Of a stretch of 64,000 nt of DNA, positions 1 through 64,000 are shown piece by piece (position 1 is the first letter of the stretch; each line of letters begins with the position of its first letter). Where the stretch lies: positions 372,001-436,000 of the forward strand of contig JAHBTY010000004.1 of NCBI GenBank assembly GCA_019638355.1, written 5' to 3'. Under the pieces are notes generated by a model. That model had not been told where the DNA came from. It did no database searches and saw nothing but the letters and a program-made list of their open reading frames with translations. The position numbers and the translations under genes were made by a program. This DNA comes from Cyclobacteriaceae bacterium (GTDB lineage: Bacteria; Bacteroidota; Bacteroidia; Cytophagales; Cyclobacteriaceae).

Positions 1-211
1 TACCACACGCTATGTAAAAGACTTACTGGAGGGCATCACCATAGTTCAGTTTACAGCACCTACGTTACAAATCAATCCCGATGGCGAATCCATCACCACC
101 GAAAACCGAAAGATCACAGCCATACCCTACTACGCCTGGTGTAACCGCGGCCAGAACCAGATGCAGGTTTGGTTGCCCCGAAGCATTAAGGATATAAAAG
201 TGAACCGGTAG
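1..211 (+). CDS. GH127/DUF1680-like glycosidase, C-terminal end (partial)
   Basis: Only the last 69 codons lie in the window; the gene begins upstream and ends with TAG at 209-211. The reading frame contains the segment ITAIPYYAWCNRGQNQMQVW, which resembles the C-terminal beta domain of DUF1680/GH127 proteins (beta-L-arabinofuranosidase-like), where an 'AIPYYAWaNRG...mxVWlP' stretch is typical. Family members release arabinofuranose or related residues from plant glycans. The active site lies in the missing part, so activity cannot be judged. A bidirectional hairpin terminator follows at 271-303, separating it from the convergent protease gene. Confidence 0.72.
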   Translation, partial: TTRYVKDLLEGITIVQFTAPTLQINPDGESITTENRKITAIPYYAWCNRGQNQMQVWLPRSIKDIKVNR

Positions 212-270
212 CTGTGCACCAAAATGAACATAAAATGGATATATGGATGCGAGCTTTCCGAAAAGACAAT

Positions 271-303
271 AAAAAAACGCCCTGATACCTCAGGGCGTTT
301 TTT
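271..303. terminator. bidirectional Rho-independent terminator
   Basis: A perfect stem, ACGCCCTGA / TCAGGGCGT with loop TACC, is flanked by an A-tract on the left and a T-tract on the right. It can therefore terminate the GH127-like gene on the plus strand and the metalloprotease operon on the minus strand. Confidence 0.9.
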
Positions 304-325
304 AGTTTAAGTAAAACTTTACAGA

Positions 326-2890
326 CTATTTCGGATCTAATGCCTGGTTAATTCTAACCAACACATCCTGCAAATGATATTTGCTTAGTTTATCAGCCGT
401 GCGCGGAATGGCTGCGCCTACTTCACCACGCAAAGCCACTAAATGTGCACGCGCCAATGAAATTACATCGCTCTTCTTCGGATCGGCCACAGGCGATGCC
501 GGTGATGCCGGAAAGAATGGACTTGAAAATCCAAATCCACCCGTTGGAGTGTTAGCCGGAGGACTTAGTAATGCAATCATCTTTTCAGCATGAACCTTTT
601 GCAAATTTCTACGATACGTATCAATTGTTTTACCCGATGCCAGTTCAGACCAGATTCCCTTACGCAAATCAGTGAACATATCATCTAAGCTATAGGCATT
701 CGCGTTAAGTGCACTGCTTTCAATTAACCGTTGCATACGACTGTAATCGTGCAGCGCATTAATTGTTGCTTCCTGCATCTGGCGCACTTGTTCAACACCG
801 GAGCCTGGCCGTGTGTAACTTAACACCGAAGGATCAAGCATCCAATTTGGTGTTTCAAACAATTGTCTGTTCAAAAACAAAACGGCATCGCGTTGCAGGT
901 TTTTAGGAGTTGGCTCATACACTACTCCGGCTTCATCATAAGTTTTAGGTGTTTCGTAAATACCACCCACATACTTGGTAACATGGCCCATGTACCTGCG
1001 GTACTGCCCTACTACCTGGTTGTACATTTCATCCAGCTTCTTATAATTCTCTGCATCTTCTTTATACCAGTCTTTTAAGCTTGGCAAAATTCGTTTCAGA
1101 TTTTTTATTCCATAATCGCTGGCAAGCATGGCATTGTTACCCAGGTCTTCGCTTTGCGAACGCGGATCATACGGATTAATCTCCGAGCCAAACCAATAAA
1201 TAGGGTCGCGGTGTTCCAACACCCACTTGTTCAGTATCTTTTTATCTTCTTCGGCTGATTGGGTATCGAAGATGGGCTTATAGCCCCATTGAATGGCCCA
1301 CTTATCATAAGCACCTACACCGGGAAATAAGTTTGTTACACCATCTTCGGGTTGCGCTACATAATTGAAGCGTGCGTAATCCATAATAGAAGGTGTATGG
1401 CCATGCTTGGCTTGATATTCTTTGTCGCGCAATTTTTCTACCGGGGTGCTATGGCTCGACCCAAAGTTATGGCGCAACCCCAGGGTGTGGCCCACTTCGT
1501 GTGCTGCTACAAAGCGAATTAATTCGCCCATCAGTTCATCATCGAACTTGCGTTTGCGGGCACGCGGATCAACCGCTGCGGTTTGAATGGTGTACCAGCT
1601 ATTCAGCAAACTCATTACGTTGTGATACCAGCCAATGTGGCTTTCTATAATTTCACCTGAACGCGGATCGTGTACGTTGGGTCCGTAGGCATTTTGAATA
1701 TCGGAAGCAAAATACCGGATAAATGAATAGCGTGCATCTTCGGTGCTGATGGTGCTATCACCCGCAGGTACTTCTTTGGCCAGGATTGCATTTTTAAAAC
1801 CTGCTTGCTCGAAAGCTTTTTGCCAATCTTGCACGCCCGCAATTAAATACTTACGCCACTTAACGGGTGTGGCCGGATCGATATAAAATACAATTGGCTT
1901 TTTGGGTTCAACCAATTCGCCCCGTTTCATTTTTTCAATATCACCAGCTTTGGGTTCGAGTGGCCAGCGCACTGCAAATACTTCTGTTTCGGATTTCTGG
2001 GATTCTTCGCCATACACGGTATAGCCATTGGCAAAATAACCTACGCGCGGGTCGAATAATCTTTTACGAGCCGGTACTTTGGGCAACAAGATCATAGAAG
2101 TATTAATCTCAACCGTTACAACACCAGCCGATGCACCGGCCGGTAATTCGCGCACCTGAGTTGGGCCTGAGCCAGAAGTTGGCGGAGGCAACACCGAAGT
2201 AAACGTTTTTACCATTTTTACTTCGGTATTAATAGGATACGATTTGATACTTTGAATGTAGGAGCGATCGGCCTGAATAGCGGTTAAACTAAACGAGCGC
2301 TTGGTGCGCGGATCTAATGAAATAAGTTGATTGTCGCCCTTAAAGAAATCGGTAACACTAATTACATACGAAGTGTCTTTACGGATCGATTTGATATCGA
2401 AAGCTGCGGCAATGGGTTCTACATTCGAGTTGCGGACAGCTTGTGTAATGGGTTTGTTTTCGTCAGGGCTGGTATTAATGGTAAGTACTGCCCGTAAAAA
2501 TAATTTGTTATTGGGGCCGCGTTCCCACCGTAATACCTGGCGGTTTTCTTCTTCGCCACCATAACCGGCACCGGTTGGTGCTTTGGCCATCCGGGTAATG
2601 GCCATAAACTCGCGGCCGATTATACTATCGGGTACTTCCAGGAAATAATCTTCATTGATTTTATGAACGGTAAAAAGTCCTTTTTGAGTCTTGGCTTTTG
2701 CCGTAATCACTTGCTTGTAGGGCTTGGGGCCAGGCGGTGTCGGCCCTTTGGCTTTTGCCGTATCAGCCTTTGCTGGAGCTGCGGGTGCAGCTTTCTTATC
2801 ATCTTTTTTCTTTGTTTTTTGTGCGGCTACCGGTAATGCCAACGTGCAGCATAAAACCAGTGCCATAAAAAAGGTAAACGATCTCATCAT
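326..2890 (-). CDS. secreted zinc-dependent metalloprotease (DUF5117/DUF4953 type)
   Basis: This 854-residue protein starts with a Sec signal peptide (MMRSFTFFMALVLCCTLALP, then AAQ), followed by a Lys/Ala/Pro-rich linker. Around residues 463-475 it carries HEVGHTLGLRHNF, an extended HExxHxxGxxH zinc site of metzincin type. The layout, with a long N-terminal region and a C-terminal zinc-protease half, matches the large Bacteroidota 'zinc-dependent metalloprotease' family with DUF5117/DUF4953 domains, and the length is normal for that family. It is the last gene of the minus-strand run that begins with SusC, 72 bases after the LamG-phosphatase. It probably acts in the periplasm or outside the cell. 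The substrate is unknown, and whether it is functionally linked to the upstream phosphatases is inference. Confidence 0.85.
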   Translation of the reverse strand: MMRSFTFFMALVLCCTLALPVAAQKTKKKDDKKAAPAAPAKADTAKAKGPTPPGPKPYKQVITAKAKTQKGLFTVHKINEDYFLEVPDSIIGREFMAITRMAKAPTGAGYGGEEENRQVLRWERGPNNKLFLRAVLTINTSPDENKPITQAVRNSNVEPIAAAFDIKSIRKDTSYVISVTDFFKGDNQLISLDPRTKRSFSLTAIQADRSYIQSIKSYPINTEVKMVKTFTSVLPPPTSGSGPTQVRELPAGASAGVVTVEINTSMILLPKVPARKRLFDPRVGYFANGYTVYGEESQKSETEVFAVRWPLEPKAGDIEKMKRGELVEPKKPIVFYIDPATPVKWRKYLIAGVQDWQKAFEQAGFKNAILAKEVPAGDSTISTEDARYSFIRYFASDIQNAYGPNVHDPRSGEIIESHIGWYHNVMSLLNSWYTIQTAAVDPRARKRKFDDELMGELIRFVAAHEVGHTLGLRHNFGSSHSTPVEKLRDKEYQAKHGHTPSIMDYARFNYVAQPEDGVTNLFPGVGAYDKWAIQWGYKPIFDTQSAEEDKKILNKWVLEHRDPIYWFGSEINPYDPRSQSEDLGNNAMLASDYGIKNLKRILPSLKDWYKEDAENYKKLDEMYNQVVGQYRRYMGHVTKYVGGIYETPKTYDEAGVVYEPTPKNLQRDAVLFLNRQLFETPNWMLDPSVLSYTRPGSGVEQVRQMQEATINALHDYSRMQRLIESSALNANAYSLDDMFTDLRKGIWSELASGKTIDTYRRNLQKVHAEKMIALLSPPANTPTGGFGFSSPFFPASPASPVADPKKSDVISLARAHLVALRGEVGAAIPRTADKLSKYHLQDVLVRINQALDPK

Positions 2891-2962
2891 AGTGTAAAAT
2901 GTTTGGCCGAAACTACCGGCCTGCTTTTCATTTTACAATGCTTGTGGGATGGATGGTTTTAC

Positions 2963-4807
2963 CTATTTGTTCAGGTTAAAGAAATCTTTCAGTTTACCCT
3001 CTACATCGTACATTCTAAACTCCAGCATACCTTGATTAACCGTAATGGTACAATAGTGATGACCGCGGAAAGTTTTGGCGCTGAACCAGGCACGCGAGGG
3101 CGCAAAATCTTCCAGGTTACCGCCACTGCCTCCGGTTTGTATGTAAACAACACCATTGCTTGAATGTACATTGTTTCGGGTAATTGGTAAGGTGCGTTGG
3201 TAGGTGTGCAAGTGTCCAAAAAAAACCATATCTACCCCGTACTTTTCATACAAGGGTACAATTTTACGAATAGCCACATCACCTTGTTGCGAAGCACCAC
3301 TCCATGAATCACCGTAGTCATCTTCATCGGCCGAATAGGGCGCGTGGTGATGCGCCACAAATTTCCATTTTGCTATTGATGCTCTCAATTCTTTCTCCAA
3401 CCAAAGGTATTGGGCTCCACCCGGTGCAAATTCTTTTTCTTCATTGCTGTTCAGCATAAAAAAGTCTGCATTACCGTACGAAAATTTATAAAACCCACCT
3501 TTGGGTATGGATGGATGGTATTGATTAAACCAATGCAAATCGGCTTCGCCATTACCTGCAACCGGATAAACAGGAACACGGCTTGCTAATTGTGTAATAC
3601 CTGCAAAGTACTCGTAGTTCCATTCAAACTTCTGATCTTTAAAACCACCATCGGTAAGATCGCCTACCAGCAACACAAAATTTGGGCGTTCGCCCCAAAT
3701 TAATTTGGAGGTACGATCAGAAATATGAGGCCTGGCTTCCGTATCGCCAATGATAGAGAAGCTAAAGGAACTGCTATCTTGTACGGCAGTAGCAAAAGTA
3801 AGCACCCCCGACTCCATTGTATTGCCTTTCCGATCAGTGGCTTTAATCGAATAGAAGTAAGGAGTTTCTGGAGCTAAACCGGCAAGGGTAGTTTTATAAA
3901 TAAACGATTTATCGCTGCGTTCCGTGGTAGAACTAACATCTTTAACCTCCACCCTTTTATCCAACGGAAGTTTTGTTCCGTACCATATTTCAAAATCAGC
4001 GGCTCTATCTGTTTCCCATACAATATCAATACTGTTTTGCGAGGCATGGGTTAGATACGGGCCGGCTGTAAAATGAAAGAGGCCGGGGTATAAAACTCCT
4101 TTCGTCACAAGGCTTCCCAGTTCATCGTATCGCGCTTTTATTTGCTGAAGCGTTAATGCCCTATCGGATATTTTTATCATTCGTACCAGGTTACCGAATT
4201 GCATGTAGGGTTCTTCGCGCATGTAGGCAGCCAGTTCAAGCTCGTATTGCAGCGGATCTTGTACCGCGCGAGCACCAACCTCTTTTTCGCCAATCAATAC
4301 CCCATTCAGGTATAAACTCATTTTTTTATTTTGATAGGTTGCTACCAGGTGCGACCAATATTTTTTAAAGCCGCGATCTTTTATATGATGATCGATTACG
4401 GCAGCATAAACTGATTTTTGGGTTTTTAAACTATATACAACTTGTCTGTTAAAATAGCCCAACAACCATTCCGGTTCGGCTGCCTGAAATTTTGGTTTTA
4501 CTGTTACCAATGCACCCACAGGTTTATTAACATGATTCGAAATCCAAAGCTCAACTGTAAAAGACTCTGTTGGCAGTTTCGTTGCCTGTATTAAATTTCT
4601 TAGCCGGGACGTTGGCTCCTCACCAAAAAAAAGCAATGGTAGCGGCTCGGTTGCCACCGTAGGCATGGGCGCCAACGGAAGCGGCAGCCGGTTGCCCGGA
4701 ATGTTTCGGGCTTTATCATTTAAAACATACTCGGGCCAAAACCAAAATTCCTGTGCAATGCATACATGGTTACCGACAATCAACAAACACCAGATTAATT
4801 TTTTCAT
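2963..4807 (-). CDS. secreted LamG + FN3 + purple-acid-phosphatase-like metallophosphoesterase
   Basis: The 614-residue protein has a signal peptide (MKKLIWCLLIVGNHVCIAQ). Next comes a LamG/concanavalin-like region (about 75-240, including SFTVELWI), then an FN3-like purple acid phosphatase N-domain (about 245-345, starting HFTAGPYLTHASQ), and a metallophosphoesterase domain. Visible motifs are GDTE (about 353), GDLTDGG (about 381), AGNGEAD (about 417), HHHAPY and GHLHTYQR (about 530). The third motif is normally GNHE/D; here the catalytic-acid His is Gly, so chemistry or specificity may differ. ATG overlaps the stop of the preceding phosphatase gene by four bases (ATGA), indicating translational coupling. 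The lectin-like domain suggests the enzyme is targeted to a glycan or surface. It probably hydrolyses phosphomonoesters or diesters outside the cytoplasm. Confidence 0.85.
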   Translation of the reverse strand: MKKLIWCLLIVGNHVCIAQEFWFWPEYVLNDKARNIPGNRLPLPLAPMPTVATEPLPLLFFGEEPTSRLRNLIQATKLPTESFTVELWISNHVNKPVGALVTVKPKFQAAEPEWLLGYFNRQVVYSLKTQKSVYAAVIDHHIKDRGFKKYWSHLVATYQNKKMSLYLNGVLIGEKEVGARAVQDPLQYELELAAYMREEPYMQFGNLVRMIKISDRALTLQQIKARYDELGSLVTKGVLYPGLFHFTAGPYLTHASQNSIDIVWETDRAADFEIWYGTKLPLDKRVEVKDVSSTTERSDKSFIYKTTLAGLAPETPYFYSIKATDRKGNTMESGVLTFATAVQDSSSFSFSIIGDTEARPHISDRTSKLIWGERPNFVLLVGDLTDGGFKDQKFEWNYEYFAGITQLASRVPVYPVAGNGEADLHWFNQYHPSIPKGGFYKFSYGNADFFMLNSNEEKEFAPGGAQYLWLEKELRASIAKWKFVAHHHAPYSADEDDYGDSWSGASQQGDVAIRKIVPLYEKYGVDMVFFGHLHTYQRTLPITRNNVHSSNGVVYIQTGGSGGNLEDFAPSRAWFSAKTFRGHHYCTITVNQGMLEFRMYDVEGKLKDFFNLNK

Positions 4808-6399
4808 TTTGCTACATGTTGTTTATCAAGCAGGTTGTTATTTAAATCGTACACAAACCAATTCAGGTTGTTGTTCGAAATTCGAAACCTGATGTAATGA
4901 TGAGTTTTAATCAGGGTATCCATAAGCGGCTGTGCGGATGATTCGTCTGGCTCCAATGAACCACCTCCACCACCGGTAATGATAAAATGTGTTTGTTGTT
5001 TGCCATACGTTTTTGTTAATCGCTCGTAATCATGCGTATGCCCCGCTATAACAAAATCAATTTGCGCACTTTTCATCACGGGTTCCAATAAATTCCGAAC
5101 AATTGCATCGCCCTCGTATCCTGGCCATCCTTGCGAGTAAGGCGGTTGATGTAACACAATGAATCGCCATGTAGCTTGTTTCCACTGGTCGGATTGAAGT
5201 TGCTGATAAAACCAGGCCTGTTGCTTTTCATCAAATTCAATAGGGAATTGTGTATTGGCATCCAGCGCTATAAAAGCACAGTTGGCATACGTCCACGCAA
5301 AGTAAGGTTTACCTGCTGGTGAAGCATATTGATGATACAAGTGAGGATATAAGGTTGTATAGTAGCCATCATAGTCGTGGTTACCGGCCACCAAGTATGC
5401 CGGTTTGTTCGCGGCATAGCCCGACAATATTCCTGAAAACGTTCGCCATTGTTCTGCATCGCTGCCATTGCCTACCAAATCGCCAGCGCCAATAGTAAAT
5501 GCATCGGCTCCCAACTGCATGTGGTGAATGAGTTTCTGAAAATTGTACCAACCCGATTGACTATCGCCCCAAATCGTGAATGTGAACACCGGCTCCTCAA
5601 CTTTAACGGAATAAACAGGGGTACAATAACTATCGGAACAAATTTTATAAAACCAATTCTGTTGCAGCGCGGGAACGTGAAAGGTTAACAATTCACCCGA
5701 TTTTTGTTCGGAATAGTTTAACTCATTAGCACCAATACCCCAGTGCATTGTTACAGGTTGTGCATCCGCTAAAATTCGTACCGTATAAATGGAATCGGCA
5801 CGCGTAAGCCAAGGCCCAATTAAAAATGGTGTTGATGCATCCATTTTTAATGTGGTGCGTTCGTGTTTGCGTTTTAGAGCCAATTGGTTTTCATTCTGCT
5901 GCAGCAGGCTTTTATACTTTGCGTTGCTGTAGTACGAAACCTGCTTTAGCCCACCGGACATTGCATTGTTTAGCACCCGAATTAAAACTATGGCGTGTTC
6001 GGCTGCTGTTACGTTAAATACATCGCCATGAACCCGCTCAGCCGGTTTACCATTTATCCAAACCTGAGCACCATCATCCGATCGTACGCTCAACACTCCA
6101 TCCTGCGGAACAGTAATTTTTTGAAGGTACCACAAAGCAGTATTGGGAAGCAACACGCGATGCGGTAACTTGGTCAAACTATCGGGTTGCGGCAGAATAG
6201 CAGGCACCAACTCTTCACCGGCCAAGCCTTTTGTAAACCTCCAACCCGTTTCAAATACAGTATCGGGTACGATGTTAACTTTAGCAGGTTGCCAGGTAGC
6301 ATCGGGTGTTTGCCAAATTGTTGAATAAGGCAATGGCTTAGTCTTTTCAACCTGGCAACCAAAAAAAATGATTGCTACCAAGCAACATTTAAACTTCAC
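4804..6399 (-). CDS. purple-acid-phosphatase-like metallophosphoesterase lipoprotein
   Basis: This 531-residue protein begins with a lipoprotein signal (MKFKCCLVAIIFFGC), so it is probably anchored in a membrane. After an N-terminal beta-rich region and a PAP-type FN3 domain, the phosphoesterase domain shows a regular motif set: GDSQ (about 277), GDLVG (about 304), GNHD (about 337), HQPPY and GHTHDYER (about 452). The start codon is GTG at 6397-6399, immediately after the TAA of the upstream phosphodiesterase gene with no gap, which supports coupling. It forms a phosphatase pair with the LamG-containing neighbour. Unlike that neighbour, it keeps the catalytic His of GNHD. The substrate is not readable from sequence. 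Confidence 0.86.
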   Translation of the reverse strand: MKFKCCLVAIIFFGCQVEKTKPLPYSTIWQTPDATWQPAKVNIVPDTVFETGWRFTKGLAGEELVPAILPQPDSLTKLPHRVLLPNTALWYLQKITVPQDGVLSVRSDDGAQVWINGKPAERVHGDVFNVTAAEHAIVLIRVLNNAMSGGLKQVSYYSNAKYKSLLQQNENQLALKRKHERTTLKMDASTPFLIGPWLTRADSIYTVRILADAQPVTMHWGIGANELNYSEQKSGELLTFHVPALQQNWFYKICSDSYCTPVYSVKVEEPVFTFTIWGDSQSGWYNFQKLIHHMQLGADAFTIGAGDLVGNGSDAEQWRTFSGILSGYAANKPAYLVAGNHDYDGYYTTLYPHLYHQYASPAGKPYFAWTYANCAFIALDANTQFPIEFDEKQQAWFYQQLQSDQWKQATWRFIVLHQPPYSQGWPGYEGDAIVRNLLEPVMKSAQIDFVIAGHTHDYERLTKTYGKQQTHFIITGGGGGSLEPDESSAQPLMDTLIKTHHYIRFRISNNNLNWFVYDLNNNLLDKQHVAK

Positions 6400-7485
6400 T
6401 TACTTAAGTTGTAGCGGTTTACCAGCCTTACCCATTTGTGTAAAGGTTATGCCTAATAAACCAGCCGCTGTTGCTGCCACCTGATTCTGGTAAAGTTGGC
6501 CACTTGATTTTACTTCACCTTTCGGAGTTACGCCCGCTCCTATTGCAGCAATCCAAATCTGATCAGCTCCTTTAATTTTTGTACCATGGCTGCGCCATTC
6601 ATCCACTGGAATGGTACCACGACCATGATCGGTGGTAATCAGTATGGTTGTTTTGTTTTGGTATTGTGGTTGCGATTGTACCCACTCCCAAATATTTTTT
6701 ATAAACTGATCGGTTTGGTAAGCGGATTTAAGATACGCATCGTACTTTCCGTTGTGCGCAAAATCATCTGTTTCGCCATAGGCAATATAGACTACGCGGG
6801 GTTTATACTTCTTCATATATTCCAAAGCAAAGTGGTGTGTAAAAGCATCTAACCTTACACCTCCCCACGGACTGGGTATTTCAACCTGCAGTTGATTTAA
6901 AAATTTTTCTCTATCCGATAAGTTTTTATCAACGGCCGATTCAAAACCAGCATTAACCGGAATGCCACTGCGTTCTTCATTAATAATGAATGGGAAAACA
7001 TCCCACGAGCCAAAAGCGGCTACCTTACCTTTGTACTTAGCTTGTTTGTTTAAAAATTCTAAAACGGTTTCGTTGGGGTTATTCATCTTATCATTACTCT
7101 TTATCCGTTCATCATCGGCAAACCCCGATAAGATTTCGTTATACCCCGGATACGAAAACCACATGTAATTGGAACAGTTAACATTATTACCATAAGCACG
7201 ATTTCCATATAATACACCTTGCTTCACCAATGTGCTCCAGAAAAAAGGCATCAACTTTTCTCTCCGTACTTCAGCTTGTTCATGCCAGAAGCGTGTTCGC
7301 AAATCGTTTTCATCGTCCACATATTTTTTATCTTTTATAAGAGCCGAATCAGCTCCGGTAAAAACTTCCTGCCAGCGCATGCCATCCAGTGTAATAATAA
7401 TTACATTCTCAGCGGGTGCCTGCGCGCTAACCAATTGCGCCTTAAAAAGGAGAAGCACGAATACGAAACGTAAAGCTATTTTCAT
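6400..7485 (-). CDS. alkaline-phosphatase-superfamily phosphodiesterase/phosphatase, exported
   Basis: The 361-residue protein has a signal peptide ending around LVSAQA, then IIITLDGMRWQEVF, the first metal-binding motif of the NPP/alkaline phosphatase superfamily (LDGxR). The stretch FSYPGYNEILSGF fits the nucleophile loop (usually [T/S]xPxxxxxxTG), with Ser the likely nucleophile. Further metal-ligand motifs are GETDDFAHNG and ITTDHGRG. Members hydrolyse phosphodiesters, phosphomonoesters or phosphonates; phosphonoacetate hydrolase PhnA is in the same superfamily, so a phosphonate ester substrate is possible but unproven. It lies downstream of SusD after a terminator and heads the three-gene phosphoesterase run. 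Confidence 0.85.
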   Translation of the reverse strand: MKIALRFVFVLLLFKAQLVSAQAPAENVIIITLDGMRWQEVFTGADSALIKDKKYVDDENDLRTRFWHEQAEVRREKLMPFFWSTLVKQGVLYGNRAYGNNVNCSNYMWFSYPGYNEILSGFADDERIKSNDKMNNPNETVLEFLNKQAKYKGKVAAFGSWDVFPFIINEERSGIPVNAGFESAVDKNLSDREKFLNQLQVEIPSPWGGVRLDAFTHHFALEYMKKYKPRVVYIAYGETDDFAHNGKYDAYLKSAYQTDQFIKNIWEWVQSQPQYQNKTTILITTDHGRGTIPVDEWRSHGTKIKGADQIWIAAIGAGVTPKGEVKSSGQLYQNQVAATAAGLLGITFTQMGKAGKPLQLK

Positions 7486-7679
7486 GTGATATAGAAAAAT
7501 TAAAAGTTAATTAAACCGCGGTTTTACCTTAAAAAGTTATTTGTCAGGTGTAAAAGTAAGTGTTTAATGATCTGGTGATTTTTCTGATGTGCGATCTGAA
7601 TAAACAAATCACGAAGTCAGATTTCTTACTCTCCAGAACACTTCATCATATTTCGTTCTTTTTCAAACTTAAATAAGTT

Positions 7680-7707
7680 TAAAAAAAAGCCAGGAGAAAA
7701 TCTCCTG
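7680..7707 (-). terminator. Rho-independent terminator after susD-like gene
   Basis: The hairpin CAGGAGA-AAA-TCTCCTG (7691-7707) is followed, on the minus strand, by a run of eight T residues (A-tract 7681-7688). It sits 37 bases past the SusD stop, so the SusCD transcript probably ends or is attenuated here before the phosphoesterase genes. The remaining intergenic DNA (7486-7679) presumably holds the promoter of those genes, but no consensus was recognised. Confidence 0.8.
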
Positions 7708-7743
7708 ACTGTTAAACACCAAAACACTACAATTAAATCCCAA

Positions 7744-9282
7744 TTAATTACTGTCCCACCAAACCGGTGTATTAATATTATCCGCACCTTGCCTGGCAAC
7801 AGCTGCATTGCGGTTAGTTGCATTTAGCGATTGCTCAGACTGTGGATAAATAAAACGCACAGGAATTTTATTGTCGTTCAGATTGCTGGAGCCGGGCAAT
7901 AAAACTGGTAATCCCGTTCTGCGCCAGTCAAACCAGGCTTCCAGGCCATTGAAAAATAAAGCCACCCATTTTTGGCTTGCTATCTTGGCTAATTTCTCGG
8001 CAGTTGTTCCTGTGTAAACTACGCCTGCCTGCGTGTAATAGTCAGCGGGAAGTGTTAGGTTAATTCCATACTCAGCCGGAACAATGGATGCGTAGTAGCT
8101 CATATTAGCACTTATTCCATTCAAGTAGAATGTTTCTGCCGATCCCGTTGTGATCAGATTCTTTTCGCGAGCTTCGGCAAGAATAAACTGAAGTTCGGCA
8201 TAGGTCATTAACAAACCACGCGCAACGTTAGCTTGTGGTGGATTTTGATTGGCATCATTACAAACCAAACAAGCGAATGTGTAACCCACGCGTGAAATAT
8301 TTTGTGGCCCACCATTATAGCTCAATGCCTGGGTATCTTCCAAACCATTTGGAATGCCAGCTATAACAGGTGTACCGGCTGCAACGGAGTTTTGTGTAGG
8401 GCGTGCAAAAACATTAATTCGCGGATCATTTAATGATGCAAGATAATCGCCTAACGTTTTGCTTAGTCTGAACTCATCAAACGAGCCTACGCGCGTGGCA
8501 TAAAGCGGCCATTGGTTAGGGGCTGATGCAAGGTAAACAAGCGCTGCATTATCAGCATTGCTTTCTAAGATAGGAAACTGTGTAGGGTTGCTTAGTATTT
8601 CCTGCATATCGGCTGCTACGTTCCGCTTGTTTGAAATTCGCATCAGGTAACGGAGGCGAAGTGAATTTGCCAACTTGCGCCATTTCAGAATCGCGGCTGT
8701 ACCACCACCATACAAAATATCACCGGCCAATGTTTCAGAGCTACTTCCTAAAATCTGGTTCGCAGTTCTTAAGTCAGCCAGAATACCATTGTAAACAGTT
8801 TCCTGTGCATCATAAACCGGTTGGTAAATGGCTGAGGATTTTCCTTTTGTGGCTTCTGTGTAAGGAATATCGCCATACGCATCGGTTGCAAGTGAAAACA
8901 TCCACGATTTTAATACCAGGGCAACACCGAGGTAGTTGTTTTGAACAGGTGTTGAATTTTGAGCGAAGTCGATAATATTTTGAACATTACGCATGTTTCC
9001 ATACACGGTGTTCCACACACCGTTTAACTCACCCCACAGGTAGCGGTCTTCGTTTACAAACTGAATTTTTGCAGTATGTTGAACAACTATATTTCCAATA
9101 CCCCAGGCCTCGCCTACCTGGCTATTTAACGTATTCCGAATGATACCTGATAATAATAGATCGGGCGTTACCGATGTCGGTACATTTTTATTCGTGTTGA
9201 TGTCTTCAAAATCAGAGTCGCACGAGAATACAATCAACATGGCAGCGAGCACCACGATTGTTCTTTTAAATGAAGTCTTCAT
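7744..9282 (-). CDS. SusD/RagB-like outer-membrane nutrient-binding lipoprotein
   Basis: The 512-residue protein starts with a lipoprotein signal (MKTSFKRTIVVLAAMLIVFS then Cys) and the N-terminal motif CDSDFEDINTNKNVPT, typical of the SusD-like_2 branch. The TPR-like body includes a C-terminal segment where KWVALFFNGLEAWFDWRRTG matches the conserved 'qkWiaLf.ng.eaW.dwRRtg' stretch of the family. SusD proteins cap the SusC porin and deliver ligands at the cell surface. It lies 18 bases downstream of the SusC stop. Given the neighbouring phosphoesterases and phosphonate genes, the ligand may be a phosphorus-containing molecule rather than a plain glycan; this is inference. Confidence 0.94.
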   Translation of the reverse strand: MKTSFKRTIVVLAAMLIVFSCDSDFEDINTNKNVPTSVTPDLLLSGIIRNTLNSQVGEAWGIGNIVVQHTAKIQFVNEDRYLWGELNGVWNTVYGNMRNVQNIIDFAQNSTPVQNNYLGVALVLKSWMFSLATDAYGDIPYTEATKGKSSAIYQPVYDAQETVYNGILADLRTANQILGSSSETLAGDILYGGGTAAILKWRKLANSLRLRYLMRISNKRNVAADMQEILSNPTQFPILESNADNAALVYLASAPNQWPLYATRVGSFDEFRLSKTLGDYLASLNDPRINVFARPTQNSVAAGTPVIAGIPNGLEDTQALSYNGGPQNISRVGYTFACLVCNDANQNPPQANVARGLLMTYAELQFILAEAREKNLITTGSAETFYLNGISANMSYYASIVPAEYGINLTLPADYYTQAGVVYTGTTAEKLAKIASQKWVALFFNGLEAWFDWRRTGLPVLLPGSSNLNDNKIPVRFIYPQSEQSLNATNRNAAVARQGADNINTPVWWDSN

Positions 9283-9300
9283 AAATTTCTTTGTAGCTGT

Positions 9301-12300
9301 TTAAAATTTCAAACCAATGTTTACGCCATAACTTCTGGATGAAGGAATAGACATATATTCTATTCCAGGAAGTGCTGTGCCACCGGTGTAGGACATTACT
9401 TCCGGATCGATGTGGGGAACATCGGTCCACAAGGCCAGGTTACGACCTACAAATGCAATGCTTACACTGCGGAAAGGGGTTTTACTGAAAAACTTATCGG
9501 GGAACATGTAGCCCACTTGCAGCTCGCGCAGTTTTACAAATGATGCATCGTAAATAACACCCTCCGCAATATTGCGGCCGCCCGTCCAGGCGGTGTGCCA
9601 TTGGCGTGGCAATACTCTTCTTGTATTTACACTAAAGGTACCATCACCGTTTGCTACAACACCATCGCCAATTACGTAAGTACCTTCGGGTGCATTCAGC
9701 AATTGCGGATCGGCCGTTACCGAAGCTTGGGGATAGTAACCATTTTCACGGCCTTGCAAGGTTTCTACGATAATACCACCCTCGCGACCAACTGTTTGGG
9801 TTTCAGAATATACTTCACCACCCTGACGGATATCGAATAATACTCCAACTTTAATTCCTTTAAATGTAAAGGTGTTGTTTATACCGGCCATCCAGTCGGG
9901 ATTGTAATTACCTAACTTGATTCGATCGGTAGTACGTACCGGGCGGCCTTGAGCATCGAATACCATTTCGCCAACAAACTGGCCATTGGCACTGTAGTAC
10001 GGTTTGGATGGATCGTTGTTTTGTACCCGCGCAAAACCAATTCCATACATATCGCCCATGCGCTCACCCACGCGGGCTTCAATGGTTACTCTGCGGCTGG
10101 CCATTACAAAGTTGGTTAACCCGTCTGATAGCGACATTACTTCACTTCTATTGCGCGAATAGTTGATGTCTAAATTCCATTGAAAGCCGTTGCTCAACTT
10201 AACCGGAATACTGTTCAACATAACTTCTACACCATAGTTTTTAATTTCACCGGCATTGATTGCGCGGCTGTTGTAGCCACTGGTTAGCGACAACGGAATA
10301 TTTAAAATTTGATTGCGTGTACGGGTTTGATAGTATGTAACATCCAGGCCTAAGCGGCCACCAAAAAATTTAACATCCAAACCTGTTTCGTATGAAGTAC
10401 TGATTTCAGGTTTAAGGCTAAAGTTGGCTAAACGATCGGTTTCGCCATAAACTTGAGCTGTTCCAAACGGATCGCCCGGGTTGTAAGATTGTGTAAAAGT
10501 AAAGGCATCGGTATCGTTCCCTACCTGTGCTACGCTGGCACGCACTTTTAAGAAAGAAAGAAAATCGGGCAGCGTTACCATATCCGATACTACAGCACTT
10601 AACGCAGCCGATGAATAGAAATAGGAATTATCAGCCGAACCAATGCCGGCATCTTTTAATGCTTGTGGTAAGGTAAGTGCACTTGACCAATCATTACGGG
10701 CGGTTAGGTCAAGGAATAAAATGTTTTTATAACCCACTTGTGCCGATGCATACAAACTGTTGATGCGTTTTTGAACATCGCTTTGAGATGTTTGCAGCGG
10801 AGCCCTGAAATTAGTAAGGTTATAAATACCCGGCAGGTTTAACTGGGGTGCATTTACTTCCAGGTATTCTGATTTTTGGTATAATTGATTACCGCCTACT
10901 GAAGCCATCAGTGTAAACGTGGATGGTACCAATTCTTTATTAAAGGTTAACAAAAAGTCAGAGTTACGTTCTTCTGACACAATATTTACTTCGCGGTATT
11001 GCCCGAATGGAAAGCGTTGTGAAGTAAAGGCCCTGCGGAATTGCCTGCGTTCATTGGCATAATCGGTTGCTGTACGCACTTGCAAACTCAACCACTTCGT
11101 AAAATCATACTTCAACGAAATATTCCCAATCATTCTATCAACATACTGGCCGTTGGTATTTTCATAAACGGTAAAGTACGGATTGTCATGATAGTTGTAA
11201 TTAAAGTTGAACTGTCTTCTGCCTTCCAGGCCGGGCATCCAGTAATTTTCCAATGCGCTCATATCCACACTGCGAGGCAACCAGCAATTGAACAAGTACA
11301 TGATATTCTCAGTACCATAACTAATGGATGGACGGTTATCGCTCTCGCTCTTGATGTAACTTACAAATGCACGAGCCGAAAATTTAGGGCTCAGGTTATA
11401 GCCACCACCAAACGAAATGGTGTTACGTTTCAAATCTGTATTCGGAACCGTACCGGTTTGATTCAGATTGGTATAGGAAAGTCTGAAATCGCCTTTATCA
11501 TTGGCGCCTACAAGGGCCACGTTGTTGGTAAGTGTTCTTCCGGTTTGAAAAAAGTTTTTAATTCCATCCGGATCGGCTAACCACGGTGTGGGAGTTATTA
11601 TACTTCCTGCAGGAGCATTCAAATCACCACCTCTGAAAGCAATGGGTTGGCCACCCAATGTACGAGGTGAATTAAACTGTGGATAGAGCTGGCCATTAAA
11701 GGCCGGTCCCCAGCTTTCATCCACACCATCAGTCATACCGGCACCTGCTCCATTTACAAATGAAAAATCGCCACCATTGCCATTACCTTGTCCATAAACA
11801 TTTTGGTATTCTGGCAAGCGCAGTACCGATTCGTAAGTTGAGTTGGAATTAATTTCAACGCCCAAACCTTTAGAGCCTTTGCCCGATTTGGTTTTAATAA
11901 CAATTACACCATTGGCTGCACGCGATCCGTAAAGGGCTGCTGCTGCTGCTCCTTTTAAAACAATCATGGATTCAATATCATCAGCATTTACAAAACCGGC
12001 ACCGTTTCCAAAATCAACTTCCAAGTTATTTCTGCCTGAGGCCCCTGTTATGCCATTGCTAATAGGTACACCATCAACAACATACAATGGTTGATTTTTA
12101 TTTAAGTCAACCGAACGTTCGCCCCGGATGCTTACCCGCGAGGAACCACCAATACCCGAAGGGCTTCCAATTACCGTAACACCTGCAACCTTACCGGCCA
12201 ATTGATTCACCACATTTGTTTCGCGAGCCGTGGTTAGATTTTCAGCGCTAACACTTTGAAGCGAATAGCCTAACGCTTTCTTATCTTTTTCGATACCCAA

Positions 12301-12657
12301 CGCAGTTACTACAACTTCTGAAAGTTCGGTAGCATCTACTGCTAATGTTACATCTACAGTAGCACGGCCACCCACTGCTACCTCTTGTACTTTAAAACCC
12401 ACAAACGAAAATACCAATACATCCGATTGGGCTGCGGCAATGGTATATTGGCCATCGGCATTGGTAATGGTACCATTCGAAGTTCCTTTTATCAGGATAT
12501 TTACACCAGGTATCGGGCTGTTATCTTCAGCCGAAATAACCTTGCCGGAAACGGTGCTTTGTGCCGCAGCAGTAAACCCTGCCAACACAAGCACCAATAG
12601 AGCAATCGTACAAATAGATTGCCCGGTGATTCTGAAAACATGTAGCGGTTGATTCAT
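9301..12657 (-). CDS. SusC/RagA-like TonB-dependent outer-membrane transporter
   Basis: The likely start is ATG at 12655-12657 (MNQPLHVFRITGQ...), giving 1118 residues; a GTG 45 bases upstream would add a non-signal-like N-terminus. After the signal peptide comes a carboxypeptidase-regulatory-like domain (STVSGKVISAEDNSPIPGVN), then a TonB-box/plug start (LSEVVVTALGIEKDKKALGY), the plug domain with the SusC hallmark GAAAAALYGSRAANGVI, and the 22-strand barrel ending in ...GVNIGLKF. It imports ligands across the outer membrane using TonB energy, paired with the SusD gene 18 bases downstream. It is transcribed divergently from the XRE-cupin regulator and phosphonate genes, which suggests shared control. 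Confidence 0.95.
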   Translation of the reverse strand: MNQPLHVFRITGQSICTIALLVLVLAGFTAAAQSTVSGKVISAEDNSPIPGVNILIKGTSNGTITNADGQYTIAAAQSDVLVFSFVGFKVQEVAVGGRATVDVTLAVDATELSEVVVTALGIEKDKKALGYSLQSVSAENLTTARETNVVNQLAGKVAGVTVIGSPSGIGGSSRVSIRGERSVDLNKNQPLYVVDGVPISNGITGASGRNNLEVDFGNGAGFVNADDIESMIVLKGAAAAALYGSRAANGVIVIKTKSGKGSKGLGVEINSNSTYESVLRLPEYQNVYGQGNGNGGDFSFVNGAGAGMTDGVDESWGPAFNGQLYPQFNSPRTLGGQPIAFRGGDLNAPAGSIITPTPWLADPDGIKNFFQTGRTLTNNVALVGANDKGDFRLSYTNLNQTGTVPNTDLKRNTISFGGGYNLSPKFSARAFVSYIKSESDNRPSISYGTENIMYLFNCWLPRSVDMSALENYWMPGLEGRRQFNFNYNYHDNPYFTVYENTNGQYVDRMIGNISLKYDFTKWLSLQVRTATDYANERRQFRRAFTSQRFPFGQYREVNIVSEERNSDFLLTFNKELVPSTFTLMASVGGNQLYQKSEYLEVNAPQLNLPGIYNLTNFRAPLQTSQSDVQKRINSLYASAQVGYKNILFLDLTARNDWSSALTLPQALKDAGIGSADNSYFYSSAALSAVVSDMVTLPDFLSFLKVRASVAQVGNDTDAFTFTQSYNPGDPFGTAQVYGETDRLANFSLKPEISTSYETGLDVKFFGGRLGLDVTYYQTRTRNQILNIPLSLTSGYNSRAINAGEIKNYGVEVMLNSIPVKLSNGFQWNLDINYSRNRSEVMSLSDGLTNFVMASRRVTIEARVGERMGDMYGIGFARVQNNDPSKPYYSANGQFVGEMVFDAQGRPVRTTDRIKLGNYNPDWMAGINNTFTFKGIKVGVLFDIRQGGEVYSETQTVGREGGIIVETLQGRENGYYPQASVTADPQLLNAPEGTYVIGDGVVANGDGTFSVNTRRVLPRQWHTAWTGGRNIAEGVIYDASFVKLRELQVGYMFPDKFFSKTPFRSVSIAFVGRNLALWTDVPHIDPEVMSYTGGTALPGIEYMSIPSSRSYGVNIGLKF

Positions 12658-12905
12658 ATAGGTGTTTGGTTTTTGAATTTTGTTCAAAACTTCACAAAAC
12701 ACTTCATCGCAGGTTTAGTTAGAAATTATGCATTCATTAATAAGCGGTGCTGCCTGCCCAACTTTGATAACCTTGCAGTAAATTGACATAGAGTAAACTT
12801 CACAACAGTTGTCTTTTACTTCGTTTTTGTGTTAACATTCGATTAATAAATCAATCCGGCCTTTACTTCATCAGAAAAAGTTTCCAAATAGGAAACAAAA
12901 ACAAC
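12658..12905. promoter_or_regulatory. divergent promoter region between SusC and the XRE-cupin regulator
   Basis: This 248-base, A/T-rich gap separates the SusC gene (minus) from the regulator gene (plus), so both promoters must lie here. It contains a perfect inverted repeat just before the regulator (listed separately). It also contains ATTTTGTTCA at 12677-12686, a 10-mer that recurs at 13505-13514 in front of the FAD oxidoreductase gene. No clear Bacteroidota -7 element (TAnnTTTG) was found by eye. Confidence 0.5.
12880..12896. promoter_or_regulatory. inverted repeat GTTTCC-N5-GGAAAC, candidate operator
   Basis: GTTTCC (12880-12885), spacer AAATA, GGAAAC (12891-12896) is a perfect dyad ending nine bases before the ATG of the XRE-cupin gene. 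The position would block translation or transcription of the regulator, which fits autoregulation by a dimeric HTH protein. The 6-bp arms are short, so chance cannot be excluded. Confidence 0.4.
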
Positions 12906-13478
12906 ATGCAAGACGAACTGATTGGCCGCATTGGCAAAAGAATCAAGGCTTTACGAAATGCGCGTGGGTTAACCTTACAACTGCTAAGCGAGCGTGCACA
13001 CATCACCAAAGGTTTGTTATCCAAGATTGAAAACTCCAGAACCATTCCTTCGCTACCCGTTTTCTTACAAATTGTACAAGGGCTTGAAATTTCGGCTCAG
13101 GACTTTTTTGAGGATATGAAATTGGTACAAGGGAAAAATTATCTTTACATCAGAAAAACAGATTATCAATCCGTTGAAAAAGAAGACCGGCCGGGTTTTA
13201 CGTATCAAACTATCTTAACGCAAAGTTTGCAATCTACCACCATGGAAGTGGTACTCTTAACTTTACAACCCCGTACACAAAGTAACCCTACCACCACCGA
13301 TGGCTTTGAATTTAAATTCATGATCTCCGGTCGTTGTCTGTATCGCATAGAAGATGAGGAGCTTTTGTTACAGGAGGGAGATTCGCTTTACTTTGATGCC
13401 TCGCGCCCTCATCATCCGCTTAACCCATTCCGCAAGCAGGTTACCATGTTGGTGTGCTACTTCTTAACATCTAAATAA
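12906..13478 (+). CDS. XRE-family HTH regulator with C-terminal cupin domain
   Basis: The 190-residue protein has an N-terminal Cro/C1-type helix-turn-helix (about 8-65; IGKRIKALRNARGLTLQLLS, KGLLSKIENSRTIPSL). A double-stranded beta-helix sensor follows (about 105-185; LTLQPRTQSNP, FMISGRCLYRIEDEE, EGDSLYFDASRPHHPL). XRE-cupin proteins of this layout commonly control amine, amino acid or organophosphorus catabolism and sense a small ligand in the cupin. It is the first gene on the plus strand and leads into the phosphonate genes after a 57-base gap, while facing away from SusC. It is therefore the obvious candidate regulator of both arms. The ligand is unknown; an aminophosphonate is an inference from context. 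Confidence 0.88.
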   Translation: MQDELIGRIGKRIKALRNARGLTLQLLSERAHITKGLLSKIENSRTIPSLPVFLQIVQGLEISAQDFFEDMKLVQGKNYLYIRKTDYQSVEKEDRPGFTYQTILTQSLQSTTMEVVLLTLQPRTQSNPTTTDGFEFKFMISGRCLYRIEDEELLLQEGDSLYFDASRPHHPLNPFRKQVTMLVCYFLTSK

Positions 13479-13491
13479 AAATTAAGGTATT

Positions 13492-13519
13492 CAAAATGAA
13501 TTACATTTTGTTCATTTTG
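13492..13519. promoter_or_regulatory. CAAAATG/CATTTTG repeats, candidate operator before the FAD oxidoreductase gene
   Basis: CAAAATG (13492-13498), spacer AATTA, CATTTTG (13504-13510) is a perfect 7-bp dyad with the same 5-base spacer as the dyad in front of the regulator. A third half-site, CATTTTG, follows at 13513-13519, ending 16 bases before the ATG at 13536. The cluster of three half-sites in a 57-base gap suggests a regulator binding site. The sequence differs from the 12880-12896 dyad, so both need not bind the same protein. Confidence 0.45.
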
Positions 13520-13535
13520 CAGAAGAATATAAAAT

Positions 13536-14693
13536 ATGAATTCAAATCACTATGACCTTATTGTAATAGGAGCAGGCGTGTTGGGTACCTTTCATGCCTA
13601 CCATGCAGCAGCAGCCAATAAAAAGGTTTTACTAATAGAAAAAGACCTGCACCCCATGCAGGCAACCGTTCGCAATTTCGGGCAAGTGGTACCCTCGGGT
13701 ATGAGTAACGATTGGTTTCAATTTGGAGTTTATTCCACCCAATTGTATAAAACCATTCAAGCTGATTATAACATAGGTATTCGTCAAAACGGAAGTGTTT
13801 ACCTGGCATCGGATAAAGATGAACAACAATTGCTGCACGAATTAAAACAACGCATGGATGCGCGCGGCTATGAAGCGCAATTGTTAACCACCACACAATG
13901 CCTGACGCGGTGGCCCGTGCTACACAAAGAATATTGCCGCGAAGGTTTATTCTTTCCGCAGGAAGTTAGCGCTGAGCCAAATGTATTGATTCATCATTTA
14001 CTCAAGTATTGCACCCTTCGCTTTCCCAACCTTAGCTATCATACTTATACAACCATTCATGCCTGCGAAGTAATAAACAACCAGGTAAAGGTAGTAAGTA
14101 GTGCGGGGCTCTCGTTTACCGCCAGCAAATTGATAATTTGCAATGGCAGCGAGTTTAAAATTCTTTTTGCTGATTTGTTTGCAAAGAGTGGCATTGTGGT
14201 AAGCAAATTGCAAATGTTGCGTACGCAACCCATGCCGGCATTACCATTAGAGGGCAATATTCTAACTGGCCTCACCACGCGCAGATACGAATCGTTTGAA
14301 GAATGTCCATCGTTCTCCAAAATTAAAACCCCGCACCATCTGCAAGAATTGAAACAATGGGGTATTCATATCCTGTTTAAAAAAGCAATAGATGGTTCTG
14401 TTATTGTGGGCGACTCGCATGAATACATGGAGGTTGGCAAAGAGGAGCCGAGCTACGAACTTAACCAACATATTAATAACCTGATGTGGCAGGAGGCCGC
14501 GCGCATCGTAGATATGAAAGAATGGAAGTTGAGTGCAGCGTGGGCCGGTTATTACTCCCAACATCCACAAAAGGATATTGTAGAAATTGATATCGAAAAC
14601 CGAATTCACATCCGCACTGCCATTGGCGGAAAAGGTATGACCTCTTCGGCAGGCTATGCTCAAAAAAGTATAAACCAGTTACTACCCGATTAA
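13536..14693 (+). CDS. FAD-dependent oxidoreductase of phosphonate catabolism (TIGR03364 type)
   Basis: The 385-residue D-amino-acid-oxidase-fold flavoprotein begins with the Rossmann FAD site DLIVIGAGVLGTFHAY and shows VRNFGQVVPSG at about residues 45-55. That signature is characteristic of the TIGR03364 clade, which is repeatedly found next to PhnX-like phosphonatases. Members are proposed, and some related recurrent enzymes reported, to oxidise the amine of aminoethylphosphonate-type compounds to the aldehyde. The likely reaction here is oxidative deamination of an aminophosphonate to a phosphonoacetaldehyde-like product for the PhnX-like hydrolase at 16833-17519. It has no signal peptide and is cytoplasmic. 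Next gene is 21 bases downstream. The exact substrate (AEP, N-methyl-AEP or 1-hydroxy-AEP) cannot be read from sequence. Confidence 0.86.
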   Translation: MNSNHYDLIVIGAGVLGTFHAYHAAAANKKVLLIEKDLHPMQATVRNFGQVVPSGMSNDWFQFGVYSTQLYKTIQADYNIGIRQNGSVYLASDKDEQQLLHELKQRMDARGYEAQLLTTTQCLTRWPVLHKEYCREGLFFPQEVSAEPNVLIHHLLKYCTLRFPNLSYHTYTTIHACEVINNQVKVVSSAGLSFTASKLIICNGSEFKILFADLFAKSGIVVSKLQMLRTQPMPALPLEGNILTGLTTRRYESFEECPSFSKIKTPHHLQELKQWGIHILFKKAIDGSVIVGDSHEYMEVGKEEPSYELNQHINNLMWQEAARIVDMKEWKLSAAWAGYYSQHPQKDIVEIDIENRIHIRTAIGGKGMTSSAGYAQKSINQLLPD

Positions 14694-14714
14694 ATCGTTG
14701 CCAACTTTACCCGC

Positions 14715-15548
14715 ATGTGGACTAACTATCATACTCATAGCAACTATTGCGATGGCAAGGAATCGCCTGCAATATATTTGAATGATCCTGCCATATGCAG
14801 CCTGGGGTTTTCATCGCACGCGCCACTTCCTTTTGATTGCAAGTGGTGCATGCCTTCTAAAAAGCTGGAGGCATATTTTACTGAGATTGCAGCGTTAAAG
14901 CAAAGCAGCCCAATTGAAATTTATTGTGGCCTGGAGGTGGATTTTATTCCAGGCTTAATAAGCCCAAAAGATTTTACGCAAGCCGATTATACCATTGGAT
15001 CAATTCATTTTGTTGAACAGTTTGAAAATACCCCTTGGGAAATTGATGGTTTACATACAACTTTTACCGAAGGATTGGATAAGATTTTCAAGAACTATTA
15101 CCGCGCTGCCTGGTGCCGGTATTTTGAACTAACCCGCCAAATGCTGATTGAATCTCAGCCGGATGTGCTGGGACATCTCGATAAAATGAAAATCCAGAAT
15201 TTGGGTAACAAATACTTTCATGAAAATGAATCATGGTATCAACAAGAAATAAGAAGTTTGTTGAAAGTAGCTTCACAAACCAATACCATTATAGAAATCA
15301 ATACCCGCGGCATTTATCAACAAAAATCTGAAACCACCTACCCATCGCCCTGGATATTGGAATTGATGAAAACACTGAACATCCGGGTTACCATCAGTTC
15401 CGATGCACACCATCCAAAAGATTTATGTAATCAGTTTGAACTTGCCGCCTCCTTATTACTTAAAGCTGGTTATAAAAAAATCACCATCCTGAAAGATGGT
15501 GTTTGGAAAGAAGTTAACTTTAACGAAAACGGAATTGGTAGTTCATGA
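14715..15548 (+). CDS. PHP-domain phosphoesterase (histidinol-phosphatase-like)
   Basis: The 277-residue protein carries PHP metal-site motifs: NYHTHSNYCDG (about 4-14), FSSHAPLPF, CGLEVDFIPG, GSIHFV and ISSDAHHP near the C-terminus. These match HisJ/HisK-type histidinol-phosphate phosphatases. No other his gene is present, and the gene is locked between the FAD oxidoreductase (21-base gap) and the DUF5690 transporter (4-base ATGA overlap). A role on a phosphorylated or phosphonate-ester intermediate of the locus is therefore more likely than histidine synthesis, though the second is not excluded. Cytoplasmic; no signal peptide. Confidence 0.85.
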   Translation: MWTNYHTHSNYCDGKESPAIYLNDPAICSLGFSSHAPLPFDCKWCMPSKKLEAYFTEIAALKQSSPIEIYCGLEVDFIPGLISPKDFTQADYTIGSIHFVEQFENTPWEIDGLHTTFTEGLDKIFKNYYRAAWCRYFELTRQMLIESQPDVLGHLDKMKIQNLGNKYFHENESWYQQEIRSLLKVASQTNTIIEINTRGIYQQKSETTYPSPWILELMKTLNIRVTISSDAHHPKDLCNQFELAASLLLKAGYKKITILKDGVWKEVNFNENGIGSS

Positions 15549-16849
15549 CGGAAAAGCACAAGCTTACACGATGGCTCGAAGCAACCCACACAGTTTGGTT
15601 TACCATCTATGCATCGTTTTGTGCTTTCGCCCTATATACCTGCGTATATGCTTTTCGAAAAACTTTTGCTGTAGCCACCTTTAGCGGGCATACCTTTGCT
15701 GGTTTCGATTATAAAGTATGGCTAGTAACTTTTCAGGTAATGGGGTATGCACTGGCCAAGTTTATCGGAATTAAAGTTATCTCTGAATTAAAGGCTCACT
15801 CACGCGGTTTTGGAATATTGCTGATGGTGGCCATTGCCGGTGTTTCGTGGTTGTTATTTGCACTGGTGCCAGCACCCTATAATATAATTTTTCTGTTTAC
15901 AAACGGTCTGCCGTTGGGCATGGTGTGGGGAATGGTTTTTGGCTACCTGGAAGGAAGGCGCATGACAGAAGTATTGGGTGCTTCGCTTGCAGTAAGTTTC
16001 ATTTTTTCGGCAGGATTATGTCGTTCAGCGGGTGCCTATATCATGAGCGCGTGGGGTACTTCGGAATATTGGATGCCCTTTGTAGCGTGTTGTTTGTTTT
16101 TACTACCGTTGTTAATTTTTCAATTTCTGTTAGATAAACTTCCACCCCCATCCGATAAAGATGAACAACTACGAACTAAACGGTTGCCCATGAATGCGGA
16201 TGAACGAAGAGCATTTACGCACGCGTTCTTACCGGGCATTGTTCTGTTTACACTATGCTATGTATTGCTTACTGCATTTCGCGATTTTCGCGATAATTTT
16301 TCTGCCGAAATATGGAAGAGTCTGGATATGGGTAACGATCCTTCCATCTACACCAAAACTGAAATTCCGGTATCGTTAATTGTATTGATTTGTATTGGCA
16401 GTTTAATGCTGATTAAAAACAATAAGCTTGCGCTGATGGTTAACCACTTAATTATTGCATTCGGCATGATTCTGATCGGCCTTGCCAACTTACTATTTGA
16501 AGCAAATATTATTGATCCTGTAGTATGGATGACGTTAGTAGGCGTGGGTTTATACTTGGGTTACATTCCGTTTAACAGCATCTTTTTCGATCGGTTAATT
16601 GCGGCCTTTAAATATGTAGGTACTGTAGGCTTTATTATGTATGTGGCCGATTCATTCGGCTATTTAGGAAGTGTTGCTGTTCTGTTCTACAAAAATTTCT
16701 TTCAAAAGGGTCTTAGCTGGCTTAACTTCTTTATAACCGGAGGTTACATCATGTCAATAGCAGGCACCTTACTAATACTGGGTTCTATGTTGTACTTCCA
16801 TCAAAAACACCGAAACTGGAAAAAACAACTGCCTACCGAAGTCCAATGA
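15545..16849 (+). CDS. DUF5690-like major-facilitator transporter, candidate organophosphonate permease
   Basis: The 434-residue polytopic membrane protein has about 12 hydrophobic segments. Its N-terminus (FALYTCVYAFRKTFAVATF) recalls the 'Y..Y..RK.F' region of the organophosphate:phosphate antiporter (GlpT/UhpT) group of the major facilitator superfamily. The sequence resembles the Bacteroidota DUF5690 family. ATG overlaps the PHP gene stop (ATGA), so the two are translationally coupled, and the 3' end overlaps the convergent PhnX-like gene by 17 bases. In this setting it is the only inner-membrane importer candidate for the phosphonate; no ABC-type PhnCDE or PhnSTUV genes are present. Transport function is inferred from fold and position. 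Confidence 0.8.
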   Translation: MTEKHKLTRWLEATHTVWFTIYASFCAFALYTCVYAFRKTFAVATFSGHTFAGFDYKVWLVTFQVMGYALAKFIGIKVISELKAHSRGFGILLMVAIAGVSWLLFALVPAPYNIIFLFTNGLPLGMVWGMVFGYLEGRRMTEVLGASLAVSFIFSAGLCRSAGAYIMSAWGTSEYWMPFVACCLFLLPLLIFQFLLDKLPPPSDKDEQLRTKRLPMNADERRAFTHAFLPGIVLFTLCYVLLTAFRDFRDNFSAEIWKSLDMGNDPSIYTKTEIPVSLIVLICIGSLMLIKNNKLALMVNHLIIAFGMILIGLANLLFEANIIDPVVWMTLVGVGLYLGYIPFNSIFFDRLIAAFKYVGTVGFIMYVADSFGYLGSVAVLFYKNFFQKGLSWLNFFITGGYIMSIAGTLLILGSMLYFHQKHRNWKKQLPTEVQ

Positions 16850-17519
16850 TAGTAAGTACTTCATCTACGTTTTCAGCAAGGTGTGTGTGTGGTTCATTCT
16901 TTAATTGCTCAGGTGTATAAGCTCCGGTTGTAATACCGATTACAAAACGGCAACCGGCATTTGTACCTTCCTGCATGTCGCTGGCCGTATCACCAACTTT
17001 GGCAACAGCTTTTATATCGGTAACACCGGTTCGCTTCATGGCTTCAAAAATCATATCGGGCGCGGGGCGTCCGTTATCAACTTCATCGCTGGTAATACTG
17101 GCATCCAGTAAGCCTCTTTTTTCCCAACCCAGTCGATTAAGAAGTTCATTGGTAATTTCTCTATCAAAACCGGTATCAACCGCCACCTTTATTCCGGCCT
17201 TCTTCAAGGCTGCAAACGTTTCGCTTACACCTTGCTTTTCACCAACCGAAACATCGTATCGGTAAAAATCAATCATATTATCAACAAAGTAACGATGGAT
17301 CGCTTCTACCCGCTTCTCATCAAAAGAAGTTGCACCACCATCCATCAAAAGTTTTCTGATTGCTACCGGCTTGGGTATTCCCATTAAATCGGTTGCCTGT
17401 TGCAGGCTGGTATTAACACCACCCAGTTCTACAAGGGCCCTTTGTAATACACGAGGCACATCCAAATTATCCTTTACAGTAGTGCCGGCAAGGTCAAATA
17501 CTACAAGTTGTGTCTGCAT
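16833..17519 (-). CDS. PhnX-like phosphonatase (HAD superfamily, TIGR03351 type)
   Basis: The 228-residue HAD-family hydrolase opens with VFDLAGTTVKD (nucleophile Asp9). The second Asp of DxD is replaced by Ala, giving the DxAGTT form that marks phosphonatases. Residues MGIPKPVAIRKLL place Lys50 where the Schiff-base lysine of phosphonoacetaldehyde hydrolase sits in the cap. NGRPAPD puts Arg in place of the usual HAD Lys, and KVGDTASDMQEG is the metal motif. All core features for C-P hydrolysis of phosphonoacetaldehyde or a hydroxylated analogue are visible. The product would be the aldehyde plus phosphate. It is convergent with the transporter gene (17-base overlap) and divergent from the PhnZ-like gene. 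Confidence 0.87.
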   Translation of the reverse strand: MQTQLVVFDLAGTTVKDNLDVPRVLQRALVELGGVNTSLQQATDLMGIPKPVAIRKLLMDGGATSFDEKRVEAIHRYFVDNMIDFYRYDVSVGEKQGVSETFAALKKAGIKVAVDTGFDREITNELLNRLGWEKRGLLDASITSDEVDNGRPAPDMIFEAMKRTGVTDIKAVAKVGDTASDMQEGTNAGCRFVIGITTGAYTPEQLKNEPHTHLAENVDEVLTIIGLR

Positions 17520-17668
17520 TTATGTTTTTACTTTTAAAAAAGTAATGTTAGAGATAACAAGCACCATAAAAAACCTTTAACCAAAATATTAATCATTTGA
17601 TAATAGTATATTCGTTGGCAACCATACCAACACTTTCAAAATTGCACCATTATAAACGGGCATAATTT
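17520..17668. promoter_or_regulatory. divergent promoter region between PhnX-like and PhnZ-like genes
   Basis: This 149-base A/T-rich gap must contain both promoters. It has a dyad ACTTTT-AA-AAAAGT (17530-17543) close to the PhnX-like start. TATATTCG at 17607-17614 differs in one position from the Bacteroidota -7 consensus TAnnTTTG and is suitably placed for the PhnZ-like gene. None of these sites is strong. Confidence 0.3.
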
Positions 17669-18232
17669 ATGAATGCACAACAAACTACAGCCGAGATTTT
17701 TGAACTCTATGAAAAATTTGGCCGGGCCGATTATATTGGCGAGCCTGTTTCACAAATTGAACACATGTCGCAAGCGGCTGAGCTTGCATTAAAATCGGGT
17801 GCTGATGATGAAGTTATTCTGGCGGCCTTTTTTCATGATATTGGACACATTTGCGTTCAAAATGATGCTTCACTTCGAATGTCGGCATATGGTATTAAAA
17901 GCCACGAAGAAATAGGGGCCGGATTTTTACGCTCGCGCGGATTCTCCAACCGCATGGCCCAGTTGGTTGAGAATCATGTAAAGGCAAAGCGGTATCTCAC
18001 TTATAAATATCCTGAATACTTTAACCAGTTATCGGAAGCAAGCAAACAAACGTTGATCTTTCAAGGCGGAATGATGACCGAAGGCGAGGCCCATGAATTT
18101 GAACAAGACCCACTTTTTGAAGATAGCATCTTGCTGCGCAAATGGGATGAAGCCGCTAAGGAAATAAATGTTCCGATTCTTGACCTGGAGTGGTTAAAAA
18201 AAGTTTGTATGCGTGTACTTTCACAGGCTTAG
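17669..18232 (+). CDS. PhnZ-like HD-domain mixed-valent diiron oxygenase
   Basis: The 187-residue HD-domain protein matches the PhnZ/TIGR03276 type. Against the PhnZ residues as I recall them (Tyr24, Glu27, His34, His58-Asp59, His80, His104, Asp161), it has Tyr22, Glu25, His32, His56-Asp57 (in FFHDIGH), His79, His103 and Asp160, in the same order and near-identical spacing. All six iron ligands and the two lid residues therefore appear present. PhnZ cleaves (R)-2-amino-1-hydroxyethylphosphonate oxidatively to glycine and phosphate; relatives act on trimethylated or hydroxymethyl analogues. The usual partner PhnY (2-oxoglutarate hydroxylase) is absent from the window. It has its own promoter, facing away from the PhnX-like gene. 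Confidence 0.87.
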   Translation: MNAQQTTAEIFELYEKFGRADYIGEPVSQIEHMSQAAELALKSGADDEVILAAFFHDIGHICVQNDASLRMSAYGIKSHEEIGAGFLRSRGFSNRMAQLVENHVKAKRYLTYKYPEYFNQLSEASKQTLIFQGGMMTEGEAHEFEQDPLFEDSILLRKWDEAAKEINVPILDLEWLKKVCMRVLSQA

Positions 18233-18281
18233 TGGTGCCTTTCCATCACAACTTTAGCCTGGATACTCATAGTCTTCTACC

Positions 18282-18686
18282 TTAGATATTGATTGTGCTC
18301 AATAGCTCATCCAACCCCTGGGCTGTAAGCGGCTTGGGAATAAACCGTATAACATTGCTAAAACCAAAGGCCCTGTCGCGATCCAACTGGCTGTTGGAAC
18401 TGGTAAGTACCACTACCCGTAACTGATTGAATATATCCTCCGAAGCTTCGCGTACCCGCTCTAAAAATTCAAAACCATTTAACATGGGCATGTTAAGGTC
18501 TAAGAAAAGGATACCCGGCACATGTGTGGGGTTGTTGGTTAAGGCTTCCAGTGCTTTGGAGGGGCTTGAGAAGGTAACAATATTGCCGGCAAACTTCTTC
18601 ATTTCAATAAATCGTTTCTGCACAAAGAGATCAACCTCGTTGTCATCCACTAGAAAAACTGTTTGAAAAAGATTAACCGCTACCAT
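18282..18686 (-). CDS. single-domain response regulator (CheY-like receiver)
   Basis: The 134-residue protein is a lone receiver domain: acidic pair in FLVDDNEVDLF, phospho-acceptor Asp in ILFLDLNMPMLNGFEFL, Thr/Ser in VVVLTSS and conserved Lys in RFIPKPL. It lacks an output domain, so it must act by protein contact. No histidine kinase lies nearby, leaving the partner unknown. It is convergent with the PhnZ-like gene and divergent from the lipoprotein gene at 18812. This type is common in Bacteroidota, often beside PAS-type kinases. Confidence 0.92.
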   Translation of the reverse strand: MVAVNLFQTVFLVDDNEVDLFVQKRFIEMKKFAGNIVTFSSPSKALEALTNNPTHVPGILFLDLNMPMLNGFEFLERVREASEDIFNQLRVVVLTSSNSQLDRDRAFGFSNVIRFIPKPLTAQGLDELLSTINI

Positions 18687-18811
18687 CTACTTATAAACTG
18701 AATTTACACCAATTATGTTTGCCTTTACCCATTTTATCGCCAAAATATTGCACCAACGGTTTTACCCGTTTAGAAAAATGTGCTAAAATTGGAGGTCTAA
18801 ACCAAAAACCC

Positions 18812-19699
18812 ATGAAATTTACTCGACTCGTACTTTTTTTTGTTGCAGGTGTAGCTTTGGCAGGGCTATGGAGCTGCGGAGGTGGTTCTAAAACCGAGAA
18901 CAACGCCAACGATTTTAATGAAGCTGAAGAATCCCTGAAAGATCAAATTAAAGAAGTTGTTTACAACTTACCCTCGCCTACCGAAATACCCTATTTATTA
19001 CAACAAACTGGTGCCGAATACAACCAAAGCCTGGTAAACAGCCGCAGTAAAGTAGATCAATATGGTAGCCGTACAGATAAGGCCGCCCTAAACCTGGGTG
19101 TATATGCTGCCGACATTGGGTACCTGAGTTCGTACGATAAAACACAGGAAGCCATTGATTATCTGAATGCTGCAAAAAAGCTGGCAGACAATGTAGGTGT
19201 AATCGGAACTTTTGATGTGGACGTTTTAAAACGCTTTGAGAGCAACATTGCCAATAAAGACTCCCTGGCCAACATACTTAATTCGGCCGTTCAAAGCAGC
19301 GAAAAGTATTTAAAAGACGATAGCCGGAACAAACTGGCGGCCTTGCTGTTAAGCGGCAGTTTTATCGAAGGTTTATACATTTCAACCGGCCTTATAAAAT
19401 CCTATCCAAAAGATTTGCTGCCGGAAGATTCGCGCAACCTGGTACTTACACCGCTTATGCGTGTAATTCTGGAACAGGAAAAATCGGTTGACGAGTTGCT
19501 TGCCATGCTTTCGGCAGTAGATCAGGAAGAACCGGTTGGTACTTTGATTACCGATTTAAAATCGCTGCAAGCAAGTTACAAAGCCCTGAACATTGAAGAG
19601 CAAATTAAAAACAACCGGTCTGACCTTGTGCTGAAGGATAAAAACCTGGCTGACATTACTTCCATTGTGGAAAAAATGCGCAGTTCAATCGTTAACTAA
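18812..19699 (+). CDS. uncharacterised lipoprotein
   Basis: I choose ATG at 18812, giving 295 residues, because it begins a lipoprotein signal (MKFTRLVLFFVAGVALAGLW then SCGGG); an upstream in-frame start at 18719 would add a non-signal-like stretch. The mature protein is largely alpha-helical and acidic, with no recognised domain. The segment PSPTEIPYLLQQTGAEYNQS and the later LGVYAADIGYLSSYDK look conserved in Bacteroidota lipoproteins, but I cannot name a function. A terminator at 19721-19752 separates it from the ABC gene. Confidence 0.82.
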   Translation: MKFTRLVLFFVAGVALAGLWSCGGGSKTENNANDFNEAEESLKDQIKEVVYNLPSPTEIPYLLQQTGAEYNQSLVNSRSKVDQYGSRTDKAALNLGVYAADIGYLSSYDKTQEAIDYLNAAKKLADNVGVIGTFDVDVLKRFESNIANKDSLANILNSAVQSSEKYLKDDSRNKLAALLLSGSFIEGLYISTGLIKSYPKDLLPEDSRNLVLTPLMRVILEQEKSVDELLAMLSAVDQEEPVGTLITDLKSLQASYKALNIEEQIKNNRSDLVLKDKNLADITSIVEKMRSSIVN

Positions 19700-19720
19700 A
19701 AACTTTATTACGTTTAACTA

Positions 19721-19752
19721 AAGGGGATTGGTCATGGGGCCAATCCTTTTTT
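19721..19752 (+). terminator. Rho-independent terminator after the lipoprotein gene
   Basis: GGATTGG (19725-19731), an 8-base loop, CCAATCC (19740-19746) and a T6 tract form a standard terminator 21 bases after the TAA at 19697-19699. Confidence 0.82.
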
Positions 19753-19806
19753 ATTTAACATCGGTACCTTTATCTATCTTTAACAGATGCCTAACCTACA
19801 ACAACC

Positions 19807-22800
19807 ATGAGCGAACCCGTACTGAATGCTATTTTAAAACTGTTTGCGTTGGTAGCCAAAGAAGATCAGATAACTACGCAAGAACGGGAATCTATCCGCA
19901 CATTTTTAGCCGATCATTTAAGTGAGAAAGCAACTGCCGATCGGTTGCAATTGTTTGACGAACTGATTGCTCAAAAAGTATCGGAAACACAAGAGAAAGC
20001 CACCATACTGGAAATATGCCGGTCGATTAACCGCGAAGCAGCTCAAAAGCAAAAAATAGTAATTATGCTCGACTTGATGAGCGTAGTTATGGCCGATGGC
20101 AGCCTTTCAGAACGCGAACAACACCTTACAAAAATTATCAGTGAAGCACTTTTAATACAACCACCCGATCTGGAACTTATTAACCATTATGTGCTGGCCG
20201 ACAGCCGTGAAAAAGTAAATCACGAAGATATATTGGTTATTGATTCGGAAACAAAAATGACGGGTGCCGGCAAACACATTGCCCGCACCGGATTAGATGG
20301 TTTTATAGCCATTTTATACGTTCGCAGTACCGATACTTTTTTCTTTAAATACCTGGGCAATACCGATGTTTACCTAAATGGTGTACCCCAAAAGCCAGGC
20401 AACATAAATGTATTGGCAAGCGGAAGTATTTTACGGTGGGAGTCAGCCGAGGCTGTTTACTTTGGTGAAATCCTGAACTTGTTTCGTAAACAAGTAAGCA
20501 CAACGCGCACCAGCTTCGAAGCCAAAACCATATCCTACAAATTTAAAAATGGTAAACTAGGCTTACGCGAAGTAAATATCCAGGAAGAGTCGGGTAACCT
20601 GGTGGCGTTAATGGGTGCCAGTGGTGCCGGCAAATCAACACTCTTGCACGTATTAAACGGAACCGAAAAACCCTCGGCCGGGCAAGTAATGATTAATGGT
20701 ATTGATATATACAAAGAACCCAAGCGCATTGAAGGCGTAATTGGATTTGTGCCACAGGATGATTTACTGATCGAAGACCTTACCGTTTATCAAAACCTGT
20801 ATTTTGCTGCTAAACTTTGCTTCAGCCATCTTACTGAAACCGCCATTGACGACCTGGTGGTAAAAACACTGGCCGACCTGGGCCTATCCGAAACGAAAGA
20901 CCTGAAGGTAGGCTCGCCATTGCGCAAAACCATTAGCGGGGGGCAACGCAAACGCCTGAACATTGGGTTGGAATTACTGCGCGAACCTGCCGTATTATTT
21001 GTAGATGAACCAACTTCGGGCTTATCATCACGCGATTCGGAAAATATTATTGACCTGCTGAAAGAACTATCGTTAAAAGGCAAGCTTGTATTTGCTGTTA
21101 TTCACCAACCATCGTCCGATATATTCAAGATGTTCGACAAGTTGGTGATTCTGGATACAGGCGGCTACCAGATCTATTATGGAAATCCGGTTGATGCCAT
21201 TACTTATTTCAAGCGAAACATTAATTTGGTAAACAGCCAGGAAGGTGAATGTATAACCTGTGGTAATGTTAACCCCGAACAAATATTTAACATTATTGAA
21301 ACAAAAGTTATTAATGAGTTCGGGAATTTTACCGATGAACGAAAATTTCTTCCAGAACTATGGAATAAAAAGTTTAAGGAAAAAATTAACATTCCGCTGG
21401 TAACACCTTCAAAAGAAGAACCACATTCTACATTGCGTATTCCATCATGGTTGCAGCAAATAAATATTTTTGGAAGTCGCGATTTTCTTTCCAAACTCAG
21501 CAACACGCAATACCTGGTAATAAATCTGTTAGAAGCACCACTGCTGGCATTTATACTTGCCTTTATTGTGCGTTATTATAACACCGATGATACCCTGAAT
21601 ATTGGCTATGTGTTTAGTAAAAACCTGAACATGCCCGCCTATTTGTTTATGAGTGTAATCGTTGCACTTTTTATGGGTTTAACCGTAAGTGCCGAAGAAA
21701 TTATACGCGACCGTAAAATCCTTAAACGCGAAAAATTTCTGCACCTTAACCGAAGTAGTTACCTGTTGTCTAAAATAGGAATTTTGTTTTTTATATCAGC
21801 AATACAAACTGCCTTGTTTGTAGCGGTGGGTAATTCCCTGCTGGCAATTAAGGGCATGTTCTTTATTTACTGGGGTATTTTGTTTACCACCTCGTGTTTT
21901 GCCAATTTGTTAGGGCTTAATATTTCATCGGCATTTAATTCGGCCGTTACCATCTACATCCTTATTCCAATTTTACTAATTCCACAACTTATATTAAGTG
22001 GTGTTGTGGTTAAGTTCGATAAGTTGAACCCAGTGATTGGCAACACCGCCACCGTGCCGATGGTAGGCGATATGATGGCTTCGCGCTGGGCATTTGAGGC
22101 CAGCATGGTTGCCCAATACAAAGACAATAAATTTGAACAGGAATTTTACGAGTTCGATAAAATTATGGCCGATGCCGATTATAAAAAAATCTATTTTATA
22201 CCGGCCCTGGAAACGCGCCTCGATTTTGCCCGACAAAACTACTTTAAAGCTGATTCAGTTATTCAAAAAAAACTAGCTAACGATTTAAATGTGCTGCACA
22301 CCGAAATTCAGGAAGAACTAAACTTTGTTGGCAAAACCGACTTTAACAGTATTGATAAGTTTACCCCGACCCTGTTTGATAGCGCGGTGTACGATGAAAC
22401 GCAAAATTTTTTAAACGCACTTAAGCGGTTCTACATACTGCGGTATAATAATGCTGATGACAAAAAAGATAAAAAAATAAACGACATGACCCGCACCCCC
22501 CAACTTGAAAAAGCATTTGAAAAATACCGGAATGAATACCAAAACGAAGCCATTTCGGAGTTGGTTAAAAACACAGTAGAGACTAACCGTATTATCGAAA
22601 AAGATGGCAAACTGGTACAAAAAATCTTCCCGATTTATAAAAACCCAGACCCAGACCACATGGTAGATTTTGATGCACAGTTCTACATGCCTGCCAAACA
22701 CTTCCTCAACAAAAACATAGATACCTTTTACTTCAACCTGGGTGTTATCTGGTCAATGACAATTTTATTGATGATTACACTCTACTTTGAAGTGCTGCGC

Positions 22801-22854
22801 AAGATTGTGGAGGGATTGGGTAACATCTCCAACCCTATACCCAAACGAATGTAA
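19807..22854 (+). CDS. fused TerB-like/FHA/ABC-ATPase/ABCG-type membrane protein
   Basis: This 1015-residue protein combines four parts. The first is a helical N-terminal region (about 1-130) resembling TerB/DnaJ-like tellurite-resistance domains (VMLDLMSVVMADGSLSEREQ). The second is an FHA-like beta domain (about 155-230). The third is an ABC ATPase (about 240-470) with GASGAGKSTLLH, FVPQDDLL, ISGGQRKRLNIG, LFVDEPTSGLSS and VIHQPSSD. The fourth is a membrane domain from about residue 575. The order ATPase-then-membrane matches eukaryotic ABCG half-transporters. The last two membrane segments are separated by about 200 soluble residues (roughly 755-970). The substrate is unknown. DUF218 gene starts five bases downstream. 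Confidence 0.88.
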   Translation: MSEPVLNAILKLFALVAKEDQITTQERESIRTFLADHLSEKATADRLQLFDELIAQKVSETQEKATILEICRSINREAAQKQKIVIMLDLMSVVMADGSLSEREQHLTKIISEALLIQPPDLELINHYVLADSREKVNHEDILVIDSETKMTGAGKHIARTGLDGFIAILYVRSTDTFFFKYLGNTDVYLNGVPQKPGNINVLASGSILRWESAEAVYFGEILNLFRKQVSTTRTSFEAKTISYKFKNGKLGLREVNIQEESGNLVALMGASGAGKSTLLHVLNGTEKPSAGQVMINGIDIYKEPKRIEGVIGFVPQDDLLIEDLTVYQNLYFAAKLCFSHLTETAIDDLVVKTLADLGLSETKDLKVGSPLRKTISGGQRKRLNIGLELLREPAVLFVDEPTSGLSSRDSENIIDLLKELSLKGKLVFAVIHQPSSDIFKMFDKLVILDTGGYQIYYGNPVDAITYFKRNINLVNSQEGECITCGNVNPEQIFNIIETKVINEFGNFTDERKFLPELWNKKFKEKINIPLVTPSKEEPHSTLRIPSWLQQINIFGSRDFLSKLSNTQYLVINLLEAPLLAFILAFIVRYYNTDDTLNIGYVFSKNLNMPAYLFMSVIVALFMGLTVSAEEIIRDRKILKREKFLHLNRSSYLLSKIGILFFISAIQTALFVAVGNSLLAIKGMFFIYWGILFTTSCFANLLGLNISSAFNSAVTIYILIPILLIPQLILSGVVVKFDKLNPVIGNTATVPMVGDMMASRWAFEASMVAQYKDNKFEQEFYEFDKIMADADYKKIYFIPALETRLDFARQNYFKADSVIQKKLANDLNVLHTEIQEELNFVGKTDFNSIDKFTPTLFDSAVYDETQNFLNALKRFYILRYNNADDKKDKKINDMTRTPQLEKAFEKYRNEYQNEAISELVKNTVETNRIIEKDGKLVQKIFPIYKNPDPDHMVDFDAQFYMPAKHFLNKNIDTFYFNLGVIWSMTILLMITLYFEVLRKIVEGLGNISNPIPKRM

Positions 22855-22859
22855 ATTTT

Positions 22860-23627
22860 ATGTTCTTTGTACTCTCCAAAACCATCAACTTTTTAGCCAT
22901 GCCGCTGGTGCTGGTTTGTTTGCTATGGATTACCTCCCGTTTTATCCGCATCGCCAAATGGAAAAACCGATTAGCACTTGCCGGATTATGCATGTTACTC
23001 ATTACATCCAATGATTTTATTACCAATGAAGTTGCCTTGATGTGGGAGCCCGCAGCCACACCCTACAGCCAGATAGAAAAAAAGTACAAACTAGGCATTC
23101 TACTTACCGGAGTTACAAAAGGCAATATGCAGCCGAATGATCGGATATATTTTCAGCGGGGAGCCGACCGGGTTACGCATACACTACAGCTATATAAACT
23201 GGGTATAATTGAAAAAATTCTTGTGAGCGGTGGCAGTGGTTCACTTACACAACGATCGCGCCAGGAAGCCGATGAGATAGCCGATGCATTGAAATTAATG
23301 GGGGTACCCGAACGGGATATCCTGATTGAGAATCAAACCCGCAATACACACGAATCGGCTGTGGCTGTAAAAGCCATGCTGCAAGGGCAATATCAACCAA
23401 CCGATTGTCTGCTTATAACTTCTGCCTATCATATGCGCAGATCAAACGCATGTTACGTAAAGGCCGGTTGGGCCTGCGACACATTTACCTGCGACTTTCT
23501 ATCGCACGAAAGAAAGTTTACACCCGATGTTTTATTGATACCCCGCGCAGAATCTGTTACCATTTGGACAACACTTATGCGCGAATGGGCCGGTATAGTA
23601 GCCTATAAAACTTCAGGTTACATTTAG
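22860..23627 (+). CDS. DUF218/YdcF-ElyC-like membrane protein
   Basis: The 255-residue protein has two N-terminal membrane segments (about 1-27 and 36-55). A DUF218 domain follows, with GILLTGVTKG, RGADRVTHTLQLYK, LVSGGSGS, DILIENQTRNTHESA and LLITSAYHMRRS. E. coli ElyC/SanA-type relatives are linked to envelope polysaccharide precursor metabolism. It starts five bases after the ABC gene and precedes the SGNH/MBOAT genes, suggesting an envelope or exopolysaccharide role. The catalytic activity of the family is not firmly established. Confidence 0.88.
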   Translation: MFFVLSKTINFLAMPLVLVCLLWITSRFIRIAKWKNRLALAGLCMLLITSNDFITNEVALMWEPAATPYSQIEKKYKLGILLTGVTKGNMQPNDRIYFQRGADRVTHTLQLYKLGIIEKILVSGGSGSLTQRSRQEADEIADALKLMGVPERDILIENQTRNTHESAVAVKAMLQGQYQPTDCLLITSAYHMRRSNACYVKAGWACDTFTCDFLSHERKFTPDVLLIPRAESVTIWTTLMREWAGIVAYKTSGYI

Positions 23628-23678
23628 TATGAATTTTCATTTACAAATGAACCTGACTATACTTGAAATTAAAAGATC

Positions 23679-25061
23679 ATGCAGGTTAACCAGTTAAAGA
23701 AATCTTTCTGGCTTTTGCTGATAGTGATTGGTGCTTTGCTGATAAGCTCATTGATACCTGCTTTCAAAATCGGATCGATTGATATTAAGAAATCAGACCT
23801 GCTGGCCGACATCAAAACCGATCCACAACCTATACAGGCAGAAGTTCAAGCTATGGATAGCATCGTGCAAGATTCTATTGTTGATTCTGTCATTCAGATA
23901 AAGCTTGAACCAATAGCGGAAGCTTTTCCTTGTCCGGATAAAAATTGCCTGCAGGATTTCAGCCCTGACAAATCCACACTTAAAAATTTTTTCAGAGCCT
24001 TACGGCAAGCAAACCGTAAGCAAGTGCGTATTGCATTTTATGGCGATTCCTTCATTGAAGGTGATGTATTGTGTGGCAGCTTCCGCGATACCTTGCAAGG
24101 ATTATATGGCGGCCGCGGTGTGGGTTTTGTGCCCATTGCATCCGAAGTAGCACAGTATCGTACCTCTATTCAGCATACATACTCCAACTGGGAAACATAC
24201 TCATTGGTTGGAAAAAAGAGTTCGCACATAACCTTGGGTATTTCAGGCCATGCTTTTATTCCATTGCCTGAAAACGAAGCCGAGTTTAAACCACCACGCA
24301 AGCCGGCCAACAAAAAATTTGATCGCATTAGCTTATTCTATAAAAGCAAAAACAAAACATTGCTTCAGTATGTAGTGAACGATACAATTTTTGTGAACGA
24401 TACTTTACCGGCATCGCAATTGGCAAATCAGGTAAAGCTACAAGCTGAACAAGCCGCGGTAATCAAACTCTCGTTTGCCAACCCTGACAGTGTACTTGCT
24501 TATGGGCTTAACTTCGATACCGAAACCGGAATATTTGTTGACAACCTGGCCATGCGTGGAAATTCCGGTATTGGCCTTTATGGATTAGATACAATATGCC
24601 TGAAACAGTTTGATCACTATCTGAAATACAACTTGATTTTGTTGCAATACGGATTAAATGTAGTAACCGAAACCGACTCAACCGATTACACCTGGTATGA
24701 AAGCCGTATGGTAAAAGTGGTGAATCGCTTACAAAAAGTTTTTCCAGATGCAGGCATTATTTTAATTGGCATCAGCGACCGCGCGGCAAATCAAAATGGA
24801 AAAATCAAGACCATACCGGCCATTGACCGCATGCGCAAAGCCCAGCTAAAAATAGCCCAACGTACACAAATTGCTTATTGGGATTTGTTCGAAGCTATGG
24901 GAGGAGAAAATAGTATCGTTAAATTTGCAGAAGCAAAACCACCCCTGGCTGCAAAAGATTTTACGCACCTAACTTTTTTGGGTGGACGCAGGTTAGCTAA
25001 AAAACTAACCGATGCGCTATTGTTTGAACGAACCCGTTATGATAAAAAACCTGATTCTTAG
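23679..25061 (+). CDS. SGNH/GDSL-type hydrolase, membrane-anchored periplasmic
   Basis: The 460-residue protein has an N-terminal signal anchor (SFWLLLIVIGALLISSLIPA) and a SGNH hydrolase core. Block I is IAFYGDSFIEGDVL, with Ser the likely nucleophile; the C-terminal block V is DFTHLTFLGGRRLA, with the Asp-x-x-His dyad. It partners the next SGNH protein and an MBOAT acyltransferase, the composition seen in alginate-type or peptidoglycan O-acetylation systems (AlgI with AlgJ/AlgX, PatA with PatB). It probably transfers or removes acetyl groups on an extracellular polysaccharide. It overlaps the next gene by 23 bases. Confidence 0.84.
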   Translation: MQVNQLKKSFWLLLIVIGALLISSLIPAFKIGSIDIKKSDLLADIKTDPQPIQAEVQAMDSIVQDSIVDSVIQIKLEPIAEAFPCPDKNCLQDFSPDKSTLKNFFRALRQANRKQVRIAFYGDSFIEGDVLCGSFRDTLQGLYGGRGVGFVPIASEVAQYRTSIQHTYSNWETYSLVGKKSSHITLGISGHAFIPLPENEAEFKPPRKPANKKFDRISLFYKSKNKTLLQYVVNDTIFVNDTLPASQLANQVKLQAEQAAVIKLSFANPDSVLAYGLNFDTETGIFVDNLAMRGNSGIGLYGLDTICLKQFDHYLKYNLILLQYGLNVVTETDSTDYTWYESRMVKVVNRLQKVFPDAGIILIGISDRAANQNGKIKTIPAIDRMRKAQLKIAQRTQIAYWDLFEAMGGENSIVKFAEAKPPLAAKDFTHLTFLGGRRLAKKLTDALLFERTRYDKKPDS

Positions 25062-26274
25062 TTTACTTCTTTTGGCAAGTACAACAGCATGGACGCAAGA
25101 TACCATTGCCTTTACCCTGAAGCAATCCTATTCATTTCTTCAACAAGAGGCCAATGTTATTCAAAACTCGGTTACGTTAACGGAGTTCTATGAAAAGTTG
25201 TATCAATTGAAGAAGCTTAAAAAAAATCCGGTTAACATTTTACAGATTGGCGACTCGCACATTCAGGCCGATTTACTGAGCGGTACCGTGCGTAAACTCA
25301 TTCAACTTGAGTTTGGAAATGCCGGGCGCGGATTAATTTTTCCGGGGCGTGTGGGCCGCACCAACGAATCCAGTACCGTTACATCCAGTTCAACAGGGCT
25401 GTGGGATGCAAAAAGAATTATCTATACCAACCAATCATTACCAATTGGCATTGGCGCTATGACCATACAAACCGAACAACCAGGCAATACCATAAAATTA
25501 AAAGCCAATCCTGGAGAACTCAATTACAGTTTTAACAGAATGACGTTCCTGTTCGAAAAAGATTTATCCAGCTTTAATCTGGTGGTGAAAGATTCAGTCG
25601 GACAACAAATTGCCTATGTGGGGCCTTATACATTTGAAACTCCAAACATTTCGCGGGTAGTACTACCCTACTCCATTAGTCAGGTAGAACTGCAAACCTT
25701 GCAATCAACACATCTTCAAAAACAATTTACACTTTACGGAATAAACCTCCAGAATGGTAAGCCCGGTGTGCTCTATCACAGTACCGGAGGTAATGGCGCT
25801 AAAGTAAAACATTATATTGAAGCAACCGCGTTTGCAGAACAAACGAAAGAATTATCGCCCGACCTCATTATAATATCGCTGGGAACAAATGAAGCAATTG
25901 AATATCCTTATGTTGATCCGAGATTTACAGATCAACTTGATACGTTTATTAATCAGTTGAAACAACACAATCCTTCAGCGAAAATTATGCTCACCATCCC
26001 TATGGATTTCTATAAAAAGAAAACCCGCAGAAATCCTGGGGTAGAAGTGATGCGAAGTAAACTGATTGAGTATGCCGATGCCAACGGACTTGCCTTTTGG
26101 GATTTGTATTCCGTTGCCGGAGGTAAACACATTGCCGATGCCTGGAAGAACAGCGGGCTCATGCAAAGCGATGGCGTTCATTTTACCAAAAGTGGTTACG
26201 AACTACAAGGTGCATTACTTTACCAGGCGTTGATAAAAGGGTACAATGAGTATGTTCGGTATCGATACCCATAA
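25039..26274 (+). CDS. SGNH/GDSL-type hydrolase, exported (second copy)
   Basis: ATG at 25039 is preferred (411 residues) because it starts a clean signal peptide (MIKNLILSLLLLASTTAWTQ); an earlier in-frame start at 25012 lies further inside the preceding gene. Block I is ILQIGDSHIQADLL, SLGTNEAIEYPY is the block III-like segment with the Asn, and DGVHFTKSGYELQG carries the Asp/His dyad. It resembles its upstream neighbour in architecture but is diverged. It overlaps both the upstream gene (23 bases) and the MBOAT gene (29 bases), so the three are tightly coupled. Confidence 0.85.
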   Translation: MIKNLILSLLLLASTTAWTQDTIAFTLKQSYSFLQQEANVIQNSVTLTEFYEKLYQLKKLKKNPVNILQIGDSHIQADLLSGTVRKLIQLEFGNAGRGLIFPGRVGRTNESSTVTSSSTGLWDAKRIIYTNQSLPIGIGAMTIQTEQPGNTIKLKANPGELNYSFNRMTFLFEKDLSSFNLVVKDSVGQQIAYVGPYTFETPNISRVVLPYSISQVELQTLQSTHLQKQFTLYGINLQNGKPGVLYHSTGGNGAKVKHYIEATAFAEQTKELSPDLIIISLGTNEAIEYPYVDPRFTDQLDTFINQLKQHNPSAKIMLTIPMDFYKKKTRRNPGVEVMRSKLIEYADANGLAFWDLYSVAGGKHIADAWKNSGLMQSDGVHFTKSGYELQGALLYQALIKGYNEYVRYRYP

Positions 26275-27736
26275 ACTCCTTCAGCAATTTCTGTATAATC
26301 CGCAGGAGCCTCTGATATTTAACAGCGGATTGTTTCTTTTTCTCTTTGCCGCATTTCTGGCTGTGTACACCCTGCTTCACAAAACTTACCGCCCGAAACT
26401 ATTATTTGTAACACTCTTCTCGCTATACTTCTATTATAAATCAAGCGGCATTTATTTTTTGTTGTTGATTAGTACTACGGTAATTGATTATAACCTTGCC
26501 CGGTTGTTGGCACAGGCCATCGTTCCCTGGAAACGCAGCACCATTTTGGCTTTTAGCCTGATTACCAACCTCGGCTTGCTAGGATATTTCAAGTACACAA
26601 ATTTTTTACATGAAATCTTTAGTGGACTGGCCGGAATAGAATTTCAACCGTTCGATATTTTTCTGCCCGTGGGGATTTCCTTTTTCACGTTTCAATCGCT
26701 CAGTTATACCATTGATGTGTATCGAAAAAAGATTGAACCTGTTCCACACTTGCTGGACTACGCCTTCTACATTTCATTCTTTCCACAGTTGGTGGCAGGG
26801 CCCATTGTGCGTGCAGCCGACTTTTTACCACAACTTTCAAGGCCCACATTTGTAACCAAAGAGATGTTGGGTCGGGGTATTTTTCTTATATGCACAGGGT
26901 TATTTAAGAAAGCCGTGATCTCAAATTACATCAGTATGAATTTTGTGGATCGGATTTTTGATGCCCCAACACTTTATACCGGTTTGGAAAATTTGTTTGG
27001 TGTGTATGGCTATGCCCTGCAAATCTATTGCGACTTCTCTGGCTATTCCGATATGGCTATTGGCATTGCCTTGTTGTTGGGTTTTCATTTCAACCTCAAC
27101 TTCGATTCGCCTTATCAATCGAAAAACATTACCGAGTTCTGGAGACGGTGGCACATGTCGCTTTCCAGTTGGTTGCGCGACTATCTTTATATTTCATTAG
27201 GCGGAAACCGGAAAGGAAAAGTTCGAACCTACATCAATTTGTTTCTAACGATGTTATTGGGTGGCTTATGGCATGGCGCTGCCTTTCGGTTTATTCTCTG
27301 GGGTGCGCTGCATGGACTGGCACTTGGCATACATAAATTTATTTTATCATTTAAGTGGCCAGCGTTACAAAATCAAGTTCTACAAAATAGCAGCAACCTA
27401 CTTAGCACCATCATCACGTTTCACTTTGTATGTTTCTGCTGGATATTTTTCAGGGCGCAGGATATGGACACTGCCTGGCAGGTGCTCAGCCAGATTACCT
27501 CTAACTTCTCACCCGGAATATTTTTTGATTTTGTGATGGGTTACAAAGCAGTATTGTTTCTGATGGCGATTGGTTATGTACTGCATTTTACCCCCACGCA
27601 GGTTGAGCAACGCGCAGAAAATTGGATAACTAATCTTTCGCTTGTAGGAAAAGCTGCGGTAGTACTCATTACAATTCTAGTAGTAATCCAAACCAAATCG
27701 GCCGGCATCCAGCCGTTTATTTATTTTCAGTTTTAG
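26246..27736 (+). CDS. MBOAT-family membrane O-acyltransferase (AlgI/DltB-like)
   Basis: The 496-residue polytopic protein has the MBOAT signature FWRRWHMSLSSWLRDYLYI followed by GGNRKG. It also has the active-site histidine segment LLGGLWHGAAFRFILWGALH, plus FFPQLVAGPIVRAADFLPQL. Members move acyl (usually acetyl) groups across the inner membrane to a periplasmic acceptor. With the two SGNH proteins directly upstream it forms a probable polysaccharide O-acetylation unit. ATG at 26246 or 26252 are both plausible starts. It is the last gene before the A/T-rich island. Confidence 0.93.
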   Translation: MSMFGIDTHKLLQQFLYNPQEPLIFNSGLFLFLFAAFLAVYTLLHKTYRPKLLFVTLFSLYFYYKSSGIYFLLLISTTVIDYNLARLLAQAIVPWKRSTILAFSLITNLGLLGYFKYTNFLHEIFSGLAGIEFQPFDIFLPVGISFFTFQSLSYTIDVYRKKIEPVPHLLDYAFYISFFPQLVAGPIVRAADFLPQLSRPTFVTKEMLGRGIFLICTGLFKKAVISNYISMNFVDRIFDAPTLYTGLENLFGVYGYALQIYCDFSGYSDMAIGIALLLGFHFNLNFDSPYQSKNITEFWRRWHMSLSSWLRDYLYISLGGNRKGKVRTYINLFLTMLLGGLWHGAAFRFILWGALHGLALGIHKFILSFKWPALQNQVLQNSSNLLSTIITFHFVCFCWIFFRAQDMDTAWQVLSQITSNFSPGIFFDFVMGYKAVLFLMAIGYVLHFTPTQVEQRAENWITNLSLVGKAAVVLITILVVIQTKSAGIQPFIYFQF

Positions 27737-27763
27737 ATTTTAAGGGCACCTCATAACCGAGTA

Positions 27764-27833
27764 GTTGCGCATATCCGTCTATAATTGGGCGGATATACGT
27801 AACGGTATTACGTATATTTGAGAGTTGTGCGTC
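27764..27833. repeat. left-edge element of the island: two adjacent inverted repeats and a promoter-like box
   Basis: ATATCCG (27771-27777) pairs with CGGATAT (27790-27796). Overlapping it, ATACGTAA (27795-27802), loop CGGTA, TTACGTAT (27808-27815) is a perfect 8-bp dyad. TATATTTG at 27813-27820 matches the Bacteroidota -7 consensus TAnnTTTG and overlaps the second dyad, so it could drive the restriction-modification genes under operator control. GTTGCGC and GTTGTGCG flank the element. It starts 27 bases after the MBOAT stop. Confidence 0.55.
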
Positions 27834-27863
27834 AGTGTAAAAAGCCGACCCGCAAATGACACA

Positions 27864-27906
27864 TTTGGTTTTTGCCGACACAAGAGCCAACGCTCAAAAA
27901 ACCAAA
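27864..27906. repeat. inverted repeat TTTGGTTTTT/AAAAACCAAA upstream of the restriction gene
   Basis: TTTGGTTTTT (27864-27873) pairs perfectly with AAAAACCAAA (27897-27906). The loop contains CACAAGAGCCAACGC. A second hairpin at 30703-30763 has a different stem but a loop with CACAAGCCAACGC. Just downstream, GCCAACGCACGGAC (27920-27933) recurs with one mismatch at 30728-30741. The two elements therefore bracket the restriction-modification pair. Confidence 0.55.
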
Positions 27907-27972
27907 AGAGCCATTTTTTGCCAACGCACGGACAGACTAACAGATTAAAAAAGTAACTTTGTAGAACAAAAA

Positions 27973-29079
27973 ATGAATATGACATATTACGATAAAATAA
28001 GAGAATTAACTAAAACAGTTCCGGCAACTTTGGTGGACTTCGGACTTCCACGAGACCCTGCAAGAACACCGACACAAGCATCATCAAATTTCATTACCAA
28101 TAAGGAACAGGGAGATTGGGCTGAAAACTTGGTGTTCAGAGCTATAAACGAGACTTCTAAAAACTTTGTCGCAGTAAAATATGGCAAGTCTGATGACTTA
28201 GTTGCAGGAGAAGATGGATTTGATACATTTTATCAGGATTTTCAAGACGAGCTTGATACAATTGGTAAAAGACCAGACTTATTAATTTTCAGAATAGAAG
28301 ACTTCAATAAGGACTTGGGTTTTGATATAAGCCAAATTCCACACCATACAATTACCGAGTATGTAAAAAAAGCTATAGCAGGAATTGAAGTAAGGTCAAG
28401 TGCATTTTTGATAGATAAATACGAAGAAGCAATGCAGGTTAGGACTGAAAAATTTAGTCAAATCGCTTTGCAGATAAGAGATATAATTCTTGCAGAATTT
28501 CAGGAAGAATTAAATCATCCTTCAAGACAAGCATACATTGATTTACTTAATAGCATTACACCAAAAACTTTATCGGTAACAGATTTTAGAGTTCCAAGTT
28601 GGAGTTCAACAGAACGGCTTTCGGAATTGAAAGCACACTTTAGAACACTCAAAGACGCTATCAAAGAAATTCAGAAACGGGACTATCTTTCCATTACCCC
28701 AAAGGTTGAAGACATCAAAGTTGTTTACAAATGGATTGAAACTTTCAATGTTCCCCATTTCTATTTTCAGGTTTTCTTCGATAAAGTTTACGGAATTTCA
28801 TTCGAGCAAATTCTTGCTATTATCTCTGATTCCAACAACGAAGGAATAATTTTCTCAGTTGAGACAGACACCAAAAATCAGAACAAAACTACTATCAAAA
28901 TCAATTCAAAATCAGGTACACCGATTGCATCAAAAGTTGAAGAACCTATTCACGAAAGCGTTAGAAAAGAAATGGACAGGGGAAGACTTTTATTTTATGT
29001 AACCTTTAAAGGTGGGACAGCATATCTTGATGTGGACAATTTAATAAACATACTCGGAATAGACAGCAACGAATTCTAA
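27973..29079 (+). CDS. probable type II restriction endonuclease (AccI-like)
   Basis: The 368-residue protein precedes a DNA adenine methyltransferase gene and overlaps it by one base (TAATG). A possible PD-(D/E)xK site is Pro101-Asp102 in KRPDLLIF followed by Glu139-Val-Arg141 in [11 protein letters not shown], with Arg where Lys is usual, and Glu51 in GDWAENLV as a helix-A acid. Size, the EVRSS motif and the partner recall the AccI family, but I assign that only tentatively; the recognition sequence is not deduced. ATG at 27979 is an alternative start. The region is A/T-rich, suggesting transfer. Confidence 0.68.
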
Positions 29080-30698
29080 TGATTGAAGTTAAAGACATAT
29101 CGCAAGCGACAAACAATCAAGTTGAGAAAGACTACTCTAAGTTAATTTCCTTGGAGCATAGGAAAAAGTTTGCCCAATTCTTTACACCTTTTCAGTTAGC
29201 GTCATTAATGGCAGATTGGTTGTTAGGAAATCAGAAACTTAAAACAGTTTTAGAACCTGCATTTGGTTTAGGTGTTTTCACAAGAGCTTTACTCAGTAAA
29301 AAATCCAATTTGTCAATTAAAGGCTTTGATATTGATGAAACAATTCTTTCCGAAGCAAAAGAGATTTTCAGCGATACACCAAACTTCGATTTATTCTTGG
29401 AAGATTATATGTTCAATGATTGGAACAACAAATATGATGGCATAATTTGCAATCCACCCTATTTTAAGTTTCACGATTATGACAATAAAACGATTTTAAA
29501 TGAAATCGAAAATCGCTTAAAAATCAAACTCAATGGATTTACAAACCTTTACACACTTTTTCTTTTAAAGTCTATCTATCAGTTAAACTCAAACGGCAGA
29601 CTTGCCTATATCATACCATCGGAGTTTTTAAATTCAGATTATGGCAAACTTGTAAAATTGGCACTAATTAAGAATAAGGTTTTAAGGCATATTGTTGTTT
29701 TCGATTTTGAAGAAAATGTTTTTGACGATGCTTTGACAACTGCGTGTATTCTGTTATGTTCAAATGACAAGCATAATCATAAAGTAAAGTTTACAACCAT
29801 TAAAAAGATAGATGACTTAGAACAGATTAGAAGTTACATTTCACAGTATCCAGTAAACAATAGTGACGAATTATCTATTAATCTCAGCGACCTTGAACCA
29901 GAAATAAAGTGGCGTAAATATTACCAACAGCAAAACGGAATTAGATATAAAAACTTAATTCCATTTTCAAGTGTAGCCAAAGTTGTACGTGGAATTGCCA
30001 CAGGTGCAAATGAATATTTCACATTTTCTAAATCTAAAGCAAACCAATATGGGATTAATGAAAAATATTTACTTCCCTGTATCTGCAAAGCTATTGATGT
30101 TAAAGACAATTTCTTCACGAAAGATAATTTCAATTCATTAGTAAATAATGATAGACAAGCATTCTTATTAAATGCAGTTGGCTCTCAAGATGAAAATGTT
30201 TTAAAATACATTGAACTTGGAGTGACATCAGGTATTGATAAAAAATATCTCACAGCTTGTAGAACTCCGTGGTTTTCTTTAGAAAATCGTCCGCCTTCTC
30301 CAATTTGGGTTTCTGTATTCAATAGAAGCGGACTGAAATTTATTAGAAATGAAGCAAACATTTCAAATCTGACAACGTTTCATTGCGTTTATCCAGTTCA
30401 AAATAGCTTGTTCGATAATGTTAATGTTGACGTTTTGTTTGCATATCTTTTGACAGACGTTGCAAGAGAGATATTTGAAGACAACCGCAGGGAGTATGGT
30501 AACGGACTTCAAAAATTTGAGCCTAATGACCTTAACAAAGCAATGATGCTTGATTTGACATTGCTCGACAAGAAAACCGAAAATAAAATCATAGAACTTT
30601 ACAAGAAATTTAGGGAGACAGCTATAAACAAATCGCCAGACGAAAGTTTTTTATTTGAAATAAACGACATTTTTAAATCGAGATATTCCCAATGCTAA
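29079..30698 (+). CDS. type II N6-adenine DNA methyltransferase (Eco57I/TaqI-like class)
   Basis: The 539-residue protein has the gamma-class order of motifs: motif X-like FFTPFQLASLMADWL (residues 34-48), SAM-binding motif I LEPAFGLGVFTRALL (58-72), motif II acidic KGFDIDE, and catalytic motif IV NPPY (125-128). A C-terminal target-recognition region follows (about 300-500). It methylates adenine N6 in a DNA site to protect the host from the endonuclease encoded immediately upstream. The start overlaps the upstream stop by one base, so the pair is co-translated, although endonuclease-first order usually requires extra control to protect a new host. Confidence 0.92.
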   Translation: MIEVKDISQATNNQVEKDYSKLISLEHRKKFAQFFTPFQLASLMADWLLGNQKLKTVLEPAFGLGVFTRALLSKKSNLSIKGFDIDETILSEAKEIFSDTPNFDLFLEDYMFNDWNNKYDGIICNPPYFKFHDYDNKTILNEIENRLKIKLNGFTNLYTLFLLKSIYQLNSNGRLAYIIPSEFLNSDYGKLVKLALIKNKVLRHIVVFDFEENVFDDALTTACILLCSNDKHNHKVKFTTIKKIDDLEQIRSYISQYPVNNSDELSINLSDLEPEIKWRKYYQQQNGIRYKNLIPFSSVAKVVRGIATGANEYFTFSKSKANQYGINEKYLLPCICKAIDVKDNFFTKDNFNSLVNNDRQAFLLNAVGSQDENVLKYIELGVTSGIDKKYLTACRTPWFSLENRPPSPIWVSVFNRSGLKFIRNEANISNLTTFHCVYPVQNSLFDNVNVDVLFAYLLTDVAREIFEDNRREYGNGLQKFEPNDLNKAMMLDLTLLDKKTENKIIELYKKFRETAINKSPDESFLFEINDIFKSRYSQC

Positions 30699-30702
30699 AC
30701 AG

Positions 30703-30763
30703 CCACACACATTGCCAAGTCGCACAAGCCAACGCACAGACCAAAACTTGGCAAAGAGTGTGT
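30703..30763. repeat. inverted repeat, hairpin after the methyltransferase gene
   Basis: ACACAC (30705-30710) plus GCCAAGT (30714-30720) pair with ACTTGGC (30746-30752) plus GTGTGT (30758-30763), leaving small internal loops. The apical loop includes CACAAGCCAACGCACAGAC, shared in part with the element at 27864-27933. It starts five bases after the methyltransferase stop and has no T-tract, so it is not a standard terminator. Confidence 0.65.
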
Positions 30764-30823
30764 CTGTTCCTACCCACAACCAACAGACAAACAGGACGAA
30801 AGAAGAACACCGAACGCACAACA

Positions 30824-30950
30824 GCGGTTTGGCGTAATGGCGGGTTCAGTGCTTCGTATGACAGTTTTTTGGTAGGTTCAAGTTCCGTTCTTCGATTGAA
30901 CTTTAGTGCTAAAAATCCGCCACTACGCCAAGCCGCAAACCGTTAGCGGG
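30824..30950. repeat. long imperfect inverted repeat ending in GTTAGCGGG, cassette-junction-like
   Basis: GCGGTTTGGCGTAATGGCGG (30824-30843) pairs with CCGCCACTACGCCAAGCCGC (30917-30936) as a 20-bp stem with one mismatch and one G-T pair. CAAACCG (30936-30942) can alternatively pair with CGGTTTG (30825-30831). The element ends CGTTAGCGGGC. An inner dyad AAGTTC/GAACTT lies at 879-884 and 897-902 of the 30-kb block. It is more G/C-rich than the genes around it. The folded form resembles integron attC sites in general design, but the canonical GTTRRRY end is not matched exactly. Confidence 0.65.
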
Positions 30951-31005
30951 CATTGTAAGGACGACCCCACAAGCCAAAACAGACATAAGACCAGGTTAAA
31001 ATAAA

Positions 31006-31740
31006 ATGAGCTACAACTATTATAAAACAAATCCGAAATTATCCGATTATGTTCGGACAGTTTTGGTGTTTGACAACGATAGCGAAAGTTCAGAATTACC
31101 TTTGTTTACGAACGGAATGTCCGCTTTGCTTTACAAGGCAGACAACCGCATTACACTTTTCGGACAATCTGTTCCTGTTGAAGAATGGAACGAAACAACT
31201 ATCGCTTTTTTCTTCAAGCCTTTTTCGTTAGCGACAACTTTCAAATTATCAGGACAGGACTTGAAAGCGAAACCCATTGAACTCAATCGTTGGAACGCAC
31301 AAAAAGCAATGGCTTTGAACATTCAACTTTATCATTCCAAATCAATGCAGGAAAAAGTTGAAATTTTATCCCATTTCATTTTCATGCAAATTAAAAGCAA
31401 CAGAAGAGATTGTGAAATGATACGCTATGCAACCGATACGATAATGCATAACTCAAACACAGATGTTCTTTTGCAATTACTGAAAAACTTACATCTAACC
31501 GAAAGAACTTTCCAACGGGTTTTCAAAAAGTATGTTGGCATTACAGCTACCGAATACAGAAGAATTTGCCAACATTATTTTGCCTTTTCGCATTTAAAAA
31601 GCGGACATTTTGAAAAGTTGACAGACGTTGCATTTACAAATGGTTACTTTGACCAAAGCCACTACATACGCTCGTTCAAAGAGTTTACAAACACAACCCC
31701 AAATGAATACCTGCAATGGGGGTTAAATAAGGGAAAATGA
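31006..31740 (+). CDS. AraC-family transcriptional regulator
   Basis: The 244-residue protein has an N-terminal ligand/DUF6597-like region (about 1-130) and a C-terminal AraC DNA-binding domain (about 145-240). The latter is recognised by LHLTERTFQRVFKKYVGITA and the second helix-turn-helix VAFTNGYFDQSHYIRSFKEF followed by TPNEYLQW. It is probably an activator of the VOC gene 70 bases downstream, or of genes elsewhere. It lies in the A/T-rich island after the long inverted repeat. Confidence 0.92.
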   Translation: MSYNYYKTNPKLSDYVRTVLVFDNDSESSELPLFTNGMSALLYKADNRITLFGQSVPVEEWNETTIAFFFKPFSLATTFKLSGQDLKAKPIELNRWNAQKAMALNIQLYHSKSMQEKVEILSHFIFMQIKSNRRDCEMIRYATDTIMHNSNTDVLLQLLKNLHLTERTFQRVFKKYVGITATEYRRICQHYFAFSHLKSGHFEKLTDVAFTNGYFDQSHYIRSFKEFTNTTPNEYLQWGLNKGK

Positions 31741-31810
31741 ATTTTGTCGGTTTTATACAATGCCGTTTCTTGACCGAAAAAGAATTTTGCTCCAAGAAAA
31801 ATTTAGAAAA

Positions 31811-32656
31811 ATGAAAGAACAAATAACACCGTGCCTGTGGTTTGATAATCAGGCAAAAGAAGCGGGAGTGTTTTATTGCTCGCAGTTTCCCAATGCCAAA
31901 CTTGTAGCACAATCGCCTGTTGTAACGGAAATTGAAGTTTCGGGACAGCACATTACATTGCTTGACGGTGGCCCTATGTATCAACCTAACCCTTCTATTT
32001 CGCTATTCTACATTTGCGAAACTGAAGATGAAATAAATCGTATTTGGGAAGCATTTACAAAAGACGGTTCGGTTTTAATGCCTTTGGGCAAATACGAATG
32101 GAGCGAAAGATACGGTTGGATCAATGACAAATATGGGGTTTCGTGGCAGTTTGCATTAGGAAAAATTGAAGAAGTCGGACAACGCATAACCCCTTGTTTA
32201 TTGTTTACGGGCAAACAATACGGACGTGCCGAAGAAGCCATAAAGCATTATTCCACAATTTTCAAGAACCCAAAACAAGACGGTATTCTTCACTTTGGAA
32301 ACAACGAAGCACCCGAACAAGAGGGTAAAGTAAAACACGCCCAAATTGCACTCAACGGGCAAAAGTTTATGTTTATGGACAGTAAACCGCACAACTTTAC
32401 TTTTAGCGAAGGTGTTTCATTTACCATTCATTGCGAAACACAAGACGAAATAGATTACTATTGGAAAAAGCTAACCGAAAGCGGAGAAGAAAGTATGTGT
32501 GGTTGGCTCAAAGATAAGTTTGGCGTATCGTGGCAAGTTATCCCGACAATTTTGAGCAAACTAATGAGCGACCCAAACAAAGCAGGAAAAGCGGCACAAG
32601 CATTTATGCAAATGCGAAAATTTGACATTGAAAAACTAGTTCAAGCATCAATTTAA
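31811..32656 (+). CDS. tandem VOC (glyoxalase/PhnB-like) domain protein
   Basis: ATG at 31811 is preferred (281 residues, MKEQITPCLWFDNQAKEAG); a start at 31760 would add a Lys/Arg-rich leader. Two homologous VOC domains of the '3-demethylubiquinone-9 methyltransferase/PhnB' type are visible, each beginning ITPCLxF and ending with a similar block (GWINDKYGVSWQFAL and GWLKDKFGVSWQVIP). Such proteins are usually cytoplasmic and their reactions are mostly unknown. Despite the PhnB-like family name there is no reason to tie it to the phosphonate locus. It is 13 bases upstream of a small membrane protein gene. Confidence 0.88.
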   Translation: MKEQITPCLWFDNQAKEAGVFYCSQFPNAKLVAQSPVVTEIEVSGQHITLLDGGPMYQPNPSISLFYICETEDEINRIWEAFTKDGSVLMPLGKYEWSERYGWINDKYGVSWQFALGKIEEVGQRITPCLLFTGKQYGRAEEAIKHYSTIFKNPKQDGILHFGNNEAPEQEGKVKHAQIALNGQKFMFMDSKPHNFTFSEGVSFTIHCETQDEIDYYWKKLTESGEESMCGWLKDKFGVSWQVIPTILSKLMSDPNKAGKAAQAFMQMRKFDIEKLVQASI

Positions 32657-32669
32657 AAAAGTAAATCGC

Positions 32670-33071
32670 ATGAACATTTTAAAAAGTATTGGTGTCATTC
32701 TTCTTGCGTTTATGGTAAACGCTTTGTTGTCGGTGCTGACAGATTTTTTACTTGAACAAATTGACGTATTGCCTGATCCGGAAAATGGTTTATTTGAAAC
32801 GTGGGCAATTTTGCTTGTGTTATCTTACAGGGCTATTTATACGGTGCTTACAGGTTTTATCATAGCACGTTTTGCACCAAATAAACCAATACTTCACGCT
32901 TTCATTCTTGGCATAATTGGAACCGCCATCACATTGTTAGCTGTCAGCAATCCCGACTTTGCTCAAAAATCAAAATTGTGGTTTGGTTACACACTTGCTG
33001 CAATAACAATTCCTTGTCTTTGGTTAGGCGTAAAAATTCAACAGAGTTGGACAACACGAAAGGACAACTGA
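32670..33071 (+). CDS. small membrane protein of unknown function
   Basis: The 133-residue protein has about four hydrophobic segments (roughly 7-25, 44-67, 75-93 and 104-122) and a short charged C-terminus (QQSWTTRKDN). It starts 13 bases after the VOC gene and is probably co-transcribed with it. I recognise no family. Confidence 0.75.
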   Translation: MNILKSIGVILLAFMVNALLSVLTDFLLEQIDVLPDPENGLFETWAILLVLSYRAIYTVLTGFIIARFAPNKPILHAFILGIIGTAITLLAVSNPDFAQKSKLWFGYTLAAITIPCLWLGVKIQQSWTTRKDN

Positions 33072-33349
33072 AAACAACTACTGCCAACAACAAAATGAAT
33101 TATGACAAAACAGTGCAAAACGGGGACAGCCCACTTAACGAAAAAAGTATTTTGGTCTCGTAGCTGGGAGAGCAAATAACTGTAACGTCCGACAACGAGA
33201 AAATATCAATAAATAGCATTTGTGCCCCTGACAAGATGAGTTCGGTGTTTTCCAACGGACGAAATACAAAGAATATTAATTTATTAGCAGAGCGGGTGAA
33301 GGCCGGCAGCCGCTAACAATGTGCCCTTATCCCACGTCTGGGTTCGTCT
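33072..33349. other. non-coding right edge of the island
   Basis: No gene or strong hairpin is visible in these 278 bases. CAGCCGCTAACAATGTGCCC at 33308-33327 contains GCTAAC, the complement of the GTTAGC end of the 30824-30950 element, and probably marks the right boundary. The remainder may be remnants of decayed cassette sequence. Confidence 0.45.
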
Positions 33350-33652
33350 CTACAACCGCTTTCCTATAATCATCATTGATGTGCGAATGGATTGTTCTTT
33401 TAAATGCAGAAACTGCTTTCGCTCGTCATCCCGTTTAAAGTTTTCAAAATCTTGTTCGCTCAAAAATTCAACCAGGTGAATTTCATAAGGCTTCTCGCTA
33501 TAAGGGCCGATAAAGGCATTAACATCCGGGCGCACCCGAAACAAAAGTTTACCATTGTATTTTGAAATGATTGGAATGGCTACTGCCTCAAACTGTTCAA
33601 ACACTTCTTCCTGACCCGGAATAATATAAATGAGTTGGGTAATGTAAATCAT
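33350..33652 (-). CDS. DUF1330-like small protein
   Basis: The 100-residue protein (MIYITQLIYIIPGQEEVFEQ, with PYEIHLVEFLSEQDFENFK) fits the dimeric alpha-beta-barrel fold of DUF1330/antibiotic-monooxygenase-like proteins. It starts three bases after the stop of the T9SS gene on the same strand and is probably co-transcribed with it. Function unknown. It marks the undisturbed chromosome to the right of the A/T-rich island. Confidence 0.78.
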   Translation of the reverse strand: MIYITQLIYIIPGQEEVFEQFEAVAIPIISKYNGKLLFRVRPDVNAFIGPYSEKPYEIHLVEFLSEQDFENFKRDDERKQFLHLKEQSIRTSMMIIGKRL

Positions 33653-33655
33653 AAA

Positions 33656-36600
33656 TTATTTAATCACGTGTAGCCACCCTTTGCACACCGCCTCACCGGG
33701 AATCTGAATTTCATAAAAGTACATCCCGGCTTCTACATTACCGGCATCCCAATCGTCCTGGTAGTTTTCGCTTTCAAATACTTTTTTACCCCACCGGTTT
33801 AATATAACCACGCGGGCTGTAAGTAACGAAGCGGAAAGTTTGTTGGCTCCGTATTGAATTACAAACTTGTTGTTCTCCGGAAATTCATCGGGTGTAATTA
33901 CATTGGGTACTTTCAATTCATAAACCGGAATGCTTACACTTTTTTCATACACACAACTTTCTTTTAAGCCAACCAACTTAACCGCATAAGTTCCGTCCTG
34001 TTGATAGGTGTGCCTGGTTTGTTCCAGATCAGAAGTGTTGCCATCACCAAAATCAAAAAATATCTGCTCGCCAGAAGGCAGCAGATTCTGCACCTGTATG
34101 GTGGGCCGGTTAAAACAATCGTAGGTTTTAGAGTAACTAAAGTCCAGCTCTATACCCGGAATAACCCGAACATGAACGGTATCTTTTTTTACACAGCCAT
34201 TAAAATCAGCAATCGTAACGATATAACCTTCATCGTTGGCAGGATTAACATGTGGTGATTGTTCATTTGATGTATAGGTTTTGTTATAATTTACCCAAGA
34301 ATACGTAAAACCACCTGTGGCGGTAAGTTGAGTACCGGCATTGAAACACATATCTACATCGGGCCCGGCCGATCCTGCCGCCTCGGTTACTACTACTTGC
34401 GCAAAAGCTGAATCCACGCCCACACACGTTCCTGCATCAATGGCTAACAGTTTTATACGATAGGTTCCTGGTTGTTTATACCGATGCATGATAAAGGTGG
34501 TATCTTGTTTTACCAACTGGCCACCATCACCAAAGTTCCATTCGTAAATACGGCCACCCGTACTCCGGTTTTGAAACACGATCGGATCGGGAATACATAC
34601 CCGGTTCAAACCCGGCATATCGAAGGTAATGCTGTTGGTTTGAATACGGGCCTTTAGTGAGGATAGATCAAATTTAAAAGCAGCGTTATTGCAATTCTGA
34701 CTTCGGTTTAACCGGCTCCATGCATTTGCGGTAGTAGGGAAATCATCGAACCCACCACCACAACCGCCACATACCGAGTGATATACAATTCCGCCTTTAT
34801 CAAACCGGCTGGTGCCGCCATCTACATGTACGGGCGATTGATTACCACCGAGAAATGTTCCGTATAACATTTCGCTGGCATCATCAGTAAGTACTATAAA
34901 ATAAAAATCAGAACCGGCTGTTGTCTTTTGAAAGGCATCTTGCGTAATCGGCATGCCATTAGTTCCACTGTTCCAGAATCCACGTGAAGTATTAATGGCC
35001 CCACCCCAGCCACTCATGTAGATATTGTTACAATCATTAACCAAAAATGCAGTGGGGGAAATATCGGGGATGCCGCGACCCGCACCAAACACGGTTGAAA
35101 ATAAAAGCGTGGTAAGGTCTTTGTCAAATTTTTGCAAAAACTGACCGCTATTCGGGTTTGAAAAAACTCCGGCTGTTACCGGAAACGTTCCTTGTGTTTG
35201 TCCATATACATACACGTTTTCATCTAAATCAAGGTCGATAAAATAAACCTGGTTGTATTGGGCTGTTCCTGTAAAGGAAGCTTTCATGATCTCAGTACCA
35301 TCGGCTTTTAACTTTGCCATCCAACCATCGGCATTGCCCGCAAGAGTACTCTGATAAACACCTGTTGTTGTTGGAAAATCAACACTGGTAGAACCACCGG
35401 CTACCCATACATCGCCTGATTCCGTAAGCTTTATCGTGTGCGAAGCATCGGCACCGGAGCCACCCAAAAAAGCCGACCATTTAATTTGAGTAAGCGATGC
35501 ACTCAAATGCATGATTACTGCATCTGTAACGCCACCACGATATGCGGCATTAAAACTGTTTGTACCCGGAAAATCAGTTGAACTGGTAACGGTACTGATG
35601 TAAACATCACCAACAGCATCAACAATTATATCGCCCCGCAGTTCATCACCATAGTTGCGCACCAATGGACTGTTAATCGGGTTGAGACCATCGTTACCGG
35701 AGCCGCCTAAATAAGTACTGGCGAGAAGTTCACTTCCTTCAGCACTTAGTTTGGCTACAAAAATATCAGAACCTGTTTCATAAAAGATCACATTAAACAA
35801 ACCAATGCCACCATTATAACTATCATCAATTGCTCCGGCTGTGGTAGGAAAGTTGGACGAACTTGTTGTACCCAATATCCACAAATTCTCATCCTGATCG
35901 ATGATTAAACTATGGGGCGACTCGCCATTGGAACCGCCCAGGTAGGTGGCATACAGTAAATTGGAGCCTGCGGAATCATATTTAAGAATAGCTACATCGT
36001 ACGCACCACTTGTAGTAGTTTGAAACGCACCAGGCGTGGCTGGAAAAAAACCACCCAGGTTATGATTGGTAACACCAGCCGAATACAAACTTCCATGTTC
36101 GCCCGGAGTTGCAGTACTTCCCCAATTATCGGCAGTGGAACCACTATAAGTTGAAAAGATCAGTAACGGATCGATCACCAATGGGTAACAGGAATCATAA
36201 CCTTCCGGAAAAACAAATCTTACCGTATTGCCATCAAGTGCATACGCACAACTTATAGATTTTTTTATACCATCAATTAGTTGCCACGCTACCGGCTTCT
36301 TCTCAGTAAAACCAAACTTCGAAGCTTCAATATGTAAATCGCCATTTTGCAAAAACATGCGATCAGCACCTGCATACACAAATTCTATTTGCGATGGATT
36401 AGCTCCTGCCGCCACGTAAAAATCATATTTGACGTGCTTACCCTGGCTATAGACTTTCAGATCGATACCTGGATAATAATCGGTATAATGCACTGCTTCA
36501 AATGCACGGGCATGCGATGCCCAGGTAGATGGATCGGCTCCTAAAAAATAATTATAATAGTTGGGAAGTTTATTTACCGGTGAAACTCTTGCATGTGGAT

Positions 36601-36898
36601 TGGCCCCAATAAATTTAACATTTACCCGGTGGCCATCAAGTGTGTTATTGAAATTTGAACCATTCGATTCGTTGGGTGTACCATGACCTAAATCGTGCAG
36701 GTGTTGCAGATGTTCGTAATCCAGAAACGTATAACTAAATCCTGTGGATTGAAGCTGCATGGTTCCACCCGGAATGCGGGCCTTGAATTTTACTGCATCG
36801 GGCCACTGGCATTTGTTTTCGATAAATTCAAGTTGGCCGAAGGAGCTGATCCAACCAGAAAACAAACAAAACCACACAAACACACTTCGGGCACACAT
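33656..36898 (-). CDS. T9SS type B sorting-domain protein with SBBP beta-propeller and PKD domains
   Basis: The 1080-residue secreted protein has a signal peptide ending around WISSFGQ. An N-terminal domain (about 25-235) follows, then SBBP-type repeats with recurring 'YLGGSGNDG' and 'DFPTT' segments (about 245-740). PKD-like domains come next (YEWNFGDGG, IFFDFGDGN), and last a gliding-motility-associated type B C-terminus (VVILNRWGKKVFESENYQDD...YFYEIQI). The C-terminal domain targets the protein to the type IX secretion system for surface attachment or release. It starts nine bases after the FtsX-like permease stop. Adhesive or matrix roles are common for such proteins; the ligand is unknown. 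Confidence 0.92.
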   Translation of the reverse strand: MCARSVFVWFCLFSGWISSFGQLEFIENKCQWPDAVKFKARIPGGTMQLQSTGFSYTFLDYEHLQHLHDLGHGTPNESNGSNFNNTLDGHRVNVKFIGANPHARVSPVNKLPNYYNYFLGADPSTWASHARAFEAVHYTDYYPGIDLKVYSQGKHVKYDFYVAAGANPSQIEFVYAGADRMFLQNGDLHIEASKFGFTEKKPVAWQLIDGIKKSISCAYALDGNTVRFVFPEGYDSCYPLVIDPLLIFSTYSGSTADNWGSTATPGEHGSLYSAGVTNHNLGGFFPATPGAFQTTTSGAYDVAILKYDSAGSNLLYATYLGGSNGESPHSLIIDQDENLWILGTTSSSNFPTTAGAIDDSYNGGIGLFNVIFYETGSDIFVAKLSAEGSELLASTYLGGSGNDGLNPINSPLVRNYGDELRGDIIVDAVGDVYISTVTSSTDFPGTNSFNAAYRGGVTDAVIMHLSASLTQIKWSAFLGGSGADASHTIKLTESGDVWVAGGSTSVDFPTTTGVYQSTLAGNADGWMAKLKADGTEIMKASFTGTAQYNQVYFIDLDLDENVYVYGQTQGTFPVTAGVFSNPNSGQFLQKFDKDLTTLLFSTVFGAGRGIPDISPTAFLVNDCNNIYMSGWGGAINTSRGFWNSGTNGMPITQDAFQKTTAGSDFYFIVLTDDASEMLYGTFLGGNQSPVHVDGGTSRFDKGGIVYHSVCGGCGGGFDDFPTTANAWSRLNRSQNCNNAAFKFDLSSLKARIQTNSITFDMPGLNRVCIPDPIVFQNRSTGGRIYEWNFGDGGQLVKQDTTFIMHRYKQPGTYRIKLLAIDAGTCVGVDSAFAQVVVTEAAGSAGPDVDMCFNAGTQLTATGGFTYSWVNYNKTYTSNEQSPHVNPANDEGYIVTIADFNGCVKKDTVHVRVIPGIELDFSYSKTYDCFNRPTIQVQNLLPSGEQIFFDFGDGNTSDLEQTRHTYQQDGTYAVKLVGLKESCVYEKSVSIPVYELKVPNVITPDEFPENNKFVIQYGANKLSASLLTARVVILNRWGKKVFESENYQDDWDAGNVEAGMYFYEIQIPGEAVCKGWLHVIK

Positions 36899-36907
36899 GC
36901 CTTAAAG

Positions 36908-39484
36908 TTAACTCTCCTTTCGCAATACTTGCAACGGTGGTGTAGAGATAACTTCGCGGGAATTCCACCAGCCAATGAACACGGTAAGAGCGATTACGCT
37001 CACTGAGATTATCAGCAATTCCAGCATATCAACCGAAAACTGTACTTCGAAAAAAAATTTAGTGAGCAACCAACCGGCACCCACTGAAAGCCCTAACCCG
37101 GTTATGGCAGAAAATATTCCGACATACCCGTATTCAATAATGGTAATACGGGTAATCTGCCCGGTACGCGCACCAATGGTACGCAGCAACACATTTTCCT
37201 TCATGCGGGCAAACTTGCTGTTGAGTACTGCGCCCGCCAATACCACCAAACCTGTAATAATGCTGAACAGTGCGAGGAACCTAACTACCAGTCCAACTTT
37301 ATCAAACAACTCATCTACTGTGCTTAAGATTAAGCGTAAATCAATAAGCGATACGTTGGCATAATTAAATACCAATTCCTGTTGGAATAAGATTGCATTC
37401 TGTTGGTTCTCCACACGTGTGGCAGCCACCCATATTTGGGGTGCATCATCCAACACGCCTTTTGGGAAAACAAAAATAAAATTAGGTGGATCTTTGGGCC
37501 ACTCCACTTTACGAATGCCACTGATAAATGCTTTTACCGGAACACCTTGTATATCGAATACCAACGAATCGCCAACACCTACACGCAGGGTTTCGTGCAT
37601 GCCTTCTGATATAGTGACAAACACCGAATCGCGTTTGCCTTTCTTAAACGAATGCAACTCGCCTTTAATTATTTCTTCTGAAAGATGCAGGCTATCGCGA
37701 TAGGTTACGCGGTATTCGCGCGTAAGCGCCCAATTGGGAACACGCACCGAATCGGCATCGGTACGTTTAAATTGATCGACTGGTTTGCCTTTAACTTCAC
37801 TAAGCCTACACGTAATAATCGGCACAACCTGATTTACCGGCAAGTCATACTTTTCAATCAACTTTACAACTGAATCTTTCTGGTGCGATTGAATGTCAAA
37901 TAGAATTGTGTTGGATTGATTGGCGTTACCCTTAAACTCCACCTGATTCAACAAACTGCTTTGAATAATATTTAGTGTGGCGATAATGAATGCGCCCAAA
38001 CCAATTGTTACTAACAATATCTGCGTCTGATTATTAGGCCGGAATAAATTGGAAAGTGCATGCCGAAATACAAACGAACTGTTCTGTGGAAAATATTTGC
38101 GCACAATGTAAAGCAAGCCCATCGCCACCAAAGCCAAACCGCCCAGTGCGAGTATTAAACCAATAGAAAATAATCCGCCCGTTAAAAAACTTTCGGTTTG
38201 ATACGCTGCCGCGAGCACCGGAAACAAAAAGATAAGTATTACTGCAGCCCATCGGGTTTTAGAAAACACACGACCGGGTTGAAAATCGGCCCGCAACACG
38301 GATAATGGCGGAACAAAACGAACGGCTACCAGCGGTAAAATAGAAAACAGGATAGAGATTATTGTTCCCAACAGAACTCCTTCGGCCACAGCACGCCACG
38401 AAATCCCAAACTGAAGTTCAACCGGCAGGTATTTACCAAATGCAATTGGCACCACCTGTTGTATCGCTATACCCAATACAGCACCCAACGCACTTCCGAT
38501 TATGCCCAACACAAAAATTTGGATGAAGTAAATATTAAACGCTTGCCAACCCGATGAACCAATGCACCGAAGTACAGCAACCTCATCGCGTTTTTCGCGC
38601 GCATAAATATGAACTGAGCTGGCTACACCAATACAACCGAGTATCAACGCCACAAAAGCCAACAGCGAGAAAAAACGATACACCGAACCAAAGCCTTCGC
38701 CTAATTCTTCCTTGCGTTCGTCCACATCATCGGCACTGTATCCCAATTCATCGCGGTATGGTTTAATGGTTTCCATAGCCACTTTGGTATCTTCATCGGA
38801 AACAGTTTTAACAAACAAACTATAGTTTACGCGGCTACCAAACTGTACCAAACCGGTTGAGTCAAGTGCATCCAATGAAATATAAACCGCTGGTGCAAGT
38901 GTAGCGGTTAATGCACCTCCACCGGGAAATTTTTCTACCACACCAGCCATCTTAAAATGAATGTTGCCAATCTTGATCGAATCTTCTGAACTGACATTGT
39001 ATTGTCGTGCAAGGGCTTCATCCAACATGGCATAGCGGCCTGTCTTCATTAACGCGTATGCATTTGCGGGCTGTGTTACTACATCACCATAAAATGGAAA
39101 GTCGCCCTGCAAGGCAGTAAGCTTTACTAACCTACTTTGCCTGGTATTCATAAACATGACCATGGAAGCCATGTCTGCATCCTGAGCAAATTGTCGCTGA
39201 GCTGTATCTATCTTTTTAAGAAATGCCGTATCAAACGGGCGACCGCTGTTTACAACCAGATCGGCACCAAGTAATTCTTTCGCGTTGCGATCTAATTCGT
39301 TTTGCATGGAATAATTGAGCGAACTGATTGCAACCACACCGGCAATACCGGTTATAAGAGAGGCAACAAACAAAAACAACCGGCCAAAGTTGTGCTTGCC
39401 ATCGCGCCAAGCCATTTGCCAAACCCAACGATCGCGAAAAATTGGTTTTGCGTTTCGCTTTATGCGGATGAAGTATTCAATCAT
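36908..39484 (-). CDS. FtsX-like ABC transporter permease (YbbP-like)
   Basis: The 858-residue protein has an N-terminal membrane segment, a large periplasmic domain, then two sets of FtsX/MacB-type membrane segments (including RFFSLLAFVALILGCIGVAS and FLALFSIITGLVVLAGAV). The duplicated architecture of about 800 residues matches YbbP of E. coli. It overlaps the LolD-like ATPase gene by four bases (ATGA). With that ATPase and the divergent TesA-like esterase it reproduces the tesA-ybbA-ybbP gene order. It is probably involved in envelope lipid or lipoprotein extrusion; the substrate is unknown. Confidence 0.91.
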   Translation of the reverse strand: MIEYFIRIKRNAKPIFRDRWVWQMAWRDGKHNFGRLFLFVASLITGIAGVVAISSLNYSMQNELDRNAKELLGADLVVNSGRPFDTAFLKKIDTAQRQFAQDADMASMVMFMNTRQSRLVKLTALQGDFPFYGDVVTQPANAYALMKTGRYAMLDEALARQYNVSSEDSIKIGNIHFKMAGVVEKFPGGGALTATLAPAVYISLDALDSTGLVQFGSRVNYSLFVKTVSDEDTKVAMETIKPYRDELGYSADDVDERKEELGEGFGSVYRFFSLLAFVALILGCIGVASSVHIYAREKRDEVAVLRCIGSSGWQAFNIYFIQIFVLGIIGSALGAVLGIAIQQVVPIAFGKYLPVELQFGISWRAVAEGVLLGTIISILFSILPLVAVRFVPPLSVLRADFQPGRVFSKTRWAAVILIFLFPVLAAAYQTESFLTGGLFSIGLILALGGLALVAMGLLYIVRKYFPQNSSFVFRHALSNLFRPNNQTQILLVTIGLGAFIIATLNIIQSSLLNQVEFKGNANQSNTILFDIQSHQKDSVVKLIEKYDLPVNQVVPIITCRLSEVKGKPVDQFKRTDADSVRVPNWALTREYRVTYRDSLHLSEEIIKGELHSFKKGKRDSVFVTISEGMHETLRVGVGDSLVFDIQGVPVKAFISGIRKVEWPKDPPNFIFVFPKGVLDDAPQIWVAATRVENQQNAILFQQELVFNYANVSLIDLRLILSTVDELFDKVGLVVRFLALFSIITGLVVLAGAVLNSKFARMKENVLLRTIGARTGQITRITIIEYGYVGIFSAITGLGLSVGAGWLLTKFFFEVQFSVDMLELLIISVSVIALTVFIGWWNSREVISTPPLQVLRKES

Positions 39485-40173
39485 AACACAGCCAGGATAC
39501 GTTCGTTCACTAGTTTACCGCCTTTCATCTGCAAGATGCGCTGTGTTTTTTCAGCTAATTCAAGATTGTGCGTAACCAATATCAAGGTTGTGTTTTCTTG
39601 GCGGTTCATTTCAAAAAGAAGTTCCGTTACCTGTTTAGCGTTTTCATCATCGAGGTTGCCGGTGGGTTCATCGGCAAACAAAACCCGGGGCGATGTAATA
39701 AAAGCACGGGCCATTGCCACACGCTGTTGCTCACCACCCGAAAGTTGTGTGGGGTAATGACTGAAACGCTCAGCCAGCCCGACACGCACCAGCAAGTCTT
39801 TTGCCTTGGAAGCAACATTGCGCTCGCCCCGAAGCTCGAGGGGTACCATTACATTTTCTAATGCCGTAAGTGTTGGTAATAATTGAAAGTTCTGAAATAC
39901 AAAACCGATGTATTGGTTGCGCAGGTATGCCCGGTCATCTTCGTTCATTTTATCAAGCTTAAAGCCCATTAATGATACATGGCCGCTGCTGGCCACATCC
40001 AACCCGGCACATAAACCTAACAATGTAGTTTTACCGCTACCCGAAGGACCAATAATGGCTATACTAGTTCCTTGTTGTACGTCAAACGACACATTGTCCA
40101 ATACGACAAGGTTGCGTTCGGCCGATTTGTAAACTTTAGTTAGGGCATTAGCCTGCAAAACTATTTCTGGCAT
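39481..40173 (-). CDS. ABC transporter ATPase (LolD/YbbA-like)
   Basis: The 230-residue ATPase contains Walker A GPSGSGKTTLLG, the signature LSGGEQQRVAMARAF, Walker B RVLFADEPTGNLDDEN and the H-loop TLILVTHNLELAE. It is of the LolD/MacB class that partners FtsX-like permeases, and its stop overlaps the start of the permease gene directly downstream. The upstream gap 40174-40336 separates it from the divergent esterase gene and must hold both promoters. Confidence 0.94.
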   Translation of the reverse strand: MPEIVLQANALTKVYKSAERNLVVLDNVSFDVQQGTSIAIIGPSGSGKTTLLGLCAGLDVASSGHVSLMGFKLDKMNEDDRAYLRNQYIGFVFQNFQLLPTLTALENVMVPLELRGERNVASKAKDLLVRVGLAERFSHYPTQLSGGEQQRVAMARAFITSPRVLFADEPTGNLDDENAKQVTELLFEMNRQENTTLILVTHNLELAEKTQRILQMKGGKLVNERILAVL

Positions 40174-40336
40174 GATAATTAAAGATAATCGCTGATGAAG
40201 ATTGTAAATGGTTTTTAATAACGTTTCAAACCTTTCTGGTCTATTAGCAACAGCTTAAAGCCTTAAAGGTTTTTAGATAAATTCATCGTTAATTGAGTAA
40301 AATTGTTCAATGTAATTTCAACAATACACAATTATT

Positions 40337-40948
40337 ATGGTAGTCGGCAAATATTCATTTCTTATTGTTTTGTTAACAGCCTTTTTTTCACCCGCTCCGC
40401 CCAAAACCATCTTATTTTATGGTGATAGTTTAACAGCTGGTTATGGGCTTTCGCCCGAAGAGGCATTTCCGGCTATGTTAGAAAAGGAGCTTAATAAAGC
40501 TGAAAAGAAAGTTCGGGTTGTAAATGCTGGTTTAAGTGGCGAAACCACAGCAGGTGGGTTAAGTCGCATTGATTGGATCTTGCGCCAGCCGGTTGATATA
40601 TTTGTGTTGGAATTGGGTGCCAACGATGGCTTGCGGGGTTTACCGTTAGATCAAACGCAAAGCAACCTGCAAAGCATTATTGATAAAGTGAAAGCCAAAT
40701 ATCCGCATTGTAAAATTGTATTGGCCGGTATGATGGTGCCACCCAACATGGGTACGCAATACACCGAATCATTTCGAAAGATTTATCCCGATCTCGCCAA
40801 AAAGAACAACGCTACTCTAATTCACTTTTTACTAGATGGTGTAGCCGGCAATGAAAAACTAAACCAGGCTGATGGCATCCATCCAACTGCCGAAGGGCAT
40901 AAAATAATAGCGAATAACCTAAAGAGTGTATTTGAAAAGTTGATTTAA
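40337..40948 (+). CDS. TesA-like arylesterase/acyl thioesterase (SGNH hydrolase)
   Basis: The 203-residue exported protein has an N-terminal signal-like segment (YSFLIVLLTAFFSPAPP). Block I is ILFYGDSLTAGYGLSPEEAF, block III ELGANDGLRGLP, and block V DGIHPTAEGH. These match the TesA/arylesterase group, which hydrolyses acyl esters or thioesters in the periplasm. Its divergent arrangement with the LolD-like ATPase and FtsX-like permease repeats the proteobacterial tesA-ybbA-ybbP neighbourhood. Confidence 0.92.
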   Translation: MVVGKYSFLIVLLTAFFSPAPPKTILFYGDSLTAGYGLSPEEAFPAMLEKELNKAEKKVRVVNAGLSGETTAGGLSRIDWILRQPVDIFVLELGANDGLRGLPLDQTQSNLQSIIDKVKAKYPHCKIVLAGMMVPPNMGTQYTESFRKIYPDLAKKNNATLIHFLLDGVAGNEKLNQADGIHPTAEGHKIIANNLKSVFEKLI

Positions 40949-40996
40949 GTCTGCCAGTAATTACACAGAAGCACAGATAAATCAGTGAACCTGGGG

Positions 40997-41614
40997 CTAC
41001 CTTTTAAGGCCACTATAAATCAACTCCACCCATTGCCCATACATTTTACCCGATGGATGGAGACCATCGCCAGCAATAAGTTCAGCATCTTCTAAGCCTT
41101 TGCGGGAGATCGGTGTAATATCGAAATAGTAAACTCCATACCTCGCTGCAATGCGCTTATTGATAGTGTTGTATTGATCTAATTCCAATGAGATTTTTTC
41201 CTGCTTCGCTTTGCCAAAAGGCGTGTAGCCATAATCGGGTATAGAAACCACAAAAACATTTTTCTTTTTTCCTTTAGCCAGTTTGATTGCTGTTTGAAGT
41301 AGCACCTCAAACTCGCGCTCGTAAACTTCAATGGGCTTGCCTTGATATTGATTATTTACCCCAATCAGCAACGAAACCAAATCATATTCTGGTTTTAGCC
41401 CTTCAGCTTCAATAGCATCTGTTAAATTATCAGTACGCCAGCCGGTAGTAGCAATAATTTTTGGTTGAGGTATTTTTAGTTTAACAGCCAACTGATTTGG
41501 CCAGCGTTCAGCCTCCGCTACACTTTCGCCAATGGTATATGAATCGCCAAGGGCAAGGAATTTTGGCTCAGCCGGAGTAGAAAAAAAATGTGTAAACAAT
41601 ATAAGTAGAATCAA
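40997..41614 (-). CDS. SGNH/GDSL-family lysophospholipase-like hydrolase
   Basis: The 205-residue protein has a hydrophobic N-terminus (MILLILFTHFFSTPA), block I FLALGDSYTIGESV, block III LLIGVNNQYQG and block V DGLHPSGKMYGQW. The apparent start codon is TTG at 41612-41614, with no in-frame ATG nearby upstream. It is convergent with the TesA-like gene (48-base gap) and lies 20 bases downstream of a lipoprotein gene. It probably hydrolyses acyl esters outside the cytoplasm. Confidence 0.9.
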   Translation of the reverse strand: MILLILFTHFFSTPAEPKFLALGDSYTIGESVAEAERWPNQLAVKLKIPQPKIIATTGWRTDNLTDAIEAEGLKPEYDLVSLLIGVNNQYQGKPIEVYEREFEVLLQTAIKLAKGKKKNVFVVSIPDYGYTPFGKAKQEKISLELDQYNTINKRIAARYGVYYFDITPISRKGLEDAELIAGDGLHPSGKMYGQWVELIYSGLKR

Positions 41615-41634
41615 ACCGCCTTAAAGTTAAAATA

Positions 41635-41925
41635 TTAAATAATGGTATCGCCATCATCCAGCACCATCCGGATTTTAAAATCAGTTTTGGTTAAAGATAC
41701 TACTTCAGTCGGAAAAGGCATACTCCAATAATTGAATAGTCCGGTGAAGTAGGTCTTGTCAAGTCCGTTTACTTGAATTGTTTCATTAATCAACTTCCAG
41801 GTTTTACGGGAGCCAGGATTACCCGCCAATAGTTTTGCTTTGGCTTCTGCTGGAAGTACCGCATCATCCTGACATGAGGAAAAATCCGCCAATGCAATTA
41901 AAATGAAAGGGATAATAAATTTCAT
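41635..41925 (-). CDS. small uncharacterised lipoprotein
   Basis: The 96-residue protein starts with a lipoprotein signal (MKFIIPFILIALADFSSC). The mature part includes NPGSRKTWKLINETIQVNGL, reminiscent of the 'sWkl.s.v.nG' beginnings of Bacteroidota lipocalin-like or DUF-type lipoproteins. It is probably co-transcribed with the SGNH hydrolase gene 20 bases downstream. Function unknown. Confidence 0.72.
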   Translation of the reverse strand: MKFIIPFILIALADFSSCQDDAVLPAEAKAKLLAGNPGSRKTWKLINETIQVNGLDKTYFTGLFNYWSMPFPTEVVSLTKTDFKIRMVLDDGDTII

Positions 41926-41990
41926 ATATCAACCGGATACGGTTTTAATTAAAGATAGTATTATCTATGCAAGTAAAATCCTGATAAGCT

Positions 41991-43013
41991 ATGGCGTTAT
42001 CTCGCTACACGATTGTTTTGCTATTGTTGCTATTGGTATCTCATGCCTTTTCTCAATCCATTCAAAAACATCAATTGCCCGATGTAGTTCATTCTTCCTT
42101 CAGGGGCTTATCGGTTGTAAACGATTCGGTAGCCTGGGTCAGCGGCAATAAAGGTTGGGTTGGGCATACCACAAATGGAGGTAAGCATTGGGCGTTTAAT
42201 CAAATACAAGGATTTGAAGGGTTAGACTTTCGTACCTTATTTGCTTTTAATGATTCCACCGCTATTACAGCCAATGCCGGTTCGCCCGGATATATTTTAC
42301 GAACAACAAATGGTGGCCAATCGTGGCAAACAGTTTACACGAACAACCATACCGGTATATTTATGGATGGTGTTGACTTCTGGAATGATCAAGCGGGCGT
42401 AATTTATGGCGATCCTATTGAAGGCAGAATGTTTTTATTGTTTACTACAGATGGTGGTAAAAGCTGGCAAGAACCTGCGCAAGAAACACGACCAAAACTG
42501 AATGAAGGCGAAGCTTCGTTCGCTGCCAGCGGAACTGGAATCAGGTGCTATTCAAAAAGCCAACTTGTAATTGCAACGGGTGGTAAAACCTCGCGATTGT
42601 TTCTATCCGATAATCGCGGCCAGACGTGGCGTATTTTAACTGCGCCTGTACAACAAGGGAAAGAGAGTGCTGGTATTTTTTCAGTAGCCTTTCATAAAAA
42701 ACGAGGCGTGGTAGTAGGTGGCGATTTTGTGCTTGATTCGGTAAAGGCAAAGAATTCATTTTATACACGCGATGGTGGTAAAACCTGGCGCGAGTCGAGC
42801 GTTGCACCAAACGGCTATCGCGAAAGTGTAGAATTTATTTCAGCACAAATGTTGATAACAACAGGCCCAACCGGAACAGAATATTCGGCTGATGGTGGCA
42901 ACACCTGGATCAGCATTTCTACGGAAAGGGGTTTTCATGCCGTTAGAAAAGCGCGCCATGGAAACAAGGTTTTTATTGTTGGAAACAACAGTGTAGGATC
43001 AATTACATTTTAA
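41991..43013 (+). CDS. YCF48-like beta-propeller protein, exported
   Basis: The 340-residue protein has a signal peptide (MALSRYTIVLLLLLLVSHAF) and repeated BNR/Asp-box blades such as TTNGGKHWAF, TTNGGQSWQT, TTDGGKSWQE, TRDGGKTWRE and SADGGNTWIS. This matches YCF48/Hcf136-type or sialidase-like propellers. In Bacteroidota such proteins are often called oxidoreductases without support. It is probably periplasmic; the ligand is unknown. Confidence 0.86.
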   Translation: MALSRYTIVLLLLLLVSHAFSQSIQKHQLPDVVHSSFRGLSVVNDSVAWVSGNKGWVGHTTNGGKHWAFNQIQGFEGLDFRTLFAFNDSTAITANAGSPGYILRTTNGGQSWQTVYTNNHTGIFMDGVDFWNDQAGVIYGDPIEGRMFLLFTTDGGKSWQEPAQETRPKLNEGEASFAASGTGIRCYSKSQLVIATGGKTSRLFLSDNRGQTWRILTAPVQQGKESAGIFSVAFHKKRGVVVGGDFVLDSVKAKNSFYTRDGGKTWRESSVAPNGYRESVEFISAQMLITTGPTGTEYSADGGNTWISISTERGFHAVRKARHGNKVFIVGNNSVGSITF

Positions 43014-43023
43014 TCAGCATAGT

Positions 43024-43112
<89 letters not shown>

Positions 43113-43167
43113 GTTTTACTTCACAAAAGTATTATTCAGCTATCTGCTACAAAAGTTTTGCGTGGCA

Positions 43168-43199
43168 AAGAAATAAAGAAGCCGGCACAAACCGGCTTC
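43168..43199 (-). terminator. hairpin terminator after the MacB-like permease gene
   Basis: GAAGCCGG (43178-43185), loop CACAAA, CCGGCTTC (43192-43199) is a perfect 8-bp stem. On the minus strand it is followed by a T-rich stretch (43168-43177). It lies 26 bases past the permease stop and upstream of the tRNA. Confidence 0.7.
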
Positions 43200-43225
43200 G
43201 CATGATGCTTAAGCCACCCTTTTGG

Positions 43226-44461
43226 TTATTCGAATCGCAGCGATTCGATCGGATCTAACTTAGAAGCTTTGTGTGCCGGATAATATCCGGAAAGCAAACC
43301 CACAACAATACAAATTACCATCCCGATCAGCATCCAGAACCAGGGTAATACAAACGAATCAATTCCAATAACCCGCGCTATTACATTGCCAATTAAAATA
43401 CCTAACAACACTCCCCCTACTCCACCCAACAGGCAAACTACTATGGCCTCAATAACAAACTGCTGCCGTATGCGCAAGGGCGTTGCACCCAAAGCTTTTC
43501 GTACGCCTACCTCGCGGGTACGTTCTGTTACTGAAACAAGCATAATATTCATTAATGCAATAGATGCCCCTAATAAGGTTATAAAGCCTACACCAAAACC
43601 ACCCCAGCGCAAACCGCTGGTAATGCTTTCCATTTCTTCTGCCAACGATTCACTTTTTTCAATTTCAAATGAGTTCGGATCGCCCACCCGGTCGTGTCGG
43701 ATTTTGCGCATCAAACCAGTTGCTTCGCCCATCGCATAATCAACCTGGTTCATATCCTGAATACCTACCGTAATACGATAATACAATGGTTGCCCGGCCG
43801 CTAATTGGTTGGCTACCAGTATTGGAATAATTACCATGTTATCGTAATTGTTTTCAGAAAAATCACCCTTCTCTTTAAGTAAACCTATTACTTTAAATTG
43901 TGTGCCTTTAAAAGATATTTCGGTATTAACAGGGCGTGGATTATTTCCATAAAGTGCCTGGGCAAGTTTGTAACCAATAATAGCAACCTTGCTTCCATTC
44001 TGAATTTCAAACTTCGAAAAGTTGCGGCCCTCCTGAATGTTAAGACCTTTGATGGGAATATATTCATCGTTTACACCGCGTATATCAACATTCGGGTTGG
44101 TTTTTATTGATCCATGTTTTACTTCGGCCAGGTTGGTTAACCGGGCTTGTAAACAAATGGAAGCCTGCACCGGGTACTCATTAATAAATTTTTGAGCTTC
44201 CTGCAGATTGAGGCGCGGATAAACCTTTTCGCGTACACCATCCTGGTTGGTTCCACGGTTCCATTTGGAATACATATCGAACGTATTTACACCCAATGAA
44301 GAAAGACTTTCATTTACAGATTGTTCAATACCATCAATAGCGGTAAGAATGCCCACCAGCGAAGTTATTCCAATCGCCACAATAAGCGCAGTTAGAACCG
44401 AGCGTAACATATTTGCCTTTACAGAGCGGAGGCCCTCCTTCATATTTTCAACTAAATTCAT
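43226..44461 (-). CDS. MacB/FtsX-like ABC transporter permease
   Basis: The 411-residue protein has the MacB-type layout: N-terminal membrane segment (SVLTALIVAIGITSLVGILT), a periplasmic domain with QEAQKFINEYPVQASIC and the 'KVAIIGYKLAQALYG' block, then three C-terminal segments including GASIALMNIMLVSVTERTRE and VGVRKALGATPLRIRQQF. No ATPase gene adjoins it, so the partner is elsewhere. It may export lipids, peptides or other envelope substrates. A terminator follows. Confidence 0.93.
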   Translation of the reverse strand: MNLVENMKEGLRSVKANMLRSVLTALIVAIGITSLVGILTAIDGIEQSVNESLSSLGVNTFDMYSKWNRGTNQDGVREKVYPRLNLQEAQKFINEYPVQASICLQARLTNLAEVKHGSIKTNPNVDIRGVNDEYIPIKGLNIQEGRNFSKFEIQNGSKVAIIGYKLAQALYGNNPRPVNTEISFKGTQFKVIGLLKEKGDFSENNYDNMVIIPILVANQLAAGQPLYYRITVGIQDMNQVDYAMGEATGLMRKIRHDRVGDPNSFEIEKSESLAEEMESITSGLRWGGFGVGFITLLGASIALMNIMLVSVTERTREVGVRKALGATPLRIRQQFVIEAIVVCLLGGVGGVLLGILIGNVIARVIGIDSFVLPWFWMLIGMVICIVVGLLSGYYPAHKASKLDPIESLRFE

Positions 44462-44575
44462 ACCGGGTGTATTTTAAGTGCCGCATTCAGGAATTTCGGG
44501 GTCAAAATTATATCTTTAAACAATAAAACGGTAAGACCTTACTTGAACGTTAATTGTTACAAAACTTTGCAGGAA

Positions 44576-45847
44576 ATGAGTGGTTTAACGGGAAGAATCG
44601 TGTTTTTGTTTTTAGCGGCATCAATTTCATGGCGGGCATCGGCCAACTCCATATTTATTCCTATGGATGAGAAACAAACTAACCACTTAAAAGCCTATGG
44701 CATAGCGTACTGGATTTTAAAAAATGAAATGGAGGTTGATTGGCTACTGAATTACCGCGGGGGTAGTTTTATGTGTAAGTACCACCCCAAAATTCAGAAT
44801 GAATTGGTGGTGCGGGGTGTAAGTTTTGAAGTTATTTCAGAAGCAAAAGTAAATGCCATTGTTGCCGAAATTGCCAGCCCCGCGCTGAATTACGACATCA
44901 TGAAACTGGAGAAGTACCCGCGCATTGCGGTGTATTCGCCCAAAACCAAGCAACCGTGGGATGATGCCGTAACCCTGGTGCTAACCTATGCCGAAATACC
45001 ATACGATGTAATTTTTGATGACGAAGTATTAAATGATTTACTACCTAAGTACGATTGGCTGCACTTGCACCACGAAGATTTTACCGGCCAATACGGAAAG
45101 TTTTACAGCAACTATGCCAACTATCCGTGGTACATCGAACAACAAAAAGAAGCTGAAGAAACAGCCAGCCGTTTTGGATTTCATAAAGTATCGCAATTAA
45201 AGTTGGCTACCGTAAAACGTATAAAAGAGTTTGTTGCAGGAGGCGGATTTTTATTCGCCATGTGCTCAGCTACCGATACCTACGATATTGCCCTTGCTGC
45301 CGAAGGCGTGGACATTTGCGAGCGCATGTACGATGGCGATGCGGCCGATCCGCAGGCTCAGGAAAAAATAAACTTCGACAATACCTTTGCTTTTCATAAT
45401 TTCAGATTAGTGCGCGATCCGTATCAATATGAATTTTCCGACATCGATAATAATTTTCCTGACCGCGGCCTGCGGCAAGACAACGATTACTTTACCATCT
45501 TCCAATTCTCGGCCAAGTGGGACCCCATCCCCACTATGCTTACGCAAAACCATACTCGGGTTATTAAAGGGTTCTACGGCCAAACCACCGGCTTTAAAAA
45601 GAAACTGGTTAAACCCGATGTGGTGGTGATGGGCGAAAACACAGAAATAAAAGAAACCAAATACCTGCATGGTGTTTTTGGCAAAGGCTTCTGGACATTT
45701 TATGGTGGCCATGACCCGGAAGATTACCAACACACCGTAGGCGAAGAACCTACCGATCTGAATTTGCACCCCAACTCAGCCGGCTACCGGTTAATTCTCA
45801 ACAACATTTTGTTTCCGGCTGCAAAAAAGAAAAAGCAAAAAACGTGA
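44576..45847 (+). CDS. secreted GATase-like protein (often labelled 'asparagine synthetase B')
   Basis: ATG at 44576 (423 residues) follows AGGA and begins a signal peptide (LTGRIVFLFLAASISWRASA); an in-frame start at 44543 would add an unlikely leader. The body has a class I glutamine amidotransferase-like alpha/beta fold with KEFVAGGGFLFAMCSATDTY, where Cys sits in a nucleophile-elbow-like turn, and a late FYGGHDPEDYQH segment. Bacteroidota homologues are commonly called asparagine synthetase B, but no N-type nucleophile or AMP-forming synthetase domain is present. That name is probably wrong. A periplasmic role is likely. It overlaps the next gene by four bases. Confidence 0.78.
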   Translation: MSGLTGRIVFLFLAASISWRASANSIFIPMDEKQTNHLKAYGIAYWILKNEMEVDWLLNYRGGSFMCKYHPKIQNELVVRGVSFEVISEAKVNAIVAEIASPALNYDIMKLEKYPRIAVYSPKTKQPWDDAVTLVLTYAEIPYDVIFDDEVLNDLLPKYDWLHLHHEDFTGQYGKFYSNYANYPWYIEQQKEAEETASRFGFHKVSQLKLATVKRIKEFVAGGGFLFAMCSATDTYDIALAAEGVDICERMYDGDAADPQAQEKINFDNTFAFHNFRLVRDPYQYEFSDIDNNFPDRGLRQDNDYFTIFQFSAKWDPIPTMLTQNHTRVIKGFYGQTTGFKKKLVKPDVVVMGENTEIKETKYLHGVFGKGFWTFYGGHDPEDYQHTVGEEPTDLNLHPNSAGYRLILNNILFPAAKKKKQKT

Positions 45848-46212
45848 GCCGCTTTATTCTGTTAGTATGTGTACTGGTTGCTTGTAATGCAGCCAAACCC
45901 CAAACCGTAACCGATCCGTTACAACTGGCTGAAGTTGTATTAGGTAAAGGGTTACTCCAATTTCCAAATACAAACCAAACCCACATCCTGTTTGTTCAAC
46001 CAGCATCAGCATATCCTAACCAACCCATTAAATTTTTAGTCATCGAAAAAACAACAAGCAAAGCAGTACTCGAAAAAAGTTTTAGGCCGGGTTACGTAAA
46101 ATGGCGCGATGATCAGACAATTGAATATGAAGATTTGCCCAGTATTGTTAAACAAAACGAAATTAATACACTGAAAACCTGGACCATTCCGGCTACTTCG
46201 CAAGCACACTAA
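45844..46212 (+). CDS. small lipoprotein, unknown function
   Basis: The 122-residue protein starts at GTG 45844-45846, overlapping the upstream TGA (GTGA), and opens with a lipoprotein signal (MSRFILLVCVLVAC). The mature chain has no recognised domain. Tight coupling to the secreted GATase-like gene suggests a shared envelope function. Confidence 0.75.
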   Translation: MSRFILLVCVLVACNAAKPQTVTDPLQLAEVVLGKGLLQFPNTNQTHILFVQPASAYPNQPIKFLVIEKTTSKAVLEKSFRPGYVKWRDDQTIEYEDLPSIVKQNEINTLKTWTIPATSQAH

Positions 46213-46256
46213 TCGAAAGATTTAACCTATCTTGAAATCTTAAATTTGCTTCTATC

Positions 46257-49200
46257 ATGAATCGCTACCTGTTGGTTGGCATTATTGTGTATTGTGGTTT
46301 AATCCTGCTGGCAGTAAACCACTATCCTACTCAGCCACGTGTTTCTGTTTTACTTGAAGATGGTGATGTTAAAGATGAGGATGAAGATGAAGATGAGCAA
46401 GATGGACCCGGTCAGTTTATTGCCTATCATAAAGCTATCCGCACACCCGAAGATGCGCCCGCACCAGAATACAAAAATGGGTTTATCATGCGCGAGCTTA
46501 CACTGGCAAAATCATTTGCTGCCCGAAAGCGTAATGGGCGCACACAATCAAACGGAGTGGTTGAATGGAAAGAACGAGGCCCGGCCAACGTGCCCGGGCG
46601 CACCCGTGGATTAATTGTTGATCCGGATGATGCTTCCAAAAACACCTGGTATGCCGGCTCGGCCGGTGGTGGCGTTTGGAAAACCACCAATGGCGGCCAG
46701 GCCTGGACTTTGTTAACGCCCAATCTGCCCAACCTTGCTACTACAACATTGGCTATGGCCGAATCAAATCGCAACATTATTTACATGGGCACGGGCGAAA
46801 GTTTTGGTGGCCTACCCGGTATTCGCGGAAGCGGCATGTTTAAATCAACCGATCGGGGACAAACCTGGCAACACTTACCTGCTACTGCGTCACTTTCTGA
46901 TATTAACAGAATTGTAATAAGCCCAACCAATGCCAACGTGGTTGTAATTGCAACCGCTCTTGGCATTTTTAAGACCAACGATGGAGGCATTTCGTGGTCA
47001 CACCAATTGGCACTTAGTGGCATGGAAGACTTACGTGTTTCGCCAGCGAATTTTAACATTCAATATGCAGCCCGCAACAGTGTTGGTGTTTACAAATCCA
47101 CCGATGCCGGAGTAACCTGGAGGTTATCTAATGCTGGAATGAGCCCGAATGGACGAATTGAGCTTGCTATATCGCCTGTTAATCCAAACCGCATTTTTGC
47201 TTCAGCAGAAGGCACGTTGAATGGCGCTGCGTCTGATCTGTATGTATCGGATAATGCGGGTGCCACGTGGGCACTCATTAACACTACCTTCAATGGTACG
47301 AGTCTTAATTTTTTAGGTGGCCAGGGTTGGTATGATAATACTATCATGTGCGATCCGTTTAATGCCGATGTTATTTATTACGGAGGCGTAAGTTTATTCC
47401 GTACTACCTTAGGAACAGGCTCTACTGCCATTACCAATTACAATCTGGAAGAACAAAATACAGGTTTCCTATCGTTGGTAAATTTTGGAGCCGGTTTTGC
47501 AAACGGCCGCCTGGAAGTAGGCCCGGCCGCCAATGCATCGGTAGAAATTCGGTTTGGTGCAGGCCGCAGTCAAATGGCACATCGGTTTCTGGTTCCGGAA
47601 GGTGCAACTTCGGGCGTACCTAACGCCAGCTATAGCTATCAAAATTATGTAAGTGTTCCGTTTGAGGTGTGGGATATTACCAATAACCGCCAACTTATGG
47701 TTTCTTTTCGCGATCTGGACCGAAACGGTGAATTCAATTTGTTGTTATCCAATACCGATGGTGCGGCTGCTGTGCAAAGCAGAGAATATATTTACATTAG
47801 TAATGTGGAGTATAATGCGGCCACACCTGCTGCCAACATTGCCGTTAACGGGGGGCATATCTTTCAGCAAATGTATTTCTTTTGGCCGGTACTGGCAGCC
47901 GGCAATACATGGCCCGGTAGCATTACAACTTCCAAACTCGTTATAAACTTTACATCCATACCCAAACTAAACGCAACCACTATTACCGTGGCCGATGCCT
48001 ATAATCAGTTTGATGGTAAAAACAGATTTAACACATTTGGTGTTGACGTACATCCCGATCATCACAACCTGATTCCAATTGTAATGTCGGGCAATACTTA
48101 TAAAATATTGAATGCAAGCGATGGTGGTTTGTTTATCTCCAATGCATCGGCCACGCCCGGCATTAACAATGCTGATTGGCTAATGGTGGGAAACACCTAT
48201 AACACCAGCCAGTTTTACGGAGCCGATAAAAAACCAGGTTCGAATGAATATTTTGGAGGTATGCAAGATAATGGCACGTGGCGGTCGCCCGCAGGGCAGC
48301 AGGCCAGCCGTACCTCCAATTATCAATTTAGTATTGGTGGCGATGGCTTCGAAGTAGTGTGGCACAAACTTGATCCGCTTAAACTGATTGGCGGCTCGCA
48401 AGGCAACAACTTTCGCAAATCGGTAAATGGAGGTTTAACCTGGACGGTGGCCACCAGCGGGCTATCGGGTACACATCCATTTGTTTCCAAACTGGCAACT
48501 TCATCCGATGTGCCCGATGTGTTATACACGCTGTCATCGGCTGGTGTTTTCCGATCAAACGATTTTGGATCTACCTGGACATTAACCTCAATTGCTGATA
48601 AATGGGGAAGTTCTAATACCATGGATGTTGAAGTATCGCAAGCTAATGCAAATATTGTATGGGCCGGCAGTGCCATGGTTAACCAGGTGGGTAACATCAG
48701 AAGTTTGCATGTTAGTACCAATGGCGGCAGCACGTTTACCGCAACCAATAATTATACTGAGCGTGTAATGGGTGGCATTACCAAATTAGCTTCGCACCCA
48801 ACACAACCTCACACCGCATTTGCTACTTTTTCCTTTGCAGGAAGACCCAAAATTCTTAGAACAACAGACCTGGGCCAGTCGTGGCAAGATATTTCAGGTT
48901 TTGGAGCAGGTACATCCAGTTCAACCGGTTTTCCGGATGTTGCCGTGTATTGTGTTTATGTACGGCCTGATAATCCTGATATTATCTGGGCCGGCACCGA
49001 GATAGGAATTGTGGAATCGTTAGATAATGGTGCCTCGTGGACTTTATTGGATGATTTTCCGAATGTATCCGTTTGGGATATGAAGGGCGTTGACAATCAG
49101 GTTGTGATTGCTACACACGGGCGTGGCATCTGGACGGCAGAATTGGATACAGAGTTAGTGTTGAAGAACCCTGTCATTAATGCGATGGGTACTTCGCCCA

Positions 49201-50222
49201 AATCAGAACTTGCCATTGGTATTACACTTCCTATTTCATTTGATTCCACGCAAGTTTATATTCAAGGCGTGCTTACCGGTACGCTTAAAAAGCTTGCAGC
49301 CGGAAACTATACTTTGCGCTTAACAGGAGTGGCAACCGGAATTGTAGAAGCAAAACTGATTGGTTACCAGCAAGCAGCGCCTTATCATTCAGCAGCCGTA
49401 GCGGCCGAAAAAATACAGTTAAACGATTATCGCAATCAATACTTCAATTACTTTAACAACGCTACCGATTTTAAGTTAAATTCATTCTCGGTGCAGGTAT
49501 TTGGAACGTCCAATACCAGCTTACAAAGTTTTCACAACTACCTGAATGATACCGAACACACAGCTTTGTTACGACAACCCATTATCATTTCGAATGAGCA
49601 TCCATTTTTCTATTACCGCGATGTTGCACTTGTAGAGCCCGGTGAAACGGGCTCTACATTCGGGCAACCTGCTTTTAAAGATTATGTAGTAGTAGAAGCA
49701 ACAAAAGACGGCATTAACTGGACAGCTATTGCGAACGGATATGATGCACGCGCTAACGAGGATTGGTTATCAGCTTTTAATGCAATGCAGGTGGGCACCC
49801 GTACCCTGCTGGTAGATCATAACATTAATTTAACCCAAACATTGCAAGCCAATGATACAGTACTCTTTCGGTTCCGGCTATCGGCTAATGCTACCATTAA
49901 TGGTTGGGGCTGGTCTATTGACGATTTGTATATTCAACAAGTACCTACCGGCATAGAACCACCTGTAACCCATAACCTGGCTGCTTATCCCAACCCAACT
50001 AAAGGAACAATAAACCTTTCCTACACGTTACTCCAGGCTTCGGATGTAAAGGTGGTGGTGTATGATTTAACAGGTAAAGTAGTTACTCAAAAAACACTGG
50101 GCAATAAAACCGCTGGCACCCATGAAGCTAAGCTGGAAATTGCTGCAAGACCAGGGCAGTATATTTTACAACTGCAGACGAAACTGAAAAATGAGAGTTT
50201 ACGAATTGGGGTGATAGATTAA
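46257..50222 (+). CDS. T9SS type A sorting-domain protein with sortilin/BNR propeller
   Basis: The 1321-residue protein starts with a signal/anchor segment (LLVGIIVYCGLILLAV), then a strongly acidic tract (DVKDEDEDEDEQDG, about residues 36-49). A beta-propeller of sortilin/VPS10-BNR type follows, with repeats such as TTNGGQAWTL, STDRGQTWQH, TNDGGISWSH and STDAGVTWRL. The C-terminus is a type A T9SS signal (AYPNPTKGTINLSY...GKVVTQKTLG...GQYILQLQT). It is exported through the type IX system. Related proteins are annotated as glycosyl hydrolases, but no catalytic residues are evident. Its tail overlaps the convergent miaE gene by four bases. Confidence 0.92.
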   Translation: MNRYLLVGIIVYCGLILLAVNHYPTQPRVSVLLEDGDVKDEDEDEDEQDGPGQFIAYHKAIRTPEDAPAPEYKNGFIMRELTLAKSFAARKRNGRTQSNGVVEWKERGPANVPGRTRGLIVDPDDASKNTWYAGSAGGGVWKTTNGGQAWTLLTPNLPNLATTTLAMAESNRNIIYMGTGESFGGLPGIRGSGMFKSTDRGQTWQHLPATASLSDINRIVISPTNANVVVIATALGIFKTNDGGISWSHQLALSGMEDLRVSPANFNIQYAARNSVGVYKSTDAGVTWRLSNAGMSPNGRIELAISPVNPNRIFASAEGTLNGAASDLYVSDNAGATWALINTTFNGTSLNFLGGQGWYDNTIMCDPFNADVIYYGGVSLFRTTLGTGSTAITNYNLEEQNTGFLSLVNFGAGFANGRLEVGPAANASVEIRFGAGRSQMAHRFLVPEGATSGVPNASYSYQNYVSVPFEVWDITNNRQLMVSFRDLDRNGEFNLLLSNTDGAAAVQSREYIYISNVEYNAATPAANIAVNGGHIFQQMYFFWPVLAAGNTWPGSITTSKLVINFTSIPKLNATTITVADAYNQFDGKNRFNTFGVDVHPDHHNLIPIVMSGNTYKILNASDGGLFISNASATPGINNADWLMVGNTYNTSQFYGADKKPGSNEYFGGMQDNGTWRSPAGQQASRTSNYQFSIGGDGFEVVWHKLDPLKLIGGSQGNNFRKSVNGGLTWTVATSGLSGTHPFVSKLATSSDVPDVLYTLSSAGVFRSNDFGSTWTLTSIADKWGSSNTMDVEVSQANANIVWAGSAMVNQVGNIRSLHVSTNGGSTFTATNNYTERVMGGITKLASHPTQPHTAFATFSFAGRPKILRTTDLGQSWQDISGFGAGTSSSTGFPDVAVYCVYVRPDNPDIIWAGTEIGIVESLDNGASWTLLDDFPNVSVWDMKGVDNQVVIATHGRGIWTAELDTELVLKNPVINAMGTSPKSELAIGITLPISFDSTQVYIQGVLTGTLKKLAAGNYTLRLTGVATGIVEAKLIGYQQAAPYHSAAVAAEKIQLNDYRNQYFNYFNNATDFKLNSFSVQVFGTSNTSLQSFHNYLNDTEHTALLRQPIIISNEHPFFYYRDVALVEPGETGSTFGQPAFKDYVVVEATKDGINWTAIANGYDARANEDWLSAFNAMQVGTRTLLVDHNINLTQTLQANDTVLFRFRLSANATINGWGWSIDDLYIQQVPTGIEPPVTHNLAAYPNPTKGTINLSYTLLQASDVKVVVYDLTGKVVTQKTLGNKTAGTHEAKLEIAARPGQYILQLQTKLKNESLRIGVID

Positions 50223-50812
50223 TGCATTCTATCACTTCTAACTTCCATATTCTTGACAATAGCAGCTTCTTGCTCCAGTATTTCGCGCCAGCGCTTTTCT
50301 ACTAACTCGGCATCCATATACATCTTGGCTAACTTTAAAAAATTTTTGTAGTGTCCGGCCTCCGATACCATAAGTTCATAATAAAAGGCGCTCAATTCCG
50401 CGTCTCCAATTTCTTTCCACAACAAGCGAAAGCGTTCGCAACTTCGGGCCTCTATCAGTGCATTGAGTAAAAGTTTTTCAACCAACTGTTGTTCGCGATT
50501 TCCGCCCTTCTTTACAATCTTCTGTAGTTGTTCCACATACTCATCTTTCCGTTGATAGCCCAGCGCAAGACCTCGTTTATTCAATTGATTGAGTACCCTT
50601 TCAAAGTGAGCCCATTCCTCGGCCACCACCGGAGTAAGCATTTCCACCAATTCGGTTTTTTCCGGATAACTAACTATTAGGGAGATGCAGGATGATGCCG
50701 CTTTCTGTTCGCAATAAGCATGGTCTATCAGAATTTCCGCTATATTTTTTTCTGCAATGTTTACCCAACGCGGGTCGGTGGGTAACTCCAGCCCCAGCAC
50801 ATGCTTTTCCAT
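50219..50812 (-). CDS. miaE: tRNA-(2-methylthio-N6-isopentenyl-A37) hydroxylase MiaE
   Basis: The 197-residue diiron enzyme starts at ATG 50810-50812; a TTG one codon earlier is unlikely. Ligand-bearing helices are recognisable: DHAYCEQKAASSC, VVAEEWAHFERVLNQL (E..H), LLNALIEARSCERFRLL and LMVSEAGHYKNFL (E..H). MiaE hydroxylates the isopentenyl group of ms2i6A at tRNA position 37. The start overlaps the porin stop by one base (TGATG), so it is translated from the lpxK-porin transcript. Confidence 0.94.
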   Translation of the reverse strand: MEKHVLGLELPTDPRWVNIAEKNIAEILIDHAYCEQKAASSCISLIVSYPEKTELVEMLTPVVAEEWAHFERVLNQLNKRGLALGYQRKDEYVEQLQKIVKKGGNREQQLVEKLLLNALIEARSCERFRLLWKEIGDAELSAFYYELMVSEAGHYKNFLKLAKMYMDAELVEKRWREILEQEAAIVKNMEVRSDRMH

Positions 50813-52803
50813 CAATCAAATAAGATTAAATCAAAACCAAAATCAAGAATGTTACCTTGGCCACGATAAGTAGGCGTTGGCAAATAGCCTAATCCGGTAA
50901 TGGCTTGTTGCAGGTTATGATATTTAACAAAAAAACGCCCTCGCTTAAATTTTCCGTTAAAGAAAACATCTACCAGCGGAAATGCACTTGCAGTGGTTTT
51001 ATCTTGAACATAGTACTGTTGAATTGCCGGATCGTAACCCAATGCAGTGTAGGCCGATCGCCAATGTGCATCTACACCCATCTGCACTTGCAAATTTCCT
51101 TTAAACAAAGTGTTTTCATAGGCTAACTGGGCATTAACAAACCACTTGGGTATGCGCAGTACATTTCCATCATTATTTAATAGCGAGGAATACAAGATTT
51201 GCGGTCGCAGATAAACGTGCCTGAAAAATCGCAGTGAGGTGCGTAATTCCGGTACCAACAGTTGTTGATTTCCGCCCGATTGTGCAGCCAACACCTGGGG
51301 CTGGTTTGCAACCTCGTTAGCCCGATAGTAAATATAATTACTAAGCGCTGTATAGGTTGCTCCGGGCGAAATGAACAACCTGCCCCACTTTACCTTTATA
51401 AAAGCCGATAGTTGATTCGTAAAAGGATTATTAAAGTTATTGAGCCATTCGTGATGGCTGCCGCGGTAAGCTAACGGTAAAAAGCCAGGCTTAATCAAAG
51501 CGCTTGTTCCGGTTGCATCCAACCACGGTGTACGCAACTGTGCCTGCAAGCGGTAGTTGCCATCCAGCAGGTATTCTGCCTGGCCCGATAGCTCGCTGAG
51601 CGAATCAAATCGAAAAGCTATTTGTCCGCCTGCATAATTCTCAGCACCACGCTTTGCATAAGGTAATGCCAGGTTATCCAGGTACTTGTTGGCTACATCG
51701 TACAACCGCAGTTTGTAATAAATACTGTAGTAAAAAAAAGCTGCCTTTCCTTTAATCCCCACTTCATTCACCAGGGTATTAAATCGGGTGCCATCGCTAA
51801 CAGTTTCGGTATTGATGTCGCTGTCGGGATTGGTATAAAGGAAGTAAGCATTGTAATTAGCCTCGTTGGCTTTTCGATCTATGAACAAATTCCGTTGGCG
51901 GGTTAAATCTGCTTTATGATAAAGTTGAAAGGGCGATGCTAACTGATATTGATGGAATACATGGATGGCGTTTCGCAATTCTTCTGATTGGGCTGCAGTA
52001 AGATACGGTCCTACGTTTTCTTCAAAGTAGCCGGCATAAGTTGTATCAATCGATAGCAATATCCCCCCGTTTTCAAACACCCGATGCCGCATGCGTCTAT
52101 AGGAAGCTACAAGTTGATACCGCTCGTTTTCTGATTTGTATGAGGTATGAAAATCATAATAATGACTTACAGTTTGCCGATCGCCTTTACCGATGCGCTG
52201 TACTTGTTTATCTACCAGGATGGGCCGGTAATTAAATCCAAAATTCCAGCGCGGGTTTATGTTTCGCGCAAACTCGATGTGGGTTTTTGCGCGGCCATCA
52301 CCTCCCCATACTACCAGTATCCGGGTATAAGGCGATTTCGAATCAAAATAGCGCGGCTCTGCCAAATCAAAATACGGTGTATAAGTTGTGTAACCGGTGG
52401 TTGCACCAATAGTAGTTGGGGCAATTGGAAAAATAGGATTAAGTGCCGTACCTACATTTCCCAAATCCTGATAGAAGTTGTTTAGCTTTTGAATAAACGT
52501 CCACCGATGGTAATCGTTGATGGCCGTATCAAGTGGTTGATAGTTGTTTTTATTCAGGTAAATATCATTCTCGGTAATCCACAAAGTTGTTTTAGGTCCA
52601 TATACATTTTTTGTTGAATCGTCCACAATTTGCGAACCTCTACCGGTCGGCTGCTCAGCATTTGCTTTGGTTGTGGGTGTTGTATTGATTTTTTTTGAAG
52701 TATCGGCTTGTATTCGTTGTTTCTTTGAAACGGGTGTTTCCTGCGCCAGCAAAACCGCCACTGGTAATATCAGCAAAAGCAAAACAATAAATCGCACGCG
52801 CAA
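50812..52803 (-). CDS. putative outer-membrane porin (Bacteroidota 'putative porin' family)
   Basis: The 663-residue protein has a signal peptide (FIVLLLLILPVAVLLAQ), a Thr/Lys-rich linker, a plug-like region (YGPKTTLWITENDIYLN), and many alternating amphipathic strands consistent with a 16- to 18-stranded barrel ending in ...ILDFGFDLILFD. It resembles the putative porin family found next to lpxK in this phylum. The apparent start is TTG (52801-52803), with GTG two codons later as an alternative. It lies 13 bases downstream of lpxK. Confidence 0.8.
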   Translation of the reverse strand: MRVRFIVLLLLILPVAVLLAQETPVSKKQRIQADTSKKINTTPTTKANAEQPTGRGSQIVDDSTKNVYGPKTTLWITENDIYLNKNNYQPLDTAINDYHRWTFIQKLNNFYQDLGNVGTALNPIFPIAPTTIGATTGYTTYTPYFDLAEPRYFDSKSPYTRILVVWGGDGRAKTHIEFARNINPRWNFGFNYRPILVDKQVQRIGKGDRQTVSHYYDFHTSYKSENERYQLVASYRRMRHRVFENGGILLSIDTTYAGYFEENVGPYLTAAQSEELRNAIHVFHQYQLASPFQLYHKADLTRQRNLFIDRKANEANYNAYFLYTNPDSDINTETVSDGTRFNTLVNEVGIKGKAAFFYYSIYYKLRLYDVANKYLDNLALPYAKRGAENYAGGQIAFRFDSLSELSGQAEYLLDGNYRLQAQLRTPWLDATGTSALIKPGFLPLAYRGSHHEWLNNFNNPFTNQLSAFIKVKWGRLFISPGATYTALSNYIYYRANEVANQPQVLAAQSGGNQQLLVPELRTSLRFFRHVYLRPQILYSSLLNNDGNVLRIPKWFVNAQLAYENTLFKGNLQVQMGVDAHWRSAYTALGYDPAIQQYYVQDKTTASAFPLVDVFFNGKFKRGRFFVKYHNLQQAITGLGYLPTPTYRGQGNILDFGFDLILFD

Positions 52804-52816
52804 AAATAGATCAGTT

Positions 52817-53872
52817 TTAGGAAAGATCGTTACCAGAAGTTGTAACCAGTTTTAATTTATCGGCCACAACTGCCAGCAGCATAGTATCAAATTCCGAACC
52901 ATTCTCAATTATTTCAGCCGCTATAGGCAAATAAAACCAATTAGCTTGTTGTACAATCTGATCAAGTTCGGGGGTAATCAGCTTTACCATATCTTTCTCG
53001 GTGGTAATAATGGAGTTGGTACCGGCTTCTTTGTTAATTCTATTCATATCTTCTTTCGAGTAGCGGTGGTGATCTTCAAAACGAAAATGTTTATGCACCT
53101 GGAAGTGTTGCTCAATGTGATGGACGAATGGTGTAGCATTTCCAATACCGGTAACCAATACCACACCTGGTGTTAAGATTTTGCCGGGGCCCATCGGTTT
53201 GGGTTGGCCATATTTAATGGCCGAAAAGTAAACCGGTTTGGTTGTATAGTGTAATATAGATTTGCGAACTGCATCCAATGTTCTGTTTTCTGTAGTTGAG
53301 CATTTTGTTACTACTACTACATCGGCCCGCGATACACCAGAGCGATTTTCGCGCAAGCGACCCATCGGTAGCAATTGATCTTTAAAGAATGGCTTTTGAA
53401 AATCCGTTACCAAAATTGAAAACTGAGGTATAACAGCACGGTGCTGAAATGCATCGTCAAGCAAAATTACTTCTACATCAGGGCACTCATTTAGAATTGT
53501 AGGTATAGCCAATGCACGTTGCTCACCAACAGCTACGTAAATCTTGTTTTCAAATTTCTTGAATAACTGATATGGCTCATCGCCAATAGTGCGCGCATTA
53601 TCTGTTGAGTTGGCTAATCGAAAGCCTGAAGTACTGCGCCCATACCCCCTACTGAGTGTAGCAATTTTATAATGCGGGCTTAGTAACCGTATCAGGTATT
53701 CGATCATGGGCGTTTTTCCCGAACCACCCACATTCAGATTGCCTACACTTATAACCACCGTGTCGAATCGAAATGATTTTTTGTGGCCTATGTTATAAAG
53801 ATAGTTTCGTAATCGGGTTATTGCATCAACCAACACCGCAAAAGGCCACCACAAATACCGGAGAAAAGACAT
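52817..53872 (-). CDS. lpxK: tetraacyldisaccharide 4'-kinase LpxK
   Basis: The 351-residue kinase has the LpxK P-loop SVGNLNVGGSGKTPMIEYL (residues about 41-59), preceded by the N-terminal membrane-associated helix (YLWWPFAVLVDAITRLRNYL). It also has TLSRGYGR, IGDEPYQLF, VILLDDAFQHRAV and TTEKDMVKL. It phosphorylates the lipid A disaccharide precursor at the inner membrane. It is the first gene of the lpxK-porin-miaE run and is divergent from the Nif3 gene (53-base gap). Confidence 0.97.
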   Translation of the reverse strand: MSFLRYLWWPFAVLVDAITRLRNYLYNIGHKKSFRFDTVVISVGNLNVGGSGKTPMIEYLIRLLSPHYKIATLSRGYGRSTSGFRLANSTDNARTIGDEPYQLFKKFENKIYVAVGEQRALAIPTILNECPDVEVILLDDAFQHRAVIPQFSILVTDFQKPFFKDQLLPMGRLRENRSGVSRADVVVVTKCSTTENRTLDAVRKSILHYTTKPVYFSAIKYGQPKPMGPGKILTPGVVLVTGIGNATPFVHHIEQHFQVHKHFRFEDHHRYSKEDMNRINKEAGTNSIITTEKDMVKLITPELDQIVQQANWFYLPIAAEIIENGSEFDTMLLAVVADKLKLVTTSGNDLS

Positions 53873-53925
53873 AAAGCCGTGCCGCTAATCTTTCGTTATT
53901 TTTGGATTCAAAAGTACACAAATCA

Positions 53926-55029
53926 ATGGCTACCGTAACCATAAAAGATATTACTCACAAACTGGAACAACTGGCGCCCCTGGCATACCAGGAGGATTAC
54001 GATAATTGCGGTTTAATTACCGGAAGTCCGCAAACTGCCGTAACCGGCATACTGGTAACACTGGATTGTACCGAAGCAGTAATCGAAGAGGCCATTCAAC
54101 AAAACTGCAACCTGGTAGTAGCCCACCATCCTATCTTGTTCAAAGGAATAAAAAAATTAACCGGTCAGAATTATGTGGAACGCACACTCCTTAAAGCAAT
54201 TCAAAATAATGTTGCGATCTACGCCATTCACACCAACCTGGATAATGTGCATACCGGTGTGAACAAAAAAATTGCTGAACGATTGGGTCTTACCAATCTG
54301 CAAACACTTGCACCCCGCACCAACACCCTGTTAAAACTGGTTACGTTTGTGCCGCCTGATCATTCCGAAAACGTAGCGAACCATCTTTACGCTGCGGGTG
54401 CAGGGCATATTGGCAACTATAAAAACTGTAGTTTCAGGGTTCTTGGCGAGGGCACCTTTCTACCCAACGAAAACGCAAATCCTTTTCAGGGAACGCAAGG
54501 AAAACCGGAGCGAACGCAAGAGGTACGACTGGAAGTAATTTTACCGGAACCGGCCCGAAACCGGGTGATTCAGGCACTTAAAACAAGCCATCCTTACGAA
54601 GAAGTTGCCTATTACATTTCGGTGTTAGAAAATGATAATCAAGAAGTTGGTGCCGGCATGATGGGTGAACTAACCACCCCGATGGATGCCCGGAAATTTC
54701 TTGAATTTGTGAAAGCCAAAATGGAAACCGGGTGCGTTCGCCATACCGCACCGCTTGGCAGGCCCATTAAAAAAGTAGCCGTGTGTGGCGGATCAGGCAG
54801 TTTTTTACTTTCCAAAGCCATTGCGAAGGGTGCCGATGCCTTTGTGTCGGCCGACTTTAAATACCACGAATTTTTTGATGCCGATGGCAAAATCCTGATT
54901 GCCGATATCGGGCATTATGAAAGTGAGCAGTTTACGAAAGACCTGCTGATGGCGTTTTTGCAAGAAAATTTTCCTACTTTTGCAATCGCTTTTTCAAAAG
55001 TTGTTACCAACCCAATTAGTTACCTCTAA
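53926..55029 (+). CDS. Nif3-like dinuclear metal-centre hexameric protein
   Basis: ATG at 53926 (367 residues) begins MATVTIKDITHKLEQLAP, the usual family start. Metal-site motifs are YDNCGLITG, VVAHHPILFKG, AIHTNLDNV and, near the C-terminus, DIGHYESEQF. The central insert (about 130-230; LVTFVPPDHSENV...SHPYEEVAYYI) is the PII/CutA-like domain of long Nif3 (YqfO) types. Function remains unsettled. It lies four bases upstream of the coiled-coil gene, a conserved Bacteroidota pair. Confidence 0.95.
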   Translation: MATVTIKDITHKLEQLAPLAYQEDYDNCGLITGSPQTAVTGILVTLDCTEAVIEEAIQQNCNLVVAHHPILFKGIKKLTGQNYVERTLLKAIQNNVAIYAIHTNLDNVHTGVNKKIAERLGLTNLQTLAPRTNTLLKLVTFVPPDHSENVANHLYAAGAGHIGNYKNCSFRVLGEGTFLPNENANPFQGTQGKPERTQEVRLEVILPEPARNRVIQALKTSHPYEEVAYYISVLENDNQEVGAGMMGELTTPMDARKFLEFVKAKMETGCVRHTAPLGRPIKKVAVCGGSGSFLLSKAIAKGADAFVSADFKYHEFFDADGKILIADIGHYESEQFTKDLLMAFLQENFPTFAIAFSKVVTNPISYL

Positions 55030-55032
55030 GTA

Positions 55033-55824
55033 ATGGAAAATCAAACAGTTGCACAAAAACTCGAAGCCTTAGTAAAATTACAATCAATAGACTCAAACCT
55101 GGACGAACTTAAGAAATTGAGGGGCGACTTGCCCGATGAGGTTCAGGACCTGGAAGACGAAATGGAGGGCTACCGCACCCGGTTAAGTCGTTTTGAAGGT
55201 GAGCAGAAAGAATTGGAAGACACCATCAAAAAGAATAAGGAGGGAATTAAAGAGGCAGAAAAGCTGATTAAGAAATACAACGAACAACAAAAGAACGTTA
55301 AGAATAACCGCGAGTTCGATGCCATAACCAAGGAGATTGAACTACAGGAACTTGAAGTTCAGATCTGCGAAAAGCGCATCAAAGAAGCCAAGGAAAAAAT
55401 TGATGCCAAAAAAGCCGAGATTGCTGGAATTGAATCTGTAATTAAGGATAGAGAGGAAGATCTGAAAACCAAGAAGGATGAGTTGCAAAGTATTTTAGCC
55501 GAGAGCCAGGAAGAAGAAAAGAAGCTTTTGGCTGAACGTGAGAAAGCTGTTAAGAAAATTGAAGATAAACTTCTGAAGCACTACAACCGTTTAAGAAGTA
55601 GTTTATCAAACGGGTTGGCTGTAGTACGGGTAGTGAGAGGAGCAGCCGAAGGTTGTAACATCATTATCCCACCGCAAAAGATTGCCGAGATTCGCGAGAA
55701 AAAGAAGATTGTAATTGATGAACATTCAGGACGGATTTTAGCCGATGTTGATTTGGGCTCGATGGAAGAAGAACCAAAGCCCAAAAAAGCGGCTCCGGTA
55801 AAACGAGCTAAAAAAGTTGAATAA
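55033..55824 (+). CDS. coiled-coil protein of the CT398/zinc-ribbon family with a degenerate ribbon
   Basis: The 263-residue protein is almost entirely long charged coiled coil (about 30-185) followed by the family's C-terminal zinc-ribbon region. In relatives that I recall, the ribbon reads 'RGAC.GC...IPPQ' and later 'CEHCGRIL'. Here it reads RGAAEGCNIIIPPQ and DEHSGRILADVD, so only one of four zinc-ligand cysteines remains. It probably no longer binds zinc. It ends in a Lys/Pro/Ala-rich tail (KPKKAAPVKRAKK). It follows nif3 by four bases and overlaps the next gene by eight bases. Confidence 0.9.
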   Translation: MENQTVAQKLEALVKLQSIDSNLDELKKLRGDLPDEVQDLEDEMEGYRTRLSRFEGEQKELEDTIKKNKEGIKEAEKLIKKYNEQQKNVKNNREFDAITKEIELQELEVQICEKRIKEAKEKIDAKKAEIAGIESVIKDREEDLKTKKDELQSILAESQEEEKKLLAEREKAVKKIEDKLLKHYNRLRSSLSNGLAVVRVVRGAAEGCNIIIPPQKIAEIREKKKIVIDEHSGRILADVDLGSMEEEPKPKKAAPVKRAKKVE

Positions 55825-57313
55825 AGAATTATTTATACAACCAATAAAGAAGGCAGGTATAATCACTTGCCTTTTTTTGTTTTCGTGGGCTGCCAGCGCC
55901 AACGACTGGAAGTTTGATGCCGACCTTATTAAAGCCTACGAGTGGGTTATAAATCTGCAACCTGAAAAAGCCAATGAACTGCTAAACCACTACACCTCAA
56001 ACAAGCTCCACAAAATTTATGTACAAACATTAAATGAAACGTTACAAATTCTGATAACAGAAGATCACGCCCGTTTTGCAGAGTTTGACCTACAATTTAA
56101 AGAGCGAATTAAATATCTGGAAGCACTTACACCTTCTGCTGAGTCGCTTTTTTTGCTGGCCGAAATCCATTTGCAGCGTGGCTTCTGCTACCTCAATCTG
56201 GGGCAGGAAGTAAATGCCGTGTTATCCATTCGCAAAGCCAACCAACTGGTGGTTGATTGTCTTAAAAAATTTCCGGCATTTATTCCGGTAAAAAAAACAG
56301 CAGGAGCCATTCAGGTAATGGTGGGCTCCGTGCCCGATAAATACCAATGGTTTATGAACTTGTTGGGGCTAAGGGGTTCAGTTGTTACGGGGCAGGCGTT
56401 GTTAACGGAACTGCGCAACTCTAGTTCATCGTTAAAAATGGAAGCCGATATTTTATTTTTCGCAGTAAAGGGTTTTATCAATCAGCAGTTTACCGAAGCG
56501 GCTGCCGGTATTAACGATTGCCTGAAAGAACAACCCGGTAATCGGCTGTTATTATTTATGGGCGTAAACATGCTGATAAAAGATGCGCGCAGCGAAGAAG
56601 CGCTGCAACTAATTCAACGCATCGATGGGCAAACCCAAGGCTTACCCATGCACTACATCAACTACCTGCGCGGTGAGGTACTTTTGCAAAAAGGTGATTA
56701 TGTCAAATCAATCGAAGCCTTTAAAAAATTTATTGACGTTTATCCAAGCATCAGTTTCAAAAAGGATGCGCACTTTAAAATAGCACTTAACTATTGGCTT
56801 TTAAACGATTCTCCTAATGCCCAACGCTATTTCGACATAGCCAAAACAACCGGCAGCGCCAAAGCCGAACCCGACCGGTATGCATCCTATCAGTTGGAGA
56901 CGGGAAGCCTTCCCAATAAAAAACTTAGTAAGGTACGGTTTTGTACTGATGGTGGTTATTACAAGGAAGCAGTAACGCATCTGCAATCCATTTCACCAAT
57001 AGATTTACCTACCCTGAAGGATCAAACTGAATACTACTATCGCAAGGCTCGCCTGGCCCATCGAATGGGCGAAATCAGTGCAGCGAAACTTTTTTATCAG
57101 CAAAGCATTGATATGACCAAAAACAACCCGTGGTATTTTGGTGCAAATGCAGCTTTGCAGTTAGGTTACATTGCTAAAGAGCAAAAAGATTTTACGAATG
57201 CACGCAAGTACTTTGAATTGGCGTTAAGTTTTCAGCGCCACGAATATAAAAACAGCATCGATAGCAAAGCCAAAACAGAGCTGGAGTTATTAAGCCCTAA
57301 ATCCCAATCCTAG
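55817..57313 (+). CDS. exported TPR-repeat protein
   Basis: The 498-residue protein has a signal peptide (KKAGIITCLFLFSWAASA) and TPR-like helical repeats, clear at FKKFIDVYPSISFKKDAHFK, YYYRKARLAHRMGEISAAKL and YIAKEQKDFTNARKYFELAL. The apparent start is TTG at 55817-55819, overlapping the upstream stop by eight bases; no in-frame ATG is near. A terminator-like hairpin lies inside the signal-peptide coding region (55850-55878). TPR proteins of this kind act as periplasmic scaffolds. The tail overlaps the histidine phosphatase gene by four bases. Confidence 0.84.
   Translation: MNKELFIQPIKKAGIITCLFLFSWAASANDWKFDADLIKAYEWVINLQPEKANELLNHYTSNKLHKIYVQTLNETLQILITEDHARFAEFDLQFKERIKYLEALTPSAESLFLLAEIHLQRGFCYLNLGQEVNAVLSIRKANQLVVDCLKKFPAFIPVKKTAGAIQVMVGSVPDKYQWFMNLLGLRGSVVTGQALLTELRNSSSSLKMEADILFFAVKGFINQQFTEAAAGINDCLKEQPGNRLLLFMGVNMLIKDARSEEALQLIQRIDGQTQGLPMHYINYLRGEVLLQKGDYVKSIEAFKKFIDVYPSISFKKDAHFKIALNYWLLNDSPNAQRYFDIAKTTGSAKAEPDRYASYQLETGSLPNKKLSKVRFCTDGGYYKEAVTHLQSISPIDLPTLKDQTEYYYRKARLAHRMGEISAAKLFYQQSIDMTKNNPWYFGANAALQLGYIAKEQKDFTNARKYFELALSFQRHEYKNSIDSKAKTELELLSPKSQS
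55850..55878 (+). terminator. terminator-like hairpin inside the TPR gene start
   Basis: AAGGCAG (55850-55856) can pair with TTTGCC-like TTGCCTT (55867-55873), and a T-run extends to 55878. It lies 26 bases after the coiled-coil gene stop, where a terminator is expected, but also within the signal-peptide codons of the TPR gene. It may therefore reduce read-through into that gene. Confidence 0.5.
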
Positions 57314-57951
57314 GCTTCCACCTGCTCAACCACCAGGTTTTTCAAGTGAGTTGTGTCGTTGTATTTACGAATTATAAAATGTGCTCCGGTTTTCTCCAAT
57401 AAGTATAAACAAAGGTTTTCGTGCTCAAACATATCCATACTTTTTAAAGGATAATTGAGTAATCGGCACAGCAAAATCCGGATAGCTCGGCCATGCATGC
57501 ACACCAGCACATTTTGCTCGGTTTCATAACTCATGATGTGTGCGAGTGCCAGCTCTTGCCGCTTTGCCACATCTTCCGGACTCTCCCCACCTGCAATACG
57601 CTCGTGTGTGTTTCCCAAACGCCATTGATTCAACATCCAATGGTAGTAGGCATCTTCTTCGGGTGTAATAGGTTGGCCCTCTTTATTTCCCCAACTAATC
57701 TCATTTAGTCCGGACAAACTTTCAGTTGGAACACCCCTTTGTATAAACCCAGCCACCGATTCGCGGGTTCTCTTTAAACCCGAAGTATAAACCTTATCAA
57801 ACTCAATATGTTTATACATTTCGTAAAAGGCTTTTGCCTGCGCCTGTCCACGTGCATTCAATGAAGAATCTACCCCACTACCCTGCACGATACCGCGTAG
57901 GTTAAAATCAGTTTGCCCATGGCGAATGAGATATATTTTTTTAGTGGTCAA
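57310..57951 (-). CDS. histidine phosphatase family protein (phosphoglycerate-mutase-like)
   Basis: The 213-residue protein has the catalytic motif IYLIRHGQTDFNLRGIVQGS at its N-terminus, the second His in VCMHGRAIRILLC, and an acid/Glu region SGLNEISWGNKEG. These fit the cofactor-independent phosphatase branch. TTG at 57949-57951 appears to be the start, as no upstream ATG in frame gives a better N-terminus. It is convergent with the TPR gene (4-base overlap) and divergent from the menaquinone operon. The substrate is unknown. Confidence 0.93.
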   Translation of the reverse strand: MTTKKIYLIRHGQTDFNLRGIVQGSGVDSSLNARGQAQAKAFYEMYKHIEFDKVYTSGLKRTRESVAGFIQRGVPTESLSGLNEISWGNKEGQPITPEEDAYYHWMLNQWRLGNTHERIAGGESPEDVAKRQELALAHIMSYETEQNVLVCMHGRAIRILLCRLLNYPLKSMDMFEHENLCLYLLEKTGAHFIIRKYNDTTHLKNLVVEQVEA

Positions 57952-58032
57952 TTTCTAACTAAGTTTCGCGGTATCTGTTATAAATTGGGCGCAAAAATAA
58001 GGAATTAGTTTTTAACCAGAATTGTATAAGAC

Positions 58033-58458
58033 ATGTCTGTTTTCAATTCCGCAGTAACAATCGAAAAACTGAATGCATCATCGGCAAATACCCTGGTTGC
58101 CCACCTTGGAATTGAATACACGCACGTGGGTGAAGATTTTATTGAAGCCCGGATGCCGGTAGATCATCGTACGCATCAGCCCTTAGGTCTTTTACATGGC
58201 GGAGCTTCTGTGGCGCTGGCCGAAACCTTAGGGAGCGTTGCCGCAACGTGTTGCCTGAATCCGGCTATTCAATATTGCGTAGGTTTAGACATTAACGCGA
58301 ATCACCTTAAGAGTGTTCGTTCCGGATTTGTAACCGGAACAGCTAAACCCATTCACATTGGTAAACGTACCCACGTATGGGAAATAAAAATTGTGAATGA
58401 TGCACAAGAACTTGTATGTATCAGCCGCATAACACTGGCTGTATTAGATAAACGATAA
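58033..58458 (+). CDS. menI: hotdog-fold acyl-CoA thioesterase, probable 1,4-dihydroxy-2-naphthoyl-CoA hydrolase
   Basis: The 141-residue hotdog protein has the catalytic segment GLLHGGASVALAETLGS, with Glu in the position of the active-site acid in YdiI/MenI. It also has a conserved GLDINANHLKSVRSGFVTG strand region. It is the first gene of the menaquinone operon and ends directly at the ATG of menF (no gap). This supports the role of removing CoA from DHNA-CoA made by MenB; a broader PaaI-like activity is the alternative. Confidence 0.85.
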   Translation: MSVFNSAVTIEKLNASSANTLVAHLGIEYTHVGEDFIEARMPVDHRTHQPLGLLHGGASVALAETLGSVAATCCLNPAIQYCVGLDINANHLKSVRSGFVTGTAKPIHIGKRTHVWEIKIVNDAQELVCISRITLAVLDKR

Positions 58459-59604
58459 ATGGTATCAACCGACAGACTATCGATCAGCACGGAAAACGAA
58501 ATGATAACAACCTTAATTAGTATTGCTCTTAAAAAAGGTAACTCATTTTGTTTATGGAAAGCACCTGGCATGGATGAAAAATTCCTGCTGATCTCGCACG
58601 AGGTACTTTTGGAAAATGAAATCAACCTGCAAAGTAATCTGTCTGGCTTTGTTTATGCTCCTTTTAATCCAACCGAACAAAAAGTAATCTTCCAGCTGGA
58701 CAAACTGTATAAATTTAGAGATGGAAAGTTGGTTGAGGGAAAATTACCAACGGACTTGGAACCGGGTGATGCATTTCATACCGGTTTTCATTTTAATGCT
58801 GTTACATCTACCGATGCTACGGATTATGAAAAGCTCGTACAAAAGAGTATTTCAAAAATTGAAGCCGGTGAATTTGAAAAAGTAGTTCCGTCTCGTTTTG
58901 AAGATATACCCTACCAACCCAATAGTGGTCTGATCCAAACCTTTGATCGTCTTTGCATTCAGCATCCACTGGCATTCGTTTCGTTTGTATCATCACCACA
59001 AACCGGAACATGGATGGGTGCAAGCCCGGAATTATTGGTAAGTGTTTCACAAAATAAATTTAAAACCATCGCCCTTGCGGGAACCCTCCCCTACACGCCT
59101 GATACAAATCTTAAAACCGTAGCCTGGACTCAAAAAGAAATTGAAGAGCAAGCATTGGTTAGCCGATATATTATTAATTGCTTCAAAAAAATACGGCTCC
59201 GCGAATACGAAGAACACGGTCCTAAAACAATTGTTGCTGGCAATGTTATGCATTTGAGAACTGAATTTGAAGTTGACATGCAAGCCACCCATTTTCCGCA
59301 ATTAGGATCGGTCATGCTTAAGCTGCTTCATCCAACATCGGCTGTTTGCGGAATGCCACTTGAACCCGCCCTTGAATTTCTTCAATCTAGCGAAGGCTAT
59401 TCCCGGCAATTCTACAGTGGTTATCTGGGTCCGATTAATATTCATAATCAATCGCATCTGTATGTAAACCTACGCTGCATGCAAATTTTTAATGATCGGC
59501 TACGCATTTATGCAGGTGCCGGAGTTACTATAGACTCCGTTCCCAAGGAAGAATTGATTGAGACGAAAATGAAAATGGATAATCTGAAAAAACTTTTCAA
59601 CTGA
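58459..59604 (+). CDS. menF: isochorismate synthase MenF
   Basis: The 381-residue chorismate-binding enzyme contains EKVVPSR, TWMGASPELLVS, KTIALAGTL, HLRTEFEVDM, LHPTSAVCGMPLEPAL and EGYSRQFYSGYLG, the usual order for isochorismate/salicylate/anthranilate synthases. In the menaquinone operon it converts chorismate to isochorismate. ATG follows the thioesterase TAA with no gap, and its TGA is followed immediately by the GTG of menD. Cytoplasmic. Confidence 0.94.
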   Translation: MVSTDRLSISTENEMITTLISIALKKGNSFCLWKAPGMDEKFLLISHEVLLENEINLQSNLSGFVYAPFNPTEQKVIFQLDKLYKFRDGKLVEGKLPTDLEPGDAFHTGFHFNAVTSTDATDYEKLVQKSISKIEAGEFEKVVPSRFEDIPYQPNSGLIQTFDRLCIQHPLAFVSFVSSPQTGTWMGASPELLVSVSQNKFKTIALAGTLPYTPDTNLKTVAWTQKEIEEQALVSRYIINCFKKIRLREYEEHGPKTIVAGNVMHLRTEFEVDMQATHFPQLGSVMLKLLHPTSAVCGMPLEPALEFLQSSEGYSRQFYSGYLGPINIHNQSHLYVNLRCMQIFNDRLRIYAGAGVTIDSVPKEELIETKMKMDNLKKLFN

Positions 59605-61338
59605 GTGGCCACACACCTGCAACCCATTTTTGATATAGCCGAGATCTGCGCACAACGTGGCATTCAGCAAGCAGTGCTTTGTCCGGGTTCGAGGTGCGCT
59701 CCACTCACACTTGCTTTTACCAATCATCCTGCTATTACGAGCCGTACTTTTAGTGACGAGCGCAGTGCGGCATTTATCGGAATGGGATTAGCACAGCAAA
59801 CTAAATCGGCAACAGCATTGGTTTGCACTTCCGGTAGTGCCGCGTACAATTTTGCTCCGGCCATTGCCGAGGCCTTCTTTCAACAAATTCCGCTATTGGT
59901 TTTTACGGCCGATCGCCCGGCAGAATGGATTGATCAGTGGGATGGCCAAACCATCCGGCAGGAAAATATTTTTGGTTCGCACGTAAAACAATCGTACAAC
60001 TTACCGGCTGATTATTCACATCCTGATTCCGTATGGCATATTCAGCGTATCGTTAATGAGGCCATTTCGCTTACTCAAACATACCCATTCGGTCCGGTTC
60101 ATGTTAATGTACCGTTACGCGAACCACTCTATCCGCAAGCCGGAGAAAAAATAAAGTTTAGTAAAAAAGTAAAAATCGTTGAGCAAGAACCGGCTCAATT
60201 TGCCTTAACCGAAGAGAGCAAAATAAGCCTGGGTAATTTACTTACTGGCTTCATGCGCATACTGGTTATTGCAGGTCAGCAAGAAAATGAGCCAACCCTT
60301 AAAAAAGCTGTAACACGTTTTTGTGAAGCACATCGGGCAACCCTGGTAGGTGATGTCATTTCAAATTTTCATGGTACCTCCACCACCATCCGGTATGCTG
60401 ATGTATTTCTTGCTCATGCACCTGATTCAATCAAGACTGCTTTGCAGCCCGATCTTGTTATTACGTTTGGGAAATCTGTTATCTCTAAAAACTTAAAGCA
60501 GTTTTTACGAAAAAATGCCCCGGCACAGCATTGGCATGTTCAGCCAGCCGGTATTGTGCCTGATCCATTTCAATCACTCACAAGAATAATCAATTGCGAC
60601 CCTGCATCGTTCTTTTCAGGCTTAGCAAGTGGGTTTACCATAACCGAATCGGAATTACACAAGAAGAACAACTACACCAACCGTTGGTTAGTGGAGGAAC
60701 AGCGCACACAACATAACTACCAACATTACTTTAACCAGACTTCCTTTCATGAATTAGCAGCAGTTAAAATGGTTGTTGATGCACTACCCCCGCGTTGTAA
60801 CCTTCATGTAGCCAATAGCATGTCTGTTCGTTATGTAAACCTGGTTGGATTAAGTGAAAAACAAAAAGATGTTTACGTGTATGCCAATCGCGGAACAAGT
60901 GGCATTGATGGATGTACCAGCACAACCGTTGGCCATGCATTAAACAGCGATGTACCGAACATTCTTATTACGGGCGACCTTGCATTTTTTTACGACCGCA
61001 ATGCCTTCTGGCACAATTATAAATTGCCCCACCTTCGGGTAGTGGTTATTAACAATAATGGTGGCGTCATTTTTAACTTGATTGATGGCCCTGGGCAAGT
61101 AGCTGCAAAAGATGAATTTTTTGTAACCCATCAACTGCTTACTGCACAACATCTTGCCAACGAATTTAATCATGTTTATTTATCTGCCTCCACAGAAAAA
61201 GAACTTACCGATGCCTTAAAAGAGTTTTATACTTTTGATGGCCAAGCTAAAATATTGGAAATTAAAAGTGATCAACTAACCGCTACCCAGGCATTCAATG
61301 AATTTAAACAAACAATAAAAAATAGTTATGCAACTTAA
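59605..61338 (+). CDS. menD: SEPHCHC synthase MenD (thiamine-diphosphate dependent)
   Basis: The 577-residue enzyme begins with GTG directly after the menF stop. Motifs include [29 protein letters not shown] (with the ThDP-activating Glu), [49 protein letters not shown] and the ThDP/metal segment [14 protein letters not shown]...INNNGGVIF. It joins 2-oxoglutarate to isochorismate. The stop overlaps menB by 11 bases. Length is as expected. Confidence 0.97.
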
Positions 61339-62152
61339 ATACGATTGGAAGCTCGTTAAAGAATACAAGGAAATTCTATTTCACAAGTATGAAGGCATTG
61401 CACGCATTAGCATAAACCGCCCGGAAGTACACAATGCATTTACACCCTTAACGGTTCAGGAAATGATTGATGCCATGTTGATTTGCCGCGAAGATCCGGG
61501 AGTGGGCGTAATCATTCTTACCGGTGAAGGTGGTAAAGCATTTTGTAGTGGTGGCGATCAGAGTGTGCGCGGCCATGGTGGTTATGTGGGTAGCGATACT
61601 GTTCCGCGATTGAATGTGCTCGATCTTCAAAAAATAATTCGTTCAATTTCAAAACCGGTAATTGCTGCAGTTGCCGGCTGGGCCATTGGTGGCGGGCATG
61701 TGTTACATGTTGTGTGCGACTTGAGTATTGCCGCTGAGAATGCACGCTTCGGACAAACAGGTCCGAAGGTTGGAAGTTTTGATGGTGGCTTTGGTGCTTC
61801 TTACCTTGCCAGGATTGTAGGACAGAAAAAAGCGCGCGAGATCTGGTACTTGTGCGATCAATATGATGCTCAGGAAGCATTGGATATGGGCCTTGTAAAT
61901 AAAGTTGTTCCTTTAGATAAACTGGAAGAAACGTATGTGGCCTGGGCTAAAAAGATTTTAAAGAAAAGTCCGTTGGCCATTCGCATGTTGAAGTGTGCAT
62001 TTAATGCTGAGTTGGATGGCCAGGCCGGAATTCAGGAACTTGCAGGCAATGCAACCTTATTGTATTACCTGAGCGATGAAGCGAAGGAAGGAAAGAATGC
62101 GTTCCTTGAAAAACGTGAACCCGACTTCTCAAAATTTCCGAAGTTTCCATAA
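61328..62152 (+). CDS. menB: 1,4-dihydroxy-2-naphthoyl-CoA synthase MenB
   Basis: The 274-residue crotonase-fold enzyme shows [55 protein letters not shown] and [20 protein letters not shown]. The last loop has Gly in QTGPK, as in E. coli-type bicarbonate-dependent MenB, rather than the Asp of the other type. It cyclises O-succinylbenzoyl-CoA to DHNA-CoA. It overlaps menD by 11 bases and precedes menE by 11. Confidence 0.97.
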
Positions 62153-62163
62153 TTCACAACACC

Positions 62164-63237
62164 ATGCCGTGGTTAAAGGAAAATGGTAAACATTATACGT
62201 TTGATGAAATAAAAACCGGAGTGGCTGAATCTTCTTCAGCCATTCGCTTTTGTAATACATGGCTAAACGGGCAAGCTGATTTTGTTTTACAAACATCGGG
62301 CTCAACCGGAACTCCCAAAAAAATAGCAGCTACCCGCGAACAATTAAAAGCAAGCGCTCGCATAACGGCAACATATCTTAAACTCGAACCTGAACAAACG
62401 GCATTGGTTTGTTTGGATGTTTCGTTCGTAGCCGGATTAATGATGCTGGTACGTGCACTGGAGGTGGGTATGAATATAATTGTTACACCTCCCGAAGCAA
62501 ATCCATTACAATCACTTGAACCAGCTATCAACGTTGACTTTGCTGCGTTTGTCCCCTATCAGATTGAGGCTATCTTAAAATCACCGCAACGAGAAAAATT
62601 AAATACCATAAAGAATTTAATTATTGGTGGGGCACCGTTATCAGAACAAACCAAAGTTGCCTTGCAATCTTTCACCAATAACATGTATGCAACCTATGGC
62701 ATGACGGAAACCCTCACACATATCGCACTACAAAAAATAAATGTGGCTACAGATAATACGTTTCAGGTTCTGCCTGGTTTTGATGTTGGAACAGATGTGC
62801 GCGGTTGTCTTACCGTTAAAGCAATCCATTTGGGAAATGAAGTTATCATCACCAACGATCTGGTTGAGCTAATAAGCAAAAATCAATTTCTGTGGCTGGG
62901 AAGAATTGATGGCGTAATCAATAGTGGTGGTGTAAAAATTATTCCTGAAAAAGTAGAAGGTCATGTTGCTTCCGTTTTTGAACAACTTCAATTACCCAAT
63001 CGTTTTTTTATTGCTGGTTTACCACACACTCAACTAGGCGAATTGGTAACGTTAATTATTGAGGGAACAATTACCAACAAACAGAGTGAGTCTTTAAAGC
63101 AGAAGCTGAACGAATCGCTATCACGCTACGAAATTCCAAAATCGATTTTTATAGTTGATAAGTTTATTGAAACCCGTTCCGGAAAAATTAACCGGCCTGA
63201 AATAGTACTTTCGTTGAAGGGAAAGTATGGAATATAG
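62164..63237 (+). CDS. menE: O-succinylbenzoate-CoA ligase MenE (short form)
   Basis: The 357-residue adenylate-forming enzyme has the P-loop FVLQTSGSTGTPKKIA, ATYGMTETLTHIAL, FLWLGRIDGVINSGGVKI and the terminal Lys region IETRSGKINRPE. It is shorter than the 450-490 residues of E. coli or Bacillus MenE; short forms are usual in Bacteroidota. It activates O-succinylbenzoate for MenB. It is the last gene of the operon; menC, which supplies its substrate, is not in the window. Confidence 0.92.
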   Translation: MPWLKENGKHYTFDEIKTGVAESSSAIRFCNTWLNGQADFVLQTSGSTGTPKKIAATREQLKASARITATYLKLEPEQTALVCLDVSFVAGLMMLVRALEVGMNIIVTPPEANPLQSLEPAINVDFAAFVPYQIEAILKSPQREKLNTIKNLIIGGAPLSEQTKVALQSFTNNMYATYGMTETLTHIALQKINVATDNTFQVLPGFDVGTDVRGCLTVKAIHLGNEVIITNDLVELISKNQFLWLGRIDGVINSGGVKIIPEKVEGHVASVFEQLQLPNRFFIAGLPHTQLGELVTLIIEGTITNKQSESLKQKLNESLSRYEIPKSIFIVDKFIETRSGKINRPEIVLSLKGKYGI

Positions 63238-63304
63238 GATATAGGGTGTAAACGTTCCTTAAATAGATAAATTCATTGATGCCTGAAGCCTGAATATTCA
63301 AGAA

Positions 63305-63859
63305 CTAATTCTTATACTCTAATTCTTCTCTTGCCTCTGCTGTCAATATTATGCTCATAATGTTGACTTTACCTGAGTCGCTAAATCCCAACTCTTTCCT
63401 TAATTCTTTTAGAAAATCATTACCTTGGTTTAATAAAAACATTTTATCATCAGTGTTAGTGACCAACTTTGATTCATATTCAATAAATTTTTTAATTAAA
63501 TTCTCACTACCCCAGTTCATGAGTCCTTTCTTAAACAACATAGTCTCGTCAAGTGCTTTATTTGAAAGTCCTCCCTTACCCTTTTTAATCTGTATTAACA
63601 TTTCAAAATAGGCGTTATAAAAATGTTCACATACCTTTTGCTTTTCTTTTAAAATATGAAGTTGATATTCTCTTTCTCTTCCTCTTTTGTTATTGATATT
63701 AACTGTCAAGACTGATGTAAATGCGGCAACCACAACAGCCACTATGCCAAATATTGAAATCTTCAAGTTTATTTCGTCAACGTAGAGTATTCCCCATATT
63801 GACAATGAAACCAAGATTCCAATTAGAATTAACAACCAAATTCTAGCAAATATGTCCAT
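63305..63859 (-). CDS. uncharacterised membrane-anchored protein
   Basis: The 184-residue protein has two N-terminal membrane segments (about 7-27 and 33-55) followed by a charged, mostly helical cytoplasmic domain (HILKEKQKVCEHFYNAYFEM and onward). Codon use is more A/T-rich than in the menaquinone operon, suggesting an accessory gene. I recognise no family. It is convergent with menE, 67 bases away. Confidence 0.75.
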   Translation of the reverse strand: MDIFARIWLLILIGILVSLSIWGILYVDEINLKISIFGIVAVVVAAFTSVLTVNINNKRGREREYQLHILKEKQKVCEHFYNAYFEMLIQIKKGKGGLSNKALDETMLFKKGLMNWGSENLIKKFIEYESKLVTNTDDKMFLLNQGNDFLKELRKELGFSDSGKVNIMSIILTAEAREELEYKN

Positions 63860-63931
63860 CTATTAAATTTATTCCGAAATAGTCAATTAATTCCGCTTAG
63901 CTTCATTAAGTCTTAATCCAAAAACCTTCCA

Positions 63932-63964
63932 CCCGCCTCTCCTAAAATAAAAGGAAAGGACGGG
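63932..63964. repeat. imperfect intergenic hairpin
   Basis: CCCGCCTCTCCT and AGGAAAGGACGGG can form a stem with mismatches around an A/T loop. Palindromes of this 'CCTCTCC..GGAGAGG' sort are common between Bacteroidota genes. No gene was identified between 63860 and 64000. Confidence 0.35.
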
Positions 63965-64000
63965 CAAAGTAAACCGCTAAGTTTTATTTCTTTGTTTTTA

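Follow-up and report, generated by a model that had tools for sequence, protein, structure and literature searches.

Introduction

Several described systems resemble parts of the locus reported here. In Flavobacterium, PUS (phosphate utilisation system) loci with PusCD are induced by low phosphate (Lidbury et al., PMC8115612; this and the papers below are cited from excerpts of their text), and one sentence of the same source mentions PusCD beside phosphonate-degrading enzymes. PbfD enzymes have been characterised (the annotation of A. baumannii PbfD1 is TIGR03364); they oxidise N-methyl-2-aminoethylphosphonate (N-methyl-AEP) to phosphonoacetaldehyde, PbfD2 also acts on AEP, and the conversion of AEP to phosphonoacetaldehyde by PbfD2 was proposed in other organisms (Zangelmi et al., PMC10590968). 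Oxygenases of the PhnZ type share the iron ligands H-HD-H-H-D and a YxxE loop (PMC8177086), and PhnZ is at times found with phnWX or phnWAY clusters (PMC8154272). R-hydroxy-AEP was first isolated from Acanthamoeba polysaccharides, and hydroxy-AEP has been reported in the membrane lipids of a predatory bacterium (PMC8154272).

Here we describe a locus at positions 2963-18232 of a 64,000-nucleotide stretch of DNA from a Cyclobacteriaceae bacterium (the window). We consider it likely that the locus encodes a SusCD-coupled phosphonate utilisation system, in which SusCD and C-P bond cleavage act as one system in the way described below. It is probably a dedicated phosphonate-feeding machine, whose partnership recurs across Bacteroidota.

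Results

Gene content of the locus

The locus consists of eleven genes, each an open reading frame at the position given here. A SusC-like TonB-dependent transporter (9301-12702, minus strand, 1133 aa; TIGR04056 at 632.9 bits, cut-off 368.25) is adjacent to a SusD-like outer-membrane lipoprotein (7744-9282, minus strand, 512 aa; PF12771 at 324.3 bits, cut-off 27, and PF14322 weakly, at 32 bits), the arrangement that marks a SusCD nutrient-uptake locus. The same strand carries three phosphoesterases that appear to be exported, as judged by eye from their N-termini: PDE, an alkaline-phosphatase-superfamily hydrolase (6400-7485, 361 aa; PF00884, PF01663) with Ser111 as presumed nucleophile; MPP2, a calcineurin-like phosphoesterase with a Metallophos domain (4804-6399, 531 aa; PF00149) and, by eye, a lipoprotein-like N-terminus; and MPP1 (2963-4807, 614 aa; PF00149, PF13385, PF16656), which combines LamG, a purple-acid-phosphatase N domain and Metallophos, and matches purple acid phosphatases at E 1e-11. 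A terminator-like hairpin of 10 pairs followed by a T run, identified by consensus match only, lies between SusD and PDE (7688-7710, minus strand), thus SusCD may have a higher expression than the phosphoesterases.

On the plus strand we found an XRE-cupin transcriptional regulator (12906-13478, 190 aa; family scans), a PbfD-type FAD amine oxidase (13536-14693, 385 aa; TIGR03364), a HisJ-like PHP-domain phosphoesterase (14715-15548, 277 aa; family scans), a DUF5690 transporter of MFS fold (15545-16849, 434 aa; DUF5690 family match), whose frame shares 4 bases with the PHP gene, and a PhnZ-like HD oxygenase (17669-18232, 187 aa; TIGR03276 type). A PhnX-like HAD hydrolase with a DxAGT motif and lysine K50 (16833-17519, minus strand, 228 aa; TIGR03351) completes the set. 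All genes listed by an earlier, sequence-only reading (SusCD, three exported phosphoesterases, regulator, oxidase, PHP, DUF5690, PhnX-like and PhnZ-like genes) are present in the window, with one correction to the right-hand set: the PhnX-like gene is encoded by the minus strand and converges with DUF5690.

The best NCBIfam match of the regulator is PuuR, which we take to be a nutrient regulator, at 40.5 bits, far under the cut-off of 211. A perfect inverted repeat, GTTTCC-AAATA-GGAAAC (12880-12896), just 5' of the regulator gene, is a possible operator. A scan of 76 Bacteroidota loci did not show its arms ahead of the regulator gene, and in three relatives the five longest inverted repeats on the list do not include them either; we rejected a conserved operator at this site because the arms were not found in relatives.

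The probable C-P bond cleavage enzymes

The FAD oxidase carries VRNFGQ and matches TIGR03364 at 340.1 bits (cut-off 285.1); with PbfD1 annotated to this family and PbfD enzymes characterised, it no longer counts as a family of unknown function. The oxidase of locus L047 also passes TIGR03364, with only 26% identity to ours; the oxidase was exchanged between two loci that match otherwise, perhaps with a change in N-substituent preference. The best match to PhnW (TIGR03301) anywhere in the genome scores 59.2 bits against a cut-off of 360.8, which makes the oxidase the likely route to phosphonoacetaldehyde. PEP mutase (TIGR02320) had no match in the genome, and for this reason we rejected phosphonate biosynthesis or surface tailoring as the role of the locus; taken together with the lack of a PhnW above cut-off, it suggests that this genome degrades phosphonates and does not make them.

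The PhnX-like protein passes TIGR03351 (219.4 bits, cut-off 218.9) and falls far under the cut-off of the PhnX equivalog TIGR01422 (114.6 bits against 220), so its exact substrate may differ. K50 is kept in 56/56 sequences, and D9, A11, G12 and T13 in 55/56, with one gap. K50 aligns with the PhnX lysine that reads arginine in entry 2ioh; DxAGT and a Schiff-base lysine mark this family, and we take K50 to be that lysine.

The PhnZ-like protein scores 209.9 bits with TIGR03276, just below the cut-off of 214.6, which 10 of the 17 full-length matches in the phylum also miss, and it matches solved PhnZ at E 5e-44 and TmpB at E 2e-29. Its ligands H32, H56-D57, H79, H103 and D160, together with the YxxE loop (Y22-E25), are invariant in 71/71 Bacteroidota sequences; of the 14 sites tested 12 are invariant in the 71, and only E80 and S122 vary.

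When positions were compared by eye, none of 17 genomes had a PhyH or TauD protein (Pfam) close to its PhnZ-like gene (0/17 each). Elsewhere in our genome the search for PhnY* returned a single PhyH protein, with 21.5 bits against the cut-off of 500 of the methylphosphonate hydroxylase model and with neighbouring genes that look unrelated. We set it aside as PhnY* on its score and its neighbours; a divergent hydroxylase is still conceivable. The presence of PhnZ in the absence of PhnY* suggests uptake of hydroxy-AEP in finished form.

Phosphoesterases and the form of the substrate

PDE keeps D34, S111, D240, H244, D286, H287 and H300 in 36/36 sequences, which presumably serve as nucleophile and metal ligands. 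Sequence and fold searches found no close solved relative of PDE, and it may act on ordinary phosphodiesters. None of the exported enzymes matched a named phosphonate-ester hydrolase in family and fold searches. Family scans of the eleven proteins, made with general libraries rather than a dedicated CAZyme library, gave no glycoside hydrolase, lyase or esterase families; the one domain of a sugar-binding type among them is LamG in MPP1.

Among 76 Bacteroidota loci the recurrent neighbours, defined by clustering with one representative per cluster family-scanned, included a beta-propeller with a PF04185 phosphoesterase (23 loci), a TonB receptor (11), a second PF01663 phosphodiesterase (7), GDPD (6) and another metallophosphoesterase (6). 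By their families these phosphoesterases would fit phosphorus compounds bound as esters, whether in lipid headgroups or as glycan substituents, without telling which.

SusCD accompanies PhnZ-like genes in Bacteroidota

A search for TIGR03276 in 395 genomes of the phylum yielded 17 full-length matches (E < 1e-50), and the neighbourhoods of all 17 were read; sixteen further matches, partial and with E values of 1e-4 to 1e-3, were set aside. SusC and SusD were within about 10 kb of 16 of the 17 full-length genes, the SusC of L079 being cut at the contig end. The exception, L090 in genome G533, has regulator, PDE, oxygenase, PhnX-like gene, DUF5690 and oxidase without SusCD; this genome does have SusCD of the second type (see below), but on a different contig (L193). 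The genome of our window contains 17 SusC genes above cut-off in 4.49 Mb. With an assumed 40% chance of random pair proximity, and uncorrected for relatedness, at least 16/17 would have a probability of 4.6e-6.

Among named records we used the best 80 of at least 195 loci, to which all counts of this paragraph refer; 47 were from Bacteroidota and 33 from outside the phylum (by record title Pseudomonas, Pantoea, other Proteobacteria, Planctomycetota and Actinomycetota). Long flanks, defined as 8 kb or more on each side, were available for 32 and 23 of these, respectively. SusC and SusD were both present in 29/32 long-flank Bacteroidota loci and at least one of them in 30/32, L133 and L142 having neither; in all named Bacteroidota loci both were found in 37/47. 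Outside Bacteroidota SusC or SusD occurred in 0/33 loci (0/23 with long flanks). Of the other genes, PDE was present in 20/47 Bacteroidota loci, PHP in 2/47, MPP1 in 1/47 and MPP2 in 3/47. Laboratory strains that carry the locus include Ohtaekwangia koreensis (L093), Runella zeae (L137) and Mucilaginibacter sp. OK268 (L108). The sequence-only reading had staked its proposal on such adjacency in relatives, and the adjacency is kept both in the phylum sample and in the long-flank loci.

The gene order is not fixed. The order of our locus is seen in L035, L036, L047 and L050, a second one in L041, L042, L052 and L053, and a third in L060 and L065; Mucilaginibacter loci, L108 and L112 among them, show yet another. 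L182 and L194 have oxidase, PhnX-like gene, DUF5690 and SusCD, without an oxygenase inside the stretch. The same partners in reshuffled order are better evidence for a functional connection than a fixed order.

Particular SusD groups adjoin phosphonate genes

In the reverse direction, the SusD of the window was compared with 390 genomes, and 25 of 68 rows were examined. Within these 25 rows, SusD proteins at least 51% identical to ours adjoin phosphonate genes in 6/6 cases (L037, L047, L086, L091, L172 and the window); at 47-50% identity, where all belong to one other family, 0/4 do so, and at 37-43% identity 1/15 (L182). For a second SusD type, with L035 as its representative, there were 18 matches. 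At 43% identity or more 12/14 of them adjoin phosphonate genes, the exceptions being L192, with PDE only, and L193, with neither PDE nor phosphonate genes; at 40% or less it was 0/4.

A quick tree was made of 88 SusD rows, 65 of them phosphonate-linked. Most of the linked rows form two clades, of 22 and 41 rows; the other two are L148 and L182. The label changes four times on the tree, compared with a mean of 20.5 after shuffling, and 0/500 shuffles were as low. It must be noted that the tree carries long-branch warnings, and that its unlinked rows were chosen for close kinship to the SusD of the window or come from its own genome, thus it says little on the remaining SusD diversity. On the forward counts, the contrast with loci outside the phylum and both SusD reverse tests we rejected a chance neighbourhood.

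DUF5690 as a candidate transporter

The DUF5690 protein matches its family at 555.8 bits (cut-off 25). Of 87 listed DUF5690 places in the order 40 were examined: 22/40 carry an FAD oxidase, PhnX-like or PhnZ-like gene and 18/40 none of them, so DUF5690 may carry something else. In the same 40 places 13 of the 22 loci that have a phosphonate gene contain SusC, versus 0/18 of those without (Fisher 7.6e-5, relatedness not corrected), the other nine of the 22 having no full SusC within the stretch. In the group without phosphonate genes L067 has a single weak, low-identity TonB-receptor match; in the phosphonate group L069 has a SusC cut at the end of the stretch, which was left out of the count.

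Among the best 80 of at least 195 PhnZ-like loci, DUF5690 occurs in 32/47 from Bacteroidota versus 0/33 from outside. Genes of the AEP ABC importer show the opposite distribution in this set, with 0/47 in Bacteroidota, and PhnS2 in 14/33 and PhnT2 in 16/33 outside, eleven of these being Pseudomonas or Pantoea. DUF5690 thus appears to replace the ABC importer in Bacteroidota, which is the best evidence that it carries the substrate. The predicted model has a confident MFS fold (mean pLDDT 92.3), whose top solved matches include sialin, G6PT, SLC37A2 and SPNS2, with GlpT at rank 25, and GLUT and NorA also among the matches; with TM scores of about 0.5-0.7 these matches are unspecific. The fold likeness is suggestive of organic-phosphate or anion transport, without being specific for it. 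A literature search, which covered few subscription papers, found no paper on the DUF5690 family.

Discussion

In the system that we propose, SusD as lid and SusC as TonB-dependent barrel would bring a phosphonate-bearing ester or headgroup across the outer membrane, the exported phosphoesterases would release the aminophosphonate from the ester, and DUF5690, as an MFS protein, would move it on to the cytosol. In this compartment the PbfD-type oxidase would convert AEP or N-methyl-AEP to phosphonoacetaldehyde, from which the PhnX-like hydrolase would release acetaldehyde and phosphate; (R)-1-hydroxy-AEP would be cleaved to glycine and phosphate by the PhnZ-like oxygenase. The XRE-cupin protein would regulate the system. 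The substrate may be a free aminophosphonate or one in a lipid or glycan, and the steps of transport and their order may differ from this scheme. The sequence-only reading had joined SusCD, exported phosphoesterases and C-P cleavage in one functional unit; conservation, reshuffled gene orders and the SusD reverse test argue strongly for this core; the phosphonate-bearing lipid or glycan as substrate, the aminophosphonate as cargo of DUF5690 and the cutting of esters outside the cell are hypothetical parts of that reading.

It is possible that two independent modules are neighbours through shared use in phosphate starvation: SusCD and the phosphoesterases would take ordinary phosphodiesters and phosphomonoesters (nucleic acids, phospholipid headgroups), and free AEP would enter via porins. 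The exported enzymes do belong to phosphoesterase families, with no match to a named phosphonate-ester hydrolase, the terminator-like hairpin parts SusD from PDE, and phosphate-responsive SusCD loci with phosphoesterases exist in Flavobacterium (PMC8115612, in excerpt). We nevertheless think this arrangement unlikely: the SusCD pairs fall in particular SusD groups that mostly adjoin phosphonate genes, and many loci keep SusCD and the oxygenase without PDE or MPP, though partly with other phosphoesterases. The coupled system might also serve another end, with aminophosphonates used mainly as nitrogen or carbon source, or hydroxy-AEP or N-methyl-AEP being detoxified, rather than phosphate being supplied. 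Oxidative deamination would free the amine nitrogen, as judged from the reaction in the excerpted text of PMC10590968, PhnZ yields glycine (PMC8177086), racemic hydroxy-AEP inhibits E. coli (PMC8154272), and the regulator resembles PuuR, at a score far under cut-off. The exported phosphoesterases, and the glycerophosphodiesterase and further phosphodiesterases of relatives, fit phosphorus supply, and such a role seems very improbable to us.

Returning to coupled phosphonate utilisation, a more far-reaching version can be put forward tentatively, as a possibility on which we would not yet rely: jointly, that DUF5690 is a new family of aminophosphonate permeases, that PDE is a new phosphonate-ester hydrolase, that at least two SusCD groups are specialised for phosphonates, and that import of the finished substrate explains why PhnZ occurs without PhnY*. 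If the proposal is true, SusCD uptake, best known for glycans, would extend to reduced phosphorus, and Bacteroidota, important in soils, plants and waters, would have a defined route into the phosphonate pool. DUF5690 would be a candidate aminophosphonate transporter, and PhnZ without PhnY* would point to pre-hydroxylated AEP as a nutrient that does occur in the environment.

Comparison with known systems

It is instructive to compare the locus with four described systems. With Sus-type polysaccharide utilisation loci it shares SusC/SusD, exported hydrolases and an adjacent regulator; it differs in that family scans found no carbohydrate-active enzyme, the LamG domain of MPP1 aside. Like the PhnY*/PhnZ pathway (PMC8177086, PMC8154272, both in excerpt) it has a PhnZ-like enzyme with all ligands and the YxxE loop, but loci of this type have no PhyH or TauD beside it in the 17 genomes, and the substrate would need prior hydroxylation. 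The AEP hydrolytic pathway with PbfD in place of PhnW (Zangelmi et al.) is matched by the TIGR03364 oxidase and PhnX-type hydrolase without PhnW, whereas SusCD, DUF5690 and exported phosphoesterases are not part of its description in the excerpts of PMC10590968.

The Flavobacterium PUS loci (PMC8115612) are similar in having, in Bacteroidota, SusCD beside exported phosphomonoesterases and phosphodiesterases, as the locus in our window does. They differ in SusD family, PusD1 and PusD2 of F. johnsoniae being PF07980 and PF14322, whereas our SusD matches PF12771 best; moreover, our locus has the PhnZ-like oxygenase and the PbfD oxidase at its core, and the excerpted text of PMC8115612 gives no gene list for a phosphonate PUS. 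A full description of the present gene set was not found in our literature search, with its small share of subscription papers. The sequence-only reading went further in stating that it knew of no described SusCD-linked phosphonate system of this form; this has to be softened, and because Lidbury et al. (PMC8115612, in excerpt) mention PusCD with phosphonate-degrading enzymes, we regard the locus as a variant and not as a new category. Our preferred reading is a variant, devoted to phosphonate scavenging, of the SusCD loci (PUS) that respond to phosphate in Flavobacterium.

DUF5690, the MFS-fold transporter family represented in the candidate SusCD-phosphonate locus (window 2963-18232) by the gene at 15545-16849, is not always accompanied by phosphonate genes. 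These genes, encoding the FAD oxidase (TIGR03364; 13536-14693), the PhnX-like protein (16833-17519) and the PhnZ-like protein (17669-18232), are absent from 18 of the 40 DUF5690 loci examined in the order (L031-L070), L034 and L049 among them. L049 lacks any phosphonate gene, yet a homologue of the exported alkaline-phosphatase-superfamily hydrolase (PDE; window 6400-7485) adjoins its DUF5690 gene, the sole such case among the 18. Because of these loci, including the one with the PDE homologue, the cargo range of the family may be wider than phosphonates.

The FAD oxidase is swapped between the window locus and L047: the two oxidases are only 26% identical and differ in orientation, and the rest of both loci matches. 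On a single contig (G198:C4) the DUF5690/PhnX-like/FAD region is present twice, with equal scores (L058 and L059); either the segment has been duplicated or the second copy is an artefact of assembly.

A perfect 17-base inverted repeat (window 12880-12896) ends 9 bases upstream of the XRE-cupin regulator gene (12906-13478, forward strand), and is a possible operator restricted to the window locus.

Adjoining the locus, window 326-2890 encodes a large, exported-looking Met-zincin protein (domains DUF4953, DUF5117 and DUF5118), partially matched in just one of 40 relatives (L035). Farther along, a tight run (23679-27736) of an MBOAT acyltransferase gene (26246-27736) and two more frames looks like a surface O-acetylation set, and large proteins carry type IX secretion tails at 33656-36898 (CHU_C) and 46257-50222 (Por_Secre_tail with a sortilin-like domain).

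In L036 (2800-3400, reverse orientation) the PhnZ-like gene is matched in two pieces and the open frame has only 141 amino acids, as if the frame were broken or misassembled. Among the best 80 of 195 loci, Pseudomonas homologues (L096, L097, L099, L101, L102, L104-L106 and L111 were compared) are 55-60% identical to the window PhnZ-like protein, and many Bacteroidota proteins are no closer to it; inter-phylum transfer of the gene is likely.
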